56,810 nucleotides of DNA from Neptuniibacter pectenicola. Its GTDB lineage: Bacteria; Pseudomonadota; Gammaproteobacteria; Pseudomonadales; Balneatricaceae. The notes under the pieces were generated by a model. That model had not been told where the DNA came from, did not search any database, and saw only the letters and a program-made list of their open reading frames with translations. The DNA is taken from the NCBI RefSeq assembly GCF_001597735.1, contig NZ_LUTS01000014.1:1-56810 (forward strand), in the 5' to 3' direction. Made by a program: the position numbers and the translations under genes. Positions 1-56,810 of the stretch are shown one piece after another. Each line of letters opens with the position of its first letter. Positions within the stretch are counted from its first letter, which is position 1.

Positions 1-152
1 AGGCATTATCCAATGCTTACTTAAAATCTCAGGGGCTTTATGAATTGCGCGATGGATGGATCAAGCTTCACCATTCTCAGTGAAACGCCCTGTGCGGATC
101 CGCATGCAGGGTGTTGTGGGGGCTGAGGGTTAGAGACCCTCGGCTACCCGAT
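1..152 (+). mobile_element. 3' end of a group II intron (domains V and VI)
   Basis: Only the 3' end of the element is in the window. Directly after the maturase stop there is a domain V hairpin at about 84-115: stem CGCCCTG (86-92) with CAGGGTG (107-113), inner stem TGCG/CGCA (93-96, 101-104), loop GATC, and the two-base bulge TG (105-106) on the 3' side that is diagnostic of domain V. Domain VI follows at 118-149: GGG pairs with CCC, a long stem 121-130/136-145 is closed by a five-base loop, and A146 is left unpaired as the likely branch point. The intron should end with AT at 151-152, six bases past A146. The 5' part and most of the reading frame lie upstream of the window. Confidence 0.85.
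3..83 (+). CDS. Group II intron reverse transcriptase/maturase, C-terminal end only
   Basis: The last 26 codons of a frame that enters from the left edge and stops at TGA 81-83. The residues GLYELRDGWIKLHH fit the usual C-terminus of group II intron-encoded proteins (maturase/DNA-binding end). Domain V of the intron starts directly behind the stop, which is the normal arrangement. The protein would be a reverse transcriptase and maturase that splices its own intron and copies it into new DNA sites. Whether the rest is intact cannot be seen here. Confidence 0.7.
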   Translation, partial: ALSNAYLKSQGLYELRDGWIKLHHSQ

Positions 153-158
153 TACATT

Positions 159-461
159 TCATTTAAACGGAAGAGATATACATACGACGGAAAAGACTAG
201 CACTCCCGAAGTAAGCAACCAAAACATATGAGGTTGTTCATCTTTGTATACCTTTTCAATACCACCCAATTCAGTAATAAACCCTAAATGGACACACCTC
301 CAACAATAGAACGGAAGGTATATACCGCCAATCATAAATAATATCTCAACACCTTTTGCTGTTTGCTCAGGGGAGTTTTCTAAGCCAGCTACTACAAAAG
401 CAATAGGAGTTAATCCTATACAAATGTATGCAGCAATACGGTGAATCTTAAGTATGTCCAT
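159..461 (-). CDS. Small membrane protein of unknown function
   Basis: A 100-residue protein with three hydrophobic stretches likely to span the membrane (about residues 9-27, 37-54 and 79-97), a short loop with acidic and lysine residues between the second and third, and a CWRC pair near residue 53. I recognise no family. Its stop codon lies only 6 bases from the predicted 3' end of the group II intron, which runs in the opposite direction, so the intron inserted just behind the gene or trimmed its end. Upstream (480-525) is a long imperfect palindrome that could be its operator. No strong ribosome binding site is visible. The even hydrophobic pattern supports a real gene. Confidence 0.55.
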   Translation of the reverse strand: MDILKIHRIAAYICIGLTPIAFVVAGLENSPEQTAKGVEILFMIGGIYLPFYCWRCVHLGFITELGGIEKVYKDEQPHMFWLLTSGVLVFSVVCISLPFK

Positions 462-785
462 ATGATATGTAACAGCTAAATATATGACAGATTGTTGCGT
501 TTAAACACGACAAGTTGTCATATATCTACATGAAGCGAGTGGGTGAAGGGGGCGTAGGTGTTTGAATATCATAAGCTTTCCTTAGCTGGGGCTTTCTCTT
601 TCTTGGATAAAAATACAAAACTGTCAGGCTATCCTTACATAAACGAGAGCCGTTTTAAATACTCTGTTTGTCTGTCATGGATAACCAAGGTAAAACCTGT
701 GTTTTCCCCCTGTGACTCAACAGGGCATCAGCGGGTTTGAACTGCGTTGTTTACTGGTTTTGCTATTTTAAATTGATTTTGCGGG
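462..785. other. Gene-poor stretch between the small membrane protein and the radical SAM gene
   Basis: Apart from the palindrome at 480-525 I see no convincing gene. A 60-codon frame at 558-740 (+) has no ribosome binding site and no recognisable content. It is left out as a gene. Confidence 0.5.
480..525. repeat. 46-bp imperfect palindrome, possible operator
   Basis: Outer arms ATATATGACA (480-489) and TGTCATATAT (516-525) are perfect inverted repeats. The inner part is also nearly symmetrical around GTTTAAAC. Of 23 base pairs, 19 match. The outer end lies 19 bp upstream of the start codon of the small membrane protein, so an operator is plausible. It has no T-tract and does not look like a terminator. 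Confidence 0.6.
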
Positions 786-1463
786 TCAGCCAACCACATC
801 CAACTCGCGCTGTTTAAACTGAGCCCCGAGGCGTTCGGTTATGGCTTTGCACTTAATCACATCTACGCCTTCAAGCCCGTTGATGGCGGAGACTTGCACA
901 TCAGGGATCAGTTCGGCGGCGCGTTTGATGAAGGCTTGCACGGCTTGAAACGAGTTGGGTAGGGCGGGGTGGCAGTGCTGTTGATAGATCTGTTCGTTTT
1001 GGGCGTTTAGGGAGATAGATAAGGCATCTATACACTCAGCCAGTTCTGGCATTATATCCCGTTTATGGAATAGGCTGCCTAAACCATCGGTGTTGATCCG
1101 TGTTTTACCGCCGTTTTCTTTTACCCAGTGTGCGATCTCAAGTAGGGCTTTTAAGCGAAGCGTCGGTTCACCGTAGCCGCAAAAGACCACTTCGTCGTAG
1201 TAGGCTGGGTTGCCTAACTGAGCAATAATATTAGCCGCCTGCGGGCGTTTGCTGAGATAGAGCTCATGACCTTTTACCTGAGTAGAGCCGTTATGCTTAG
1301 GGCAAAATTGACAGGTTAATGTGCAGCGATCGGTTAGGTTGATATAGAGACTATTACGAATTTGATAGAGGTAACTGTCTTGATGCCCTTTAGGTGTTAT
1401 GCGTTTGGCCGGATTGGGGCGGGGTGTCAGCGTGCGGTCGGGTTTTGTGCAAGGTGTCGACAT
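786..1463 (-). CDS. TatD-linked radical SAM protein
   Basis: A 225-residue radical SAM enzyme. The cluster motif C-x3-C-x2-C is at residues 47, 51 and 54 (CTLTCQFC), binding the 4Fe-4S cluster that cleaves S-adenosylmethionine. FCGYGEPT near residues 95-101 is the GGE-like SAM-binding motif. The length and the GYGEP pattern fit the small radical SAM family often encoded beside TatD-type nucleases (TIGR04038). The substrate is not known. No tatD gene lies next to it here. The N-terminal 25 residues are rich in Pro, Arg and Lys and look disordered. The gene stands alone, with 200 bp to its upstream neighbour. Confidence 0.8.
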   Translation of the reverse strand: MSTPCTKPDRTLTPRPNPAKRITPKGHQDSYLYQIRNSLYINLTDRCTLTCQFCPKHNGSTQVKGHELYLSKRPQAANIIAQLGNPAYYDEVVFCGYGEPTLRLKALLEIAHWVKENGGKTRINTDGLGSLFHKRDIMPELAECIDALSISLNAQNEQIYQQHCHPALPNSFQAVQAFIKRAAELIPDVQVSAINGLEGVDVIKCKAITERLGAQFKQRELDVVG

Positions 1464-1591
1464 AGATAAGTATCAATCTGATAGAGAGGAAGGGCTACTT
1501 TAATTGGCTTTGCGGCTGGCGGCGTTGATGGTTATCAAGAAAATGTGGGGTTGTATGTGTTGAGTTGACCGCTGCTTGTAACAAAGGTGAT

Positions 1592-1623
1592 CCGGTTTAG
1601 GGTGGGCAACACCCTATAACCGG
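1592..1623. repeat. Hairpin between two minus-strand genes
   Basis: CCGGTTTAGGGTG (1592-1604) can pair with CACCCTATAACCGG (1610-1623) with one unpaired base and a five-base loop. It lies behind the 1665-1940 gene and may end its transcript, but the T-tract is weak. Confidence 0.4.
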
Positions 1624-1664
1624 TATCGAAGGGGACTGGCTTGCTATTCTGTATCATGCGGCCA

Positions 1665-1940
1665 TTAGGCTGCTTTTTTGGCATGATGTTCTGGATGGGT
1701 CGCAATAAAGTGTTTAAGTACTTTTCTTAGCATCTCCGCATGCTGGTAATTTTTTTCACGCTCTGCTTTGTCGATATCATCCATAATAATGCTCTTTATC
1801 TTTTGCTCACCGTCGTGGGTGATCATGTAGTGTCCCAACGCGATAGCGATCATTGAAGTGACATGCTCATGTTCTGCAATGGCGTCTACTTCGTCTGCTG
1901 TTAGGTCACTCAGTTCTAAACATTCTTCGTACGTTATCAT
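1665..1940 (-). CDS. Conserved-looking small acidic protein, unknown function
   Basis: A 91-residue, probably helical soluble protein with a His-rich C-terminus (FIATHPEHHAKKAA) and many acidic residues in the first half. A purine-rich AGGAATAGAG precedes the ATG. There are no membrane segments and no signal peptide. I do not recognise a family. The amphipathic helix pattern and codon use like that of the neighbours make a real gene likely. It stands alone between a 340-bp spacer upstream and a hairpin downstream. Confidence 0.55.
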   Translation of the reverse strand: MITYEECLELSDLTADEVDAIAEHEHVTSMIAIALGHYMITHDGEQKIKSIIMDDIDKAEREKNYQHAEMLRKVLKHFIATHPEHHAKKAA

Positions 1941-2280
1941 CTCTATTCCTCAGCCTTATTTTTATCAATCTATTTGGCGTTGCCGAGTCAATTGGTTTAA
2001 CCGGTAAATTGATTGTAGATGAGATTTTCTGGTTACTCTAATCATTTAGTAGGACAAAATTTCACCAGAAACAATCATTGAAAAAATACGATTCATGTTG
2101 CGAATGCGGTAGATAATTATTGTTCAATAATGCTTTGCTGAGTTGATGCGGGTTAGCGTTATGCTGCGTAACAGCAAGTCGGATTAGAGGCCGAGCGGTC
2201 AGGCTTGAGCGGATTAAAAAATAATAAGCTTATGCCTATTTAGTTACCGGAAATAGGGGCGTTAGCGGGGATATTGAGAC
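1941..2280. other. 340-bp spacer without a gene
   Basis: I see no coding frame. A small hairpin near 2234-2257 (CCTATTT with AAATAGG) followed on the minus strand by an AT-rich stretch may end the DUF2164 transcript. The rest is likely the promoter region of the 91-residue protein. Confidence 0.4.
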
Positions 2281-2529
2281 CTAACGGTCGGTGATTTTTT
2301 CCATTTCATAAAAGGCATCGGCGATATCATCGAGCTTGCTGGTGACAATTAATTGGGCGTCGTTTAAGCCTTTGTTGTAATAGTGGGCGCCGAGCTCTTT
2401 TGAGATGAAATCCAGTAGAAATTCACATTCAAACTGGCCTATATCTTGTTCCATCTCGCGTGAAAAATAGGCCTTTAGTTTTGCAACTAAGGTCGCTCTC
2501 TCATCGGTTGTAAATTTGATCTCTGACAT
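2281..2529 (-). CDS. DUF2164 family protein
   Basis: 82 residues. The pattern YFSREMEQDIGQFECEFLLD followed by a conserved YNKGLNDA is the core of DUF2164, a small cytoplasmic family of unknown function found across proteobacteria. Length and motif order match the family over the whole protein. It lies 18 bp behind the VF530 gene on the same strand, so the two are probably co-transcribed. No clear Shine-Dalgarno is seen, which fits translational coupling with the upstream gene. Confidence 0.8.
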   Translation of the reverse strand: MSEIKFTTDERATLVAKLKAYFSREMEQDIGQFECEFLLDFISKELGAHYYNKGLNDAQLIVTSKLDDIADAFYEMEKITDR

Positions 2530-2547
2530 AGGGGAGCGCGCTCTGTT

Positions 2548-2790
2548 TTAGGGTTTTGTGTTCCACGGGTTTTGGTTTGAAAACGTATATAAAAACAGTT
2601 GCTCTACTTTGTCTCGTGCCCAAGGGGTTTTGCGTAAAAACTTGAGGGTGGATTTGATCGATGGGTCGTTTTTAAAGCAGTTGATGTCGATCTGTTCAGC
2701 TAGTCCGTCCCAGCCGTAGTGGGCTTCGAGTTGGGTTACTATATCGGCTAGTTTGACCCCATGTAGGGGATTGTTCGGTTGTGTTGTCAT
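2548..2790 (-). CDS. VF530 (DUF2132) family protein
   Basis: 80 residues with the family pattern [42 protein letters not shown] and a closing VEQLFLY. VF530-type proteins are small helical domains related in fold to DNA-binding modules. Their cellular role is not established. It is first in a two-gene unit with the DUF2164 gene. Full length for the family. Confidence 0.85.
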
Positions 2791-2899
2791 AGAGGTTATA
2801 GGTCTATCAATTTAAAGAGTGTTTGATGATACGGGGTTGCTGTGAAGAGAACCATAGAGGTGCGCAATAATTTGTTGAAGGGGTGTGTTGATAAGCAAT

Positions 2900-2923
2900 A
2901 AAAAAAGCCCTCCATAGGAGGGC
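2900..2923 (-). terminator. Rho-independent terminator of the liv-etf operon
   Basis: On the minus strand GCCCTCC-TAT-GGAGGGC (2923-2907) is followed by seven T (2906-2900). It closes the ten-gene operon that ends with the ETF:ubiquinone oxidoreductase gene about 80 bp upstream. Confidence 0.9.
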
Positions 2924-2941
2924 AAGAAGGCACCGAGCCTT

Positions 2942-2958
2942 GAAACCATAATGGTTTC
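2942..2958. repeat. 17-bp palindrome behind the ETF-QO gene
   Basis: GAAACCAT-A-ATGGTTTC is a perfect inverted repeat in the 3' untranslated region of the operon. It may be a first hairpin ahead of the terminator at 2900-2923. Confidence 0.5.
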
Positions 2959-3001
2959 TGATGAATCCCGTTGAGCGAGTTCTGTTTACAGGGTTCGTGG
3001 G

Positions 3002-4630
3002 TTACATGTTGGGGTAATTAGGTCCACCGCCACCTTCAGGGGGCATCCATTGGATGTTCTGGCAGGGGTCTTTGATATCACAGGTTTTACAATGCAGGCA
3101 GTTTTGCGCATTGATTTGAAGTTTTTTGCCGGCGTCATCGTCGATCACTTCATAGACCCCCGCAGGGCAGTAACGTTGTGCGGGTTCGTCATACAGTGGG
3201 ATATTTACGGTGAGAGGGATCTCCTCTTTACTGAGCTGTAGGTGACAAGGTTGATCCTCTTCATGGTTGGTATTGGATAAAAAGACAGAGGAGAGTTTGT
3301 CAAAGGAGAGCTTGCCATCGGGTTTAGGGTAGGTGATGGGCTTACTTTCACTCGACCGGTGTAGGCTGGCATGATCCTCTTGGAGGTCGTGCAGTGTGAA
3401 AGGTAGTTTTCCGTTAAACAGGCCTTGATCTAACGTGTTAAACGCGCCCCCCAACCAGCGCCCCAATTTATGCAGTGCCGGGCCAAAGTTGCGGGCCTTA
3501 TAGAGTTCTCTGTATAGCCAGCTTTGGGTATAGCGTGCCTCAAATGTGCTGGCATCGGTTTCATTATTTTTGAGTGCGTGGTGAACCGCTTCTGCGGCGA
3601 TCATGCCTGACTTCATCGCTGTGTGAGCGCCTTTGATTCGGGAGAAGTCTAAGGTGCCTGCGTCACAACCAATCAGCATTCCGCCGGGGAAGTTCATCTT
3701 TGGCAGTGAGTTATAGCCCCCTTTAGTAATCGCTCTTGCGCCATAGGAGACGCGATTTCCCCCCTCTAAGTATTGGGCAATCAGCGGATGGTGTTTAAGT
3801 TGTTGGAACTCATCAAAGGGACTCAGCCAAGGGTTGCTGTAGTTTAGGTCAATAATGAGGCCGACAGCCACCTGATTGTTTTCTGCGTGGTAGAGGAAGA
3901 AACCACCGCTGGTATCTCCCTGAAGCGGCCAGCCTGAACCATGAATAACCAGTCCCGGTTGGTGTTTGGCGGGATCAATATCCCATAGCTCTTTGAGGCC
4001 AATGCCATAATGTTGTGGGTCTTTACCTTGATCAAGCTTGAACTGACGAATCAGCTCTTTACCTAAGTGTCCGCGGCAACCTTCGGCAAACAGGGTAAAG
4101 GGGGCGTGTAACTCTATGCCCGGCATGAAGTTATCTTTAGGCATATTATCGCGGCCAACCCCCATATCACCGGTCAAAATACCTTTTACCTGCATGTTTT
4201 CATCGTATAAAACATCGGCGGCACTAAAGCTTGGAAATATCTCTACGCCTAATGCTTCGGCTTGTTCCCCTAACCAGCGTGTAAGGTTGGCAAGGCTGGC
4301 AATGTAGTTGCCTTGGTTGTGCATACTTTTGGGGGCCATCCAATGGGGAATTTTGATCGAAGATCGATTGTCTTTTAGGAGAACCACTTCATCCCGTTCG
4401 GTGGCGAGGGTTAGGGGGGCTCCTCTCTCTTTCCAGTCGGGGAAGAGTTCTGTTAAGGCTTTAGGGTCGATAACCGCACCGGACAGTATATGCGCGCCGA
4501 CTTCAGAGCCTTTTTCGACCACACAGATATTGAGTTCAGGGTCGAGTTGTTTCAGACGACAGGCACTGGCCAGCCCTGCGGGGCCGGCGCCTACAATTAA
4601 GACGTCAAACGTCATCACTTCGCGTTCCAT
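3002..4630 (-). CDS. Electron-transfer flavoprotein:ubiquinone oxidoreductase
   Basis: A 542-residue ETF-QO, the inner-membrane-associated flavo iron-sulfur enzyme that moves electrons from reduced ETF to ubiquinone. The FAD-binding GAGPAG motif is at residues 14-19. The C-terminal 4Fe-4S ligands are Cys 488, 511, 514 and 517 (CLHCKTC), spaced 23-3-3, close to the spacing in known ETF-QOs. The length is normal (about 550). The start at 4630 is preceded by AAGGAG and lies 2 bp behind the acyl-CoA dehydrogenase stop; the open frame continues upstream for 70 codons but overlaps that gene. It is last in the operon that also encodes both ETF subunits and the dehydrogenase, so the whole electron path is co-expressed. 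Confidence 0.95.
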   Translation of the reverse strand: MEREVMTFDVLIVGAGPAGLASACRLKQLDPELNICVVEKGSEVGAHILSGAVIDPKALTELFPDWKERGAPLTLATERDEVVLLKDNRSSIKIPHWMAPKSMHNQGNYIASLANLTRWLGEQAEALGVEIFPSFSAADVLYDENMQVKGILTGDMGVGRDNMPKDNFMPGIELHAPFTLFAEGCRGHLGKELIRQFKLDQGKDPQHYGIGLKELWDIDPAKHQPGLVIHGSGWPLQGDTSGGFFLYHAENNQVAVGLIIDLNYSNPWLSPFDEFQQLKHHPLIAQYLEGGNRVSYGARAITKGGYNSLPKMNFPGGMLIGCDAGTLDFSRIKGAHTAMKSGMIAAEAVHHALKNNETDASTFEARYTQSWLYRELYKARNFGPALHKLGRWLGGAFNTLDQGLFNGKLPFTLHDLQEDHASLHRSSESKPITYPKPDGKLSFDKLSSVFLSNTNHEEDQPCHLQLSKEEIPLTVNIPLYDEPAQRYCPAGVYEVIDDDAGKKLQINAQNCLHCKTCDIKDPCQNIQWMPPEGGGGPNYPNM

Positions 4631-4632
4631 CA

Positions 4633-6414
4633 CTAGGCTCCTTGCATCTGTTCTGTTGTTAATGCAAAGGTACTTGAGAGACCGGTGAGTACGGTGTCCG
4701 CATGTTGGCTGACGCGGGGTAGGAAGTACTCGGCATAAAAGCAGGCGGTCGCTATTTTGCCTTGCAAGAAGGCGTCGCCGTAAGGGTTGTCTTGGGTTGT
4801 GAGTTGCGACGCTAATAATGCACTTTGTGCTAATAACCAACCACCGGTTAGGTAGCCCATCATCATGAGGTTATCAAAGCTCACATTCCCTAAGGTGTGT
4901 GGCGTGCTTGCGCTGTTTTCTAAAATCCACTCACCGGCTGCGGTTGCATGGGTTAGGGCGGTTTTTAGCTTGCTCTGTAGTAGGGCGAGTTGTGGCGAGT
5001 AGGAAGCGGACAGTTGTGTGAGCGTGTCGTTTATATCGGCGTGCAGTGCTTTAAGGGCTGCGCCTTTATCATAAACAGTTTTACGGCCAATCAGGTCAAA
5101 GGCCTGAATGCCGGTGGTCCCTTCATAGATAGGGAGTATGCGTGCATCACGGTAGTGCTGCGCTGCGCCGGTTTCTTCAATAAAGCCCATACCGCCGAGG
5201 ACTTGGATATTTAATGAGGTGAGCTCTTGGGCTAGCTCGGTCATCCAACCTTTAACAATAGGTGTGTATAAATCGACACGGGCGTGGGCGGCTGGATCAC
5301 CCTGATGGGCGTGGTCAATATCGGCTGCTGCGCGGTAAGCAAGGGCGCGCATCGCTTCGTTGCCTGCTTTCATTGCCATTAACATGCGGCGCACATCGGG
5401 GTGTTCGATAATGGCGATTTTACTGCCATCTTTGCGGCTGCCTTGGGTGCGTTCTTGGCTGTACTCTAGGGCCTGTTGGTAGGCGCGTTCGGAGATTGAT
5501 AAACCTTGTAAGCCTACCGCTTGTCTGGCGTGGTTCATCATGGTGAACATATAGCTTAGGCCTTTGTTCTCTTCGCCGACGAGGTAGCCAATCGCTCCGT
5601 CGTTATCACCAAAGCTCATGACGCAGGTGGGGCTGCCATGAATCCCCATTTTGTGTTCTAAAGAGATACAGCTCACGTCGTTAAGTTCAGCGGGTTGGCC
5701 CTGATCGTCTAATAGGTATTTAGGTACGATGAAAAGAGAGATCCCTTTTACGCCGGCGGGTGCATCGGGTAGGCGAGCAAGTACCAGATGGACAATATTG
5801 CTTGTCATCTGATGATCACCCCAAGTGATAAAGATCTTCTGTCCGTTAATTTTATAGTGATCGCCTGCTGGGGTGGCTTTAGCGGCAACGGCGGCGAGGT
5901 CGGAGCCGGCATTAGGCTCGGTCAAGTTCATGGTGCCGGTCCACTCACCGCTAATTAGAGGTGGAAGATATTGAGCTTTAAGTTCATCACTCCCGTGTGC
6001 AATGAGTGCTTCTACTGCGCCTTGGCTGAGCATAGGGCAGAGCGCAAACGACATGTTTGATGAGTGCCAAAGCTCATTAACGGCGGTACCGATGACATTA
6101 GGCAAGTTCTGCCCGCCAAAGGCTTCGGGGCCGGTGAGGGTGGCCCAGCCGTTTTCTACAAACTGCTGATAAGCATCGGCAAAGCCAGCGGTTTCTTGCA
6201 CTTGGCCATCGGCTACGGTTGCGCCTTTTTCATCACCCACACGGTTGAGCGGTGCAAGGACATCGGAGGCGAGCTTGCCTGCTTCCTCAATAATCACGGT
6301 GGCGAGTTCGGTGTTCACTTCATCTAATTGAAGTGTTTCACATAATTGATCAAGACCAACCAGTTGATCCAATACAAAACTGGCGTCTTTTACAGGGGGG
6401 GTGTAAGTGCTCAT
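4633..6414 (-). CDS. Acyl-CoA dehydrogenase, large (DmdC-like, extra C-terminal domain)
   Basis: 593 residues. It oxidises an acyl-CoA to the enoyl-CoA, passing electrons to ETF. The order is that of the 590-600 residue subfamily: N-terminal extension, the flavin/substrate motif MNLTEPNAGSDLAAV, the helical domain with PIYEGTTGIQ (probable catalytic base Glu431), then an extra C-terminal helical domain. This subfamily includes DmdC (3-methylmercaptopropionyl-CoA dehydrogenase) and several FadE-type enzymes, so the true substrate cannot be read from sequence. ATG 6414 is chosen because GAGG lies just upstream; the frame runs 25 codons further without such a site. A terminator-like hairpin precedes it. 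It is followed after 2 bp by ETF-QO. Confidence 0.92.
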   Translation of the reverse strand: MSTYTPPVKDASFVLDQLVGLDQLCETLQLDEVNTELATVIIEEAGKLASDVLAPLNRVGDEKGATVADGQVQETAGFADAYQQFVENGWATLTGPEAFGGQNLPNVIGTAVNELWHSSNMSFALCPMLSQGAVEALIAHGSDELKAQYLPPLISGEWTGTMNLTEPNAGSDLAAVAAKATPAGDHYKINGQKIFITWGDHQMTSNIVHLVLARLPDAPAGVKGISLFIVPKYLLDDQGQPAELNDVSCISLEHKMGIHGSPTCVMSFGDNDGAIGYLVGEENKGLSYMFTMMNHARQAVGLQGLSISERAYQQALEYSQERTQGSRKDGSKIAIIEHPDVRRMLMAMKAGNEAMRALAYRAAADIDHAHQGDPAAHARVDLYTPIVKGWMTELAQELTSLNIQVLGGMGFIEETGAAQHYRDARILPIYEGTTGIQAFDLIGRKTVYDKGAALKALHADINDTLTQLSASYSPQLALLQSKLKTALTHATAAGEWILENSASTPHTLGNVSFDNLMMMGYLTGGWLLAQSALLASQLTTQDNPYGDAFLQGKIATACFYAEYFLPRVSQHADTVLTGLSSTFALTTEQMQGA

Positions 6415-6437
6415 AAGGGTCCTCATTTTAAAAAGAA

Positions 6438-6473
6438 GGCGCGGACTGAAAAACGTTCTACGTAGTCCGAGCC
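6438..6473 (-). terminator. Intercistronic hairpin with T-rich tail, possible attenuator
   Basis: In transcript direction GGCTCGGACT (6473-6464) pairs with AGTCCGCGCC (6447-6438), with one mismatch and a 16-base loop. It is followed by TTCTTTTT, just ahead of the acyl-CoA dehydrogenase ribosome binding site. This could partly terminate transcription or stabilise the upstream etf mRNA. Confidence 0.6.
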
Positions 6474-6510
6474 TTGTAAGGTCAAGCAACGCTACTCACG
6501 GAATAACGGG

Positions 6511-7437
6511 TTAAAGTTTTTGCTCGAGTTCTGGTACTGCGTCAAAGAGGTCGGCGACTAAACCGTAGTCTGCTACGGAGAAAATAGGCGCTTCTTCATC
6601 TTTGTTGATGGCAACGATGATTTTTGAATCTTTCATCCCCGCAAGGTGCTGGATGGCACCTGAGATCCCGACGCCAATGTAAAGGTCAGGGGCGACAATT
6701 TTTCCCGTTTGTCCGATCTGTATGTCATTAGAGACAAAACCGGCATCGACGGCGGCACGTGATGCACCGACGGCCCCCCCTAATTTGTCGGCAACCTGTT
6801 CAAGTAGGGAGAAGTTTTCGCTATTGCCCATACCGCGCCCCCCGGCAATCACCACTTTAGCGGCGGTTAGTTCGGGGCGATCGGATTGCGCTATCTCTTC
6901 TGATACGAAGCTGGATAGGGTGTTTTCGATCTGTAGTTCAACCGCTTCAATCGGTGCTGAGTTATCGGTCGCAGCGGGCTCAAATGCGGTGCTACGCACC
7001 GTAATCACTTTAACTGCGTCCAGGGATTGTAAGGTTGCGATCGCACCCCCTGCATAGATCGGGCGCTGGAACCTATCCGCACTTTCAACTGCGGTAATAT
7101 CGGAGATCTGTCCTACATCCAGTAGGGCGGCCACTCTTGGTAGAATATTTTTACCATTGCTGGTGGCTGGCGCTAGGATATGGCTGTAACCCTCGCTGAG
7201 CTCGATGATGAGTTGGGCCATATTTTCTGCAAGCTGGTGGGTGTAAACCGGGTTGTCGGCTAAAAGGACTTTATTGATACCGCTAATCTGGGCGGCTTCG
7301 TCGGCCACCGATTGGCAGTCACAGCCGGCAACGAGCAGGTGGAGTTCCTGACCCATTTGTGTGGCTGCGGTTACGGTGTTAAGTGTGGCACCTTTTAGGG
7401 TGCTGTTGTCATGTTCTGCAATAATTAGAATAGCCAT
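6511..7437 (-). CDS. etfA: Electron transfer flavoprotein alpha subunit
   Basis: 308 residues, normal length for EtfA (FixB). The C-terminal FAD domain is clear: [42 protein letters not shown] and [10 protein letters not shown] are all signature segments. With EtfB it forms the soluble heterodimer that accepts electrons from acyl-CoA dehydrogenases and delivers them to ETF-QO. AAGGGG sits 6-7 bp upstream of the ATG. It begins 11 bp behind etfB. It is a housekeeping-type ETF rather than the nitrogen-fixation type, judged by the fatty-acid context. Confidence 0.95.
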
Positions 7438-7448
7438 TTAATCACCCC

Positions 7449-8198
7449 TTAAATTACGTTGGCTTGGTTTTTAAGTTTCTCAACCAGTTCATCAACACTG
7501 TTGACTAAAATGCCAGCGCTGCGCTCAACCGGTGGTGTTACTTTGATTAACGTGCTGTGTGTTTTAAGTTCAACGCCTAAGGTTTCAGGTGTTGTTACGG
7601 TGAGTGGTTTGCGCTTTGCCTTCATAATATTGGGGAGTGAGGCATAGCGAGGTTCGTTAAGACGAAGATCAGCAGTAATAACGGCCGGTAGGCTGAGCGA
7701 TAAGGTTTGTGAGCCACCATCAATCTCGCGGGCGACCTGAACTTTACCGTCTTTTAGTGTGAGCTCTGATGCAAACGTGGCTTGGGGCATACCCAATAGT
7801 GCCGATAGCATCTGCCCCGTTTGGTTGTTATCCGAGTCGATCGCTTGTTTTCCTAATAGTACTAAGCCCGGTTCTTCGTTTTTAACGACTTGGGCGAGTA
7901 ATTTAGCAACGTTGAGTGACTCGGGAATATCATCCGTTTCAATCTGAATGCCGCGATCTGCGCCTAAGGCTAAGGCGGTTCGGATCTGCTCTTGGCAGGC
8001 TTTAGGGCCAACCGAGACGACAATGACCTCGTCGGCACTGCCGGCTTCTTTTAAGCGAATCGCTTCCTCGACGGCAATTTCACAGAATGGATTGATCGCC
8101 ATTTTTGTATTGTTGAGATCAACATCTGAGTTGTCTGCCTTAACTCTTACTTTTGCGTTGTAATCAATAACACGTTTTACAGCGACTAATATCTTCAT
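7449..8198 (-). CDS. etfB: Electron transfer flavoprotein beta subunit
   Basis: 249 residues. The N-terminal [20 protein letters not shown] and the segments [16 protein letters not shown] and [17 protein letters not shown] are the EtfB (FixA) signatures that build the AMP site and the partner-binding face. AGAGGT lies 7 bp before the ATG. It comes 63 bp after the acyl-CoA ligase gene and just before etfA on the same strand. It is cytoplasmic and the partner of the EtfA encoded next. Confidence 0.95.
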
Positions 8199-8261
8199 TT
8201 CGGTACCTCTATCTGTCCCGGGGGTTGTGTAATCCTCCCCAAGGTTGTTGTAATCGTTGTG

Positions 8262-9917
8262 TTAGCCTTGCTGATCGTCTGCGCTATTTGCGCGGTCACG
8301 GAGCAAAAATTTCTGTATTTTGCCGGTCGATGTTTTAGGTAATGGGCCAAATACAATCTCTTTAGGGGTTTTAAAGTGGGCCATATGTTCGCGGCAGAAC
8401 TCGATGATTTCCTGCTTAGTGACTTCACGGTCTAGGTCTTTTAAGGCAACGAATGCGCAGGGGGTTTCACCCCATTTATCGTTGTTTTTGGCTACGACCG
8501 CCGCTTCCTGAATCATTGGGTGGCGATAAAGCACATCTTCAATCTCTATGCTTGAGATATTCTCACCGCCTGAAATGATGATATCTTTGGAGCGGTCTTT
8601 GATCTCCACGTAACCATCGGCATGCCATACCGCTAGGTCGCCGGAATGTAGCCAGCCGCCCTCAAATGCCGCCTTGGTTGTGGTGGGGTTTTTAAGGTAG
8701 CCTTTCATCACCAAGTTGCCGCGCATAAATATTTCGCCCATGGTTTCGCCGTCTTGTGGAACGGGTTCCATTGTGATCGGATCGGCAACCATCAAACCGT
8801 CGAGCATCGGTGCGCGTACGCCTTGACGTGATTTTAAGCGTGCCTTCTCCTCTGGCGTTTTTTCATCCCACTCCTCATGCCATGCGCAGACAACCGAAGG
8901 GCCGTATGTTTCAGTGAGGCCATAAACATGGGTCACGTTAAAGCCTAAGTTTTCCATGCCCGCAATGACTGAAGCGGGTGGCGCAGCGCCAGCGGTCATC
9001 ACATTTACGCTGTGTTCGATACCCGCTTTGAGTGTGTCATCGGCAGAGTTGAGCATATTTAAAACGATCGGCGCGCCGCAGAAATAACCTACTTTTTCCT
9101 GTTTTATTAAGTTGAAAATATGGTCAGCACGGACATGGCGTAAACACACATTGACGCCCGCCATCGCGGCTACGGTCCAAGGGAAGCACCAGCCGTTGCA
9201 ATGGAACATTGGCAATGTCCACAGGTATACGGGGTGCTGTCCCATCCCCCATGAAATCGCATTACTGATGGCGTTTAGGTAAGCGCCACGGTGGTGGTAG
9301 ACCACACCTTTGGGGTCCCCGGTGGTGCCTGATGTATAGTTGAGTGTGATGGCGTTCCACTCATCTTGAACGTCGAAGGGGGTAAAGTTTTCATCCCCTT
9401 GCTTTAGAAACGCGTCATAGGTTAATTCACCAATGAGTTCCCCTTCCTCCCAATAGGGATCATCAATGTCGATGACCAGCGGTTTCTGGTCGAGGTGTGT
9501 CAGTGCCTCTTTGACCACATGGCTAAACTCTTTATCGGTGATCAGCACTTTGCTTTCGGCATGTTGCAAAATAAAGGCGACAGCTTCGGCATCCAGTCGG
9601 ATATTGATGGAGTTCAGTACGGCGCCACACATAGGGACGGCGAAATGCGCCTCAAAATGTTCGGGCAGGTTCGGGGCTAAAATAGATACGGCTTCCCCCG
9701 GTTGTACCCCCTGTGCTTGAAGAGCGCTGGCAAGCTGTTTACAACGGGTGTACGTTTCTGCCCAGGTGTAGCGCGTGTTGCCATGAACGCTTGCCGTTCG
9801 TGTCGGGTATACGCTAGCGGCCCGTTGGATAAATGTAATAGGCGACAGGGCGGCGTAGTTAGCTTGGTTTTTATCTAAGTTCGTTTCAAAAGCGGAATGT
9901 TTTTCGTTAGTTTTCAC
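8262..9917 (-). CDS. AMP-forming acyl-CoA synthetase (acid:CoA ligase)
   Basis: About 551 residues of the adenylate-forming (ANL) superfamily. The P-loop YTSGTTGDPKGV is at about 198-209 in the longest frame, followed by VYGLTETYGP (A5), GWLHSGDLAVWHADGY (A7), KDIIISGGENIS (hinge, A8) and the C-terminal PKTSTGKIQKF with the catalytic Lys. It turns a carboxylic acid, ATP and CoA into acyl-CoA. The subfamily is the medium-chain/aryl-type FadD-like group, and the substrate is unknown. I place the start at GTG 9917 because GGAG lies 6 bp upstream; an in-frame GTG at 9929 has no such site. Its place between the transporter and the etf genes suggests it activates the imported acid. Confidence 0.92.
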   Translation of the reverse strand: MKTNEKHSAFETNLDKNQANYAALSPITFIQRAASVYPTRTASVHGNTRYTWAETYTRCKQLASALQAQGVQPGEAVSILAPNLPEHFEAHFAVPMCGAVLNSINIRLDAEAVAFILQHAESKVLITDKEFSHVVKEALTHLDQKPLVIDIDDPYWEEGELIGELTYDAFLKQGDENFTPFDVQDEWNAITLNYTSGTTGDPKGVVYHHRGAYLNAISNAISWGMGQHPVYLWTLPMFHCNGWCFPWTVAAMAGVNVCLRHVRADHIFNLIKQEKVGYFCGAPIVLNMLNSADDTLKAGIEHSVNVMTAGAAPPASVIAGMENLGFNVTHVYGLTETYGPSVVCAWHEEWDEKTPEEKARLKSRQGVRAPMLDGLMVADPITMEPVPQDGETMGEIFMRGNLVMKGYLKNPTTTKAAFEGGWLHSGDLAVWHADGYVEIKDRSKDIIISGGENISSIEIEDVLYRHPMIQEAAVVAKNNDKWGETPCAFVALKDLDREVTKQEIIEFCREHMAHFKTPKEIVFGPLPKTSTGKIQKFLLRDRANSADDQQG

Positions 9918-9963
9918 GGTGCTCTCCACGTTTTTTATCTCAGTAGCTTGCGGTGCCAGTACG

Positions 9964-10887
9964 CTAAAAGTTGTTGCGCTTAAACTTCATTAATTGACCG
10001 ACAATGCCGCTACGGAAGCTCAGTACACAGATGACGAATACTGCACCCATGATGATATGGATGTAGTTACCCATCTCGCCACCGGACAGATAGTTCTGCA
10101 TAGTGACGATAAAGCCGGCGCCTAATAAGGGGCCGAAGATCGTGCCGACTCCGCCAACTAAGGTCATTAAGATGACTTCGCCAGACATGTGCCAATGCAC
10201 ATCGGTAAGTGACGCCAATTCGAAGACCAGTGTTTTAGTTGATCCGGCAAGGGCCGCCAGCGCAGCAGAGATCACAAAGGCTAACCATTTGTATTGGTTT
10301 ACGTCATAACCTAGAGAGGTGGCGCGATCTTCGTTTTCTCGAATGGCTTTAAGGACTTGGCCGAATGGGGAGTGAACAGTACGGTTGATTAACCAGTAGC
10401 CTGCGACAAAGATAGTGAGTACGAAGTAATACATCACCATATTGTTGGATAGATCAATCAAACCAAATAACGCACCACGGGGTACGCCTTGCAAACCATC
10501 TTCACCGTTGGTGAAGGGGGCTTGTAGATAGAAGAAAAAGACCAGCTGAGCGAGGGCTAAGGTAACCATCGCGAAGTAGATACCTTCGCGTTTTACCGCT
10601 AACTTCCCAAAGATTGCACCGAGTAAGCCCCCAGCAAGGGTGCCTAATATGATGGCAATTTCAGGGGTTAACCCGCTGTTGATCATAAGGTAGCCGGTGA
10701 CATAACCGCCGGTACCTAAGAAGGCTGCATGCCCAAATGATAAAAGGCCGGCAAACCCAAGTAATAGATTAAAGGCGCAAGCAAATAGGGCAAAGCACAG
10801 CACTTTTGCTAAAAAAACAGGGTAAAGCACAGTGGGGGCTAGTAGAGCTAACGCAAGCAGAAATAGGTTGAGCTTCATATTATTCAT
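9964..10887 (-). CDS. livM: Branched-chain-type ABC transporter permease LivM
   Basis: 307 residues with eight or more hydrophobic segments and the LivM core: NLLLGFAGLLSFGHAAFLG, then AIRENEDRATSLGYDVNQYK (the loop that docks on the ATPase) and VILMTLVGGVGTIFGPLLGA. ATG 10887 is preferred because AGGA lies 7 bp upstream; in-frame TTG 10893 and ATG 10878 are alternatives. It forms the membrane pore with LivH, encoded 9 bp upstream. Family members move branched-chain amino acids, amides, urea or aromatic and aliphatic acids. Here the neighbours point to an acid that becomes a CoA ester. Confidence 0.92.
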   Translation of the reverse strand: MNNMKLNLFLLALALLAPTVLYPVFLAKVLCFALFACAFNLLLGFAGLLSFGHAAFLGTGGYVTGYLMINSGLTPEIAIILGTLAGGLLGAIFGKLAVKREGIYFAMVTLALAQLVFFFYLQAPFTNGEDGLQGVPRGALFGLIDLSNNMVMYYFVLTIFVAGYWLINRTVHSPFGQVLKAIRENEDRATSLGYDVNQYKWLAFVISAALAALAGSTKTLVFELASLTDVHWHMSGEVILMTLVGGVGTIFGPLLGAGFIVTMQNYLSGGEMGNYIHIIMGAVFVICVLSFRSGIVGQLMKFKRNNF

Positions 10888-10896
10888 AATCAATTC

Positions 10897-11784
10897 CTAA
10901 GCTTCTTTACCAAATAGGCCCGCAGGCTTTAGTAATAGAACAATGACCATCACTAAAAAAATTACGGTATTAGAGGCTTCTGGATAGAAGTATTTAGTGA
11001 GCCCTTCAACAACTCCCATACCTAAACCAGTAATAATGGCTCCCCCGATAGATCCCATGCCGCCAATAACGACGATGGCAAAAACGGCGATGAGAATATT
11101 AGATCCCATATCCGGTGATACGGAGTAGATAGGTGCCGCCATCACACCCGCAAATCCAGCTAAGGCCACGCCAAATCCAAAGGTGAGGGTGACGATCAAC
11201 GGAACATTAATACCGAAGGCTTGCATCAGTTGTGGGTTTTCTGTGCCGGCACGGAGGTAGGCACCGAGCTTTGTTTTTTCGATCATCCACCATGTACCCG
11301 CACACACAAACACCGACACAATAATGATCCATGCGCGATAATTAGGGAGGTACATAAAGGGCAGTTTAGTGCCGCCCTTTAAGGCCTCAGGTACAGGGTA
11401 AGATAATCCCGAAGAACCAAAAGCATGGGTGAACACACCTTGGATGATGAGGGCGAGACCAAAGGTTAGCAGTAAGCTGTAAAGGTTATCTTCATTGGCG
11501 ATGGGGCGGATTAGAAAGCGTTCCATCAAAATGCCAATGAGGCCAACAGTTAACGGGACAAGGATCAGTGCAAACCAGTAGTTTATGCCCATATATTTCA
11601 AGGCAAGGAGCGCAATGAATGCGCCTAACATATACATCGCGCCTTGGGCGAAGTTGATGATTTTTAAGAGCCCAAAAATGATGGCCAAGCCGAGACTTAG
11701 CAGGGCGTAAAAAGAGCCGTTAATTAGCCCAACCAAAAGTTGGCCAAATAGGGCAAATAGATTGATATCAAAGAGTGTAGCCAT
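10897..11784 (-). CDS. livH: Branched-chain-type ABC transporter permease LivH
   Basis: 295 residues, hydrophobic throughout, with LVGLINGSFYALLSLGLAIIFGL..NFAQGAMYMLGAF near the start and GGMGSIGGAIITGLGMGVVEG near the end, both typical of LivH. It is a membrane-embedded partner of LivM. The family length is 290-310. It is preceded in the operon by the binding-protein gene and an intercistronic hairpin that may lower its expression relative to the binding protein. Confidence 0.92.
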   Translation of the reverse strand: MATLFDINLFALFGQLLVGLINGSFYALLSLGLAIIFGLLKIINFAQGAMYMLGAFIALLALKYMGINYWFALILVPLTVGLIGILMERFLIRPIANEDNLYSLLLTFGLALIIQGVFTHAFGSSGLSYPVPEALKGGTKLPFMYLPNYRAWIIIVSVFVCAGTWWMIEKTKLGAYLRAGTENPQLMQAFGINVPLIVTLTFGFGVALAGFAGVMAAPIYSVSPDMGSNILIAVFAIVVIGGMGSIGGAIITGLGMGVVEGLTKYFYPEASNTVIFLVMVIVLLLKPAGLFGKEA

Positions 11785-11825
11785 AACAGAACATCTACCT
11801 TTCTGAGCCGTACGGAGCAGGAAAG

Positions 11826-11845
11826 GCGGCCTTTTTTAGGGCCGC
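11826..11845 (-). repeat. Intercistronic hairpin between binding protein and livH
   Basis: GCGGCC (11826-11831) and GGCCGC (11840-11845) form a perfect 6-bp GC stem with an eight-base loop. Such hairpins behind binding-protein genes often keep that part of the message more abundant than the permease part. Confidence 0.5.
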
Positions 11846-11852
11846 TAATCGA

Positions 11853-13061
11853 TCAGGAAAAATTACATTGAGGCAGCATAGGGCTGTATGCCTCATCTCC
11901 TGGAATGACTTTAATAATTTTGTAAATGTCATTCTTATCTTTGCGCTCGTCTTTCTTTTTAATCTCGACATACAGCATGTCATGCACCATTCGACCATCA
12001 GGGCGGAGGGTGGCGTTACGGGCGAAGAAGTCATTAGGCTTCGTCGCTTTCATTGTTTTCATCACGGTATCGGTGTCATCGGTGCCGGCGGCTTTAACCG
12101 CGTTGAGGTAATGCATAGTGACCGAGTAGACGCCCGCGTGGATCATGCTTGGAATCGCCCCGTGACGTTGTTCAAACCGCTTGCTCCACTGGCGTGTTTC
12201 ATCATCCATGTCCCAGTAAAACCCTGAGGTTAGACGCATACCGCCGGCGGTTGCTGGGTCCATCGCTTGAGCATTAGGTGTAAAGACTAATAACCCCGCC
12301 ACATCCATCTGTTCTGTTAATCCAAATTCAGCCGCGGCTTTTAGGGCGTTAACGGTGTCGTTACCGGCATTTGCTAAGGCAACTACATCTGCGCCAGACG
12401 CTTGGGCTTGCAGAATGTAAGAGGAGAAGTCGGTTGTGCCGAGTGGCGCACGCACATTACCGAGTACTTCGCCGCCATTCTCATTAATGACTTTACTGGC
12501 CATGCCTTCTAGCGCATGACCAAAGCTGTAATCTGCGGTAATAAAGAACCATTTCTTTTTACCCGCCTGCACCATCGGCTTAACTGTACCGTTCGCTAGC
12601 GCGACGACGTTGTATGTCCAATGCACGTTGTAAGGACTACAGGTTTTAGTGGTGAAGGTATTTGAGGCAGAGCCTGAAATTAGAGTGATATTTTTACTGT
12701 CGGCGTTAACTTTAGATACCGCACCAGAAACGGCAGAGGAGACCAATCCACCAATGGCGTCGACGCCTTCATCTTCGACCCACTTGCGGGCAATGGCTGA
12801 GGCAACATCCGGCTTGAGTTGGGAATCGGCACTGACCATCTCAATGGGTTTGCCAAGTACGTTGCCGCCAAAATCTTCAATGGCCATCTCTGCAGCAATG
12901 ACGCAGCCTGAACCACAAATATCTGCGTAGGTACCGCCCATATCGGCCAAAATACCCAGCTTAACCTGACCATCCGTGGTTGCTTGAGCACTACAGGCGA
13001 TCGTTGCTGCGATTGCGCCTGAGACAACAGCCGATAAAAGGGTGCGATTGGTTTTTTTCAT
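11853..13061 (-). CDS. Periplasmic binding protein of a Liv-type ABC transporter
   Basis: 402 residues. It has an N-terminal signal peptide (KKTNR, hydrophobic core, cleavage likely after ACSAQA), then a type I periplasmic-binding fold: VKLGILADMGGTYADICG, VSADSQLKPDVASAIARKWV, VDAIGGLVSSAVSGAV and WFFITADYSFGHALEG are recognisable. Proteins of this branch bind small carboxylates, amides or branched-chain amino acids. The ligand here is unknown and is the key to the operon's substrate. CGGAG lies 7 bp before the ATG. It is encoded between the ATPase genes (upstream) and the permease genes (downstream). Confidence 0.92.
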   Translation of the reverse strand: MKKTNRTLLSAVVSGAIAATIACSAQATTDGQVKLGILADMGGTYADICGSGCVIAAEMAIEDFGGNVLGKPIEMVSADSQLKPDVASAIARKWVEDEGVDAIGGLVSSAVSGAVSKVNADSKNITLISGSASNTFTTKTCSPYNVHWTYNVVALANGTVKPMVQAGKKKWFFITADYSFGHALEGMASKVINENGGEVLGNVRAPLGTTDFSSYILQAQASGADVVALANAGNDTVNALKAAAEFGLTEQMDVAGLLVFTPNAQAMDPATAGGMRLTSGFYWDMDDETRQWSKRFEQRHGAIPSMIHAGVYSVTMHYLNAVKAAGTDDTDTVMKTMKATKPNDFFARNATLRPDGRMVHDMLYVEIKKKDERKDKNDIYKIIKVIPGDEAYSPMLPQCNFS

Positions 13062-13128
13062 TTTCTGACTCCGGTTTTGTTTGTTTTTATTGTCTGTTCC
13101 GTGAAACAGTTATTGATATAACCAAGGG

Positions 13129-13890
13129 CTATACGCCCAAATAGGTATTTAGCAGCTCAGTTTTGGTTGCTAATTCATTGGCGTGTACTTCTTCCACAAT
13201 GTGGCCGTGTTCCATGACGTAATGACGGTCTGCAATGGGGGCTGCAAAGCGGAAGTTTTGTTCAACCAATAAAATAGTCAGACCGCGCTCCTTGAGCTGA
13301 CTAAGAACCTCGCCCAGTTTCTGCACAATGACGGGGGCGAGGCCCTCAGTTATCTCATCCAGGAGTAGGATGTTGGCGCCGGTACGTAAAATGCGGGCAA
13401 GGGCTAGCATCTGTTGTTCACCACCGGAAAGGCGTGTGCCTTGGCTGGTGCGGCGCTCATAAAGGTTTGGGAACATGTCGTATATCTCTTCAAGGCTAAC
13501 CCCGTCAGAACGCACGTTCGGTGGTAACATTAAATTTTCTTCTACATTTAGACTGGAAAATATGCCGCGCTCTTCGGGGCAGAAGCCGAGTCCTAGGTGA
13601 GCGATTTTATGGGCGGGCATCTGGATCGTTTCATGGCCGTTGATCACGATCTGTCCGCTGCGTTCACCCACCATATTCATAATTGCTTTTAGTGTGGTCG
13701 ACCGACCTGAACCGTTACGGCCGAGTAGGGTGACAAGCTCCCCTTGGTTAACGGTCATATCGATCCCATGCAAAATGTGGGATTCACCATAAAAGGCATG
13801 CAGGTTATTAATTCGAATTTTTTCTCGATGGCTGCTGATGTAGGTTTTATTTGCCAGCGCTTCGTTAGAGTGGGTTTGAGGTGAGTTCAT
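13129..13890 (-). CDS. livF: Liv-type ABC transporter ATPase LivF, Walker A Lys replaced by Arg
   Basis: 253 residues. It has NLHAFYGESHILHGIDM, Walker A GRNGSGRST, signature LSGGEQQMLALARIL, Walker B ILLLDEITEGLAP and switch His in LLVEQN(F) context. The usual Walker A Lys is Arg63 here (codon CGG on the minus strand). The partner LivG keeps the normal GPNGAGKTT. The N-terminus has about 20 extra residues before the ABC domain. It overlaps livG by 4 bp (ATGA), so the two ATPases are translationally coupled. It drives import with LivG through LivH and LivM. Confidence 0.92.
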   Translation of the reverse strand: MNSPQTHSNEALANKTYISSHREKIRINNLHAFYGESHILHGIDMTVNQGELVTLLGRNGSGRSTTLKAIMNMVGERSGQIVINGHETIQMPAHKIAHLGLGFCPEERGIFSSLNVEENLMLPPNVRSDGVSLEEIYDMFPNLYERRTSQGTRLSGGEQQMLALARILRTGANILLLDEITEGLAPVIVQKLGEVLSQLKERGLTILLVEQNFRFAAPIADRHYVMEHGHIVEEVHANELATKTELLNTYLGV

Positions 13891-14687
13891 GATGCGGCCT
13901 CCGCTGTTGCTTCGGCATTTACATCATCGGCTTCGGTTCCCATATAGGCTTCGCGTACACGTGGGTCGGCAGAAACGCTCGCATAATCACCCTCGGTGAG
14001 AATGGCGCCCCGTTGCAGTACGGTAATTCGATCAGCCAGCTTAGAGACCACATGAAGGTTATGCTCCACCATTAAAATGGTGCGCTCTTGAGAGACTTTT
14101 TTAATGAGATCGGATACCAGCCCTACGTCTTCATGGCCCATGCCTTGGGTGGGTTCATCAAGCAGCATTAATTCGGGTTCAAGCGCGAGGGTTGTCGCTA
14201 TTTCTAAGGCTCGCTTACGGCCATATGACAGGTCGACCGTGATGCTGTTGGCAAAGGTTTCAAGCCCTACGGACTCCAGTAGGGCCATCGCTTTATCATT
14301 TAGGCGGTTAAGTATTCGTTCGGAGCGCCAGAAATGGAAGCTGTTACCCTCTTTACGTTGTAACGCGATCCGTACGTTTTCTAACACACTCAAGTGGGGA
14401 AACACCGCAGATATCTGGAAGGAGCGAATCACTCCTTTACGGGCAATCGCCGCGGGCTTTAACGGGGTAATGTCATCCCCGTTGAAAAGAATGCTGCCTG
14501 AGGTGGGCTGGAGAAATTTTGTGAGTAAGTTAAACACAGTGGTTTTTCCTGCACCATTAGGGCCGATAAGGGCATGAATGTCGCCCCGTTGGATCTTTAA
14601 ATTGACATCATCGACGGCGGTAAACCCTTTGAAGGCTTTGGTCAGATTACGGGTTTCAAGGATGAAATCCTGCGTGGGCTGGGTCAT
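13887..14687 (-). CDS. livG: Liv-type ABC transporter ATPase LivG
   Basis: 266 residues, first gene of the operon. It has Walker A GPNGAGKTT, Q-loop region ISAVFPHLSVLENV, the signature LSYGRKRALEIA, Walker B LMLLDEPTQGMGHED and the switch His in MVEHN(L). The C-terminal tail DPRVREAYMGTE is typical of LivG. A 200-bp divergent promoter region separates it from the sensor kinase gene. The Shine-Dalgarno is weak. Confidence 0.93.
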   Translation of the reverse strand: MTQPTQDFILETRNLTKAFKGFTAVDDVNLKIQRGDIHALIGPNGAGKTTVFNLLTKFLQPTSGSILFNGDDITPLKPAAIARKGVIRSFQISAVFPHLSVLENVRIALQRKEGNSFHFWRSERILNRLNDKAMALLESVGLETFANSITVDLSYGRKRALEIATTLALEPELMLLDEPTQGMGHEDVGLVSDLIKKVSQERTILMVEHNLHVVSKLADRITVLQRGAILTEGDYASVSADPRVREAYMGTEADDVNAEATAEAAS

Positions 14688-14887
14688 CGGTTGCTACTCT
14701 GTTCTGGCCGAATTCGCTGTACGGTCTTGCTCAGGATTCAGCTGTTATTTTTATTAAAATCAGAGTAGGGGCTAAACTTTGCATAACTATTTTGAGAATC
14801 TAACCAAATGTAACAAGTGAATTGTCCGTGATAACTTTGTGTTACATTCATCGGGCCATGGGACAAAACGGAGAATAATAATTTCTG
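14688..14887. promoter_or_regulatory. Divergent control region of the liv-etf operon and the sensor kinase
   Basis: The 200-bp region separates livG (minus) from the kinase gene (plus). It holds the element TAACCAAATGTAAC (14801-14814), two TAAC half-sites 10 bp apart as expected for a PhoB/OmpR-type regulator. It also holds the inverted repeat ATGTAACA (14808-14815) and TGTTACAT (14840-14847), so a partial second copy faces the kinase. A TACTCT hexamer on the minus strand (14767-14762) could be the operon -10 box. Binding by the neighbouring response regulator is an inference. Confidence 0.6.
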
Positions 14888-17785
14888 ATGCAACGTCACG
14901 CTTCTATTACTATCCGCTTGTTCCTTATGTTGCTTATTTTAATTGGCAGCATTTTTGGTTCGATCTACTGGCTAACCGTTCCCCTCATAAAAGAAAACGT
15001 ATTTGGTTTGGAGTTACATTCAAACCGACAAGTGCTGAATATTGTTTATGATTTGGCCAACCGTATGTATGCCAGTACCGAAACCTACATTGATAAAACC
15101 CTGAGTGCGCATGAGCAACGGCTTAAATCGGTTTTGGATCTTGCCGAAAAACATATTGAGGTGAGTCTAAGGGATGGGCGTGAAGCCGGCTTAAATGATG
15201 AGCGTATTTGGCAGAAGATCTTTGACGATTTACGGGCGTTTGATTTTGGTAACGGTGATTATATTTGGATCGCTGATCACAATGCGCATCTACTGTCACA
15301 TCCTGATGGCGAATTTAACCAACGAGATATGTCGAACTTTCTTGGGCCGGACGGTAAGCAAATCATTCCCACGATCTTAGAAAAAATTCGCAAAGATAAG
15401 CAGGGTTTTTATAAATATAAATGGCAGCGGTTAGGCAGTGATCAGGTGATTGATAAATACTCCTATGTGAAAGACTTCACAGAGTGGGGCTTTATTATGG
15501 GGGCCGGTGTCTACTTAGATGATATCCATCGTGAGGTTGAGCTGCAGAAGCAACGTGCTATTTTGGATATAAATAAAGCGTTAAAAAACATTAAAATAGC
15601 CAGTAATGGTTATCTTTATGTATTTGATTCTAATGGTAATATGCTGTTTCACCCCAACCAAAATATTCATGGAACCAACTTTACTACCCAGCTTAATCCC
15701 GTTACAAAAAATCCAATCTATCTGGACCTAATGGAGGTTGCGGATACCGGTAAAGAGCTGTATTACAAATGGGACCGCCCTGATGATCAGGGTAACTATA
15801 TCTATGAAAAACACTCGCTGGTGCGGCATCTGTCGGGCTTTGATTGGTATATCAGCTCCTCTGTTTATTTAGATGATTTAAAAGCCAGTTCAGTACAGCT
15901 TAGTCAGCGTATTTTAGCCATGGGCTTTTTTGCCTTTCTTGCTGCGATTGTGATCGCCTTCCTTTTTGCAGAATGGCTAACCTCACCCATTAAAAAGCTG
16001 TCTTCAACCGCGTATAAGATCAGTCGAGGAAACTATGCGGCTAAGACGGGGATTAATCGACACGATGAGTTGGGGCTTTTAGCTGAATCCTTTGATTATA
16101 TGGTCGATCGATTACGCGACAATATAAACACCCTTAATTCCCGGGTAAAAGCACGGACCAAAGAGCTGTCGGAATCTAACTACCAGTTGCGTGATGCTGT
16201 CCACTCAATGGAGTTAGCGCAAACGGAGCTGCGTGCTGTTGAAACCCGTCAGCGCTTAATTTTGAATGCGCTACCAGCACAAGTTGCCTATTTAGATAAA
16301 GAGCAGCGTTTCATTTTTGCTAACCGTGAATACCTCACGCTGTTTAATCAACGTGTGGACGAGATTGAAGGAAAAACCCTCCAAGAGGTGGTGGGCTATG
16401 AGATGTATCAAGCCATTAAACCACACATTATGGAGGCCCTTGAGGGGAAAACAGGGGTGTATGAATACCTGTTTCAGCAGGACGGTCGGGAGATGTTAAC
16501 CCGACGTACCGTATTGCCGTTTTATAATGAGCAGGCCGAGGTTGTTGGCTTCCTTAATCTTTCTATCGATATCACCCATGAACGGGAAACGGAAAAGCGG
16601 TTAGCTGAAGCCAGTAAAATGAAAACCGTGGGGCAGATGTCGGGTGGTTTGGCCCACGACTTTAATAACCTACTGACGATTATTTTGGGTAATTTGATTG
16701 AGCTGCAAAAGCATAAATCGGTACCGCCTGAATTACAGGACAATTTAAGCCCTGCTATCCGTGCTACGCGACGTGGTGCGGATATGACAAAGCGGTTATT
16801 AGCATTTTCGCGTCGGCAACCGCTATCACCTGCGCGGATACGGCTTGGGGCTTTGATTCATGATTTAGTGGATCTGCTTGCCGCGCCGTTGCCGGACAAT
16901 ATTAAACTACTGACTGAGATTAAGCAGGATACGCCTGATGTGTATGTTGATGCGGCTCAAATGGAAGATGCCTTGGTCAATCTAGTCTTGAATGCAGCGG
17001 ATGCGATGAGTCAGGGAGGGGAACTCTATTTGACCGTTGCGGGCACACAGAGCGGTGCAGCGGATATTGCCTGTGGTGGGTTTGATGAAACGATCACTGC
17101 GGGTGACTATGTTTTGATTAGTGTGATTGATCAGGGGGAGGGGTTTACCAGCAGAGCACTGAAAAAAGCGTATGAGCCCTTCTTTACAACAAAAGGCACC
17201 GGGGCGGGTTCAGGATTAGGCTTGAGTATGGTTTACGGCTTTGTGAAGCAGTCTAAAGGCTATTTGCGTATTCGTAATCGGGACGAGATCCAAGAGGGTG
17301 AGTCCGGGGCACAGATTGATCTGTTACTACCGGCAGCCTTAGGTGATGAGATTGAATGTGGTGTTGAGCAAGTGGGTGTTGCTGCGTCACCTTTTTCAAT
17401 GGCCCAGAGCAATGCATTGGTGCTGTTGGTGGAAGATAATCAAGATGTTCGCCAGTTAGTCCGTAACCAGTTAATCGGAATGGGATTTGCGGTGATTGAG
17501 GCGAATAGTGGTGATGAAGCAGTATCACTTTTGGCCGGTTTAGAGGAGGTCAGTGGTGTTGTATCCGATGTGGTGATGCCTGGGCGTAAGAGTGGTTATG
17601 ATGTGGCGGCGATGGTTAAAAAACAACATCCCGCCGCGTTTGCTGTGCTGATGACCGGTTATACCGAAAATCCGCCAGAAACTGATTTTGAATTTAACTT
17701 GTTACAAAAACCCTTTGATGCGGATGCGTTAGCACAGGCGATCTCTCCAGAGTTGGTTGATAAGCGGTCTGAGGATGTTAAATGA
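14888..17785 (+). CDS. Hybrid sensor histidine kinase with tandem Cache domains
   Basis: 965 residues. Domains in order: membrane helix (about 10-31), two Cache_2-like sensor domains in the periplasm (motifs YIWIADHNAHLLSHP and YLYVFDSNGNMLFHP), second membrane helix (about 341-362), HAMP, coiled coil, PAS (about 455-575), HisKA with phospho-acceptor His590 (GGLAHDFNNLL), HATPase with NAADA and GSGLGLS, and a C-terminal receiver (about 842-955) with Asp894. Cache_2 sensors often bind small carboxylates. It lies divergent to the transport/oxidation operon and overlaps the response regulator gene by 4 bp, so it probably senses the operon's substrate outside the cell. GGAG is 14 bp from the ATG, which predicts weak translation. 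Confidence 0.93.
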   Translation: MQRHASITIRLFLMLLILIGSIFGSIYWLTVPLIKENVFGLELHSNRQVLNIVYDLANRMYASTETYIDKTLSAHEQRLKSVLDLAEKHIEVSLRDGREAGLNDERIWQKIFDDLRAFDFGNGDYIWIADHNAHLLSHPDGEFNQRDMSNFLGPDGKQIIPTILEKIRKDKQGFYKYKWQRLGSDQVIDKYSYVKDFTEWGFIMGAGVYLDDIHREVELQKQRAILDINKALKNIKIASNGYLYVFDSNGNMLFHPNQNIHGTNFTTQLNPVTKNPIYLDLMEVADTGKELYYKWDRPDDQGNYIYEKHSLVRHLSGFDWYISSSVYLDDLKASSVQLSQRILAMGFFAFLAAIVIAFLFAEWLTSPIKKLSSTAYKISRGNYAAKTGINRHDELGLLAESFDYMVDRLRDNINTLNSRVKARTKELSESNYQLRDAVHSMELAQTELRAVETRQRLILNALPAQVAYLDKEQRFIFANREYLTLFNQRVDEIEGKTLQEVVGYEMYQAIKPHIMEALEGKTGVYEYLFQQDGREMLTRRTVLPFYNEQAEVVGFLNLSIDITHERETEKRLAEASKMKTVGQMSGGLAHDFNNLLTIILGNLIELQKHKSVPPELQDNLSPAIRATRRGADMTKRLLAFSRRQPLSPARIRLGALIHDLVDLLAAPLPDNIKLLTEIKQDTPDVYVDAAQMEDALVNLVLNAADAMSQGGELYLTVAGTQSGAADIACGGFDETITAGDYVLISVIDQGEGFTSRALKKAYEPFFTTKGTGAGSGLGLSMVYGFVKQSKGYLRIRNRDEIQEGESGAQIDLLLPAALGDEIECGVEQVGVAASPFSMAQSNALVLLVEDNQDVRQLVRNQLIGMGFAVIEANSGDEAVSLLAGLEEVSGVVSDVVMPGRKSGYDVAAMVKKQHPAAFAVLMTGYTENPPETDFEFNLLQKPFDADALAQAISPELVDKRSEDVK

Positions 17786-18483
17786 ACGGCACTAGTCCAT
17801 TAATCTATGTGGTAGAGGATGAGGAAGATCTGGGTAAATTGATCTGCGCGTCCTTAAGCGATTATCGTTATCAAGTGCAGTATTGCGCCACGGGCAAGGC
17901 ATTATTCGCGGCATTGGATAATCAATCACCAGAGATCTGTATTGTTGATTTAAACCTGCCCGATATTGATGGGATGCAATTAGTTAAAGAGCTAGAGCAT
18001 CGCGCCATTGGTGTGATTATCGTGTCAGGCCGTGGAGGCTTAACCGACCGGGTTTTAGGGCTAGAGTTTGGTGCGGATGATTACATTACTAAGCCGTTTG
18101 AACCCCGTGAGTTGGTTGCCCGAGTTCAAAGTTTACATCGACGCTTGGAAAAACAGAAAAAGCAGTTGGAACAGGCACCGAAACAAGCGCTGTTTGCCAA
18201 TTGGTCATTTCAGCCTGAATCCCTTAGTTTAAGTCGGGAGGGGCAGAGTGAATCACTGAGTCGGGCCGAAGGTGACATGCTTTTAGCGTTGTTAACGCAC
18301 CCCTTTCAGATCTTATCAAGGGATCAACTGTTGGGTGAAAACTGTGTACCTTATGATCGCAGTATTGATGTCCGGATGTCTCGGTTACGAAAGAAAATTG
18401 AATCGGACCCGCAGCATCCTGAACTGATTAAAACGGTGTATGGGGCTGGTTATATGTTAACCACGGATGTTAAGTGGCGTTAA
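17782..18483 (+). CDS. PhoB/OmpR-type response regulator
   Basis: 233 residues. The receiver domain has the acidic pocket VEDEED near residue 10, phospho-acceptor Asp56 (IVDLNLPDIDG), Thr/Ser in IIVSGRG and Lys in ADDYITKPFEPREL. The C-terminal winged helix ends in the usual SIDVRMSRLRKKIE and IKTVYGAGYML. Its ATG overlaps the kinase stop by 4 bp, so the pair is co-translated. Because this class binds direct repeats with 10-11 bp period, the TAAC-N6-TAAC elements at 14801 and 19216 are candidate targets. Confidence 0.95.
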   Translation: MNGTSPLIYVVEDEEDLGKLICASLSDYRYQVQYCATGKALFAALDNQSPEICIVDLNLPDIDGMQLVKELEHRAIGVIIVSGRGGLTDRVLGLEFGADDYITKPFEPRELVARVQSLHRRLEKQKKQLEQAPKQALFANWSFQPESLSLSREGQSESLSRAEGDMLLALLTHPFQILSRDQLLGENCVPYDRSIDVRMSRLRKKIESDPQHPELIKTVYGAGYMLTTDVKWR

Positions 18484-18546
18484 GCGTGCCAGCATGATGA
18501 TCATGCTGGCGGCGGGTTAGCACGGTGATCGGCACAAGGCGGTCGT

Positions 18547-19116
18547 TTAGCGCCCCATCGTATAAAATTCCACATTGGGCTGCATTGCACTGATCACGGC
18601 CATACGGTTTGAAAGTCCAAAAAACGCACACACACTGGAAATATCCCAAATATCCTCGTCCGTTAAGCCTTGCATGTAGAGCGCTTCATAATCCTGTTGG
18701 CAGATCTCTTCAGGGGCTCTGCATAGCTTTAAACTAAAATCGAGTATCGCTTTTTGTCGTTCGGTAATGGCTGCGTGCCGATGATTAGTACTGAGTTGAT
18801 CGGATAGCAGAGGATCTTTACTGACGATTCTGAGCACCGCACCGTGGGCGACAACACAATACTGACAGCCATTTGCTGCGCTAGTGGTGACGATAATCAT
18901 CTCTTTTTCTGCGAGGCTAAGGTTCGCTTCCCGCGTCATAATCGCTTGGTAGTAATCAAAAAAAGCACGAAATTCGTTTGGGCGGCGCGCGAGTGTTAAA
19001 AATACATGGGGAATAAAGCCTGTCTTTTCCTGTACCTCAATAATCATCGCCTGAATATCCTCAGGGAGCTCATTTAGGGTACTACAAGGGTAACGGCATA
19101 TAGCGGGATTTAGCAT
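18547..19116 (-). CDS. Peroxidase-related / carboxymuconolactone decarboxylase family (AhpD-like) protein
   Basis: 189 residues. The AhpD-type redox motif is NGCQYCVVAH, with a CxxC pair followed by His at +4. The surrounding helix and the segment GFIPHVFLTLARRPNEFRAF are typical of the uncharacterised peroxidase-related (TIGR01926) family. It is likely a cytoplasmic thiol-dependent peroxide-reducing or disulfide-handling enzyme. AAGGA precedes the ATG. Its promoter region carries the same 14-base element as the liv-etf operon at a similar distance (100 against 114 bp), so it may belong to the same regulon. Confidence 0.85.
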   Translation of the reverse strand: MLNPAICRYPCSTLNELPEDIQAMIIEVQEKTGFIPHVFLTLARRPNEFRAFFDYYQAIMTREANLSLAEKEMIIVTTSAANGCQYCVVAHGAVLRIVSKDPLLSDQLSTNHRHAAITERQKAILDFSLKLCRAPEEICQQDYEALYMQGLTDEDIWDISSVCAFFGLSNRMAVISAMQPNVEFYTMGR

Positions 19117-19215
19117 AACCTGTCCTTATTTTTATAGGGATTATGTTGGCGCTGGTCTATGATCAGCAGAGGTAAGAGTAAAAACAGGAAACGCTTCACA
19201 ATGTTGAGTGAATCC

Positions 19216-19229
19216 TAACGAAATGTAAC
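19216..19229. promoter_or_regulatory. Second copy of the TAAC-N6-TAAC element
   Basis: TAACGAAATGTAAC differs by one base from the copy at 14801-14814. It lies 100 bp upstream of the AhpD-like gene, in the same orientation relative to that gene as the other copy has to livG. On the minus strand a TACTCT hexamer (19180-19175) follows 35 bp away, against 33 bp at the operon. Confidence 0.55.
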
Positions 19230-19287
19230 CAATACTGATTTAATCGCCGTGTTCTAGACCCGCGAGTCGCCGTAAACAGAAGAGCTG

Positions 19288-19791
19288 ATGAATAAAAAAC
19301 GATTACTTAAACAGGTGGTGAGTGCGCTAGAGCAGCTTTATGAAAATGCGGTCTCTGCAGCGGATAGGGCGTATCAAAGTGCGACTGATAAAGAGAATGT
19401 GGCTGAAAATAAATACGACACACTGGGACTGGAGGCTGCGTACCTTGCTGAAGGGCAATCAAGGCGTGTGGCTGAGTGCGAAGCGGCGCTAAGGTCATTT
19501 CAACGGCTGCTGGCATCAAGTGAAGATGAGACGCTACCTGCTGATGAGATCGGCGTAGGCACCTTGGTTGTGTTACGTGATCATGGGGAGGGGGTTAAAT
19601 GCCTACTCATTGGGCCGTTAGCGGGTGGACTCAAAGTGGACCTCCGTGATCAGAGCGGATCAAACGAGGTTATGGTTATCACGCCTTCATCACCTTTAGG
19701 CAAAGCATTAATGGGGTTGGGTGTTGATGATCAGGTGGATATATCTAGCGCGGGTGAAAAGCGCTGTTACATTGTGACGGCGTGTTATTAA
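19288..19791 (+). CDS. GreA/GreB-like RNA polymerase-binding protein
   Basis: 167 residues. The N-terminal 75 residues form a charged coiled coil with ENKYDTLGLEAAYLAEGQ, close to the Gre-type N-domain. The C-terminal half (IGVGTLVVLRDHGEGVKCLLIGP, then VITPSSPLGKALMGLGVDD) matches the GreA/GreB C-terminal FKBP-like domain that docks on the RNA polymerase secondary channel. It is therefore a third-type Gre factor paralogue rather than GreA or GreB itself. It diverges from the AhpD-like gene. The RBS is weak (AGAAGAG). Confidence 0.75.
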   Translation: MNKKRLLKQVVSALEQLYENAVSAADRAYQSATDKENVAENKYDTLGLEAAYLAEGQSRRVAECEAALRSFQRLLASSEDETLPADEIGVGTLVVLRDHGEGVKCLLIGPLAGGLKVDLRDQSGSNEVMVITPSSPLGKALMGLGVDDQVDISSAGEKRCYIVTACY

Positions 19792-19831
19792 GGGGGAACC
19801 CAATAGACATGCAGCTATCCCGTGCCGCTGT

Positions 19832-19868
19832 CATTATTGATTAAGCCAGTAATGCTTAATCAATAATG
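19832..19868. repeat. Perfect 14-bp inverted repeat between convergent genes
   Basis: CATTATTGATTAAG (19832-19845) and CTTAATCAATAATG (19855-19868) with a nine-base loop. It sits between the convergent Gre-like and periplasmic protein genes and probably works as a bidirectional terminator, although it is AT-rich and lacks a T-tract. Confidence 0.6.
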
Positions 19869-19913
19869 GGTCCGTAGGTATCGCTAGGGTGTCTTTAGTC
19901 AGGAGAAAGGCGC

Positions 19914-20381
19914 TTAATTCATTTTAGCGAGTTTAACTAAGGTATTTAACGCCACCTTCAAATCTTCTAGTGCTTGACCGGAAGGAACGGACTTTTTGCC
20001 GCACTCATTGATAGCGACAGCAAAGTCGGTGTAAAAGCGGGTGTCTTTGTATCTTTTCTTAAAGTTGTTCACGATGGTGAGTTTATAAGCATCAACCTGC
20101 TGTTGCATCGCCTCTGCTTTTGTTGCATCGCCGCCATTAAACTTTAAGAGGCCGGGGGAAACAATCTCTTGTTGAATGAAGTTGTCGTAGCCCTCTAAAC
20201 CTACTCGCACTGCTTTGATATCTGCTTGTGGGTATTTTTCCGGTGCATTATCAAGCTTATATTCGACAAAATCGATAATGCCTTGGCACTGCTGCATATC
20301 ATTAACGGAAGGGGCGGCGGTAGCCGGCAGTGTGAAAGAGAGTGTTAGTGCAGTTAATAAAATAGGGGAGTAAATTTTCAT
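19914..20381 (-). CDS. Exported protein of unknown function
   Basis: 155 residues. A clear signal peptide (MKIYSP, hydrophobic core LLTALTLSFTLPATAA, cleavage after ATAA/AP) predicts a periplasmic location. Two Cys remain in the mature part (about residues 33 and 132), which could form a disulfide. The rest is helical and Lys-rich. I do not recognise a family. AAGGAC lies 7 bp before the ATG. It may be co-transcribed with the PaaI-like gene upstream, but a terminator hairpin lies between. Confidence 0.7.
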   Translation of the reverse strand: MKIYSPILLTALTLSFTLPATAAPSVNDMQQCQGIIDFVEYKLDNAPEKYPQADIKAVRVGLEGYDNFIQQEIVSPGLLKFNGGDATKAEAMQQQVDAYKLTIVNNFKKRYKDTRFYTDFAVAINECGKKSVPSGQALEDLKVALNTLVKLAKMN

Positions 20382-20412
20382 TTGATAGTCCTTTACCTAA
20401 AGCGTTTAAGTT

Positions 20413-20446
20413 AAAAAATCACGGTTATGTAACCGAATGATTTTAT
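20413..20446 (-). terminator. Terminator behind the PaaI-like gene
   Basis: CGGTTA-TG-TAACCG (20422-20435), flanked by AATCA and TGATT, forms a hairpin. On the minus strand it runs into a TTTTTT tract (20418-20413). Confidence 0.7.
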
Positions 20447-20457
20447 TTAGTATGTTA

Positions 20458-20874
20458 TTAATCGTTACGTTTTTTGGGCGGGATAGCGTAGGTTCCAGTG
20501 ACGTGAGCGACGGGCTCCTCTTCGTCGGCGGAATACAACGAAACCTCACCAACAATAAGGCTTTTGCCAACTTTCAATAATGAGCACTTAGCGACAAGGT
20601 CTTTGTCGGCACGTGGCTTACGGAGAAAGTTGATCGTTAAGTTGGTTGTAACAGCAAGGGCGACTAAGCCTATTTCACCTAAAATCGCCACATAGAGGGC
20701 CACATCTGCAACGGCCATTAATGTCGGGCCTGATACAGTGCCGCCAGGGCGTAGCTCGTCATAACCTATTTCATGTCGAACCGAGGCACCACGATGCCAA
20801 ATATCATCTATTGTGCATTTTGTCTGGGGAAATTCAGTTTTTAGAAACGCTGCTAGTTCTTCTTTGGAAAGCAC
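20458..20874 (-). CDS. PaaI-type hotdog-fold thioesterase
   Basis: 138 residues with the hotdog signature VRHEIGYDELRPGGTVSGPTLM and later LTINFLRKPRADKDLVA and VTGTYAIPP. These enzymes hydrolyse acyl- or aryl-CoA thioesters in the cytoplasm. The start is GTG at 20874 with AAGGTG just upstream; no ATG is available at the conserved N-terminus. It stands alone between the FemAB-like gene and the exported protein gene. Substrate unknown. Confidence 0.85.
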   Translation of the reverse strand: MLSKEELAAFLKTEFPQTKCTIDDIWHRGASVRHEIGYDELRPGGTVSGPTLMAVADVALYVAILGEIGLVALAVTTNLTINFLRKPRADKDLVAKCSLLKVGKSLIVGEVSLYSADEEEPVAHVTGTYAIPPKKRND

Positions 20875-20967
20875 GAGTCACCTTAATTAACGAACGCAGC
20901 GTTTAAGTAGATAGGACGCTACAGGGATAGTGGCATATCCGCTAAAAAATGAAAATAGCCGAGGGTT

Positions 20968-22104
20968 TCATTCCCCGCCTTCTTTAAAGGGCAGGTATTG
21001 ACTGAGTTCAATCATCTGCTCATCGACCCTGTCGGTTTCCTGCACAATAAAGTTTTTAATCGCTTGGTTAAAACCGACCTCTTTAACATAGTGTGCAGAC
21101 CATGTGGCGACAGGTTGAAAGCCTCGCTGGATCTTATGTTCACCTTGAGCACCAGAGTCAAAGCGTTGTAAGTGGTTTTGTATGCAGTAATCGATACCTT
21201 GGTAATAACAGGTTTCAAAGTGAAGGCTGTCGTATTCGTCAAAGCAACCCCAGTAGCGGCCATACAGGGTGGTTGTATCTTTGAGGGAAAGGGCGGCTGC
21301 GACCGGTTGTTCTCCACTCATGGCGAAAACAAGGAGTAGATTCTCGGGCATCGTGTCTTGGAGCTGAAAGAAAAAGGCTTTAGTGAGGTAAGCATCACGC
21401 CCGCGTTTGAGGTAGGTCATGCGGTAAAAATCATAAAATTGCTCGATCTGTTCTGGCGTTATCTCATGGCCGCTGAGTTGTATATGAGTGATCCCTTGGT
21501 TGACCACTTTTTGCCGTTCTTTTTTAACGTTCTTGCGCTTTCTTGAGGTGAAGTGCTGTAAAAAGTGTTCAAAACTTTCATAGTTTTTATTAAACCACTG
21601 ATACTGGCATCCCTTACGGCGCATTAAGTTAGGGTGGGCTAAATGAGCGGCTTCATCGTCGGTGGGAAATAGCAGGTGAAATGAATGAGCATCGAGCTTT
21701 TCACAGAGCGCTGGGAGTTGTGAGCGAATGACATGGAGTAAAGGCTCAGGGTTTTGTTGTGTGAGTAAGCGAGGTCCCATAACCGGTGAAAAGGGGATGG
21801 CACAAAGAAGCTTGGGGTAATAATCCAGCCCGTGTTTTTGATAGGCCTCCGCCCATGCCCAATCGAATACGTACTCACCATAGGAGTGGTTTTTAAGGTA
21901 GAGGGGCATGATCGCGATCGTGACACCCGCTTCTTGCAGCTGTAGGTGCATAGGCTGCCAGCCGGTTTTGGCGCTGACGCTGCCGGATTCCTCAAGTGCA
22001 TATAGGAATTCATAGCGGATAAAGGGGTTATCTGTTGGACAGAGGCTATTCCAAAGGGCTTTATCTATGGCACTGATTTTATAACTGAATTTTATTTCCA
22101 GCAT
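20968..22104 (-). CDS. FemAB-like / GNAT-fold N-acyltransferase (COG3146)
   Basis: 378 residues of the COG3146 (DUF482) family, proteins with a peptidyl- or acyl-transferase fold. Recognisable segments are NPFIRYEFLYALEESGSV, the basic TSRKRKNVKKERQKV block, YLTKAFFFQL, LYGRYWGCFDE and FDSGAQGEHKIQRGF. Family length about 380. Targets have not been shown experimentally as far as I know. It diverges from the HIT gene. Confidence 0.85.
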   Translation of the reverse strand: MLEIKFSYKISAIDKALWNSLCPTDNPFIRYEFLYALEESGSVSAKTGWQPMHLQLQEAGVTIAIMPLYLKNHSYGEYVFDWAWAEAYQKHGLDYYPKLLCAIPFSPVMGPRLLTQQNPEPLLHVIRSQLPALCEKLDAHSFHLLFPTDDEAAHLAHPNLMRRKGCQYQWFNKNYESFEHFLQHFTSRKRKNVKKERQKVVNQGITHIQLSGHEITPEQIEQFYDFYRMTYLKRGRDAYLTKAFFFQLQDTMPENLLLVFAMSGEQPVAAALSLKDTTTLYGRYWGCFDEYDSLHFETCYYQGIDYCIQNHLQRFDSGAQGEHKIQRGFQPVATWSAHYVKEVGFNQAIKNFIVQETDRVDEQMIELSQYLPFKEGGE

Positions 22105-22244
22105 CGTGTTGGTACCCGCATCCCTTTATTGTTGCTAAGCTTTGTTTGAGAATAAAGATTCTGAACAACCTTTTAAACACATTTATAGGTTTATCTTTTA
22201 CTGATTGTATAGGTTCTTATAACCTTGCATGCAGGAGTATGAAA

Positions 22245-22688
22245 ATGGACGAGTTAGAACTTGAGTTTGAACTATCCCCCCAGCTCGCAGCTGATTGTAT
22301 TGTATTGGGGGACTTTCCCGTTAGTCGTTTGTTGCTGTTGAATGATGCTAATTATCCTTGGTTTATCTTAGTGCCCCGTCGGGCGGGGGTGACAGAGATC
22401 TACCATCTTTCCGATGAAGACCAGTGTATTTTAATGAAGGAATCCTCATTTTTATCCTCTAATCTTGCGGATGCTTTTGCGGCTAAAAAAATGAATGTCG
22501 CGGCGTTGGGTAATATGGTGCCCCAGCTACATATTCATCATATCGTGCGTTATGAGTCCGATAAGGCTTGGCCTGCGCCGGTTTGGGGTAAGTTTCCGGC
22601 ACAACCCTACAGTGCTGAACAGCTAGACGATGTGCGCTCTAAACTTGAAGTGTTGTTAGCCGGTGAGCTTACTTTTGAGCTTCATTAA
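22245..22688 (+). CDS. HIT domain protein
   Basis: 147 residues. The segment MVPQLHIHHIVR is the histidine triad region of a bacterial HIT subfamily in which the third His of the canonical H-x-H-x-H is not in the usual place, followed by WPAPVWG typical of that subfamily. HIT proteins are nucleotide hydrolases or transferases. The start at 22245 is chosen because AGGAG lies 7 bp upstream; an ATG at 22239 is too close, and the longer frame from 22146 has no site. Followed by a hairpin at 22732-22752. Confidence 0.85.
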   Translation: MDELELEFELSPQLAADCIVLGDFPVSRLLLLNDANYPWFILVPRRAGVTEIYHLSDEDQCILMKESSFLSSNLADAFAAKKMNVAALGNMVPQLHIHHIVRYESDKAWPAPVWGKFPAQPYSAEQLDDVRSKLEVLLAGELTFELH

Positions 22689-22731
22689 ACCGGTCGGTGC
22701 GTTAACCTCTTAAGTGAAATTTTGACGTGTA

Positions 22732-22752
22732 AAGCGGGCCTTAGGTCCGCTT
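22732..22752 (+). terminator. Terminator-like hairpin behind the HIT gene
   Basis: AAGCGGGCC-TTA-GGTCCGCTT, nine pairs including one G-T, without a clear T-tract. Confidence 0.5.
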
Positions 22753-22921
22753 AGTGTCTTGTTCGTGAGGGACAGGTTAAAGCGCTTCTATTCTGTTAAA
22801 TCCACTTCTGATAACTCTTTCTGCGATCAATGGCGGTAGGGGCCTGTCACCATCAAATAATTCAGGTATAATCCGCCGTTTTTAGTGGGTTTATCCTTAG
22901 CAGTTTGAGGACTTATTTCGA

Positions 22922-23155
22922 ATGCCAATCTTTGATTTTAAGTGTGAAGGCTGTGGTCACGAATTTGAGAAGTTAGTTCTTAAAAGTGATGCACCAGCGC
23001 CGGTTTGTGTTTCATGCGCCAGCAGTGAGGTTATTAAAAAAGTATCTGCACCGGGTTTTCGTTTATCAGGCTCCGGTTGGTATGAAACAGATTTTAAGAC
23101 CGGTAAGAAGAAAAATCTTGCCGGTACACCAGACAGCTCTGCCAGCTCAAGCTAG
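22922..23155 (+). CDS. FmdB-type zinc ribbon protein
   Basis: 77 residues. Starts MPIFDFKCEGCGHEFE, with CxxC pairs at 8/11 and 29/32 that bind zinc, then GFRLSGSGWYETDFK, the usual FmdB-family tail, and a Ser-rich end. These small putative regulators are commonly encoded just before aspS, as here (81 bp). The exact role is not known. Confidence 0.9.
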   Translation: MPIFDFKCEGCGHEFEKLVLKSDAPAPVCVSCASSEVIKKVSAPGFRLSGSGWYETDFKTGKKKNLAGTPDSSASSS

Positions 23156-23236
23156 CGAAGCAGACTGGATAGGTTATTAATTCATAGACGATCTGGCGTA
23201 CGTTGGATCTATTTAAGTTAACAGGAACAGTAAATT

Positions 23237-25000
23237 ATGCGCAGTCATTATTGCGGCGATCTTAGAAAAGAGCATATCGGTGAAGACATTACACTGGCAG
23301 GTTGGGTACACCGTCGCCGTGACCACGGTGGCGTTATCTTCCTAGACGTGCGTGACCGTGAAGGTATCACACAGGTTGTATTTGACCCCGATCGTGAAGA
23401 GAGTTTTACTCTTGCTGATAGCTGTCGTAATGAGTTTGTTATCGAAATTAAAGGGACAGTGCGTGCGCGTCCTGAAGGTACAACTAATACTGATATGCCG
23501 ACGGGTGAGATCGAAGTATTAGGTAAAGAACTGGTTCTATTGAACAAGTCTGAAACACCGCCATTCCAGTTGGATGAGCATCAACAGGTGGGTGAAGATG
23601 TTCGCTTGCGTCATCGCTACATCGATCTACGCCGTCCTGAGATGCAGGAAAAACTGCGTTTCCGTTCTAAAGTATCTAACTCGATCCGAAACTTTCTAGA
23701 TGATAACGGTTTCCTCGATATTGAAACCCCTATTCTTAACCGTGCAACACCTGAAGGTGCGCGTGATTTCTTGGTGCCAAGCCGTATCCATGAAGGGGCT
23801 TTCTTCGCATTGCCGCAGTCACCGCAGCTGTTTAAACAGTTGTTAATGGTGTCGGGTTTTGATCGTTATTATCAGATCGCTAAATGTTTCCGTGATGAAG
23901 ATTTACGTGCGGATCGTCAGCCTGAATTTACCCAGATTGATATTGAAACATCCTTTATGGATGAAGAATCAATCATGGGCCTAACAGAGAAAATGATCCG
24001 TAAACTGTTCCTTGAGCTTAAGGGTGTTGATCTGGGTGATTTCCCACGCATGCCTTACTCTGAAGCGATGCAACGTTTTGGTTCTGATAAGCCAGATCTT
24101 CGTTTCCCAATGGAATTGGTTGATGTTGCTGACCTAATGGCCGAGATTGAGTTCAAAGTCTTTGCGGGGCCTGCAAAAGACCCTAAAGGTCGTGTTGCTG
24201 CACTTAAAGTACCGGGCGGCGCTAAGCTGACACGTAAAAATATCGATGATTACACTAAGTTTGTTAGCATTTACGGTGCTAAGGGCTTAGCTTGGATCAA
24301 AGTAAACGAAATTGAAAACGGCGCGAATGGCCTTCAGTCACCTATCATCAAGTTCTTGGGTGATGATGTGACAATGGCGATTATGGAACGCTTAGGTGCA
24401 GAAAATGGCGATATCGTTTTCTTCGGTGCCGATCAAGAGAAAGTGGTTTCTGAAGCGCTAGGTGCTTTACGTATCAAAGTGGGCGAAGATCTTGAGATGT
24501 CTCAGCGTGAGTGGGCGCCTTTGTGGGTTGTTGACTTCCCGATGTTTGAAGAGACGAGCGAAGGTGGTTTAACCGCTCTTCATCACCCATTTACCGCGCC
24601 AAGCTGCTCGCCTGATGAGCTTAAAGCTGATCCGCTAGCTGCGTTATCGCGTGCTTATGACATGGTGCTTAATGGTTGTGAACTGGGTGGCGGTTCTATC
24701 CGTATCCACGATCAAGAGATGCAAGCTAAAGTGCTTGAGATCTTAGGCATTTCTGATGAAGAAGCTGAAGATAAATTTGGCTTCCTACTCACGGCTCTAA
24801 AATTTGGTGCGCCTCCGCATGGTGGTTTAGCATTTGGTTTAGACCGTTTGATTATGCTGATGACCGGTTCAGATTCTATTCGTGAAGTTATCGCTTTCCC
24901 TAAAACGCAGAGTGCATCTTGTCCGATGACCAATGCGCCGGGTGAGGTTAGCGCTGTTCAGCTTCGTGAATTAAATATTAAGTTGCGCAAAACGCCGTAA
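23237..25000 (+). CDS. aspS: Aspartyl-tRNA synthetase
   Basis: 587 residues, the bacterial AspRS length. It has the OB-fold anticodon domain ([21 protein letters not shown]), class II motif 2 [18 protein letters not shown], the bacterial GAD insertion in the middle, and motif 3 [15 protein letters not shown]. It charges tRNA with aspartate in the cytoplasm. AspRS of organisms without AsnRS may also charge tRNA-Asn; this cannot be judged here. The start has AACAGGAAC upstream. A strong hairpin follows at 25057. Confidence 0.97.
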
Positions 25001-25056
25001 ATGGCTTTTTAGCGTCACCGTCACCTTGCTCCTTTGGGGCATATATAGCATTAAAT

Positions 25057-25080
25057 ATAAGCTGCCTTCGGGCAGCTTAT
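25057..25080 (+). terminator. Terminator of aspS
   Basis: ATAAGCTGCC-TTCG-GGCAGCTTAT, ten pairs around a stable TTCG tetraloop, then TTTGTATTT. Confidence 0.85.
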
Positions 25081-25131
25081 TTGTATTTATAGATCACTAT
25101 TTTAAACAATACGGTAGATAGGGAGAGGGTG

Positions 25132-25872
25132 ATGGCAGGTCATTCTAAGTTCGCTAACATCAAGCATCGCAAGGCAGCGCAAGATGCTAAGCGTGGCAAG
25201 GTTTTCACTAAACTCATTCGAGAGCTCGTTGTGGCAGCGAAAGAGGGGGGTGGTAATCCTGATGATAATCCGCGTTTACGGGCGGCGGTCGACAAAAGCC
25301 TCGGCGCAAATATGAAACGCGACACCATTGATAAAGCGATTTTACGCGGTGCGGGTGGTGCAGAAGGTGACAACTATGATGAGCTAACCTATGAAGGGTA
25401 TGGCTCTAATGGTGTGGCTATCCTTGTTGAGTGTATGACCGATAATGTCAATCGTACAGTTGCGGGTGTGCGTGCTGCCTTTAATAAATTTGGCGGCAAC
25501 TTAGGGACAAGCGGTTCTGTTGCTTACCTATTTGAAAAGAAAGGCCAGATCACCTTTGCGGATGACATGGATGAAGAAGCGGTCATGGATGCGGCATTAG
25601 AAGCGGGAGCTGATGATGTTGTGACACATGAGGATGGTTCGATCGATGTGTTCACCGATTGGCATGCTTTTATGGATGTAAAGCAGGCAATGGACGAGGC
25701 GGGTTTACCGTCAGTTCATGGTGAGATCGCGATGATTCCCTCCACAACCGTTGAACTTGATGTTGATACGGGGCGTAAGGTATTGAAGTTGATTGATGCG
25801 CTAGAGGATTTAGATGATTCTCAAAACGTTTATCACAATGCCATTATCCCTGAAGAATCGATGGACGAGTAA
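25132..25872 (+). CDS. yebC: YebC/PmpR-type protein (TACO1 family)
   Basis: 246 residues. [23 protein letters not shown] is the family N-terminus, followed by [21 protein letters not shown]. YebC-family proteins act as DNA-binding regulators in some species and as ribosome-associated factors helping proline-rich translation in others. GGGAGAGG lies upstream of ATG 25132; a GTG one codon before is unlikely. The gene is in the usual place between aspS and ruvC. Confidence 0.95.
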
Positions 25873-25976
25873 ACTGACGCAGGGTTTGTGTTGCCACGCG
25901 ATTTACACGGCTGTCCGGCCTTTTCGTATATCGGTGTAGACGGGGGTTTTTAAAAAGAGAGGACTACTGTATGATT

Positions 25977-25996
25977 TGCTGTATAAATAAACAGTA
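25977..25996 (+). promoter_or_regulatory. LexA box (SOS operator) of the ruv operon
   Basis: TGCTGTATAAATAAACAGTA matches the E. coli LexA consensus at 17 of 20 positions and keeps the CTGT-N8-ACAG core. It lies 58 bp before ruvC. A half-site CTGTATG lies just upstream. Confidence 0.85.
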
Positions 25997-26053
25997 TTTC
26001 ATCCAATTGATCTCTCTTTTAAATCGCCACTCTACGTAGACTGTATTAAATCG

Positions 26054-26572
26054 ATGCTTATATTAGGAATAGACCCCGGTTCGCGTATAACCGGTTACGG
26101 TGTGATAAACAGCGTAGGCAATAAAAATGAATATGTTGCCAGCGGCTGTATTCGCATTAAAGGTGATGAACTGCCTGAACGCTTACAGCAGGTTTTTGCA
26201 GGGGTTGCTGAGGTTATAGAGCGTTATTGCCCCCAAGAGATGGCCATTGAGCAGGTATTTATGGCGCGCAATGCCGATTCTGCTTTAAAGCTGGGTCAAG
26301 CGCGGGGCGTTGCCATTGTGGCAGGAACCAATGTGGACCTGCCTGTCTATGAATATGCAGCGCGTAAAGTAAAGCAGTCGGTTGTTGGCAAAGGGTCGGC
26401 GGATAAAGCGCAGGTTCAGCATATGGTGGCTCAAATTTTGAAGTTACCCGGTTTGCCTCAAGCGGATGCTGCCGATGCGTTGGCGATTGCGCTTTGTCAT
26501 GCACATACACGTAGCAGCTTAATCAAAACTGCGGGCAGTATGTCTTCGCGGAACGCTGGTTGGCGCCGCTAA
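26054..26572 (+). CDS. ruvC: Holliday junction resolvase RuvC
   Basis: 172 residues. The RNase H-like nuclease has [15 protein letters not shown] (Asp7), MAIEQVF and the C-terminal [15 protein letters not shown] acidic pair. It cleaves Holliday junctions after RuvAB branch migration. First gene behind the LexA box. Unlike the usual order, ruvA does not follow directly: a TRIC-family channel gene lies between. Confidence 0.97.
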
Positions 26573-26617
26573 TTTTTTGGCTGTTTTCGCAGCACTATTA
26601 CTTAAAAGAGCTTAATC

Positions 26618-27277
26618 ATGAATTATGAACACTTTATCTATATTGCCGACCTTCTGGGTGTTGCTGTTTTCGCGACGGCTGGGGCTTTGGCTGCCCAGGG
26701 GAAGCGGTTAGATATTTTAGGGGTCGTGGTGTTAGCCATTGTTACCTCAATAGGTGGTGGCACTATTCGTGATATCACACTGGATATACATCCGGTGGTG
26801 TGGATTGCTGATACGACTTACCTCTGGGTCGCAATTATTTCTGCGGTTGTGGCCTTTGTGGTTTGCCGTTATATGCAATACCCAAGACGACTATTGTTGG
26901 TGTTGGATGCGATGGGGTTAGCGCTCTTTACGGTATTAGGTGCAGAGAAGGCGATGGCCTTAGGGTTTTCACCAGTCATCGCTGTGATGATGGGCGTAAT
27001 AACCGGTTGTGCCGGAGGCATGATTCGTGACATTCTCACAGGTCAGATTCCGTTGATACTTCAGCGGGACGGTGAGCTTTATGCCACCTGTTCTATTGTC
27101 GGGGCCGTGTTTTATATCGCTTTTTATGATGTGTTAGGCGAGCAATTTTTGGCACTGGTTGGGATGGCGATCGTGTTTGTTGTTCGTCTAGCTACGATTT
27201 TTGCTAATTTAAAACTACCTGAATTTATTGTCGCAGGGCATACGTTAGAAGATATGGATAAAGGACAGAATCAGTGA
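26618..27277 (+). CDS. TRIC-family (UPF0126/YadS-like) membrane channel protein
   Basis: 219 residues with seven hydrophobic segments and the internal duplication of the bacterial TRIC family: AVFATAGALAAQGKRLDILGV with GGGTIRDITLD in the first half and GLALFTVLGAEKAMALG with GCAGGMIRDILTG in the second. Bacterial TRIC proteins form trimeric monovalent cation channels. It overlaps the GTG start of ruvA by 4 bp (GTGA), so it is translationally coupled to ruvA and inside the LexA-controlled operon. No function in repair is known for the family. Confidence 0.9.
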   Translation: MNYEHFIYIADLLGVAVFATAGALAAQGKRLDILGVVVLAIVTSIGGGTIRDITLDIHPVVWIADTTYLWVAIISAVVAFVVCRYMQYPRRLLLVLDAMGLALFTVLGAEKAMALGFSPVIAVMMGVITGCAGGMIRDILTGQIPLILQRDGELYATCSIVGAVFYIAFYDVLGEQFLALVGMAIVFVVRLATIFANLKLPEFIVAGHTLEDMDKGQNQ

Positions 27278-27906
27278 TAGGTCGATTGAAAGGCGAGTTA
27301 ATAGAAAAGCGTCCCCCGCAGTTAGTTATTGATGTAAATGGTGTTGGGTACGAAGTCGAAGCTTCAATGAATACGTTTTACCGCTTGCCTGAGTGCGGCT
27401 CGCAACTGGTTCTGTTTACCCATTTTGTGACGCGAGAAGATGCGCAGTTGCTGTATGGTTTTTATGAACGGGAAGAGCGCACGCTTTTTCGTACCTTGAT
27501 TAAAGCTAATGGCGTGGGGCCTAAGTTGGCGATCACCATTTTATCGGGGATATCCACCGCTGAGTTTGTGCGCTGTGTTAATGATGGGGATACCGCTTCG
27601 TTAGTGAAGTTACCTGGCGTTGGCAAGAAAACCGCTGAGCGATTGATTGTTGAAATGAAGGATAAAATTCAGGCGCTGGGACTTGAAAGCTCAAGCGAGT
27701 TTCAATTGTCAGCGGCAGATGGTCCTGATATGGCTGCTTTTGAACCGGTTGCTGACTCACGTTCTGAGGCCGAAAGTGCCCTGATCGCTTTAGGGTATAA
27801 ACCGGTGCAAGCAACGAAATCGGTTGAGCAGGCGGCCAAAGCCTTGGGCGCTACAAGCAGCAGTGAGGAACTTATTCGTTACGCCTTACGTGCCATGGTT
27901 GGGTAG
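27274..27906 (+). CDS. ruvA: Holliday junction branch migration protein RuvA
   Basis: 210 residues, starting with GTG. MIGRLKGELIEKRPPQLVIDVNGVGYEV is the OB-fold N-domain. The helix-hairpin-helix segments LIKANGVGPKLAI and LVKLPGVGKKTAERLIVEMKD bind the junction. The C-terminal domain (ESALIALGYKPVQATKSVEQ) contacts RuvB. It overlaps the TRIC gene by 4 bp, with ruvB 11 bp behind. Confidence 0.97.
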   Translation: MIGRLKGELIEKRPPQLVIDVNGVGYEVEASMNTFYRLPECGSQLVLFTHFVTREDAQLLYGFYEREERTLFRTLIKANGVGPKLAITILSGISTAEFVRCVNDGDTASLVKLPGVGKKTAERLIVEMKDKIQALGLESSSEFQLSAADGPDMAAFEPVADSRSEAESALIALGYKPVQATKSVEQAAKALGATSSSEELIRYALRAMVG

Positions 27907-27917
27907 GAGCATTTTAA

Positions 27918-28928
27918 GTGATAGAAGCTGACCGTTTTATCTCGCCACTAAGTAATCCTGTAGAAGATGTGACCGATCGCGCCATCCGGCCAAAAACATT
28001 AGAAGACTATGTTGGTCAGCCGGTGGTGCGTGAGCAGATGGAGATTTTTATCCAGGCTGCAAAAATGCGTAACGAGGCGCTGGACCATACATTGATTTTT
28101 GGCCCGCCGGGTTTAGGTAAAACGACCTTAGCTAATATCATTGCCAATGAGATGGGGTCAGAGATTAAAACAACCTCCGGTCCTGTACTTGAAAAAGCCG
28201 GTGATTTAGCGGCGCTATTGACCAACCTTGAGCCGAATGATGTGCTGTTTATTGATGAAATTCATCGGTTAAGCCCTAATGTTGAGGAGGTGCTTTATCC
28301 GGCGATGGAAGATTATCAGTTGGATATTATGATCGGAGAGGGCCCCGCTGCTCGCTCGATTAAGCTCGAGCTTCCACCTTTTACCTTAGTGGGTGCCACC
28401 ACACGTGCGGGTTTATTAACATCACCCTTGCGTGACCGGTTTGGTATTGTTCAACGGTTGGAGTTTTATAACGTTGAAGACCTGACCAGTATTGTATCCC
28501 GTTCGGCTAAGTTGTCCGGTACACATATTGATGAGCAAGGGGCCAATGAGGTTGCCAAACGGTCGAGAGGTACGCCACGTATTGCTAACCGTTTGCTGCG
28601 CCGCGCCCGTGACTACGCCGAAGTTAAAGGTAATGGCCGCATTGATAATGATATTGCGGATCGTGCGTTGAATATGTTGAATGTTGATCATCATGGTTTC
28701 GACCATCTTGATCGCCGTATGTTAATGACCATGATTGATAAGTTTGCCGGAGGCCCTGTTGGGGTTGAAAGTTTAGCGGCGGCTTTAAGTGAAGAGCGCG
28801 ATACGATTGAAGATGTATTGGAGCCGTACTTGATTCAGCAGGGGTTTGTTATGCGTACGCCAAGAGGGCGCGTTGTTACCGATCATGCGTATAAACACTT
28901 CGGTATTAACAAACCTGATCAAAGTTAA
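27918..28928 (+). CDS. ruvB: Holliday junction branch migration ATPase RuvB
   Basis: 336 residues. AAA+ ATPase with Walker [11 protein letters not shown], Walker [11 protein letters not shown], sensor 1 GATTRAG and the C-terminal winged helix with TPRGRV. It drives branch migration with RuvA. Start GTG 27918 with AGGAG 8 bp upstream. Last gene of the SOS-type operon; in Pseudomonas ybgC would follow, but here it does not. Confidence 0.97.
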
Positions 28929-29112
28929 TAGAAGGGCGATGTCGCTCACTTGTTGGGTTTTGTGGTTGTAAATGCCTATTTTTAGCCGATTTATATCAAT
29001 AAAACCCGTATTAACGAAGCTTTTGTTCTAACACTGATCCTCGTCAACCTTATTTTTATCCGCTTACGTCTACTATACCCGTGACTATAATAAGCAAGTT
29101 ACAGGTGTTGTT

Positions 29113-29493
29113 ATGACGGTTAATCTTACACTTTCAGAGGTGGCGGCCTTTAAAAAGGAACTTCTCCGTTTATTGGAGCAGTTGCGAGCAGAGGTGGATG
29201 AGGATCTAGAGCAGCAGGCGAATATCAGCGGACAGGTCCCTGAGGTTCATGATTCGGCAGAGGAGGCCGACGCTGCTGTTGATTTTATGTTACAGGTTGA
29301 ATCCCTTTCACGACATAGTGAAGAGATCGCTGAATGTTTATCCGCATTGGAGCGTATAGAAGCGGGTAGTTTTGGCTTGTGTACCGATTGTGATGAAGAG
29401 ATCGAATTAAGCCGTTTAAAAGCGTGTCCAACAGCCGCCCGTTGTATTCGTTGTCAAACACGCCATGAACACGCGCTCCAGAAAAGTGCATAA
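29113..29493 (+). CDS. DksA/TraR-type zinc finger protein
   Basis: 126 residues: N-terminal coiled coil, then a C4-type finger CTDCDEEIELSRLKACPTA..C-x2-C (CIRCQ) at the C-terminus. It resembles DksA, which binds the RNA polymerase secondary channel, but is shorter than DksA (about 150) and lacks the exact coiled-coil tip; it is better seen as a DksA/TraR paralogue. It stands where ybgC is usually found, between ruvB and tolQ, and has its own terminator. Confidence 0.85.
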   Translation: MTVNLTLSEVAAFKKELLRLLEQLRAEVDEDLEQQANISGQVPEVHDSAEEADAAVDFMLQVESLSRHSEEIAECLSALERIEAGSFGLCTDCDEEIELSRLKACPTAARCIRCQTRHEHALQKSA

Positions 29494-29530
29494 TTCCTCC
29501 TCGTCATCGCTAAAGCCCACCTTTATTAAG

Positions 29531-29555
29531 CCAGTCTCTATAGACTGGTTTTTTT
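29531..29555 (+). terminator. Terminator behind the DksA-like gene
   Basis: CCAGTCT-CTAT-AGACTGG followed by TTTTTTT. Confidence 0.9.
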
Positions 29556-29693
29556 CTTGTATTAATTATTCTGACTGTTATTGTTTGTCCTAAATTTCTC
29601 TGATGGGAAATAGATTGAACTTCTCTGCATTTGAGTAATCAGAACGCAGATCTAGGGTCTCTGTAACCATTTATTTATAAGAAGGAAGGTACT

Positions 29694-30374
29694 GTGGTCG
29701 AAAAAATGTCGATCTGGAGTTTGGTTGCAAACGCAAGTTTGGTTGTGCAGCTGGTAATGCTAATGCTGTTGTTAGCCTCAGTGCTTTCGTGGGTCATGAT
29801 TTTTCAGCGTCAATCGGTGCTGTCTAAAGCACGTCGATCCCTTAGAAAATTTGAAGAACGGTTTTGGTCCGGTGTGGATTTGGGCCAGCTTTTTCGTGAA
29901 GTGAATCAACAACCTAATTCAGACTGTGGTGCTGAAAATATTTTTCGGGCCGGCATTAAAGAATATACCCGTTTAACCCAGCAACAAGGTTACGATCCCG
30001 ATTCAGTAATGGATGGTGTTGAACGAAGTATGCGTGTTGCTTTAGCACGTGAAGAAGACAAATTAGAGCGCCACCTGCCGTTTCTTGCGACAGTTGGCTC
30101 CACTAGCCCTTATGTCGGCCTGTTTGGTACCGTGTGGGGGATTATGAACTCCTTCCGAGGCTTGGCTAATGTCCATCAAGCTACGTTAGCCTCTGTGGCA
30201 CCCGGTATATCAGAAGCACTTATTGCTACGGCGATCGGCTTATTTGCCGCGATCCCCGCCGTTATCGCGTATAACCGTTATTCCGCTCAGGTTGAATATC
30301 TGCTGGGTAATTATGAAACGTTTGCGGATGAGTTCTCATCTATCCTGCATCGCCGTATGCATGCATCACACTAA
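29694..30374 (+). CDS. tolQ: Tol-Pal energy-transducing protein TolQ
   Basis: 226 residues, inner-membrane proton channel component related to ExbB/MotA. Three membrane segments (about 14-36, 135-160 and 170-195), with LATVGSTSPYVGLFGTVWGIMNSF as signature. Start GTG 29694 is chosen because GAAGGAAGG lies just before it. It works with TolR to energise TolA. First gene of tolQRAB-pal-cpoB. Confidence 0.95.
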   Translation: MVEKMSIWSLVANASLVVQLVMLMLLLASVLSWVMIFQRQSVLSKARRSLRKFEERFWSGVDLGQLFREVNQQPNSDCGAENIFRAGIKEYTRLTQQQGYDPDSVMDGVERSMRVALAREEDKLERHLPFLATVGSTSPYVGLFGTVWGIMNSFRGLANVHQATLASVAPGISEALIATAIGLFAAIPAVIAYNRYSAQVEYLLGNYETFADEFSSILHRRMHASH

Positions 30375-30395
30375 TTTAACGGGGAGTGTGATCAG

Positions 30396-30812
30396 ATGAT
30401 TAGACGGCATAAGAAAAAGCGCAAACTCAACGCTGATATTAACGTTGTGCCTTACATTGATGTCATGATGGTGCTGTTGGTGATCTTTATGATTACCGCA
30501 CCGATGCTGACACAAGGTGTGAATGTTGAGTTACCTAAGGCCGCTGCCGAACCTGTCGATGATAAAGATAGTGAACCGGTTATTGTTACGGTAAACGCTG
30601 CAGGTGAGTATTTTATCGATATAGGGGGAGACCCTGAAACAGCGGTGACGGCTGAAGTTGTTCAAGATCGTATTAGTAAGATTTTAACGACTAACCCAGA
30701 CAAAATGCTATTAGTGCGCGGTGATCGTAGTGTGGATTACAACACGGTTGTGCAATTGATGGTTTTACTACAACAAGCTGGCGCACCAAGCGTTGGCTTG
30801 GTGACAGAGTAG
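30396..30812 (+). CDS. tolR: Tol-Pal protein TolR
   Basis: 138 residues, ExbD/TolR family: a short basic N-terminus (RRHKKKRKLNADINVVPYID), one membrane segment MMVLLVIFMITAPMLTQG with the essential Asp in PYIDV, and a periplasmic domain ending KMLLVRGDRSVDYNTVV. It forms the TolQ-TolR motor. GGGGAG lies 8 bp upstream. Confidence 0.95.
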   Translation: MIRRHKKKRKLNADINVVPYIDVMMVLLVIFMITAPMLTQGVNVELPKAAAEPVDDKDSEPVIVTVNAAGEYFIDIGGDPETAVTAEVVQDRISKILTTNPDKMLLVRGDRSVDYNTVVQLMVLLQQAGAPSVGLVTE

Positions 30813-30821
30813 GTTAGGATT

Positions 30822-31712
30822 TTGCGTTTAGGTAGTTACCTGCTTCCCTCATTATTTGCCATTGCACTGCATGCGGTTGTGATTGCGTTGTTGGCTCAGA
30901 GCTGGTTTGAACATGAAGACTCGGTGCGTAAAGTACCGCGCCATGTTCAAGCAACCATTGTCGATATGAGTACGGCTAAAGCGCAAAAGAAAGCGGCAGC
31001 GGATGCAAAAGCGAAACAGAAGGCCGATTTACAGCGGAAGGCTGATGCCGAGAAAAAACGTAAAGCGGATGCGAAGAAAAAACAGTTAGCAAAAGAGAAA
31101 GCGGCTAAGAAGAAAGCAGAAGATAAAAAACGACAACAAGAGTTAGCTAAGAAAAAAGCAGCCGATGCAAAAAAACAGGCAGAACAGAAGAAAGTGCAAG
31201 AGGCTAAGTTAAAGAAAGCCGCGGCAGATAAAGCGAAAAAAGCAAAAGAAACCGCGGCTAAAAAAGCGAAAGAGCAAGCGGCTAAGAAGAAGGCCGAAGC
31301 TGAACGTCAGGCAGAGAATGCCCGAAAAGCCGCAGAAGAAAGCGCAAGAAATGAAGCGTTGTTGCAAGCCCTGAAAGAGGAAGAGGCGGCAATCGTAGCG
31401 GAAGAACAGCGGGCTGCGGCCATGAGCTATGAGGCATATATTGTTGATCAAGTTACCCGTAATTGGCGTCGTTCTCCAACCGCGCGAAATGGTATGGTGG
31501 TTGAGGTCACGGTGCATCTATTGCCCTCAGGGCGTGTTAATGATCGCTATGTGACGAAGTCCAGTGGTGACTCTCGGTTTGATAATGATGCCTTGAGAGC
31601 GATTGATCGTGTTACTGTATTTGAAAAGCTACAGGAGTTAGATCCTGTCATATTTGATCGTTATTTTAGAAAGCGTATTCTAAGGTTCAGACCTGAAGAT
31701 TTGCGGGATTAG
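30822..31712 (+). CDS. tolA: Tol-Pal spanning protein TolA (TTG start)
   Basis: 296 residues: one membrane helix (about 5-25), then a long Lys/Ala/Glu-rich helical domain (about 48-185) and a C-terminal domain (YIVDQVTRNWRRSPTARNG, then TVHLLPSGRV) that contacts Pal and TolB. An in-frame stop (the tolR stop itself) lies 12 bp upstream and the next ATG is beyond the membrane helix, so TTG 30822 is the likely start. Confidence 0.92.
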   Translation: MRLGSYLLPSLFAIALHAVVIALLAQSWFEHEDSVRKVPRHVQATIVDMSTAKAQKKAAADAKAKQKADLQRKADAEKKRKADAKKKQLAKEKAAKKKAEDKKRQQELAKKKAADAKKQAEQKKVQEAKLKKAAADKAKKAKETAAKKAKEQAAKKKAEAERQAENARKAAEESARNEALLQALKEEEAAIVAEEQRAAAMSYEAYIVDQVTRNWRRSPTARNGMVVEVTVHLLPSGRVNDRYVTKSSGDSRFDNDALRAIDRVTVFEKLQELDPVIFDRYFRKRILRFRPEDLRD

Positions 31713-31732
31713 GTTTACAAGGGGAATTAAGC

Positions 31733-33040
31733 GTGAAGAAAGTGTTCCATCTATGGATTGTGAGTTGTGTATTACTGCTTTCCTCGGTTGTTAGTGCTGA
31801 AAGTGACTTAGCGATTGAGATTACTCAAGGTATTGATGAGCCGACCCCTGTTGCTATCGTGCCATTTGCGTGGAGCGGCAGTTCAGCCTTAAAAGAAAAT
31901 ATTGCGCAGATTGTGTCGGCTGATTTAGGGCGTACCGGTCTGTTTAGCATGATGGATCCCACCACGATGCTGAGTTTTCCAACCCAGCAAGATCAGATTT
32001 ACTATAGGGATTGGCGACTGAGTAAAACCGAATTTTTGGTGATCGGTCGACAAATTCCGGCGGAAGGGACGCAGATTAAGGTTGAATTTGAGCTCTATGA
32101 TGTCCTTAAAGAGCAGCGCTTATTATCGGAACGGGTCTCAGGTACACAAGATAACCTACGCGACATTGCCCACTATATTTCGGACATGATCTATCAAAAA
32201 TTAACCGGTATTCGTGGAGCATTTTCTACCCGTATTGTGTATGTGACGGCGCAGCAGTATGGCGAGGGCAAAGTGAGCTACCGCCTGAAAATGGCCGATT
32301 CTGATGGCGCACGCCCAATCACTATTCGTCAGCAGAGTGAACCTCTGATGTCACCTGCATGGGCGCGAGATGGCTCTAAATTGGCGTATGTATCATTTGA
32401 AAGTGGCCGTCCAGCCATCTACATTCAATACTTAGCAACGGGCAAGCGTGAAAAAGTTCAATCATTCCGCGGTCTAAATGGTGCGCCTGCATGGTCACCA
32501 GATGGTAATAAATTAGCGATAGTCTTATCTAAAGATGGTAACCCCGAAGTTTATGTCCTTGATTTAAGGTCTCGTAGCTTAGCGCGGATTACCCATCATT
32601 ACGGGATTGATACCGAACCGTCATGGTCACCTGATGGGCAGTCGATTATCTTTACCTCTGACCGGGGTGGTCAGCCGCAGATTTACCGTCTTCAGCTAGC
32701 GACACGTCAATTGGAACGCGTGACCTATGAAGGTAACTATAATTCGCGTGGACGTTTGACCCATGATGGTCGTTTCCTTGCGATGGTGCATCGAGGCGAT
32801 GACAATGTGTTTCGTATTGCCGTACAAGATTTGAAAACTGGTCGTTTAGATACGTTAACTGATACTTATCTAGACGAGTCGCCCACCATAGCGCCAAACG
32901 GCAGCATAATTCTTTATGCTACTCAAAAAGGGGTTAAAGGTGTGCTGGGTGGTGTCACGCTGGATGGTAATGTGCGCTTTATATTACCGGCCACGAGTGG
33001 CGATGTTAGGGAACCCGCATGGAGTCCCTACTTGCAATAA
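31733..33040 (+). CDS. tolB: Periplasmic Tol-Pal protein TolB
   Basis: 435 residues with a signal peptide (about 1-22, cleavage after VSA), the TolB N-domain (TPVAIVPFAWSG) and a six-bladed propeller of PD40 repeats: SPAWARDGSKLAYVSF, APAWSPDGNKLAIVLS and EPSWSPDGQSIIFTSD. It binds Pal and TolA. GTG 31733 with AAGGGGAA 6 bp upstream. Confidence 0.97.
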   Translation: MKKVFHLWIVSCVLLLSSVVSAESDLAIEITQGIDEPTPVAIVPFAWSGSSALKENIAQIVSADLGRTGLFSMMDPTTMLSFPTQQDQIYYRDWRLSKTEFLVIGRQIPAEGTQIKVEFELYDVLKEQRLLSERVSGTQDNLRDIAHYISDMIYQKLTGIRGAFSTRIVYVTAQQYGEGKVSYRLKMADSDGARPITIRQQSEPLMSPAWARDGSKLAYVSFESGRPAIYIQYLATGKREKVQSFRGLNGAPAWSPDGNKLAIVLSKDGNPEVYVLDLRSRSLARITHHYGIDTEPSWSPDGQSIIFTSDRGGQPQIYRLQLATRQLERVTYEGNYNSRGRLTHDGRFLAMVHRGDDNVFRIAVQDLKTGRLDTLTDTYLDESPTIAPNGSIILYATQKGVKGVLGGVTLDGNVRFILPATSGDVREPAWSPYLQ

Positions 33041-33139
33041 TTTCTTATAGACATTAACTTATGTCCTGATTTGGACATGGCGGCGTTAATAACATTAAAA
33101 AATGCTGGAAATGCCAGTAAATTTTTACAGGAGTGATCA

Positions 33140-33655
33140 ATGCGAGCTTCCAACGTAACTAAAGCAGTTGCACTAGCCCTATCCGTAGCATGGGTAGCCG
33201 GTTGTAGTACATCTGGTACATCAGAACGCACTGGCTCTACAGCAGGCACTGATACAGGTTCCACTCAAGGCGTAAGCCAGAACGGTGGTGTTAGCAGTTC
33301 ATCTATGGATGATGTTGCAAACCTGCAAACTGTATTTTACTTTGACTTCGATCAGTCTGTTGTAAAAGCAAACGGTTTTGCAGACCTAGAAAAACATGCG
33401 GCGTACCTAGCGGCTAACCCATCTGCACAAGTTATTCTAGAAGGTCATGCTGATGAGCGTGGTACTCGCGAATACAATATGGCACTGGGTGAGCGTCGTG
33501 CTAAAGCCGTTTCTCGCTTCTTACAGGTTAATGGCGTATCGGGTACTCAGGTAGAATCTATTAGCTTCGGCGAAGAGAAACCTGCCGTTTTGGGTCACAG
33601 TGATTCTAGCTGGAGCCAGAACCGTCGTGTGGAATTGAAGTACGTATCTCGTTAA
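33140..33655 (+). CDS. pal: Peptidoglycan-associated lipoprotein Pal
   Basis: 171 residues. The lipobox WVAGC gives a lipidated Cys22. After a Ser/Thr/Gly-rich linker the OmpA-like domain follows: VFYFDFDQSVVKANGF and ILEGHADERGTREYNMALGE with the peptidoglycan-binding Asp and Arg residues. It anchors the outer membrane to the cell wall. AGGAG lies upstream of ATG. Codon use is more biased than in its neighbours, as expected for an abundant protein. Confidence 0.97.
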   Translation: MRASNVTKAVALALSVAWVAGCSTSGTSERTGSTAGTDTGSTQGVSQNGGVSSSSMDDVANLQTVFYFDFDQSVVKANGFADLEKHAAYLAANPSAQVILEGHADERGTREYNMALGERRAKAVSRFLQVNGVSGTQVESISFGEEKPAVLGHSDSSWSQNRRVELKYVSR

Positions 33656-33658
33656 TTT

Positions 33659-34450
33659 ATGACTTCAAAATACACAGTATATACATCAACACTGGCGCTG
33701 TTACTCAGCGCTAGTGCTGTTGCTGAAGACGTGCCTGTCATTGAATTAGGCGTAGATACTAGCCAACGTTCAGTACAAACCTCTGCTTACCGGCCTCAAA
33801 CGTCCAGTGGCAGTGAATTAGTGCTTATTGTCCAGCAGTTACAGGACGAAGTGCGTTCATTAAGGGGGCAGCTAGAGCAACAGGATTATCGTCTAAAGCA
33901 GATGGAACGTCAGCAGCTTGATCGTTATCGTGATCTGGATCGGCGTATCTCATCTCTGTCTGCAGCACCCGTGTCATCATCAAATGCTGGTACGTCAACG
34001 ACGAGCACGGTTGAGCCTGCGTCTACAGGTCAAACCGCCGCTAAGTCAGAACCTGAGCTAGTACAATCAGATGCGGCACCGAGCGATGCTAAAGCGTATC
34101 GTGAAGCGTTTGGTTTAGTACGCGAGCGTAACTTCCCTAAAGCAGCTGAAGCCTTTAACGCGTTCATTAAGGATTATCCGCAAAGTGAGCGGTTGCCTAA
34201 TGCGTATTACTGGTTAGGTGAGATTCATCTTGCTGAACAGCGACCAGAATTGGCCCGTGAAGCTTTTATGCAGGTTGTCACGCGTTTTGCTGATCACCGT
34301 AAGGCACCCGATGCGGCTTACAAGCTCGGCATCGTATATGATCAATTAGGTGACAGTAAAAAATCAGCTGAATACCTAGATCTTGTAATTAATAAATATC
34401 CCGACTCTTCAGCTGTACGTTTAGCGGAAGAATTTAAACGTCTTCAATAA
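33659..34450 (+). CDS. cpoB: Cell division coordinator CpoB (YbgF)
   Basis: 263 residues: signal peptide (LALLLSASAVAED), a coiled coil near residues 52-100 (LQDEVRSLRGQLEQQDY) for trimerisation, a Ser/Thr linker, and C-terminal TPR repeats (AYREAFGLVRERNFPKAAEA, YYWLGEIHLAEQ, AAYKLGIVYDQLGDSKKSAE). It links Tol-Pal to septal wall synthesis. Starts 3 bp behind the pal stop. Confidence 0.95.
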   Translation: MTSKYTVYTSTLALLLSASAVAEDVPVIELGVDTSQRSVQTSAYRPQTSSGSELVLIVQQLQDEVRSLRGQLEQQDYRLKQMERQQLDRYRDLDRRISSLSAAPVSSSNAGTSTTSTVEPASTGQTAAKSEPELVQSDAAPSDAKAYREAFGLVRERNFPKAAEAFNAFIKDYPQSERLPNAYYWLGEIHLAEQRPELAREAFMQVVTRFADHRKAPDAAYKLGIVYDQLGDSKKSAEYLDLVINKYPDSSAVRLAEEFKRLQ

Positions 34451-34465
34451 ATCTGGTACAACAAC

Positions 34466-35149
34466 ATGAATACGCCTGCTTCTCCTAAAGCAGTGGTGCT
34501 GCTTTCTGGCGGCTTGGACTCAGCAACAGCCTTAGCGATGGCTTCTGATCGTGGTTATGACTGCTATGTGCTGAGTTTTGATTATGGGCAGCGCTCGCTG
34601 ACAGAGCTGAATGCAGCGAAAGAGATCGCCAAGCAGTTAAAGGCGGTTGAGCATCGAGTTATCCGTCTCCACCTTGAGGATTTTGGTGGCTCCGCGCTAA
34701 CGGATCATAGTATTGATGTACCTGAAGAGGAGACGGATGAAATCCCCGTGACTTACGTGCCTGCACGCAATACGGTCTTTCTATCGTTAGCTTTAGGTTG
34801 GGCTGAAGTGCTTGAAGCCGATACTATTTTTATTGGTGTTAATGCCGTGGATTATTCGGGCTACCCTGATTGTCGACCTGAATACATCGCAGCATTTGAG
34901 ACAATGGCAAATCTAGCGACTAAACGGGGCGTGAGTGGTGATCCTATTCGCATAGAAACGCCGTTGATTGACCTGAGTAAAGAGCAGATCATTCAAGCGG
35001 GTACTACGTTAGGCGTCGACTACGGTTTAACCGTTTCATGCTACCAAGCAGATGATGATGGCCGAGCTTGTGGTGTCTGTGATAGCTGCCGCTTACGGAC
35101 TCAAGGTTTTGTTGATGCGGGAATAAAAGACCCAACGCGCTATCAATAA
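34466..35149 (+). CDS. queC: 7-cyano-7-deazaguanine synthase QueC
   Basis: 227 residues. P-loop [15 protein letters not shown] binds ATP; the C-terminal Zn motif is [17 protein letters not shown]. It makes preQ0 from CDG on the way to queuosine. In Pseudomonas queE lies between cpoB and queC; here it is missing, with a 15-bp gap only. Confidence 0.97.
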
Positions 35150-35201
35150 AAAAAAGCCTTGCTTTCCCGTCTTTGGTGCGTAGAATACGCCTCCTCCAAG
35201 T

Positions 35202-35277
35202 GGGTCGTTAGCTCAGCTGGTAGAGCAGTTGGCTTTTAACCAATTGGTCACAGGTTCGAATCCTGTACGACCCACCA
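35202..35277 (+). tRNA. tRNA-Lys (anticodon TTT)
   Basis: 76 bases with encoded CCA. Acceptor GGGTCGT/ACGACCC, D arm GCTC-AGCTGGTAGA-GC, anticodon loop CTTTTAA (TTT at 35235-35237), T arm with TTCGAAT. Discriminator A. It is in the same place as in Pseudomonas, behind queC. Confidence 0.98.
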
Positions 35278-35646
35278 CTTAAAGAACCCAGCCCTGCGCT
35301 GGTTTTTTTATGTCTAAAATATTTGCGGGTTATCCCTGCTGCTTTAGGCGGCATAGTTTGTGATCTAGGTTCAACGCCAAAAGATGCTTGTTTTGATAGC
35401 GTTATTCTTTGTGCGCTACAGGTCGCCAGAGGTAAGAGCCTCGACAAAACATTAAAACGTACAGCTGATAAGCAGGACGCTCCATGTTTATCGGTTATTA
35501 AATCCCCGCTTTATAGTCGTTAGCCTTTTAATCTCTGTGATATAATTTATTTTTTCTGCTGGGCGTGAGTCTTCAGTGGTTTCGCTGTTGGTTATTGGTG
35601 AGATAGGCAGCGTTTTATTCCCTTGATATATGAGTACAAACATCAC
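35278..35646 (+). other. tRNA-Lys terminator and nadA leader
   Basis: CCAGC (35288-35292) pairs with GCTGG (35298-35302) and is followed by seven T, a terminator for the tRNA. TATAAT at 35541-35546 may be the nadA -10 box. I see no real gene in the stretch. Confidence 0.6.
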
Positions 35647-36702
35647 ATGTTGAGCAAACAAGACATTTCAGATCGCATTCTTGTGCAAGAACACTTTGCC
35701 AAAGAGCACCTGCCGTTAGATATGAGTGAAGCGCAGGTCGATGATTATAAGCAGCGTATTAAAGCGTTATTGAAAGAGAAAGACGCGTGTTTAGTTGCTC
35801 ATTATTATACTGATGCGGTGCTTCAGCAATTAGCGGATGAAACCGGTGGTTGTGTATCTGATTCGTTAGAGATGGCGCGTTTTGGTAATGCGCATCCCGC
35901 CAGTACTTTGGTGGTGGCTGGTGTTAAATTCATGGGGGAAACGGCTAAGATTTTGACGCCCAATAAACGTGTCATTATGCCGACGATTGAGGCGACGTGT
36001 TCATTGGATATAGGTTGTCCTATTGATGAGTTTTCTGCGTTTTGTGATGCGCACCCCGATCATGAAGTGGTTGTGTATGCGAATACTTCTGCGGCAGTTA
36101 AAGCGCGTGCGGATTGGGTGGTGACATCCAGTATTGCTCTTGATGTGGTTGAGTATTTAGCTGATCAAGGCAAGAAGATTATCTGGGCGCCAGATAAGCA
36201 TTTAGGCTCTTATGTTCAGCGCCAAACGGGTATTGAGATGTTGATGTGGGATGGTGCCTGCATTGTGCATGATGAGTTTAAAGCGAAGGGTATTCTTGAT
36301 ATTAAGAAGGTATACCCCGATGCGGCGGTATTGGTGCACCCTGAATCACCGGATTCTGTTGTGGAGATCGCAGATGCGGTGGGCTCTACGACGCAGTTGA
36401 TTAATGCCGCTAGAGAGTTACCTAATAAGCAGTTTATTGTGGCGACGGATAACGCAATCTTCTATAAGATGAGGCAAGCTGCGCCGGGCAAAGAGTTTAT
36501 TGAGGCGCCTACCGGCGGTTCAGGGGCGACGTGCCGTAGCTGTGCCCATTGCCCGTGGATGGCGATGAACGGCTTAGAGAGTGTATTGCATGCGCTTGAG
36601 TCTGGTCAGGATGAGATCCATGTTGATCCCGCATTAATTACAGATGCGCGTAAGCCGTTACAACGTATGTTGGACTTTTCAGCGGCGCTCAATCAGGGAT
36701 AA
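35647..36702 (+). CDS. nadA: Quinolinate synthase NadA
   Basis: 351 residues. NadA condenses iminoaspartate and dihydroxyacetone phosphate to quinolinate for NAD synthesis, using a 4Fe-4S cluster held by three Cys: one in [10 protein letters not shown], one in WDGACIVHD and one in [33 protein letters not shown] is the N-terminal signature. ATG 35647 fits the family N-terminus; an in-frame TTG eight codons upstream is less likely. There is no strong RBS. Ends in a clear terminator. Confidence 0.95.
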
Positions 36703-36712
36703 ATATTATTAT

Positions 36713-36742
36713 AAAAAAATCCCGCTTAGGCGGGATTTTTTA
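36713..36742. terminator. Bidirectional terminator between nadA and bepA
   Basis: AAAAAAATCCCGC-TTAG-GCGGGATTTTTT serves both convergent genes. Confidence 0.92.
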
Positions 36743-36745
36743 TGC

Positions 36746-38182
36746 TTAGAAATCAAATTCAAGTGATTTTCTTATCGCTTTTGCATCTTCTTTGCGTTGT
36801 TCTAAGCGGGCCCGCTCGTTAGGGGTTAAGTTAGGTTCTTTAAGTGCGAAATCCACTTGGCGCAATGCTTTGTCTATATTGGCGGTGAGTAAAAAGAACT
36901 CTATACGCGCTTCATGAACGCCCACAATATTACCCTCTAACCCATAAGACTCCGCCAATAAATACCACGCGCGGCTATCGTTGGGGTTGCCCTCGACTAA
37001 GGTTTCGTAAAGCTTTGTGGCTTGTTGCGGTTTGTTTAGATGTAGGAGGTTGTCGGCATAGATGAAGCTAATGGCATGATTGCCAGGATATACGTTGTGC
37101 AGGTTAGAGAGGATTTTATCTGCTTGTTCAAACGCTTCTTTAGCAACAAGGTATTCAGCTTCAAGTAGTTGGCTGCTGAGCTGTGACTTGAACGCGGAGG
37201 TAAATTGATCCATCTGCTGTTTGGCGATATCGAACTTTTTCGCTTTGATGGCAGTGTAGGCAACGGCGTACCTAAGCGTATCGTTGCCATGTTGAGTGAG
37301 CATTTCTTGGTATTTTGCCAGCAGTTTTTTAACGTCCTGTGCATAGTTGACTTGAATGCGAACTTTAGCAATATCGAATGAGATCGTATTTTCTTTGGTG
37401 GCCGATCCTGTGAAGTTAGCTGCTCGGTTTTGAGCGTCTGCGATTCGTGATTGTGTCACCGGGTGGGTTAGTAAAAATTCAGGGACTGTGCGGCTAAAGC
37501 GTGCGGCCTGTTGTAGTTGTGTAAACATGTTGGCCATTTGGATCGGCGCATAGCCTGCGGCGGTCAATGTTTGTAAGCCTATATAATCGGCTTCACGCTC
37601 ATTCTGGCGGCTAAAGGATAGTTTAGATGAGGTTGAGGCTGCCATGGAGGTTTGCATCGCCGCGATGCCAGCCTCAGTATCTGCGGCGGCAAGGAGAATG
37701 CTGCCTAAAATGGACGCGATAAAGAAAGGTTGGTTACGGCGCTGCTCTTCAAGTTGTGAGGCAAAGTGACGTTGGCTTAAGTGGGCTAACTCATGGGAGA
37801 GCACTGAGGCGAGTTGCGCTTCGTTTTGAGCGGTAATCAATAGGCCCGTATGCACACCGATAATACCGCCAGGAACGGCAAAAGCGTTCACGGTTGGGTT
37901 GTCTAAGACAATCACTTCTAAGCGCCGATCGGTAAGTTGACTGTGGGTTACTAAGCTCCATGTCAGCTCTTCAACATATTGGCTAACTAAGGCATCTTCA
38001 TAAATATGGGTGCTACCGCGAAGTACCCGTGCCCAGGCTCGACCTAATTGGTATTCCTGTTGTTGTGAAATAATACTATAGCCACTGCTTCCTATATCGG
38101 GGAGTTGGGACTCAGCCGATGCGGAGTAGGGGAGGCATAGGGCCATAAGAGGTATGAGAAAATTGAACCATGTGCTGCGCAT
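36746..38182 (-). CDS. bepA: Periplasmic M48 metalloprotease BepA (YfgC)
   Basis: 478 residues. Signal peptide (MRSTWFNFLIPLMALCLPYS, cleavage near SASA/ES), zinc protease motif HELAH at 130-134 and third ligand Glu197 (NEREADYIG), and a C-terminal TPR half that binds BAM or LptD substrates. It degrades stalled outer-membrane proteins. ATG 38182 begins the signal peptide; the frame runs 18 codons further without support. Confidence 0.93.
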   Translation of the reverse strand: MRSTWFNFLIPLMALCLPYSASAESQLPDIGSSGYSIISQQQEYQLGRAWARVLRGSTHIYEDALVSQYVEELTWSLVTHSQLTDRRLEVIVLDNPTVNAFAVPGGIIGVHTGLLITAQNEAQLASVLSHELAHLSQRHFASQLEEQRRNQPFFIASILGSILLAAADTEAGIAAMQTSMAASTSSKLSFSRQNEREADYIGLQTLTAAGYAPIQMANMFTQLQQAARFSRTVPEFLLTHPVTQSRIADAQNRAANFTGSATKENTISFDIAKVRIQVNYAQDVKKLLAKYQEMLTQHGNDTLRYAVAYTAIKAKKFDIAKQQMDQFTSAFKSQLSSQLLEAEYLVAKEAFEQADKILSNLHNVYPGNHAISFIYADNLLHLNKPQQATKLYETLVEGNPNDSRAWYLLAESYGLEGNIVGVHEARIEFFLLTANIDKALRQVDFALKEPNLTPNERARLEQRKEDAKAIRKSLEFDF

Positions 38183-38702
38183 ATATCTATCCGAAAAAAC
38201 CCATCCGAGTGCCAATAATAAAGGTATATAACACATACTATAAGCTATCTAAGGCCTTGGTATGACAAATCTATTCGTTAAGATATGTAAAGCGGTGATT
38301 AAGTTCCTTTTAATTCGCCTTGTTTGGGGGCGCGAGCAAAGACTGTTTGGTTTTTTTCTTTGAGTGAGTGACGCGTGATAATGCTGTCCCATAAGTATTT
38401 TGGCGTGAGCGTGACTCCAACACAGGGTATGGGCGAAGGGGGTTGTTGGTTTGGTTTTTTTCCGTTAATGGCTTTTTTAAGGGCGGTATTATCACGTCTA
38501 AACTGGGGCTGCGTATATTGATTGATACCAAGATTAAGACGACTATGATATACATCCCTTAGCACTGCATGTTTTTCGCGCAAATAGGTTAATTGCAGGG
38601 GTTAGACAAGCGCAAATATTGATTGGCGCTGGGTGTGATCAGTGATTTATGTAAAAGGCGCTCTATTCGTTTGCTTTACGATTTTATCTTTAAGACATAT
38701 TT
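38183..38702. other. Spacer between bepA and tusA
   Basis: 520 bp that hold one doubtful minus-strand frame (38299-38583). I see no strong terminator, promoter or known RNA otherwise. Confidence 0.4.
38299..38583 (-). CDS. Doubtful small protein, unknown
   Basis: 94 codons, very basic, with an N-terminal piece HAVLRDVYHSRLNLGINQY and a Pro-rich middle. I recognise no family. A second frame in another register overlaps it, so the region has an open composition and the frame may be chance. It could also be the remnant of a longer protein. Confidence 0.25.
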   Translation of the reverse strand: MREKHAVLRDVYHSRLNLGINQYTQPQFRRDNTALKKAINGKKPNQQPPSPIPCVGVTLTPKYLWDSIITRHSLKEKNQTVFARAPKQGELKGT

Positions 38703-38939
38703 ATGACTCATTATGATATTCATTTAACGCTCGATACATCGGGGTTAAATTGTCCTTTACCGTTGTTAAAGGCTAAACAAGCATTAAATAAGATGGAGCC
38801 GGGCTCTATTTTAAAAGTTGTTGCGACGGATAGTGGTTCCATCCGTGATTTTAAAGCATTTACTGATCAATCTGACCATGATCTAGTTGATTCGTCCACG
38901 GATGTGGAACCGTACGTTTATATTATTCGAAGAGGTTAG
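38703..38939 (+). CDS. tusA: TusA-family sulfur carrier
   Basis: 78 residues, with the family motif LDTSGLNCPLPLLKAK; Cys17 is the persulfide site and is followed by Pro. GSILKVVATDSGSIRDFKAF is typical of the second half. The usual place before perM (12 bp) as in Pseudomonas. TusA-type carriers deliver sulfur for tRNA thiolation or cofactors. There is no clear RBS. Confidence 0.88.
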   Translation: MTHYDIHLTLDTSGLNCPLPLLKAKQALNKMEPGSILKVVATDSGSIRDFKAFTDQSDHDLVDSSTDVEPYVYIIRRG

Positions 38940-38951
38940 CAAAGAAGGTCA

Positions 38952-40028
38952 ATGCGCAAAATATTTAGTAAATGGGTCGAACGTTACTTTTCGGATGAAG
39001 AGGCAATATTGCTTTTCATTTTGTTGGCCGCTGCGTTACTCGTCATTTTAACCTTAGGTCAGGCATTGGCTCCTGTGTTTTCAGGGATTATCTTGGCGTT
39101 TTTGATGCAAGGTGGAGTTAATCGGCTTAAACAGCTCAAGATCCCTCATCTACCGTCGGTAATTTTGGTCTTTTTAGCTTTTATTGGCTGTGTGGCCGCA
39201 CTGTTGTTTATTGTTATGCCGTTGGGTTGGCGACAATCGGTCAACTTATTTAATGAACTGCCCCGCATTATGTCGCAAATTCAGTCTGTGCTTCTGTTGC
39301 TGCCTGAGCGTTATCCGGAGTTTATATCGGAAACGCGGGTGCTAGAGCTGATTAATTTGGCGAAGTCTGAACTATCCCAAATGGGGCAGTGGGTGGTGAC
39401 GTTCTCACTCAACTCATTAACCTCCATTATGGCGTTGTTAATCTATTTGGTATTGGTGCCCATCCTCGTCTTTTTCTTTTTGAAGGACGGTGCGTCTCTC
39501 TCCCGGTGGTGGGTCTCATTCCTGCCTGAAAAGCGCGACATGATGCGGGCTGTTTGGGTTGAAATGGATGATCAGATCGCCAATTATATTCGAGGCAAAG
39601 CGATAGAGATTGTGGTGGTAGGTGTCGTGACCTACATCACTTTTATATTATTAGGTATCAATTACGCTGCATTATTAGGCATTCTTGTTGGCTTGTCGGT
39701 GTTAATCCCTTATATCGGCGCTGCGTTAGTTACGATCCCTGTTGCGTTGATCGCTTTCTTCCAATGGGGGTGGAGCGGTGATTTTATGTATCTAATGATC
39801 GCGTACGGTATTATCCAGGCCTTAGATGGCAATGTGTTGGTACCGCTTTTGTTCTCTGAAGCGGTAAATCTTCACCCGGTTGCGATTATTGTGGCAGTGC
39901 TTGTTTTTGGCGGGTTATGGGGATTTTGGGGCTTATTTTTCGCTATACCGTTAGCGACCTTATTTAAGGCCATTATTAATGCATGGCCTAAAACGAAGAT
40001 GTTGGCTTCAGAGGAAAGCAGCACTTAG
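38952..40028 (+). CDS. AI-2E/PerM-family membrane transporter
   Basis: 358 residues with about eight membrane segments. YLVLVPILVFFFLKDG and GLSVLIPYIGAALVTIP, with ALDGNVLVPLLFSEAVNLHP, are the family motifs. Family members export AI-2 or act as sodium/proton exchangers; the substrate here is unknown. GAAGG lies upstream. It ends inside a hairpin (40017-40035). Confidence 0.9.
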   Translation: MRKIFSKWVERYFSDEEAILLFILLAAALLVILTLGQALAPVFSGIILAFLMQGGVNRLKQLKIPHLPSVILVFLAFIGCVAALLFIVMPLGWRQSVNLFNELPRIMSQIQSVLLLLPERYPEFISETRVLELINLAKSELSQMGQWVVTFSLNSLTSIMALLIYLVLVPILVFFFLKDGASLSRWWVSFLPEKRDMMRAVWVEMDDQIANYIRGKAIEIVVVGVVTYITFILLGINYAALLGILVGLSVLIPYIGAALVTIPVALIAFFQWGWSGDFMYLMIAYGIIQALDGNVLVPLLFSEAVNLHPVAIIVAVLVFGGLWGFWGLFFAIPLATLFKAIINAWPKTKMLASEESST

Positions 40029-40035
40029 TGCTGCT
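40017..40035. terminator. Hairpin over the stop codon of the PerM-type gene
   Basis: AGCAGCAC-TTA-GTGCTGCT. The stop codon TAG (40026-40028) is partly in the loop. It lies between convergent genes, with a weak T-tract. Confidence 0.6.
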
Positions 40036-40050
40036 TCTCTAAACGACGCT

Positions 40051-40518
40051 TTACAGTGCTTGGGCTGCTGCGAGTACTTCATCTACGTGACCTTTTACCT
40101 TTACACCACGCCATTCCTGTTTAAGAACGCCTTCACTGTCAATGAGAAAGGTTGAGCGTTCGATCCCCATATATTCACGACCGTAATTCTTTTTAAGCTT
40201 AATAACATCGAATAATTTACAAAGGGTTTCATCAGGGTCGCTAATGAGTTCAAACGGAAATGCCTGTTTTGCTTTAAAGTTTTCATGTGCGCGAAGGCTG
40301 TCACGGGAGACACCAAAAATGAGAGTGTTGGCAGCTTCAAATTCTGCGATTAAATCGCGAAAGTTTTGGCCTTCAGTTGTGCAACCGGGTGTGCTGTCTT
40401 TAGGGTAAAAATAGATCACAACGTTCTTCCCTTGTAGGTCAGAAAGGGTAATTGTTTGCTCGCTGGTTGCTTGAGATGTAAAAGAAGGGACTTTTTTATC
40501 GATTGAAACGCTGTTCAT
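40051..40518 (-). CDS. bcp: Peroxiredoxin of the Bcp/PrxQ type
   Basis: 155 residues. Peroxidatic Cys46 sits in DSTPGCTTEGQNFRD; a second Cys is at 100 (LISDPDETLC), as in E. coli, but the resolving Cys at +5 of E. coli Bcp is Gln here. It may work as a one-Cys enzyme or use Cys100. It removes hydrogen peroxide and lipid hydroperoxides in the cytoplasm. AAGGA precedes the ATG. Confidence 0.95.
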   Translation of the reverse strand: MNSVSIDKKVPSFTSQATSEQTITLSDLQGKNVVIYFYPKDSTPGCTTEGQNFRDLIAEFEAANTLIFGVSRDSLRAHENFKAKQAFPFELISDPDETLCKLFDVIKLKKNYGREYMGIERSTFLIDSEGVLKQEWRGVKVKGHVDEVLAAAQAL

Positions 40519-40841
40519 AGTAAATCCTTAGTGATGATGGCTACTCAACAAAGTACAAAATCGTATAGAATAACGACCCTTTGTACGATACCAGATATGT
40601 TTTAGATTATAAGAGGCTATTTGACGCTAACATTATCACAGATAATAGCAGCTGTTGGAGCTGCTCCTGTAGTGTTAATTGTCTTTGTATCGTCTTATAT
40701 AACTGACTAATTGTTTAGCTAAATAATCATTACTTTCATATAGCTAGAATAAGATTAGTAACGCTTTTAAGGTTGTAATAAGCGGTGTGTCAGAGTAATT
40801 TGGGCATTGCTAAACCTGATATTTATCTCATGGAGAAGAAA
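40519..40841. other. Divergent spacer between bcp and dapA
   Basis: 323 bp, AT-rich. It contains a small hairpin AGCAGCT/AGCTGCT (40647-40665) and the inverted repeat GTACAAA (about 40551) and TTTGTAC (about 40580) near bcp. The gcvR gene found here in Pseudomonas is missing. I see no lysine riboswitch pattern. Confidence 0.4.
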
Positions 40842-41717
40842 ATGATTACTGGCAGCATTGTTGCTCTTGTTACCCCTATGCATTCTAACGGTGATATCGA
40901 CTGGGATTCTCTCGATAAACTTGTGGATTGGCATTTGGATAAGGGCACTGATTCTATCGTCGCTGTAGGCACTACAGGTGAGTCTGCTACTTTAAACTGC
41001 GATGAGCACTGCCAGGTTATTAAACGTGTGGTAGATCGTGTAGCAGGCCGTATCCCCGTGATTGCGGGTACGGGGGCTAACTCGACCTCTGAAGCGATTG
41101 AGTTAACCCAAGAAGCTAAAAACGTAGGGGCGAATGCCTGTTTATTGGTCACGCCTTATTATAACAAGCCAACTCAGGAAGGTTTGTTTCTGCACTATAA
41201 AGCCGTTGCTGAAGCGGTGGATATTCCGCAGATTCTTTACAATGTTCCAGGACGTACTGCTTGCGATATGTTGCCTGAAACGGTACTTCGTCTTGCCGAG
41301 GTGGATAACATTGTAGGTGTAAAAGAAGCGACTGGTGATTTAGAGCGTGCGCGCTTACTCATTGAAAAATCACCGGCTGATTTTGCAATCTACTCCGGTG
41401 ACGATGCAACAGCGGTTGAGTTAATGATCGCAGGTGGTGATGGTAATATCTCTGTTACCGCTAACGTTGCGCCGGCTGAGATGTCTGAGCTTTGTCGTTT
41501 GGCGATTACGGGCGAGGCTGATGCCGCCCGGGCGATACAGGCTCAATTAATGCCTTTGCATGAAAAGCTTTTTGTTGAAGCAAATCCTATCCCAGTAAAA
41601 TGGGCGATGACAGAAATGGGGTTAATGGGGCTTGGTATCCGCTTACCGTTAACCGTATTAGCTGATGAATATCATTCAACTGTACGCGAAGCATTGCGTA
41701 GCAGTAAAATTATTTAA
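40842..41717 (+). CDS. dapA: 4-hydroxy-tetrahydrodipicolinate synthase DapA
   Basis: 291 residues. [13 protein letters not shown] is the usual start, with GGAG 6 bp upstream; the open frame extends 19 codons further without support. The Schiff-base Lys161 is in GVKEATGD, and [11 protein letters not shown] plus YNVPGR supply the other active-site residues. It condenses pyruvate and aspartate semialdehyde in the lysine and diaminopimelate pathway. bamC follows after 12 bp, as is common. Confidence 0.97.
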
Positions 41718-41729
41718 GCGATTCTAATA

Positions 41730-43112
41730 ATGAAAAAGATTTTATCTCTATCGGTAGTAAGTCTGTTAATGACGGGCTGCGGTATGTTGGATGATAACCC
41801 GATCTATGGCGAAAACGGTATTGTTCGTGACCGTAGTCAAGACTACGAGTTAGCGGAAACAAGCCAGCGCCTAGAGGTGCCTGAGCATCTTAAAGCTAAA
41901 CAGACTGAAGAATCTTTAAGTATTCCGGAAGTGAGTAACGTTGCAACGAGTCGCGCGGGTGACTTTATTGTTCCACGGCCGGAGTTCTTCTATGCCGAAT
42001 CAGGTTCAGAATCGGTTAGCTTAAAGCGTGAAAATGGCGATAAAGTGATCGTTGTGGATGAAGGTATCACCAATGTCTGGGTTAAATTGCAGGAGTTCTG
42101 GCAGTTCAACGGTATCGATATTGTTAAATCTGATCCGCGTCAAGGGGTGATGGAAACTCAGTGGATTACCCATGAAGCAAAAGAGTTAAGTTTTGTTGAT
42201 GCTTGGGTTAAACGTCTGACCTTCCAAGATATTCCGGGGCCAACGAAAGATAAGCTACAAGTGAGCTTGAAGCCTGTTGATGGTGATCCAACGCGGACCG
42301 CAGTTGCTATGCAACATATACGTTTTGCTGAAGGTGATGAGCAAACAGAGGTTGATTGGAGCGAACAAGCTAGGGGCGTAAGTTATAAGTCCGATATGAT
42401 GTTTGAGATGCTGCGTTACCTAGGTAAAGCGACCGGTGATCGCAGTGCGCAAACCTTGGTCGCGTTCCAAGAACAGCGTCGTTTAGGTACCCAGTTGGGG
42501 CGTGACTCCCGTGGTAATGCGGTATTGAAACTAGATACTGATATTGAGTCTGCATGGAACGAAATCAGTGCCGCTGTCGATAAGGCGGATATGGATGTAG
42601 GTACGCGTGATCCTGAAGCGGGCTACTTCTACATGACATACACAACCTCTACCCCGTTTGAAAATCAGGAAGAGATGGGGTTCTTTGAATGGTTACATTC
42701 AGATAGGGGGCCTATTACATTAGATACGAGTTCTATTTCCGCTGCTTTTGGTGCGGATGAAGATACGGACGGCATAAGTTATACCAGCGGAAAAACGGCG
42801 GCACGCTTCCAGAATACAGAAGATAAAACGGCGGCTGGTACACTGAATGATCCGCAAGATGAGGCTAATCAACAAGGCTATAAGATCTGGTTTGCAGGTA
42901 AACCGATCTATGTCTTTGGTGGGGGTGACTCGGGAGTCTATAACGCAAACTCCGGTAAGTTTGAACATACTGGCCAGTATCAGTTGAAGCTTATTCGTAC
43001 GCGCACCGGTGTTTATCTGAGTGTCTTGACCGCTGAAGGTGTTGCCGCACCTGCGGTTATAGGTGAAGAGATCTTGTGGGAGATTAAAGAGCAGTTACCA
43101 CGCTCTTACTAA
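41730..43112 (+). CDS. bamC: Outer membrane assembly lipoprotein BamC, long form
   Basis: 460 residues, well above the 340-370 typical for BamC. Lipobox LLMTGC gives lipidated Cys17. The N-domain (VWVKLQEFWQFNGIDIVKSD, then MFEMLRYLG) and the second domain (AWNEISAAVDKADMDVGTRD, then YQLKLIRTRTGVYLSVLTAEG) are intact. Between YMTYTTSTPFEN and YKIWFAGKPI some 80 acidic, low-complexity residues are inserted in the second domain. It is part of the BAM complex. Confidence 0.88.
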   Translation: MKKILSLSVVSLLMTGCGMLDDNPIYGENGIVRDRSQDYELAETSQRLEVPEHLKAKQTEESLSIPEVSNVATSRAGDFIVPRPEFFYAESGSESVSLKRENGDKVIVVDEGITNVWVKLQEFWQFNGIDIVKSDPRQGVMETQWITHEAKELSFVDAWVKRLTFQDIPGPTKDKLQVSLKPVDGDPTRTAVAMQHIRFAEGDEQTEVDWSEQARGVSYKSDMMFEMLRYLGKATGDRSAQTLVAFQEQRRLGTQLGRDSRGNAVLKLDTDIESAWNEISAAVDKADMDVGTRDPEAGYFYMTYTTSTPFENQEEMGFFEWLHSDRGPITLDTSSISAAFGADEDTDGISYTSGKTAARFQNTEDKTAAGTLNDPQDEANQQGYKIWFAGKPIYVFGGGDSGVYNANSGKFEHTGQYQLKLIRTRTGVYLSVLTAEGVAAPAVIGEEILWEIKEQLPRSY

Positions 43113-43137
43113 GTGTCTAAGTTGTTTCTAATTATAT

Positions 43138-43160
43138 AAAGGGCCTTAAGGGCCCTTTTT
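43138..43160 (+). terminator. Terminator of dapA-bamC
   Basis: AAAGGGCC-TTAAG-GGCCCTTTTTT. Confidence 0.9.
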
Positions 43161-43183
43161 TATGACTTTTCGTGGAGATGGTT

Positions 43184-44143
43184 ATGCGTGCAGTGATTCT
43201 TGATTTAAAAGGTCTTGAGGCATTAGACCTGAGTGCGATTGAATTTTTAGTTGATGAACTCGTATGTTATGACTTAACGGCGGAAGATGAGATCGCCCAT
43301 CGAATTGACGGTTTTGATATTGTTATCACGAACAAAACGCCGTTATCCCGTCATCATCTTGAGCATTCGGCCCAACTGAAGTTGATCTGTGTATTAGCTA
43401 CCGGGACCAATGTGGTCGATAAGCAAGCCGCTTATGAGTTGGGGATCCCTGTTTCTAACTGTGTAGCCTATGGTGTTGATTCTGTTGTTCAGCATGTGTG
43501 GTCACTAATCTTGGCATTACATACCAACTTGTCATCGTACACGCAGGATGTTGCGGCGGGTGAGTGGCAGCGCTCAGAGCAGTTTTGTTTTTTAACGCAT
43601 CCGATTATTGAGCTAAAAGGGCGTACGCTTGGCATTATTGGCTATGGGCATTTAGGTCAAGGTGTGGCGAAAATTGCTGAAGCATTTGGCATGAAAGTCA
43701 TTGTCTGCCAAAAGATTGGTGATATGGGTCATACTCAGAAAGATGACAATTCCAAACGTCCCTTTGACCAATTCATCCAGCAAGCGGATGTTATTAGTTT
43801 GCATTGCCCGCTGACAGAGGCAACTGAAAACCTGTTTACGACTGAGATTTTCGAACAGATGAAACCTGAAGCTTTTATTATTAATACGGCCCGTGGCGGT
43901 ATTGTTAATGAGGCCGATCTTGCTGATGCGCTGAGGCGTGGGATTATCGCTGGTGCGGCGTGTGATGTATTAACCGAAGAACCGCCGGTTAAGGGTAACG
44001 TGTTACTGGATTCAACGATTCCTAATTTGCTGATTACACCCCATACCGCGTGGGGCAGTATCGAGGCGAGAAATCGGATTATTGAGCAGACGGCTGAGAA
44101 TATGAGAGCGTTTATGAGCGGTACGCCGATTCGTACCGTTTAA
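43184..44143 (+). CDS. D-2-hydroxyacid dehydrogenase (hydroxypyruvate reductase-like)
   Basis: 319 residues. NAD-binding motif GIIGYGHLGQGVAKIA, then NTARGGIVNEADL and the catalytic His region ITPHTAWGSIEARNRI. It is nearest in pattern to glycerate dehydrogenase (HprA). ATG 43184 is chosen for GGAG 6 bp upstream; GTG 43172 and ATG 43178 are in frame too. It replaces the purC region that follows bamC in Pseudomonas. Confidence 0.9.
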   Translation: MRAVILDLKGLEALDLSAIEFLVDELVCYDLTAEDEIAHRIDGFDIVITNKTPLSRHHLEHSAQLKLICVLATGTNVVDKQAAYELGIPVSNCVAYGVDSVVQHVWSLILALHTNLSSYTQDVAAGEWQRSEQFCFLTHPIIELKGRTLGIIGYGHLGQGVAKIAEAFGMKVIVCQKIGDMGHTQKDDNSKRPFDQFIQQADVISLHCPLTEATENLFTTEIFEQMKPEAFIINTARGGIVNEADLADALRRGIIAGAACDVLTEEPPVKGNVLLDSTIPNLLITPHTAWGSIEARNRIIEQTAENMRAFMSGTPIRTV

Positions 44144-44170
44144 GGGTTACCGCTTAGGTTTAGGTGCTGT

Positions 44171-44806
44171 TTAAAAAGGACAGGGTATGATGAACTCGAC
44201 TAACTCATCTGTTAGTGGGTGAGGAAAGGCGAGTTGCTCTGCATGCAGTAACAAGCGATCTGATTGGGCAACCCCTTCTGGGGTTGCATAGAATCGGTCC
44301 CCTAAAATAGGGTGCCCCATCGCTTGCATATGCACCCTTAGCTGATGGGAGCGACCCGTAATAGGGGTTAATTCAACGCGTGTATTCTCTATCCCCTGTG
44401 CCGTTCTTTCTGTCGCTAGCACTTTCCAGTGCGTTAACGCGCTTTTTCCCTGTTCAAAATCCACTATCTGTAGTGGCCTGTTTTCCCAATCGCACCGTAA
44501 GGGTAGCTCAACGCTGCCATCCGACTCGGTAGGTGTCCCGGCTATAATTGCTTGGTAGCGTTTATGGGTTTTACGCTCTTGAAAGCTGCGGTTGAGTGCC
44601 CGTTGTGCATCCAATGTAAGGGCCAAGACCATGACACCCGATGTTGCATAGTCCAAGCGATGCACGACGCGAGCTGTAGGAAACTGCGTTTGTACACGGC
44701 GCCATAAGCAGTCTTGCTTATCTTCGCCTCGTCCGGGAACCGATAAAACATCGTAAGGTTTATTAGCGATGACAAAGGCATCATCTGAATAGATTATATC
44801 GACCAT
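44171..44806 (-). CDS. rluA: Pseudouridine synthase RluA
   Basis: 211 residues, close to E. coli RluA (219), without an S4 domain. The catalytic segment is VVHRLDYATSGVMVLAL with the essential Asp. ITGRSHQLRVHMQAMGHPILGD follows. Modifies 23S rRNA U746 and tRNA U32 in E. coli. Its ATG overlaps the rlmD stop by one base (TAATG), so the two genes are coupled. Confidence 0.88.
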   Translation of the reverse strand: MVDIIYSDDAFVIANKPYDVLSVPGRGEDKQDCLWRRVQTQFPTARVVHRLDYATSGVMVLALTLDAQRALNRSFQERKTHKRYQAIIAGTPTESDGSVELPLRCDWENRPLQIVDFEQGKSALTHWKVLATERTAQGIENTRVELTPITGRSHQLRVHMQAMGHPILGDRFYATPEGVAQSDRLLLHAEQLAFPHPLTDELVEFIIPCPF

Positions 44807-46161
44807 TACACGCGCTCAAAAAGGACAAGGGACTCAACATGGGAGGTGTGTGGAAACATATCCATGACACAGAAACGTGTTGCCGTATAACCTTGGGATA
44901 TTAGTTCTGCACCATCACGGGCAAGCGCGGCCGGGTTGCAAGAGACATATAAGACCATCTCTGCTGAGTGTTGCTTTAGCTGTTTAATAATCTCTAATGC
45001 GCCAGTACGTGGTGGGTCGAGCAATATTTTATTGAAGCCTTGTTTGTACCACGGCATGGCGCGTAAATCGTTTGTTAGGTTGGCTTTGTGGAACTCACAA
45101 TTTGTTAATTGATTGCTTTGAGCGTTATGGTTTGCGCGTTCGACCATCTCTTCTACGCCTTCGATACCGACAATGCTTTCAGTCCGTGTCGCTATAGGTA
45201 GGGTAAAGTTACCAATGCCACAAAATAGATCTAATACACGGTCCTGATCAGATAGCTGCAACCAAGCGAGGGCGCGCTGAATCATCTGCTCATTTACATG
45301 AGCGTTAACCTGAATGAAATCGCCGGGTTCAAAGTGGATGAGTGTATCGGTTTCTGCTATTCGATAGTTGAGTTGGGCTTCACCATCAACGGCTTCAATT
45401 CTGCCACCGTAATCAAAATACAGCTTAAAGTTATTATCTTGGGCCAGTTTATTGAGCTGGGTGGTGAGCGCTTCTTTCGGTGTTTTTTTGACCCTTAGCG
45501 TTAATGCACCCTCATGATCACCCATGCTAATTTCCGCATGGGTAATTTCTTTGAAGCTATCAGTGCCCTCGAGTACCTTAGGTAGGCGTTTCAGCAGTGC
45601 ATCAAGCGGCTCCGATAATACGGGGCAGTGGTCAATCTTGATCAGCTTACTACTGCCTTTGCGGCGAAAACCGACAAGGGCGCTGTTATCTCGCGTGAGC
45701 TGGTTAATGCCGAGGCGGCAGCTACGTCTATAATGCCAGCTAGGGCTGGTAATCGGCGCTTCTATTTCTGAGGGTGTGAATTTCCCTAACCTTGCCAGCT
45801 GATCGATAACCAGTGACTGTTTAGTGCTGATCTGTTGGTCGTGATTTAAATGCTGTAGGTCACAACCGCCGCAACGTCCGTAGTATTCACACGCTGGAGA
45901 CACTCGGTGCTCTGACGCTGTCACAACTTCAGTGCAGCTTGCTTCGTCGTAACGACGGTGCCTTGTATCAATGTTGACGCGAACCTGCTCACCAGGCAGT
46001 GCAGCGGTGATGAAAAGTGTTTTTCCGCCCTGTTTTGCGATACCTCTCCCTTCGTGACTTAAAGCACTCACCTCAATAATATCAGGGTACTCAATTGTCT
46101 TTTTAGACTGGGGTGTTTTGGTGGACGTCGGGCGATTAAAAAGGCTGTTTTTTCGTTTCAT
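44806..46161 (-). CDS. rlmD: 23S rRNA (uracil-1939-C5)-methyltransferase RlmD
   Basis: 451 residues: N-terminal TRAM domain, iron-sulfur ligands in CEYYGRCGGCDLQH, the SAM motif VLDLFCGIGNFTLPIA, and LLDPPRTG and YVSCNPAALARD with the catalytic Cys. Family length about 435. It modifies U1939 of 23S rRNA. First of the rlmD-rluA pair. Confidence 0.95.
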   Translation of the reverse strand: MKRKNSLFNRPTSTKTPQSKKTIEYPDIIEVSALSHEGRGIAKQGGKTLFITAALPGEQVRVNIDTRHRRYDEASCTEVVTASEHRVSPACEYYGRCGGCDLQHLNHDQQISTKQSLVIDQLARLGKFTPSEIEAPITSPSWHYRRSCRLGINQLTRDNSALVGFRRKGSSKLIKIDHCPVLSEPLDALLKRLPKVLEGTDSFKEITHAEISMGDHEGALTLRVKKTPKEALTTQLNKLAQDNNFKLYFDYGGRIEAVDGEAQLNYRIAETDTLIHFEPGDFIQVNAHVNEQMIQRALAWLQLSDQDRVLDLFCGIGNFTLPIATRTESIVGIEGVEEMVERANHNAQSNQLTNCEFHKANLTNDLRAMPWYKQGFNKILLDPPRTGALEIIKQLKQHSAEMVLYVSCNPAALARDGAELISQGYTATRFCVMDMFPHTSHVESLVLFERV

Positions 46162-46222
46162 CAGGAGATACCGGCAGATTAGCCGGCAATTTTAGCAGAG
46201 ATCAATGGCTGTTATATAGCGA

Positions 46223-46987
46223 TTAGCCAATAAACCAAGGTAAACAGAACCAAATATAGATCGTTAGCTCAGATAATTGCTGACAACAGCCTAAACAGTC
46301 GCCGGTATAACCGTCGATCCATGTACGAAAATAGGCACCAAGCCATAAGGTGAGCGCTAGAAGGGGGATGAGTATGCTGATATATGCGAAGGGGCTAAAT
46401 GCTAAACAGAGGAAGGCCGGCAGGAACGCAATGGCTAAATCGAAGCGGGTCATCTTTCGTGTTGTCATCCCCTTTGCTTTGCTGCCCTCTTCAAGGCCTG
46501 TGTAATGTTCCCGGTAGATAATGATAAGGGGGAAAAAACGGCTAAGGCAGTGTGCGGTGATAATGGTGAGGACTGTCTCTTGTAAATTAAGCAGCGCATT
46601 ATATTTAAGTAATAACGCCATGAGCAGTGCAATTACCCCATAGCTGCCTAACCTTGAATCTTTCATGATGGTCAATATGCGCTGTTTTTCCCATCCGCCA
46701 CCGAACCCATCAATGCAATCGGATAGGCCGTCTTCATGTAAGGCGCCACTCATCCAGATACTGGCTGCTATCGATAAAATAACGGCGATGCTTTCAGGGA
46801 AAATAAATGTACCGAGCCAGTAAATTAGCGCAGTATAAAAGCCTATTAATAAACCGATCCATGGTAAGTAACGGTTTGATTCTGCTTGATTTTCGGCAGA
46901 ATATTCAACCCATTTAGGGGCGCTGAACCGGGTGTAGTATGTCAGTGCGTTAAAAAAAATATGTAGCTGGCGAGGGTATGATTTCAT
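46223..46987 (-). CDS. cobS: Adenosylcobinamide-GDP ribazoletransferase CobS
   Basis: 254 residues, hydrophobic, with the CobS metal motif HEDGLSDCIDGFGGG and DSRLGSYGVIALLMALLLKY. It joins adenosylcobinamide-GDP and alpha-ribazole in the last steps of B12 synthesis. ATG 46987 fits the E. coli length (247); the frame runs 66 codons upstream with no support. No other cob gene is in the window and I see no B12 riboswitch before it. Confidence 0.92.
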   Translation of the reverse strand: MKSYPRQLHIFFNALTYYTRFSAPKWVEYSAENQAESNRYLPWIGLLIGFYTALIYWLGTFIFPESIAVILSIAASIWMSGALHEDGLSDCIDGFGGGWEKQRILTIMKDSRLGSYGVIALLMALLLKYNALLNLQETVLTIITAHCLSRFFPLIIIYREHYTGLEEGSKAKGMTTRKMTRFDLAIAFLPAFLCLAFSPFAYISILIPLLALTLWLGAYFRTWIDGYTGDCLGCCQQLSELTIYIWFCLPWFIG

Positions 46988-47115
46988 TACACTATAGGAT
47001 CCAGATAAGCCAAAACCGTTATTAAGTACCATAACGCTATATACATTATGGGTGCCATAACGGGTTAATTCTACTGTATTTATTCTGTTTGCACAGAACA
47101 AGGTTGAACTCGCAA

Positions 47116-48105
47116 ATGATTGAAGAGCATAAATTTGCCCCTTTTGTACGAATTTTAGGTAAAGGCAAAACAGGAACGCGTTCATTAACGCGTGAAGAAG
47201 CCGCCGAAGCGATGGGAATGATTCTGGATGGATTGGTGAGACCGGAACAGCTGGGGGCTTTCCTTATGTTGTTGCGTGTTAAAGAGGAAGCACCCGAAGA
47301 GTTAGCGGGTTTTGCTGATGCTGTGCGCGCACGTTATGCCGCGGATAGACAGGTCCAAACCGATTTAGATTGGTCTACGTATGCCGGTAAGAAAAATCGA
47401 CACCCATGGTATCTACTGGTGGTGCTGTGTTTAGCTAGCCATGGTTATAAAATTTTTATGCATGGTGCTAAAGGCCATACACCGGGTCGTATCTACCTTG
47501 AGGATATGTTGTATCTGTTTAACCTTAAGCCTTGTGATGACTGGGCAGGGGTTGAGTCTGAGCTCAGTCGTGTTGGCTTTGCTTATATGTCTATTGACCG
47601 CTTCTGCCCGCCGTTGGGTGAGATTATTCAGTTGAGGCCAATCTTGGGCTTACGCTCGCCGGTACATACCTTGTGTCGTATGTTAAACCCCTCGGATGCT
47701 GCTAACAGCATTGATGGTGTCTTTCATCCTGCTTATGGCCCTATGCATCAGCAAACGGCACAGTTGCTGGGTGAGCAGCGTAACCTTACGGTAAAAGGTG
47801 ATGGTGGTGAGGCTGAGATTCGACCGGATGCTGAATGTTTACTGCAATGGGTTGAGAACGGTGAGCTAACCGAATATGAGTGGCAACGGATTGTAGCGAA
47901 ACGTTTTGTTAAAGAAGATAAATTAGATCCGCAAACATTACTGGCCGTATGGCAGGGTGATACGCACCACGAATACGGCGAAAAAGCGATTCTGTCGACG
48001 ATGGCTGTTGTTTTAAGGTTGTTAGGTGAGGCGGGTGAGGTCGATACGTTGCTTGCGCGTGCCGAGGCACTCTGGCAAACACGTAAGGTCGACCTGTTTC
48101 GTTAA
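47116..48105 (+). CDS. TrpD2/YbiB-type phosphoribosyltransferase-like protein
   Basis: 329 residues. The fold is that of anthranilate phosphoribosyltransferase, with SLTREEAAEAMGMILDGLVRPEQLGAFL and GAKGHTPGRIYLEDML, but the PRPP-binding Gly-rich motif is not that of TrpD. It matches the YbiB (TrpD2) family, described as nucleic-acid-binding. ATG 47116 matches the family start; TTG 47089 is in frame upstream. Confidence 0.88.
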   Translation: MIEEHKFAPFVRILGKGKTGTRSLTREEAAEAMGMILDGLVRPEQLGAFLMLLRVKEEAPEELAGFADAVRARYAADRQVQTDLDWSTYAGKKNRHPWYLLVVLCLASHGYKIFMHGAKGHTPGRIYLEDMLYLFNLKPCDDWAGVESELSRVGFAYMSIDRFCPPLGEIIQLRPILGLRSPVHTLCRMLNPSDAANSIDGVFHPAYGPMHQQTAQLLGEQRNLTVKGDGGEAEIRPDAECLLQWVENGELTEYEWQRIVAKRFVKEDKLDPQTLLAVWQGDTHHEYGEKAILSTMAVVLRLLGEAGEVDTLLARAEALWQTRKVDLFR

Positions 48106-48116
48106 GGTGTAGCAAA

Positions 48117-48135
48117 GCGCCGTTAGTCGCGGCGC
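48117..48135. terminator. Hairpin between convergent genes
   Basis: GCGCCG-TTAGTCG-CGGCGC. The loop includes the stop codon of the antiporter gene. No strong T-tract. Confidence 0.45.
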
Positions 48136-49301
48136 AATTTATCCGATACCGCAATCGGTGATGGAAAGTTAAAGATCACTACATAACTTGAAAGGAGGAA
48201 GGTTAAAATAGCTGTCGCTTGTATTAAATGCGACGCTTCCTCGCCAATCATCATTGATCCTGCAGCAATATAAGCGATCAGTAGTGAAAACTCACTGATC
48301 TGGCCCAATCTGAATCCCACCTCCCAGCCAATGGCTGGCGACTCACTAATATGGCTTAACAGAAAACGGAAGATTATCGGTTTTAAGCTTAGGACTAACA
48401 ACGCTAGGATAACCGCAGGGATCGCAATTAAGCCGACCAGCGCTAAGTTAAAGCTGGCGCCGATAGAGAAAAAGAATAGGATTAAAAAGAAGTCACGTAG
48501 CGGTTTTAAACTGGTCGCAATGTACTGCGCAATCGGACTGGTTGCGATTGAAACGCCAGCAACAAACGCCCCTATCTCTGCCGATAAACCCGCAAGGTTA
48601 GCCAGCTCGGCTAGACCAAGGCACCAGCCGATCGCCAAAAGAAAGATATATTCATGGAACCGATCAAATCGCTGTATGAGTTTTAATAAGATAAATTTTA
48701 CAAAGACAAAAGCGCCTAAAATAAGCAGTGGTAGTGCGACCAGTGTTTTTGCGAATTTAATCATGGTTTCGGAATCACTGCTATCGCCTGTACCGCTATA
48801 GAGAAACAGCAGCATCATAATGGCGATAATATCTTGCAGTAATAAAAGGCCGACAACGAGTTCACCTGTGTGGCGGTGATGTAAGACGGTGGTTGGCAGT
48901 AACTTGATGCCGATGATCGTGCTAGAAAACATTAACGCGATGCCGATAATCATGCACTCTGTTTGGGTGTACCCAAAACTGAAGCCGACGGCGTAGCCTA
49001 TGATGAAAAATAAGACCGAGCTGCCGATCGCGACTAAGGTTGCCTTTTTTAGCATATGGATCAGATGGGACGGTTGCATATCAAGGCCGAGTAAAAACAA
49101 GAGAAAAATAATGCCGACATGTGAGATGTCGGTGAGCAGCTTAGTATCTGTCACCATTTGAAGCCCATAAGGGCCTAAGCATGCGCCTAGGGCAATATAA
49201 GCGACCAGCAGCGGCTGGCGAGTGTAAAGAGCAAGCGAGGCAATAATGGCCGCACCCGTAAAAATTAAGAAAAATGAAAAGACCACCGACTGTTCAGCCA
49301 T
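48123..49301 (-). CDS. KefB-type cation:proton antiporter (membrane domain only)
   Basis: 392 residues, about 11-12 membrane segments, CPA2 family. HVGIIFLLFLLGLDMQPSHL and GLSAEIGAFVAGVSIATSP are typical motifs. The regulatory TrkA-N (RCK) domain of full KefB/KefC (about 600 residues) is missing, so it is a short form. It probably exchanges Na+ or K+ for protons. It stands alone. Confidence 0.88.
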   Translation of the reverse strand: MAEQSVVFSFFLIFTGAAIIASLALYTRQPLLVAYIALGACLGPYGLQMVTDTKLLTDISHVGIIFLLFLLGLDMQPSHLIHMLKKATLVAIGSSVLFFIIGYAVGFSFGYTQTECMIIGIALMFSSTIIGIKLLPTTVLHHRHTGELVVGLLLLQDIIAIMMLLFLYSGTGDSSDSETMIKFAKTLVALPLLILGAFVFVKFILLKLIQRFDRFHEYIFLLAIGWCLGLAELANLAGLSAEIGAFVAGVSIATSPIAQYIATSLKPLRDFFLILFFFSIGASFNLALVGLIAIPAVILALLVLSLKPIIFRFLLSHISESPAIGWEVGFRLGQISEFSLLIAYIAAGSMMIGEEASHLIQATAILTFLLSSYVVIFNFPSPIAVSDKLRRD

Positions 49302-49435
49302 AAAAAAGATCCTTGCTCGGTACTGATAATTAACGTGCGTTATAAACGAAGGTGTTCCGATGTTAGGCGCAATTAGCTTAAATAGGGGAGCGACTTATTA
49401 TGCTAATACGGCGTTAGGCTCCATTAAGATATTGA

Positions 49436-50764
49436 TTACAATTTGATCTGTTGCCAGCGCTGTTGTCGCCAAATGTAGATAAAAACAAGCGATGATAAGG
49501 CGCGATAAAGTAATTGAATCATCCAGATTCCAATCAAACCATACCCAAGCGCGGGGCCAAACAACCAGGCTAGGGGGAGGTAAAAACCCCATAAACCGCA
49601 GGTTGATATAATAAATACTATACGATTTGCGCCGACACCAAACAATGCTTGAGTTAATACAATTGCCGCCGCATCAAGGCATATGGCCAAAGCGGTTATC
49701 TGTAATGGCAATACAGCTTGCTCTATGAGTGTATTAGATTGTAGAAATAAACTCAGGATTATTTCCGGGATGAACCATAAAGGTAAACTCAGTATCACCA
49801 TAAAGACGAGCGCAGTTTTTAATACATCCCAGCCCCATGTTAATGCAATCTGCTGTTTGCCTTCTCCTAATGCGTGACTCACCAGTGATGTGGATGCAAC
49901 GCCAAGGCCGACAGCCGGTAAGATCAGGAATAGAGATAAGTTGATTAATACATGTGCAATCGCTTGCTCGCCCGTACCGAGTCGTCCGATGATCCAAATA
50001 AGCACACATATAGATAACGCTAAAAACAACTGCTGAAGGGAGTGGGGGATGGACAGCTGTAGTAGTTTCGAAAGCTCAGAGGCGCTGCCCGCATGCCAAT
50101 GGAATAGGCCTGCTGTTTTTGCATTTTTATAGACCAATACGGCATTAATCAGTGCACCGGAGACCAACGCAATCGCTGAGCCTAACCCCGCGCCGGGTGC
50201 CCCCATTTGTGGTAAGCCTAAATGGCCAAAAATAAGACAATAGCTCACCACAATATTTAGGCAATGGGTGAAAATCAGCACTTTAAAATAAGTCCCCGGT
50301 GTTTTATTACCGTTCCACCATCCGCGAAAGGAGAGGTTCAGGCCAATGGCGCACATCGCTGCCGTACGGTAATCAAAATAGGATGAGGCGATATCCTGAA
50401 CGGCGGAATCGTCTGACATCATCGACACAAAGAGGTCCGAATAATGGATGTAGACTACACTCAGCGGGAGCGCAAAAAATAACGATATGAGTAACCCCCA
50501 GTGAACGGGGCTTGCGGCAACATGATGCTGACCTTGGCCGCGATTACGCGCCACAAGCGTTTGTACGCCCGAAGATAAGCCGAGGATTAAACTGATGGCA
50601 ACAAAGTTGGCGTAACTGCCAATGCCTACGCCGGCAAGGGAGGCTTCGCCCAACTGACCTACTAAAGCCGCATCGATCAGATTAATTACACTTTGAGACA
50701 ACATGCCAGCAATGATCGGTAGGCTGAGAGCAATAATAGTTTTCTGTCGAATAAATGCAGACAT
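49436..50764 (-). CDS. MATE-family efflux transporter
   Basis: 442 residues with 12 membrane segments. IIALSLPIIAGMLSQSVINLIDAALVGQLG is the N-lobe signature with the usual Asp, and GTGEQAIAHVL and GVASTSLVSHALGEG belong to the C-lobe. It exports drugs or metabolites with Na+ or H+ as counter-ion. ATG 50764 fits the family start; the frame goes 22 codons further, and neither has a clear RBS. Confidence 0.9.
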   Translation of the reverse strand: MSAFIRQKTIIALSLPIIAGMLSQSVINLIDAALVGQLGEASLAGVGIGSYANFVAISLILGLSSGVQTLVARNRGQGQHHVAASPVHWGLLISLFFALPLSVVYIHYSDLFVSMMSDDSAVQDIASSYFDYRTAAMCAIGLNLSFRGWWNGNKTPGTYFKVLIFTHCLNIVVSYCLIFGHLGLPQMGAPGAGLGSAIALVSGALINAVLVYKNAKTAGLFHWHAGSASELSKLLQLSIPHSLQQLFLALSICVLIWIIGRLGTGEQAIAHVLINLSLFLILPAVGLGVASTSLVSHALGEGKQQIALTWGWDVLKTALVFMVILSLPLWFIPEIILSLFLQSNTLIEQAVLPLQITALAICLDAAAIVLTQALFGVGANRIVFIISTCGLWGFYLPLAWLFGPALGYGLIGIWMIQLLYRALSSLVFIYIWRQQRWQQIKL

Positions 50765-50884
50765 AAAGGTTGGGCGCAAAAGGTGTGATTCTAACAGAAC
50801 TCTGGGTGTTAAAGGTGAACAAATAAACAATTAACGAATGGATAGAATTATCGTAATAGATTAGCTTATAATTAATTTTGATTA

Positions 50885-50909
50885 ATAGTTGATCAATTTA
50901 CTCAGGAAT
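50885..50909 (+). promoter_or_regulatory. IscR type 1-like site at the nfuA promoter
   Basis: The 25-bp stretch that begins ATAGTTGA and ends GGAAT matches 21 of 25 positions of the E. coli IscR type 1 pattern as I recall it. It overlaps a possible -35 box TTTACT (50897-50902), 17 bp before TATCCT (50920-50925). nfuA is IscR-controlled in E. coli. Confidence 0.55.
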
Positions 50910-50965
50910 AGTTTGGGTGTATCCTAGAGCTAATTAAAGTGTAGGCTTAACATACAGGACATCGT

Positions 50966-51559
50966 ATGAATATTACCGTTACAGAAACGGCTGAAGATTA
51001 TCTAGTAGAACTTCTTAGCAAGCAAGATGTTGAAGGAATGGCTGTGCGTATGTTTGTCACCCAGCCGGGCACCTCGTATGCAGAAACCTGTTTAGCATAT
51101 TGCCGTCCAGATGAAATCATTGAAGATGACGAAATCATGGAGCTAACTAAACTTCGTTTTTATGTTGAAAAAAACAGTGTGCCATACCTAGATGAAGCGC
51201 ATGTCGATTTCTCTAAAGACCGTATGGGTGGTCAGCTGACCATTAAAGCGCCTAATGCTAAGGTGCCTAAAGTCTCGGCAGACAGCCCAATCGCAGAACA
51301 GATTAATTACATACTCTACTCCGACATTAACCCAGGCCTTTCTTCCCACGGTGGTGAAGTGAAGCTGATTGAGGTTGTTGAAGAGGAGCAGGGACATATT
51401 GCTATTCTCCAATTTGGCGGTGGTTGCCAAGGTTGTAGCGCTGTTGATATGACCCTGAAAGACGGGGTTGAAGCAACCTTGGTTGAGCGTATCGCTGATT
51501 TGGTTGGGGTACGTGATGTAACCGACCATAGTGTGCGTGAAAACGCATACTACAAGTAA
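50966..51559 (+). CDS. nfuA: Fe-S biogenesis protein NfuA
   Basis: 197 residues. N-terminal degenerate A-type domain without its Cys residues ([12 protein letters not shown]), C-terminal Nfu domain with [11 protein letters not shown] (Cys154 and Cys157) that binds a 4Fe-4S cluster at the dimer interface. It delivers clusters to target enzymes, especially under stress. Ends in a strong terminator. Confidence 0.96.
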
Positions 51560-51569
51560 CATATAATTA

Positions 51570-51595
51570 AAAAGGGGAAGGTTGCTTCCCCTTTT
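51570..51595 (+). terminator. Terminator of nfuA
   Basis: AAAAGGGGAAG-GTTG-CTTCCCCTTTT, eleven pairs. Confidence 0.85.
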
Positions 51596-51695
51596 CAATT
51601 GTCTCTGTCCTAAGATGCTGTTATAAAATAAAAATGCTTCTAATATCTATAACCTTCAACACACGCTAAACGCAGTATTATTTTGATCTTTCTGG

Positions 51696-51723
51696 TTGCA
51701 TTTATATAGAAACACCCCCATGT
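51696..51723 (+). promoter_or_regulatory. Sigma-32-type heat shock promoter of lon
   Basis: A -35 like TTGCAT (51696-51701) is 14 bp from CCCCATGT (51716-51723), an exact match to the CCCCATNT -10 of sigma-32. It lies about 80 bp before lon. Confidence 0.7.
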
Positions 51724-51801
51724 AATCATTAATCGTTTATCGCGTATTCAAAGAATTTCTCCGCAGAGCATCGCGGACCTGTTTTATGAGGCTATTGCTG
51801 C

Positions 51802-54225
51802 ATGACTCAACATGACGAATCACAGTCACAAGTAATCGAATTGCCCGTACTCCCGTTACGGGATGTCGTTGTTTATCCGCACATGGTAATCCCGCTTTTC
51901 GTTGGCCGGGAAAAGTCCATTGATGCACTTGAAGCAGCAATGTCAGGCGAAAAAGAGATCCTATTGGTTGCTCAGAAGAACGCTTCTGATGATGAGCCTT
52001 TAGCTGATGATCTGTTTGAAGTGGGAACGGTTGCTAGCGTACTCCAGATGTTGAAACTCCCCGATGGGACAGTCAAAGTGCTGGTCGAGGGTGATTATCG
52101 TGCCACCATCCACAGCTTACATGAGGATGACGGGTTCTTTACCGCCCAAGCATCGGTGTTACCTGTCGAAGCGCTGACTGAAGTCGAAGATGCGCTATAC
52201 AAGCGTACGGTACTTGAGCAGTTTGAACGTTTTGTTCAGGTCAACAAAAAAATCCCTTCAGAAGTCCTTTCCTCTCTACAAAATATCGATGATGTGGGAC
52301 GTTTGGCAGACACCATTGCTGCCCACATGTCATTAAAATTAGTTGAAAAGCAGCAGATTCTTGAGATGCTTGGCAACAAAGAGCGCCTTGAACATCTGAT
52401 GGCGTTGATGGAATCTGAAATTGATCTGGTCGAAGTTGAAAAACGTATTCGGGGCCGGGTTAAAAAGCAGATGGAGAAAAGTCAGCGCGAATACTATTTG
52501 AATGAGCAGATGAAGGCCATTCAGAAAGAGCTGGGCGATCTTGATGAGTCTGGCACTAATGATATGGATGAGCTTAAAAACCGTATCACTGACGCTAAAA
52601 TGCCTCAGGAAGCGTTTGATAAGACCATTGCTGAATATAATAAGTTAAAAATGATGTCGCCGATGTCTGCGGAAGCAACCGTGGTACGTGGTTATATAGA
52701 TTGGATGCTGTCTATTCCATGGTCTAAGCGTTCAAAAGTACGTCATGACATGAAGCGTGCGGAGACGATTCTTAATCAGGATCACTATGGCCTCGAAGAG
52801 GTTAAAGACCGTATTCTTGAATACCTCGCTGTTCAAAAGCGTGTGAAAAAACTTAAAGGACCTATTCTGTGTCTTGTGGGGCCTCCAGGTGTGGGTAAAA
52901 CCTCCCTTGGGCGTTCTATAGCGCGGGCCACAAACCGTGAATATGTGCGTATGGCCTTAGGTGGTGTACGTGATGAAGCGGAGATTCGTGGTCACCGTCG
53001 TACCTATATAGGTTCAATGCCGGGTAAGCTATTACAGAAAATGGCTAAGGTCGGGGTTAAGAACCCGCTCTTCCTTTTGGATGAAATTGACAAGATGGGT
53101 ATGGATCAGCGGGGCGATCCAGCATCGGCTTTGCTTGAAGTGCTCGACCCAGAACAGAACTCCAGTTTTAATGACCACTATCTAGAAGTTGATTACGACC
53201 TCTCTGATGTTATGTTTGTGTGTACATCAAACTCCATGAACATTCCTGGCCCTCTGTTGGACCGTATGGAGATCATCCGTATTCCGGGTTATACCGAGGA
53301 TGAAAAGCTAAATATTGCGCGTAATTATCTTGTTGATAAACAATTTAAAAATAATGGCTTAAAAACGGGCGAAGTAGAGATTACAGATAGTGCCATTACG
53401 GGACTTATCCGCTACTATACGCGAGAAGCCGGTGTTCGTGGTCTTGAGCGTGAAATTGCTAAAATATGCCGTAAGGTTGTTAAAGAACTAGCACTTTCGA
53501 AAAAGGCAGGTACTATCGTCGTTGGTAACGACCAACTTGAACATTATAGCGGTGTACTGAAACATAATTTCGGCATTGCAGAAGAGCAGGATCAAGTGGG
53601 TTTAGTGACCGGCTTAGCTTGGACGCAAGTGGGTGGCGACATCCTTAGCATAGAAGCGGCTGTGGTGCCCGGTAAGGGACGTCAAGTGACCACCGGTAGT
53701 CTAGGCGATGTAATGAAAGAATCGATTCAGGCTGCGTTGACCGTCGTGAGAAACAGAGCGGCGGCTTTAGGTATCGCACCTGACTTTCATGAGAAGCATG
53801 ATATTCATATACATGTACCTGAAGGCGCGACACCCAAAGATGGGCCAAGTGCTGGTGTAGGTATGTGTACTGCTTTAGTATCAGTTTTAACCAATATCCC
53901 GGTTAGAGCAGATGTGGCAATGACCGGCGAAATAACACTTCGCGGACAAGTTTTACCGATTGGCGGATTGAAAGAAAAACTGCTTGCAGCGCATCGTGGA
54001 GGAATAAAAACTGTTCTTATTCCTAAAGAAAATGAGCGTGATTTGAAGGAAATTCCTGACAATATCAAAGCAGATCTAGATATTAAGGCGGTTAAGTGGA
54101 TTGATGAAGTTTTAGAGATCGCACTTAAATATCAGCCGAAGCCAATTGAGCAAGAAGTAGATGAGGTTGTAGCAACAAAAGAAAAGCCCGAAAAAACTGA
54201 GTCGGGACAAATAAAGCCTCATTAG
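51802..54225 (+). CDS. lon: ATP-dependent protease Lon
   Basis: 807 residues. N-domain (IELPVLPLRDVVVYPHMVIPL), Walker A GPPGVGKTS, Walker B FLLDEIDKMG, and the Ser-Lys dyad Ser683 (PKDGPSAGVGM) and Lys726 (GGLKEKLLAAHRGG), 43 residues apart as in E. coli. It degrades damaged and regulatory proteins. The C-terminal 25 residues are Lys/Glu-rich. The usual clpP-clpX upstream is replaced by nfuA. hupB follows. Confidence 0.97.
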   Translation: MTQHDESQSQVIELPVLPLRDVVVYPHMVIPLFVGREKSIDALEAAMSGEKEILLVAQKNASDDEPLADDLFEVGTVASVLQMLKLPDGTVKVLVEGDYRATIHSLHEDDGFFTAQASVLPVEALTEVEDALYKRTVLEQFERFVQVNKKIPSEVLSSLQNIDDVGRLADTIAAHMSLKLVEKQQILEMLGNKERLEHLMALMESEIDLVEVEKRIRGRVKKQMEKSQREYYLNEQMKAIQKELGDLDESGTNDMDELKNRITDAKMPQEAFDKTIAEYNKLKMMSPMSAEATVVRGYIDWMLSIPWSKRSKVRHDMKRAETILNQDHYGLEEVKDRILEYLAVQKRVKKLKGPILCLVGPPGVGKTSLGRSIARATNREYVRMALGGVRDEAEIRGHRRTYIGSMPGKLLQKMAKVGVKNPLFLLDEIDKMGMDQRGDPASALLEVLDPEQNSSFNDHYLEVDYDLSDVMFVCTSNSMNIPGPLLDRMEIIRIPGYTEDEKLNIARNYLVDKQFKNNGLKTGEVEITDSAITGLIRYYTREAGVRGLEREIAKICRKVVKELALSKKAGTIVVGNDQLEHYSGVLKHNFGIAEEQDQVGLVTGLAWTQVGGDILSIEAAVVPGKGRQVTTGSLGDVMKESIQAALTVVRNRAAALGIAPDFHEKHDIHIHVPEGATPKDGPSAGVGMCTALVSVLTNIPVRADVAMTGEITLRGQVLPIGGLKEKLLAAHRGGIKTVLIPKENERDLKEIPDNIKADLDIKAVKWIDEVLEIALKYQPKPIEQEVDEVVATKEKPEKTESGQIKPH

Positions 54226-54259
54226 CGTTCATAAGGGGTAGAAAGGTTCGTAAGTTGTC

Positions 54260-54289
54260 TTGACACCGCTTTCTACCGCTTGGTATAAA
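54260..54289 (+). promoter_or_regulatory. Sigma-70 promoter of hupB
   Basis: TTGACA (54260-54265), 18-bp spacer, TATAAA (54284-54289). It lies between lon and hupB, so hupB has a strong promoter of its own. Confidence 0.8.
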
Positions 54290-54355
54290 TGCTTACCATC
54301 TTGCTGGGCATGGATTACGAAAACTAAAAATAACGATCTATTAAAGGGGAACAAT

Positions 54356-54631
54356 GTGAATAAGTCTGAACTGATCGACGCTATCGCAGCTTCAGCCGAT
54401 ATTCCTAAAGCAGCTGCTGGTCGTGCACTTGATGCGACTCTTGAAGCAGTGACTGGTGCACTACAGAACGGAGACTCTGTAGCACTTGTAGGTTTCGGTA
54501 CATTTTCTGTAAAAGAGCGCGCAGCTCGTACAGGTCGCAATCCGCAGACAGGCAAACCAATTGAGATTGCCGCTGCTACACTGCCAACGTTTAAACCTGG
54601 AAAGGCTTTAAAAGACGCAGTTAATAAGTAA
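54356..54631 (+). CDS. hupB: DNA-binding protein HU-beta
   Basis: 91 residues. Begins [18 protein letters not shown] (GTG start 54356, AAAGGGGA just upstream), with [20 protein letters not shown], the DNA-binding arm with the conserved RNPQTG. It bends and compacts DNA as a dimer. The longer frame upstream (from 54260) covers the promoter and is not coding. It follows lon, as in many gammaproteobacteria. Confidence 0.96.
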
Positions 54632-54660
54632 GATCTGATCGCGTCACGATCTTACTTTAA

Positions 54661-54737
54661 GGAGCGGTAGTTCAGTTGGTTAGAATACCTGCCTGTCACG
54701 CAGGGGGTCGCGGGTTCGAGTCCCGTCCGTTCCGCCA
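54661..54737 (+). tRNA. tRNA-Asp (anticodon GTC)
   Basis: 77 bases with encoded CCA. Acceptor GGAGCGG/CCGTTCC with one G-T pair, discriminator G, anticodon loop CTGTCAC (GTC at 54695-54697), T loop TTCGAGT. It lies between hupB and ppiD. Confidence 0.98.
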
Positions 54738-54751
54738 AAAAATCAAGAAAG

Positions 54752-54779
54752 GCGCATTCGTTTAGAATGCGCTTTTTTT
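54752..54779 (+). terminator. Terminator of hupB-tRNA-Asp
   Basis: GCGCATTC-GTTTA-GAATGCGC followed by TTTTTTT. Confidence 0.92.
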
Positions 54780-54813
54780 GTGTAAAAAAAATGGTCAGGG
54801 GTTTACAGGCATA

Positions 54814-56700
54814 ATGCTACAGTCCATTCGGGATAACTCTCAGGGAATCATCGCCAAGATTATTGTTGGTTTGATTGCAGTTACTTTTGCTTTATTTGGT
54901 GTTGAGTCGCTTGTTAGTTTAACTGCTGGCAGCAATTCACCGGCAACGGTTAATGGCGAAGAAATTAGTCAACAAGATCTTATTCAAGGTGTTCAGTTAC
55001 AAAAACGCCAAATGCTTTCTCAAATGGGAGAAGATGCAGATCCAGCATTGCTTGATGATAATTTAATCAGCAACATGGTGCTGGAAGGGCTTATCGAACA
55101 GTCAGTTCTTGTGCAATCGGCAACCGATCAGGGATTAAGTTTCTCTGATGCTATGATTGATCAATTAATTCTGACAACACCAGATTTTCAACAAGATGGG
55201 CAGTTTAACCGTGCGCAGTTTGAAGCTGTGCTACGTAACGCCGGTCTGACACCAATGATGTATCGTAATTTGGTGCGCAAGGAAAAGGTAACAGAACAAG
55301 AACGTGCTGCGTTTATGCTCTCTGCTTTTACACTCCCTTCCGAGCTAAAAACCATCGCTCAACTGGACAGCCAAACGCGGGATCTACGTTATTTCACCTT
55401 ACCTGCTGAATCAGTGCGTGCATCAATAGAGGTGAGTGATGAGGAAATAGCAGATTACTTTGATAAGCATCGCACCGAGTTCTTAACCGATGAGCAGGTG
55501 GCTATCGAGTATCTACTACTTGAACGTGATGTGTTGGCAAGTGAAATAACAGTAACGGATGAGCAGCTACAAAACGCTTATCAGTTATTAGTCGATACTT
55601 TCCAAGCACAAGAGCTTCGCCACTCTGCTCATATTCTAGTTGCCATCTCGGATGAGCAAGATGATGCAGCGGCTAAAGCAAAAGCGGACGCACTTGTTGA
55701 GCGTCTAGCTGCGGGTGAGGCATTTGAAGCCTTAGCGAAAGCCGAGTCTGATGACCCAGCTTCCGCTGAAATGGGCGGTGATTTAGGTGTTAATGCAAAA
55801 GGTGTTTTCTCTAGCGAATTTGAAGGTGCTTTATTTGCATTGGAGAAAGGACAAACTACATCGACACCAATAAGAACAGAGTTTGGTTATCATATTATCA
55901 AGCTGATTGATGTCGAAGAGACTGAAACACCAACCTTTGCTGAAGCGAAAGCGGATCTTGAAAATGATCTACTGACTCAGTTATCTGAGGAAGCTTATGT
56001 TGCTCAGTTAGAGCGTTTAGCGGATATCTCATTCTCATCGGGTGATCTAGTTGAACCGTCAGAAACACTTGAGCTGGAGATTCATAAAACCGATCTCTTT
56101 GCACGTAGTGGTGATGAAGACGAAATTACGGCCAACCCTAAAGTGCTAAGTGTTGCCTTTGATGGTGAGCTTATTAAAGAAGGTTTAAACAGCACGCCTA
56201 TCGAGCTAGATTCTGGTCGTGCGGTTGTTCTACGCGTTGTGCAGCATGAGTTGCCTCGTGAGAAAACAATTGATGAAGTATCGGCAAATATTAAAGATAC
56301 GTTAATTGACGAGAAAGTATCTCAGGCATTGACTGCTCAAGCAGATGGGATAATAGCAAAACTTAAGCAGGGCGAGTCGCTAGAGAACGTTGCTTCTGGT
56401 GCGACAGTCATGACGCTTGCGGGCGTTGCCCGTAGTCAGCAGGACCTAGCGCAAGAGTTACGTACTGCAGCGTTTAAACTGCCTAAGCCCGCAGCAGATA
56501 GCATCAGCTATACTGCGGTTGATATGCTAGATGGTAGTAAATCAATCTTAGTGCTCGATAACGTTATCGATGCTGAAATTGATCTTAAGCCAGAAGAAAT
56601 TAGCTATATGAGCATGATGCTGAGTAACCGTAAAGGTCAGCAAGATTATCAAGATTATATAACTCAGCTAAAAGAGAAGGCTGAAGTCGAACGTTTATAA
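54814..56700 (+). CDS. ppiD: Periplasmic folding chaperone PpiD
   Basis: 628 residues. N-terminal membrane anchor (about 12-34: IIAKIIVGLIAVTFALFGV), SurA-like N-domain (VNGEEISQQDLIQGVQLQK), a parvulin-like domain (about 268-360: LRHSAHILVAI and FGYHIIKLIDVEE) and a C-terminal chaperone part. It helps secreted proteins leaving SecYEG. ATG 54814 is chosen as the family start; the frame runs 12 codons upstream into the terminator. Confidence 0.94.
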   Translation: MLQSIRDNSQGIIAKIIVGLIAVTFALFGVESLVSLTAGSNSPATVNGEEISQQDLIQGVQLQKRQMLSQMGEDADPALLDDNLISNMVLEGLIEQSVLVQSATDQGLSFSDAMIDQLILTTPDFQQDGQFNRAQFEAVLRNAGLTPMMYRNLVRKEKVTEQERAAFMLSAFTLPSELKTIAQLDSQTRDLRYFTLPAESVRASIEVSDEEIADYFDKHRTEFLTDEQVAIEYLLLERDVLASEITVTDEQLQNAYQLLVDTFQAQELRHSAHILVAISDEQDDAAAKAKADALVERLAAGEAFEALAKAESDDPASAEMGGDLGVNAKGVFSSEFEGALFALEKGQTTSTPIRTEFGYHIIKLIDVEETETPTFAEAKADLENDLLTQLSEEAYVAQLERLADISFSSGDLVEPSETLELEIHKTDLFARSGDEDEITANPKVLSVAFDGELIKEGLNSTPIELDSGRAVVLRVVQHELPREKTIDEVSANIKDTLIDEKVSQALTAQADGIIAKLKQGESLENVASGATVMTLAGVARSQQDLAQELRTAAFKLPKPAADSISYTAVDMLDGSKSILVLDNVIDAEIDLKPEEISYMSMMLSNRKGQQDYQDYITQLKEKAEVERL

Positions 56701-56810
56701 TTTTGTATACGCTAAAAAAAACCACCTTCGGGTCACTGCTGTCCCACAGTTTTGGATGGTAAATGAAAAAGCCTGAGATCCACTGGTAAACTGTTGTTAC
56801 CACACACCAG
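56701..56810. other. Broken ppiD terminator and possible IS end
   Basis: AAAAAAAACCACC-TTCG-GGT (to 56733) looks like the left half and loop of a terminator whose expected right arm GGTTTTTT is missing. From 56734 the sequence is CACTGCTGTCCCACAG and beyond, which may be the end of an insertion sequence. No gene can be called in the remaining bases. Confidence 0.45.

Follow-up and report, generated by a model that had tools for sequence, protein, structure and literature searches.

The usual view of short-chain fatty acids is that they diffuse into bacteria or are taken up by simple permeases. In Escherichia coli, their catabolism involves AtoSC and the ato operon, which are characterized by the NtrC-type regulator AtoC, a CoA-transferase, and AtoE. 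The two-component system AtoSC switches on the short-chain fatty acid operon atoDAEB, and in this respect the locus described here is similar. However, an ABC importer occupies the place of AtoE, an acid:CoA ligase that of the CoA-transferase, and an OmpR-type regulator that of AtoC; the operon also includes an acyl-CoA dehydrogenase, electron transfer flavoprotein (ETF), and ETF-quinone oxidoreductase (ETF-QO). None of its ten genes (0/10) encodes a CoA-transferase, and the regulator is composed of Response_reg and Trans_reg_C domains.

Three other groups of described proteins are relevant. Liv/HAAT importers, including the hydroxybenzoate binding proteins of R. palustris, share the fold and gene set of the importer found here, and their known ligands include carboxylic acids without an amino group; unlike them, the present importer is coupled to a ligase, ETF, and ETF-QO. 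DmdB and DmdC belong to the same ligase and ~600-aa dehydrogenase superfamilies as the operon enzymes, although the operon ligase fails the curated model for DmdB activity. PscD-type sCache_2 carboxylate sensors (5g4y, 4k08) resemble the sensor in pocket residues and fold, whereas PscD is a single module in a chemoreceptor and two modules are present here in a hybrid kinase, with the back-wall Phe of PscD replaced. Each part is of a known kind, but their combination with an ABC importer for an acid of this type seems to have received little study, and no paper on this operon was found in the open-access literature.

The window (the whole stretch of DNA analysed, 56.8 kb from Neptuniibacter pectenicola) contains a ten-gene unit on the - strand (14687-3002), with intergenic gaps of -4 to 96 bp, and, in the opposite orientation, a hybrid kinase and an OmpR-type regulator (14888-18483). 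The features are as follows.

13887..14687, - strand: livG, ABC ATPase (open reading frame, named from sequence and homologues)
13129..13890, - strand: livF, ABC ATPase (PF00005)
11853..13061, - strand: livK, periplasmic binding protein (PF13458; nearest solved chains 3i09 and 3n0w)
10897..11784, - strand: livH, permease (best NCBIfam match TIGR03409, under its cut-off; named from homology and sequence)
9964..10893, - strand: livM, permease (PF02653)
8262..9929, - strand: acid:CoA ligase, PRK08162 subfamily (PF00501/PF13193; NF006020; TSGTTG and TSTGK motifs)
7449..8198, - strand: etfB (ETF domain match)
6511..7437, - strand: etfA (PF01012 and PF00766)
4633..6414, - strand: acyl-CoA dehydrogenase, ~600-aa type (C-terminal PF12806; YEGT motif)
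3002..4630, - strand: ETF-QO (PF05187 and PF21162)
2907..2923, - strand: terminator-like hairpin with T run
14797..14816, + strand: conserved direct repeat AATCTAACCAAATGTAACAA, predicted response regulator site (from conservation)
14840..14848, + strand: extended -10-like element TGTTACATT, putative kinase gene promoter (from sequence)
14888..17785, + strand: hybrid sensor kinase (tandem Cache at 14978-15922, then HAMP, PAS, HisKA, HATPase, receiver)
17782..18483, + strand: OmpR-type response regulator (PF00072 and PF00486)

The Liv/HAAT importer set is complete in one unit, with a binding protein, two permeases, and two ATPases; homologues of livG with 74-92% identity occupy the same position in many relatives. 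All the genes of the unit and its divergent kinase and regulator, as listed in the initial annotation, were found with the domains given there. Two start sites were revised: the dehydrogenase most likely begins at 6414 (MSTYTPP, matching relatives) and ETF-QO at 4630 (MEREVM), in both cases instead of a longer TTG start. The hairpin lies immediately 3′ of the unit and is called terminator-like from its position and T run, the scan total being 21 sites against 20.3 expected. Elsewhere in the genome, contig C2 carries a separate fadBA-etfBA set and another ETF-QO (C2:95418), so the etf and ETF-QO genes of the operon are a second set. The earlier reading of a dedicated unit for uptake, activation, oxidation, and electron transfer with its own sensor is supported.

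With a probability of about 0.55, judged from sequence comparison, this locus is a sensed operon by which short straight-chain fatty acids (approximately C4-C6, butyrate-like) are taken up and oxidized. The acid would bind the tandem-Cache kinase in the periplasm. Phosphate would be relayed by the kinase to the OmpR-type regulator, which may then act on the direct repeat in the livG-kinase intergenic region and activate expression both ways. Uptake of the acid at low concentration would be the task of the binding protein and the Liv-type importer, and the ligase would convert it to acyl-CoA. The dehydrogenase would in turn yield enoyl-CoA and hand its electrons to ubiquinone by way of EtfBA and ETF-QO. 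The hydration and cleavage steps would be the work of FadBA in this genome and of a co-encoded hydratase and 3-hydroxybutyryl-CoA dehydrogenase in relatives. If this is true, the ABC importer, ligase, electron route, and carboxylate sensor would together represent active scavenging of dilute acids at sea, and a likely ligand class would be given both for widespread Liv-type binding proteins related to 3i09 and 3n0w and for a tandem-Cache kinase family.

The gene-order comparison suggested in the initial annotation revealed the order livGFKHM-ligase-etfBA-dehydrogenase as a single stretch in 7/11 genus genomes examined and, with changes, in other families. On the basis of these sequences, such recurrence is beyond chance. 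The bundling of etf genes with the importer had been called unusual; it is indeed a minority arrangement (etf genes were called near this importer family in 6/80 named loci), but a recurrent one. Unit composition varies instructively among relatives. Five of them (L171-L174 and L177) have the kinase, regulator, ligase, and dehydrogenase together with no adjacent importer, and the importer is therefore an add-on outside the conserved core.

The dehydrogenases of 19 operons form one clade (100/100, with long branches flagged), apart from two other dehydrogenases of this genome. Several operons of this clade also encode partner enzymes: a 3-hydroxybutyryl-CoA dehydrogenase and an enoyl-CoA hydratase occur in L087 (Marinomonas vulgaris), L172, L173, L174, and L178, and a 3-hydroxybutyryl-CoA dehydrogenase at 54-55% in L169 and L187. 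At identities of at least 50%, hydratase and dehydrogenase are present in 5/33 related stretches. The L174 enzyme, with a score of 425.8, exceeds the cut-off of 408 for the 3-hydroxybutyryl-CoA dehydrogenase model, while those of L087 and L169 score under this curated cut-off (391.7 and 347.6 bits). Both hydratases tested have the short-chain-enoyl-CoA hydratase model as their best match, at scores under its curated cut-off (298.4 and 302 bits vs 394). In a related, more distant Limnohabitans cluster, the thiolase passes the BktB model (739.9 vs a cut-off of 725).

In N. pectenicola itself, the unit lacks the hydratase, 3-hydroxyacyl-CoA dehydrogenase, and thiolase of a short-chain beta-oxidation operon, and tblastn (E<=1e-15) detected no enoyl-CoA hydratase, 3-hydroxybutyryl-CoA dehydrogenase, or thiolase of the queried kinds in the 56.8 kb window, in agreement with the absence of hydratase and thiolase noted earlier. 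The conclusion once drawn from this absence, a special substrate, is not supported, since operons of the same clade carry hydratase and 3-hydroxybutyryl-CoA dehydrogenase and FadBA is usable here; the idea of a specialised dead-end substrate was dropped once those enzymes of the relatives came up. A hydroxybutyryl-CoA dehydrogenase homologue of this genome (C138, 42%) was also set aside, because by eye it lies among sugar-nucleotide/surface-polysaccharide genes and looks unrelated.

The partner enzymes also bear on other candidate substrates. Medium-chain or aryl-chain acids (hexanoate to decanoate, phenylpropionate) are rather unlikely, in spite of the breadth of the PRK08162 ligase subfamily (923 bits on NF006020, cut-off 677), the binding of hydroxybenzoates by Liv-type proteins of the same fold, and a dehydrogenase whose nearest solved chains include 8png (484 bits) and 8pns (460 bits), both P. 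aeruginosa enzymes that act on longer chains. Against this substrate, the partner enzymes find their best family matches among C4 types and BktB, and the genome has two other ~600-aa dehydrogenases, one of them beside a FadD-like ligase. Branched short-chain acids (isovalerate, isobutyrate, 2-methylbutyrate) are an unlikely substrate as well. Close relatives of the importer (67-77% binding protein identity) do lie divergent from the leucine-degradation genes liuR-liuABCD, for example in L042 and L088, and clusters of LiuR and of LiuB are each present in 21/117 stretches, some overlapping. However, a genome search that covered liuA and liuB gave no good match to isovaleryl-CoA dehydrogenase (LiuA) or methylcrotonyl-CoA carboxylase (LiuB), which makes the branched acid of the initial annotation, in its leucine-type form, improbable in this genome, and the operon relatives have 3-hydroxybutyryl-CoA dehydrogenase and hydratase instead. 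A methylthio acid, likewise proposed there, is not favoured, and 3-methylthiopropionate (of the DMSP demethylation branch) is highly improbable. The ligase resembles 6ihk/6ijb (presumably DmdB), the dehydrogenase resembles 6ijc (474 bits; presumably DmdC), and there are marine relatives, but the ligase reaches 321 bits against a cut-off of 822 on the 3-(methylthio)propionyl-CoA ligase model (PRK07008), and we know of no step in the DMSP demethylation route for the 3-hydroxybutyryl-CoA dehydrogenase of the relatives. The label "DmdC-like" can be applied in the broad sense of the ~600-aa acyl-CoA dehydrogenase family and no further.

With regard to the importer, Liv-type permeases and the separation of importer and enzyme block in the five relatives mentioned above would also suit an ordinary branched-chain amino acid importer placed by chance ahead of a separate fatty-acid unit. 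This is very unlikely in view of the tight 34 bp spacing between livM and the ligase gene, the importer-enzyme junction kept in 7/11 genus genomes, and the importer-ligase or importer-etf neighbours found likewise in Betaproteobacteria. In addition, Glu226 of LivJ, the acidic residue that binds the alpha-ammonium and would be expected in a LivJ/LivK-type amino acid binder, corresponds to an alanine in the livK product, invariant in 12/12 aligned binding proteins, in what is a weak alignment (19% identity, E 5.6e-9). Matches to the fold of this protein range over binders of amino acids, urea, amides, and aromatic acids and do not decide the ligand, and the titles of 3i09 and 3n0w name none.

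The preferred reading, a short straight-chain acid, is also consistent with the sensor. According to the PscD study (PMC5062169), the carboxylate pocket includes Tyr90, Trp92, His103, Tyr143, Trp145, and Lys156, and butyrate and hexanoate are not bound by PscD itself. Cache module 1 retains all six of these residues and module 2 retains five, with Tyr or Phe in place of Trp92, and this holds for 21/21 aligned kinases; the full set was detected in 1/22 other sCache_2 domains from three genomes. The Cache modules are therefore predicted, from these pocket residues, to be a short-carboxylate sensor. The Limnohabitans kinase aligns to that of N. pectenicola only from residue 409 onward, and its sensor therefore differs. 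The wall position of PscD Phe126 is Ile, Leu, Met, or Val in 21/21 kinases. Ile at this place was considered as a sign of a longer acid and rejected; as residues of this type are also present in 15/22 unrelated sCache_2 domains, the replacement says little about chain length.

The direct repeat lies in the promoter region common to both directions and is exact upstream of 16/26 kinase genes examined, while in 6/26 upstream regions it was not found at up to 4 mismatches. A search of this genome at up to 2 mismatches returned one site, that of the operon itself, as against one match for the reversed-pattern control; no wider regulon was therefore found.

It is also conceivable, though doubtful, that the importer is a high-affinity system reserved for short-chain fatty acids and that its binding protein additionally delivers the acid to the tandem-Cache kinase. 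This reading is supported by three loci (L051, L055, and L056) in which a kinase and regulator of this kind adjoin another ligase and a livK that stands alone, permease genes not having been called adjacent to them.

The ten-gene unit most likely serves the sensed uptake and oxidation of a short carboxylate. Its minus-strand arrangement and the divergent kinase and regulator, as proposed in the initial annotation, were borne out by gene calls and by domain and family-model matches. The unit spans 14687-3002 in the order livG, livF, livK, livH, livM, ligase, etfB, etfA, dehydrogenase, and ETF-quinone oxidoreductase (ETF-QO), with intergenic gaps of -4 to 96 bp.

Sixth gene of the unit, minus strand: acid:CoA ligase (domain and family-model matches)
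Ninth gene of the unit, minus strand: acyl-CoA dehydrogenase of the ~600-aa type (domain match)
2923-2907, minus strand: terminator-like hairpin with a T run, directly after the unit (the whole scan gave 21 such sites vs 20.3 expected, no excess)
14797-14816: 20-bp direct repeat AATCTAACCAAATGTAACAA, between livG and the kinase gene
Divergent from livG, plus strand: hybrid kinase (tandem Cache, HAMP, PAS, HisKA, HATPase, receiver)
Beside the kinase, divergent from livG, plus strand: OmpR-type regulator (domain match)

A homology search of the window with hydratase, 3-hydroxybutyryl-CoA dehydrogenase, and thiolase queries found none of the kinds queried. A peroxidase-related CMD-family gene (18547-19116; TIGR01926, 190 bits vs cut-off 81.8) adjoins the regulator and is kept there in three congeners (G001, G003, G004), and a short ORF, radical-SAM-like by eye (786-1463), lies downstream of the operon and is kept in G003 and G004.

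Elsewhere in the window's genome (G000, 3.63 Mb, 203 contigs), two further ETF matches, making four with the window pair, sit on contig C2 in a row read as fadA-fadB-etfA-etfB. Of two ETF-QO genes, the one outside the window (C2:95418) neighbours an acyl-CoA dehydrogenase of the ~600-aa type. The third dehydrogenase of this type in the genome is on contig C193, near a ligase named FadD-like by eye. The window's set thus supplements a general one. A dehydrogenase tree was built from 27 sequences (two of the 29 loci requested gave no row); in it, 19 operon enzymes form one clade (support 100/100) separate from the C2 and C193 copies, with long branches flagged for the outer rows.

With regard to the signal, the Cache region of the kinase is related to the sCache_2 chemoreceptor PscD (5g4y) and to Adeh_3718 (4k08), both by sequence and by predicted fold. 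According to one paper, PscD holds propionate by Tyr90, His103, Tyr143, and Lys156, sandwiches it with Trp92/Trp145, touches it with Phe126, and does not bind butyrate or hexanoate (PMC5062169). The module 1 counterparts are Tyr125, His138, Tyr177, Lys190, Trp127, and Trp179, respectively, with Ile160 at the Phe126 place; those of module 2 are Tyr242, Tyr244, His255, Tyr293, Trp295, and Lys308. Pocket residues are kept in 21/21 aligned kinases, the one exception being the Trp92 place of module 2, which holds Tyr or Phe. The control comprised 30 of 37 sCache_2 matches from three genomes, eight of which belong to these kinases; among the remaining 22, all six PscD pocket residues occur in one, whereas Ile, Leu, Met, or Val occupies the Phe126 place in 15. 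The carboxylate pocket is thus distinctive, but the Phe126 wall change is not. Another paper states that the pocket residues are conserved among sCache_2 domains binding short carboxylic acids and that leucine replaces the pocket histidine in L-lactate sensors (PMC12415202); the kinases of these operons have histidine there. Another large ORF (G000:C127:322955-323722, 951 aa) has two sCache_2 matches, with Leu and Thr, respectively, at the PscD histidine.

The importer belongs to the Liv type by gene set. Other copies, such as L042, L066, and L088, lie in divergent orientation to liuR and the leucine-route liu genes, and both locus kinds occur in G009 and G010. In one case, L066 (genome G020, 5658-12136), etfBA follow livM of livGFKHM, again divergent from liu genes; apparent branched-chain keto acid dehydrogenase genes lie nearby. 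In the window's genome, neither isovaleryl-CoA dehydrogenase (best, ~600-aa enzymes at 29-33%) nor LiuB, a subunit of methylcrotonyl-CoA carboxylase (best, 21 bits), has a good match. When aligned by profile with E. coli LivJ (probability 95.9, 19% identity), 12/12 binding proteins have an invariant alanine at the place of Glu226, the ammonium-binding glutamate. This speaks with moderate weight against an amino acid ligand. The predicted binding-protein fold (mean pLDDT 82.1) is nearest 3i09 and 3n0w, two structures with no ligand mentioned in the title. A kinase gene next to one for a binding protein does not by itself imply interaction: pairs that do not interact are reported in P. aeruginosa (PMC11113362).

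Later beta-oxidation steps are co-encoded in some relatives. L087 (Marinomonas vulgaris) has livGFKHM, 3-hydroxyacyl-CoA dehydrogenase, enoyl-CoA hydratase, ligase, etfBA, dehydrogenase, and ETF-QO. L178 shows this order minus the importer as far as its contig end; its sister in the tree, L039, is an operon that includes the importer and lacks the hydratase. In L172-L174, a hydroxyacyl-CoA-type dehydrogenase, hydratase, ligase, and acyl-CoA dehydrogenase lie opposite the kinase. Hydroxybutyryl-CoA dehydrogenase (at least 50% identity) occurs in 7/33 tabulated stretches, five of which also have the hydratase. The L174 enzyme exceeds the PRK05808 cut-off (425.8 vs 408), and those of L087 (391.7) and L169 (347.6) fall below it; the hydratases best match a short-chain-enoyl-CoA hydratase model, yet remain sub-threshold (298.4 and 302 vs 394). 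A thiolase above the BktB cut-off (739.9 vs 725) is part of the L134 cluster (Limnohabitans), together with ETF-QO, a MaoC-type hydratase, and a kinase and regulator of the cluster's own; this kinase aligns with the window kinase only from residue 409 onward, so its sensor part differs. Given the relatives' partner enzymes and the absence of the leucine route, the substrate would most likely be a C4-C6 straight-chain acid.

A 17-base core of the direct repeat is exact upstream of 16/26 kinase genes examined; L177 differs from it at one position, L050 at two, L181 at three, and L064 at four. It is absent at up to four mismatches in L051, L055, L183, L134, L133, and L120. Its presence at importer-less L171-L174 assigns it to the kinase-regulator pair, and we take it as the predicted site of the regulator. 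The pattern occurs once in the genome at up to two mismatches, as does a reversed control. In the proposed mechanism, the kinase would sense a short carboxylate, and the regulator, acting at the repeat, would jointly raise the importer, the ligase, the dehydrogenase, and the electron route. The imported acid would become acyl-CoA and then enoyl-CoA, with electrons passing to ubiquinone; in this genome FadBA may perform the remaining steps, for which relatives co-encode C4-type enzymes. The unit resembles AtoSC with atoDAEB in how it would work, but its components are others and it does not belong to that system, nor to the DmdB system by curated model. Literature searches of open-access papers found none on this unit.

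Among 11 genus genomes, livGFKHM-ligase-etfBA-dehydrogenase lies on one fetched stretch in seven (G000, G001, G003, G004, G007, G009, G010). Contig ends break the order in G008, and livK is missing from G006. In G002 the importer is absent at that place, where kinase, regulator, ligase, etfBA, and dehydrogenase are found; G005 has only kinase, regulator, importer, and ligase. ETF-QO is adjacent in six (G000, G001, G003, G004, G007, G008). Kinase, regulator, ligase, and dehydrogenase are grouped without importer in L171-L174 and L177, and some of these genomes have it elsewhere. The binding protein was found at E<=1e-90 in 10/369 genomes of the class, G000 included. Near related binding proteins, etf genes were called in 6/80 named loci (L087, L104, L106, L113, L134, L156), with a gene caller that misses genes; L106, L113, L134, and L156 are betaproteobacterial clusters of importer, etfBA, and dehydrogenase. 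In L051, L055, and L056, a tandem-Cache kinase and regulator run divergently from a solitary livK, behind which lies a different AMP-forming ligase; the gene calls show no permease beside them. In L133 (Pelagibius marinus, 8029-9180), a 383-aa livG-like ORF has an N-terminal stretch, PAS-type by eye, resembling that of the neighbouring kinase, possibly a sensor-ATPase fusion or a start-site artefact.
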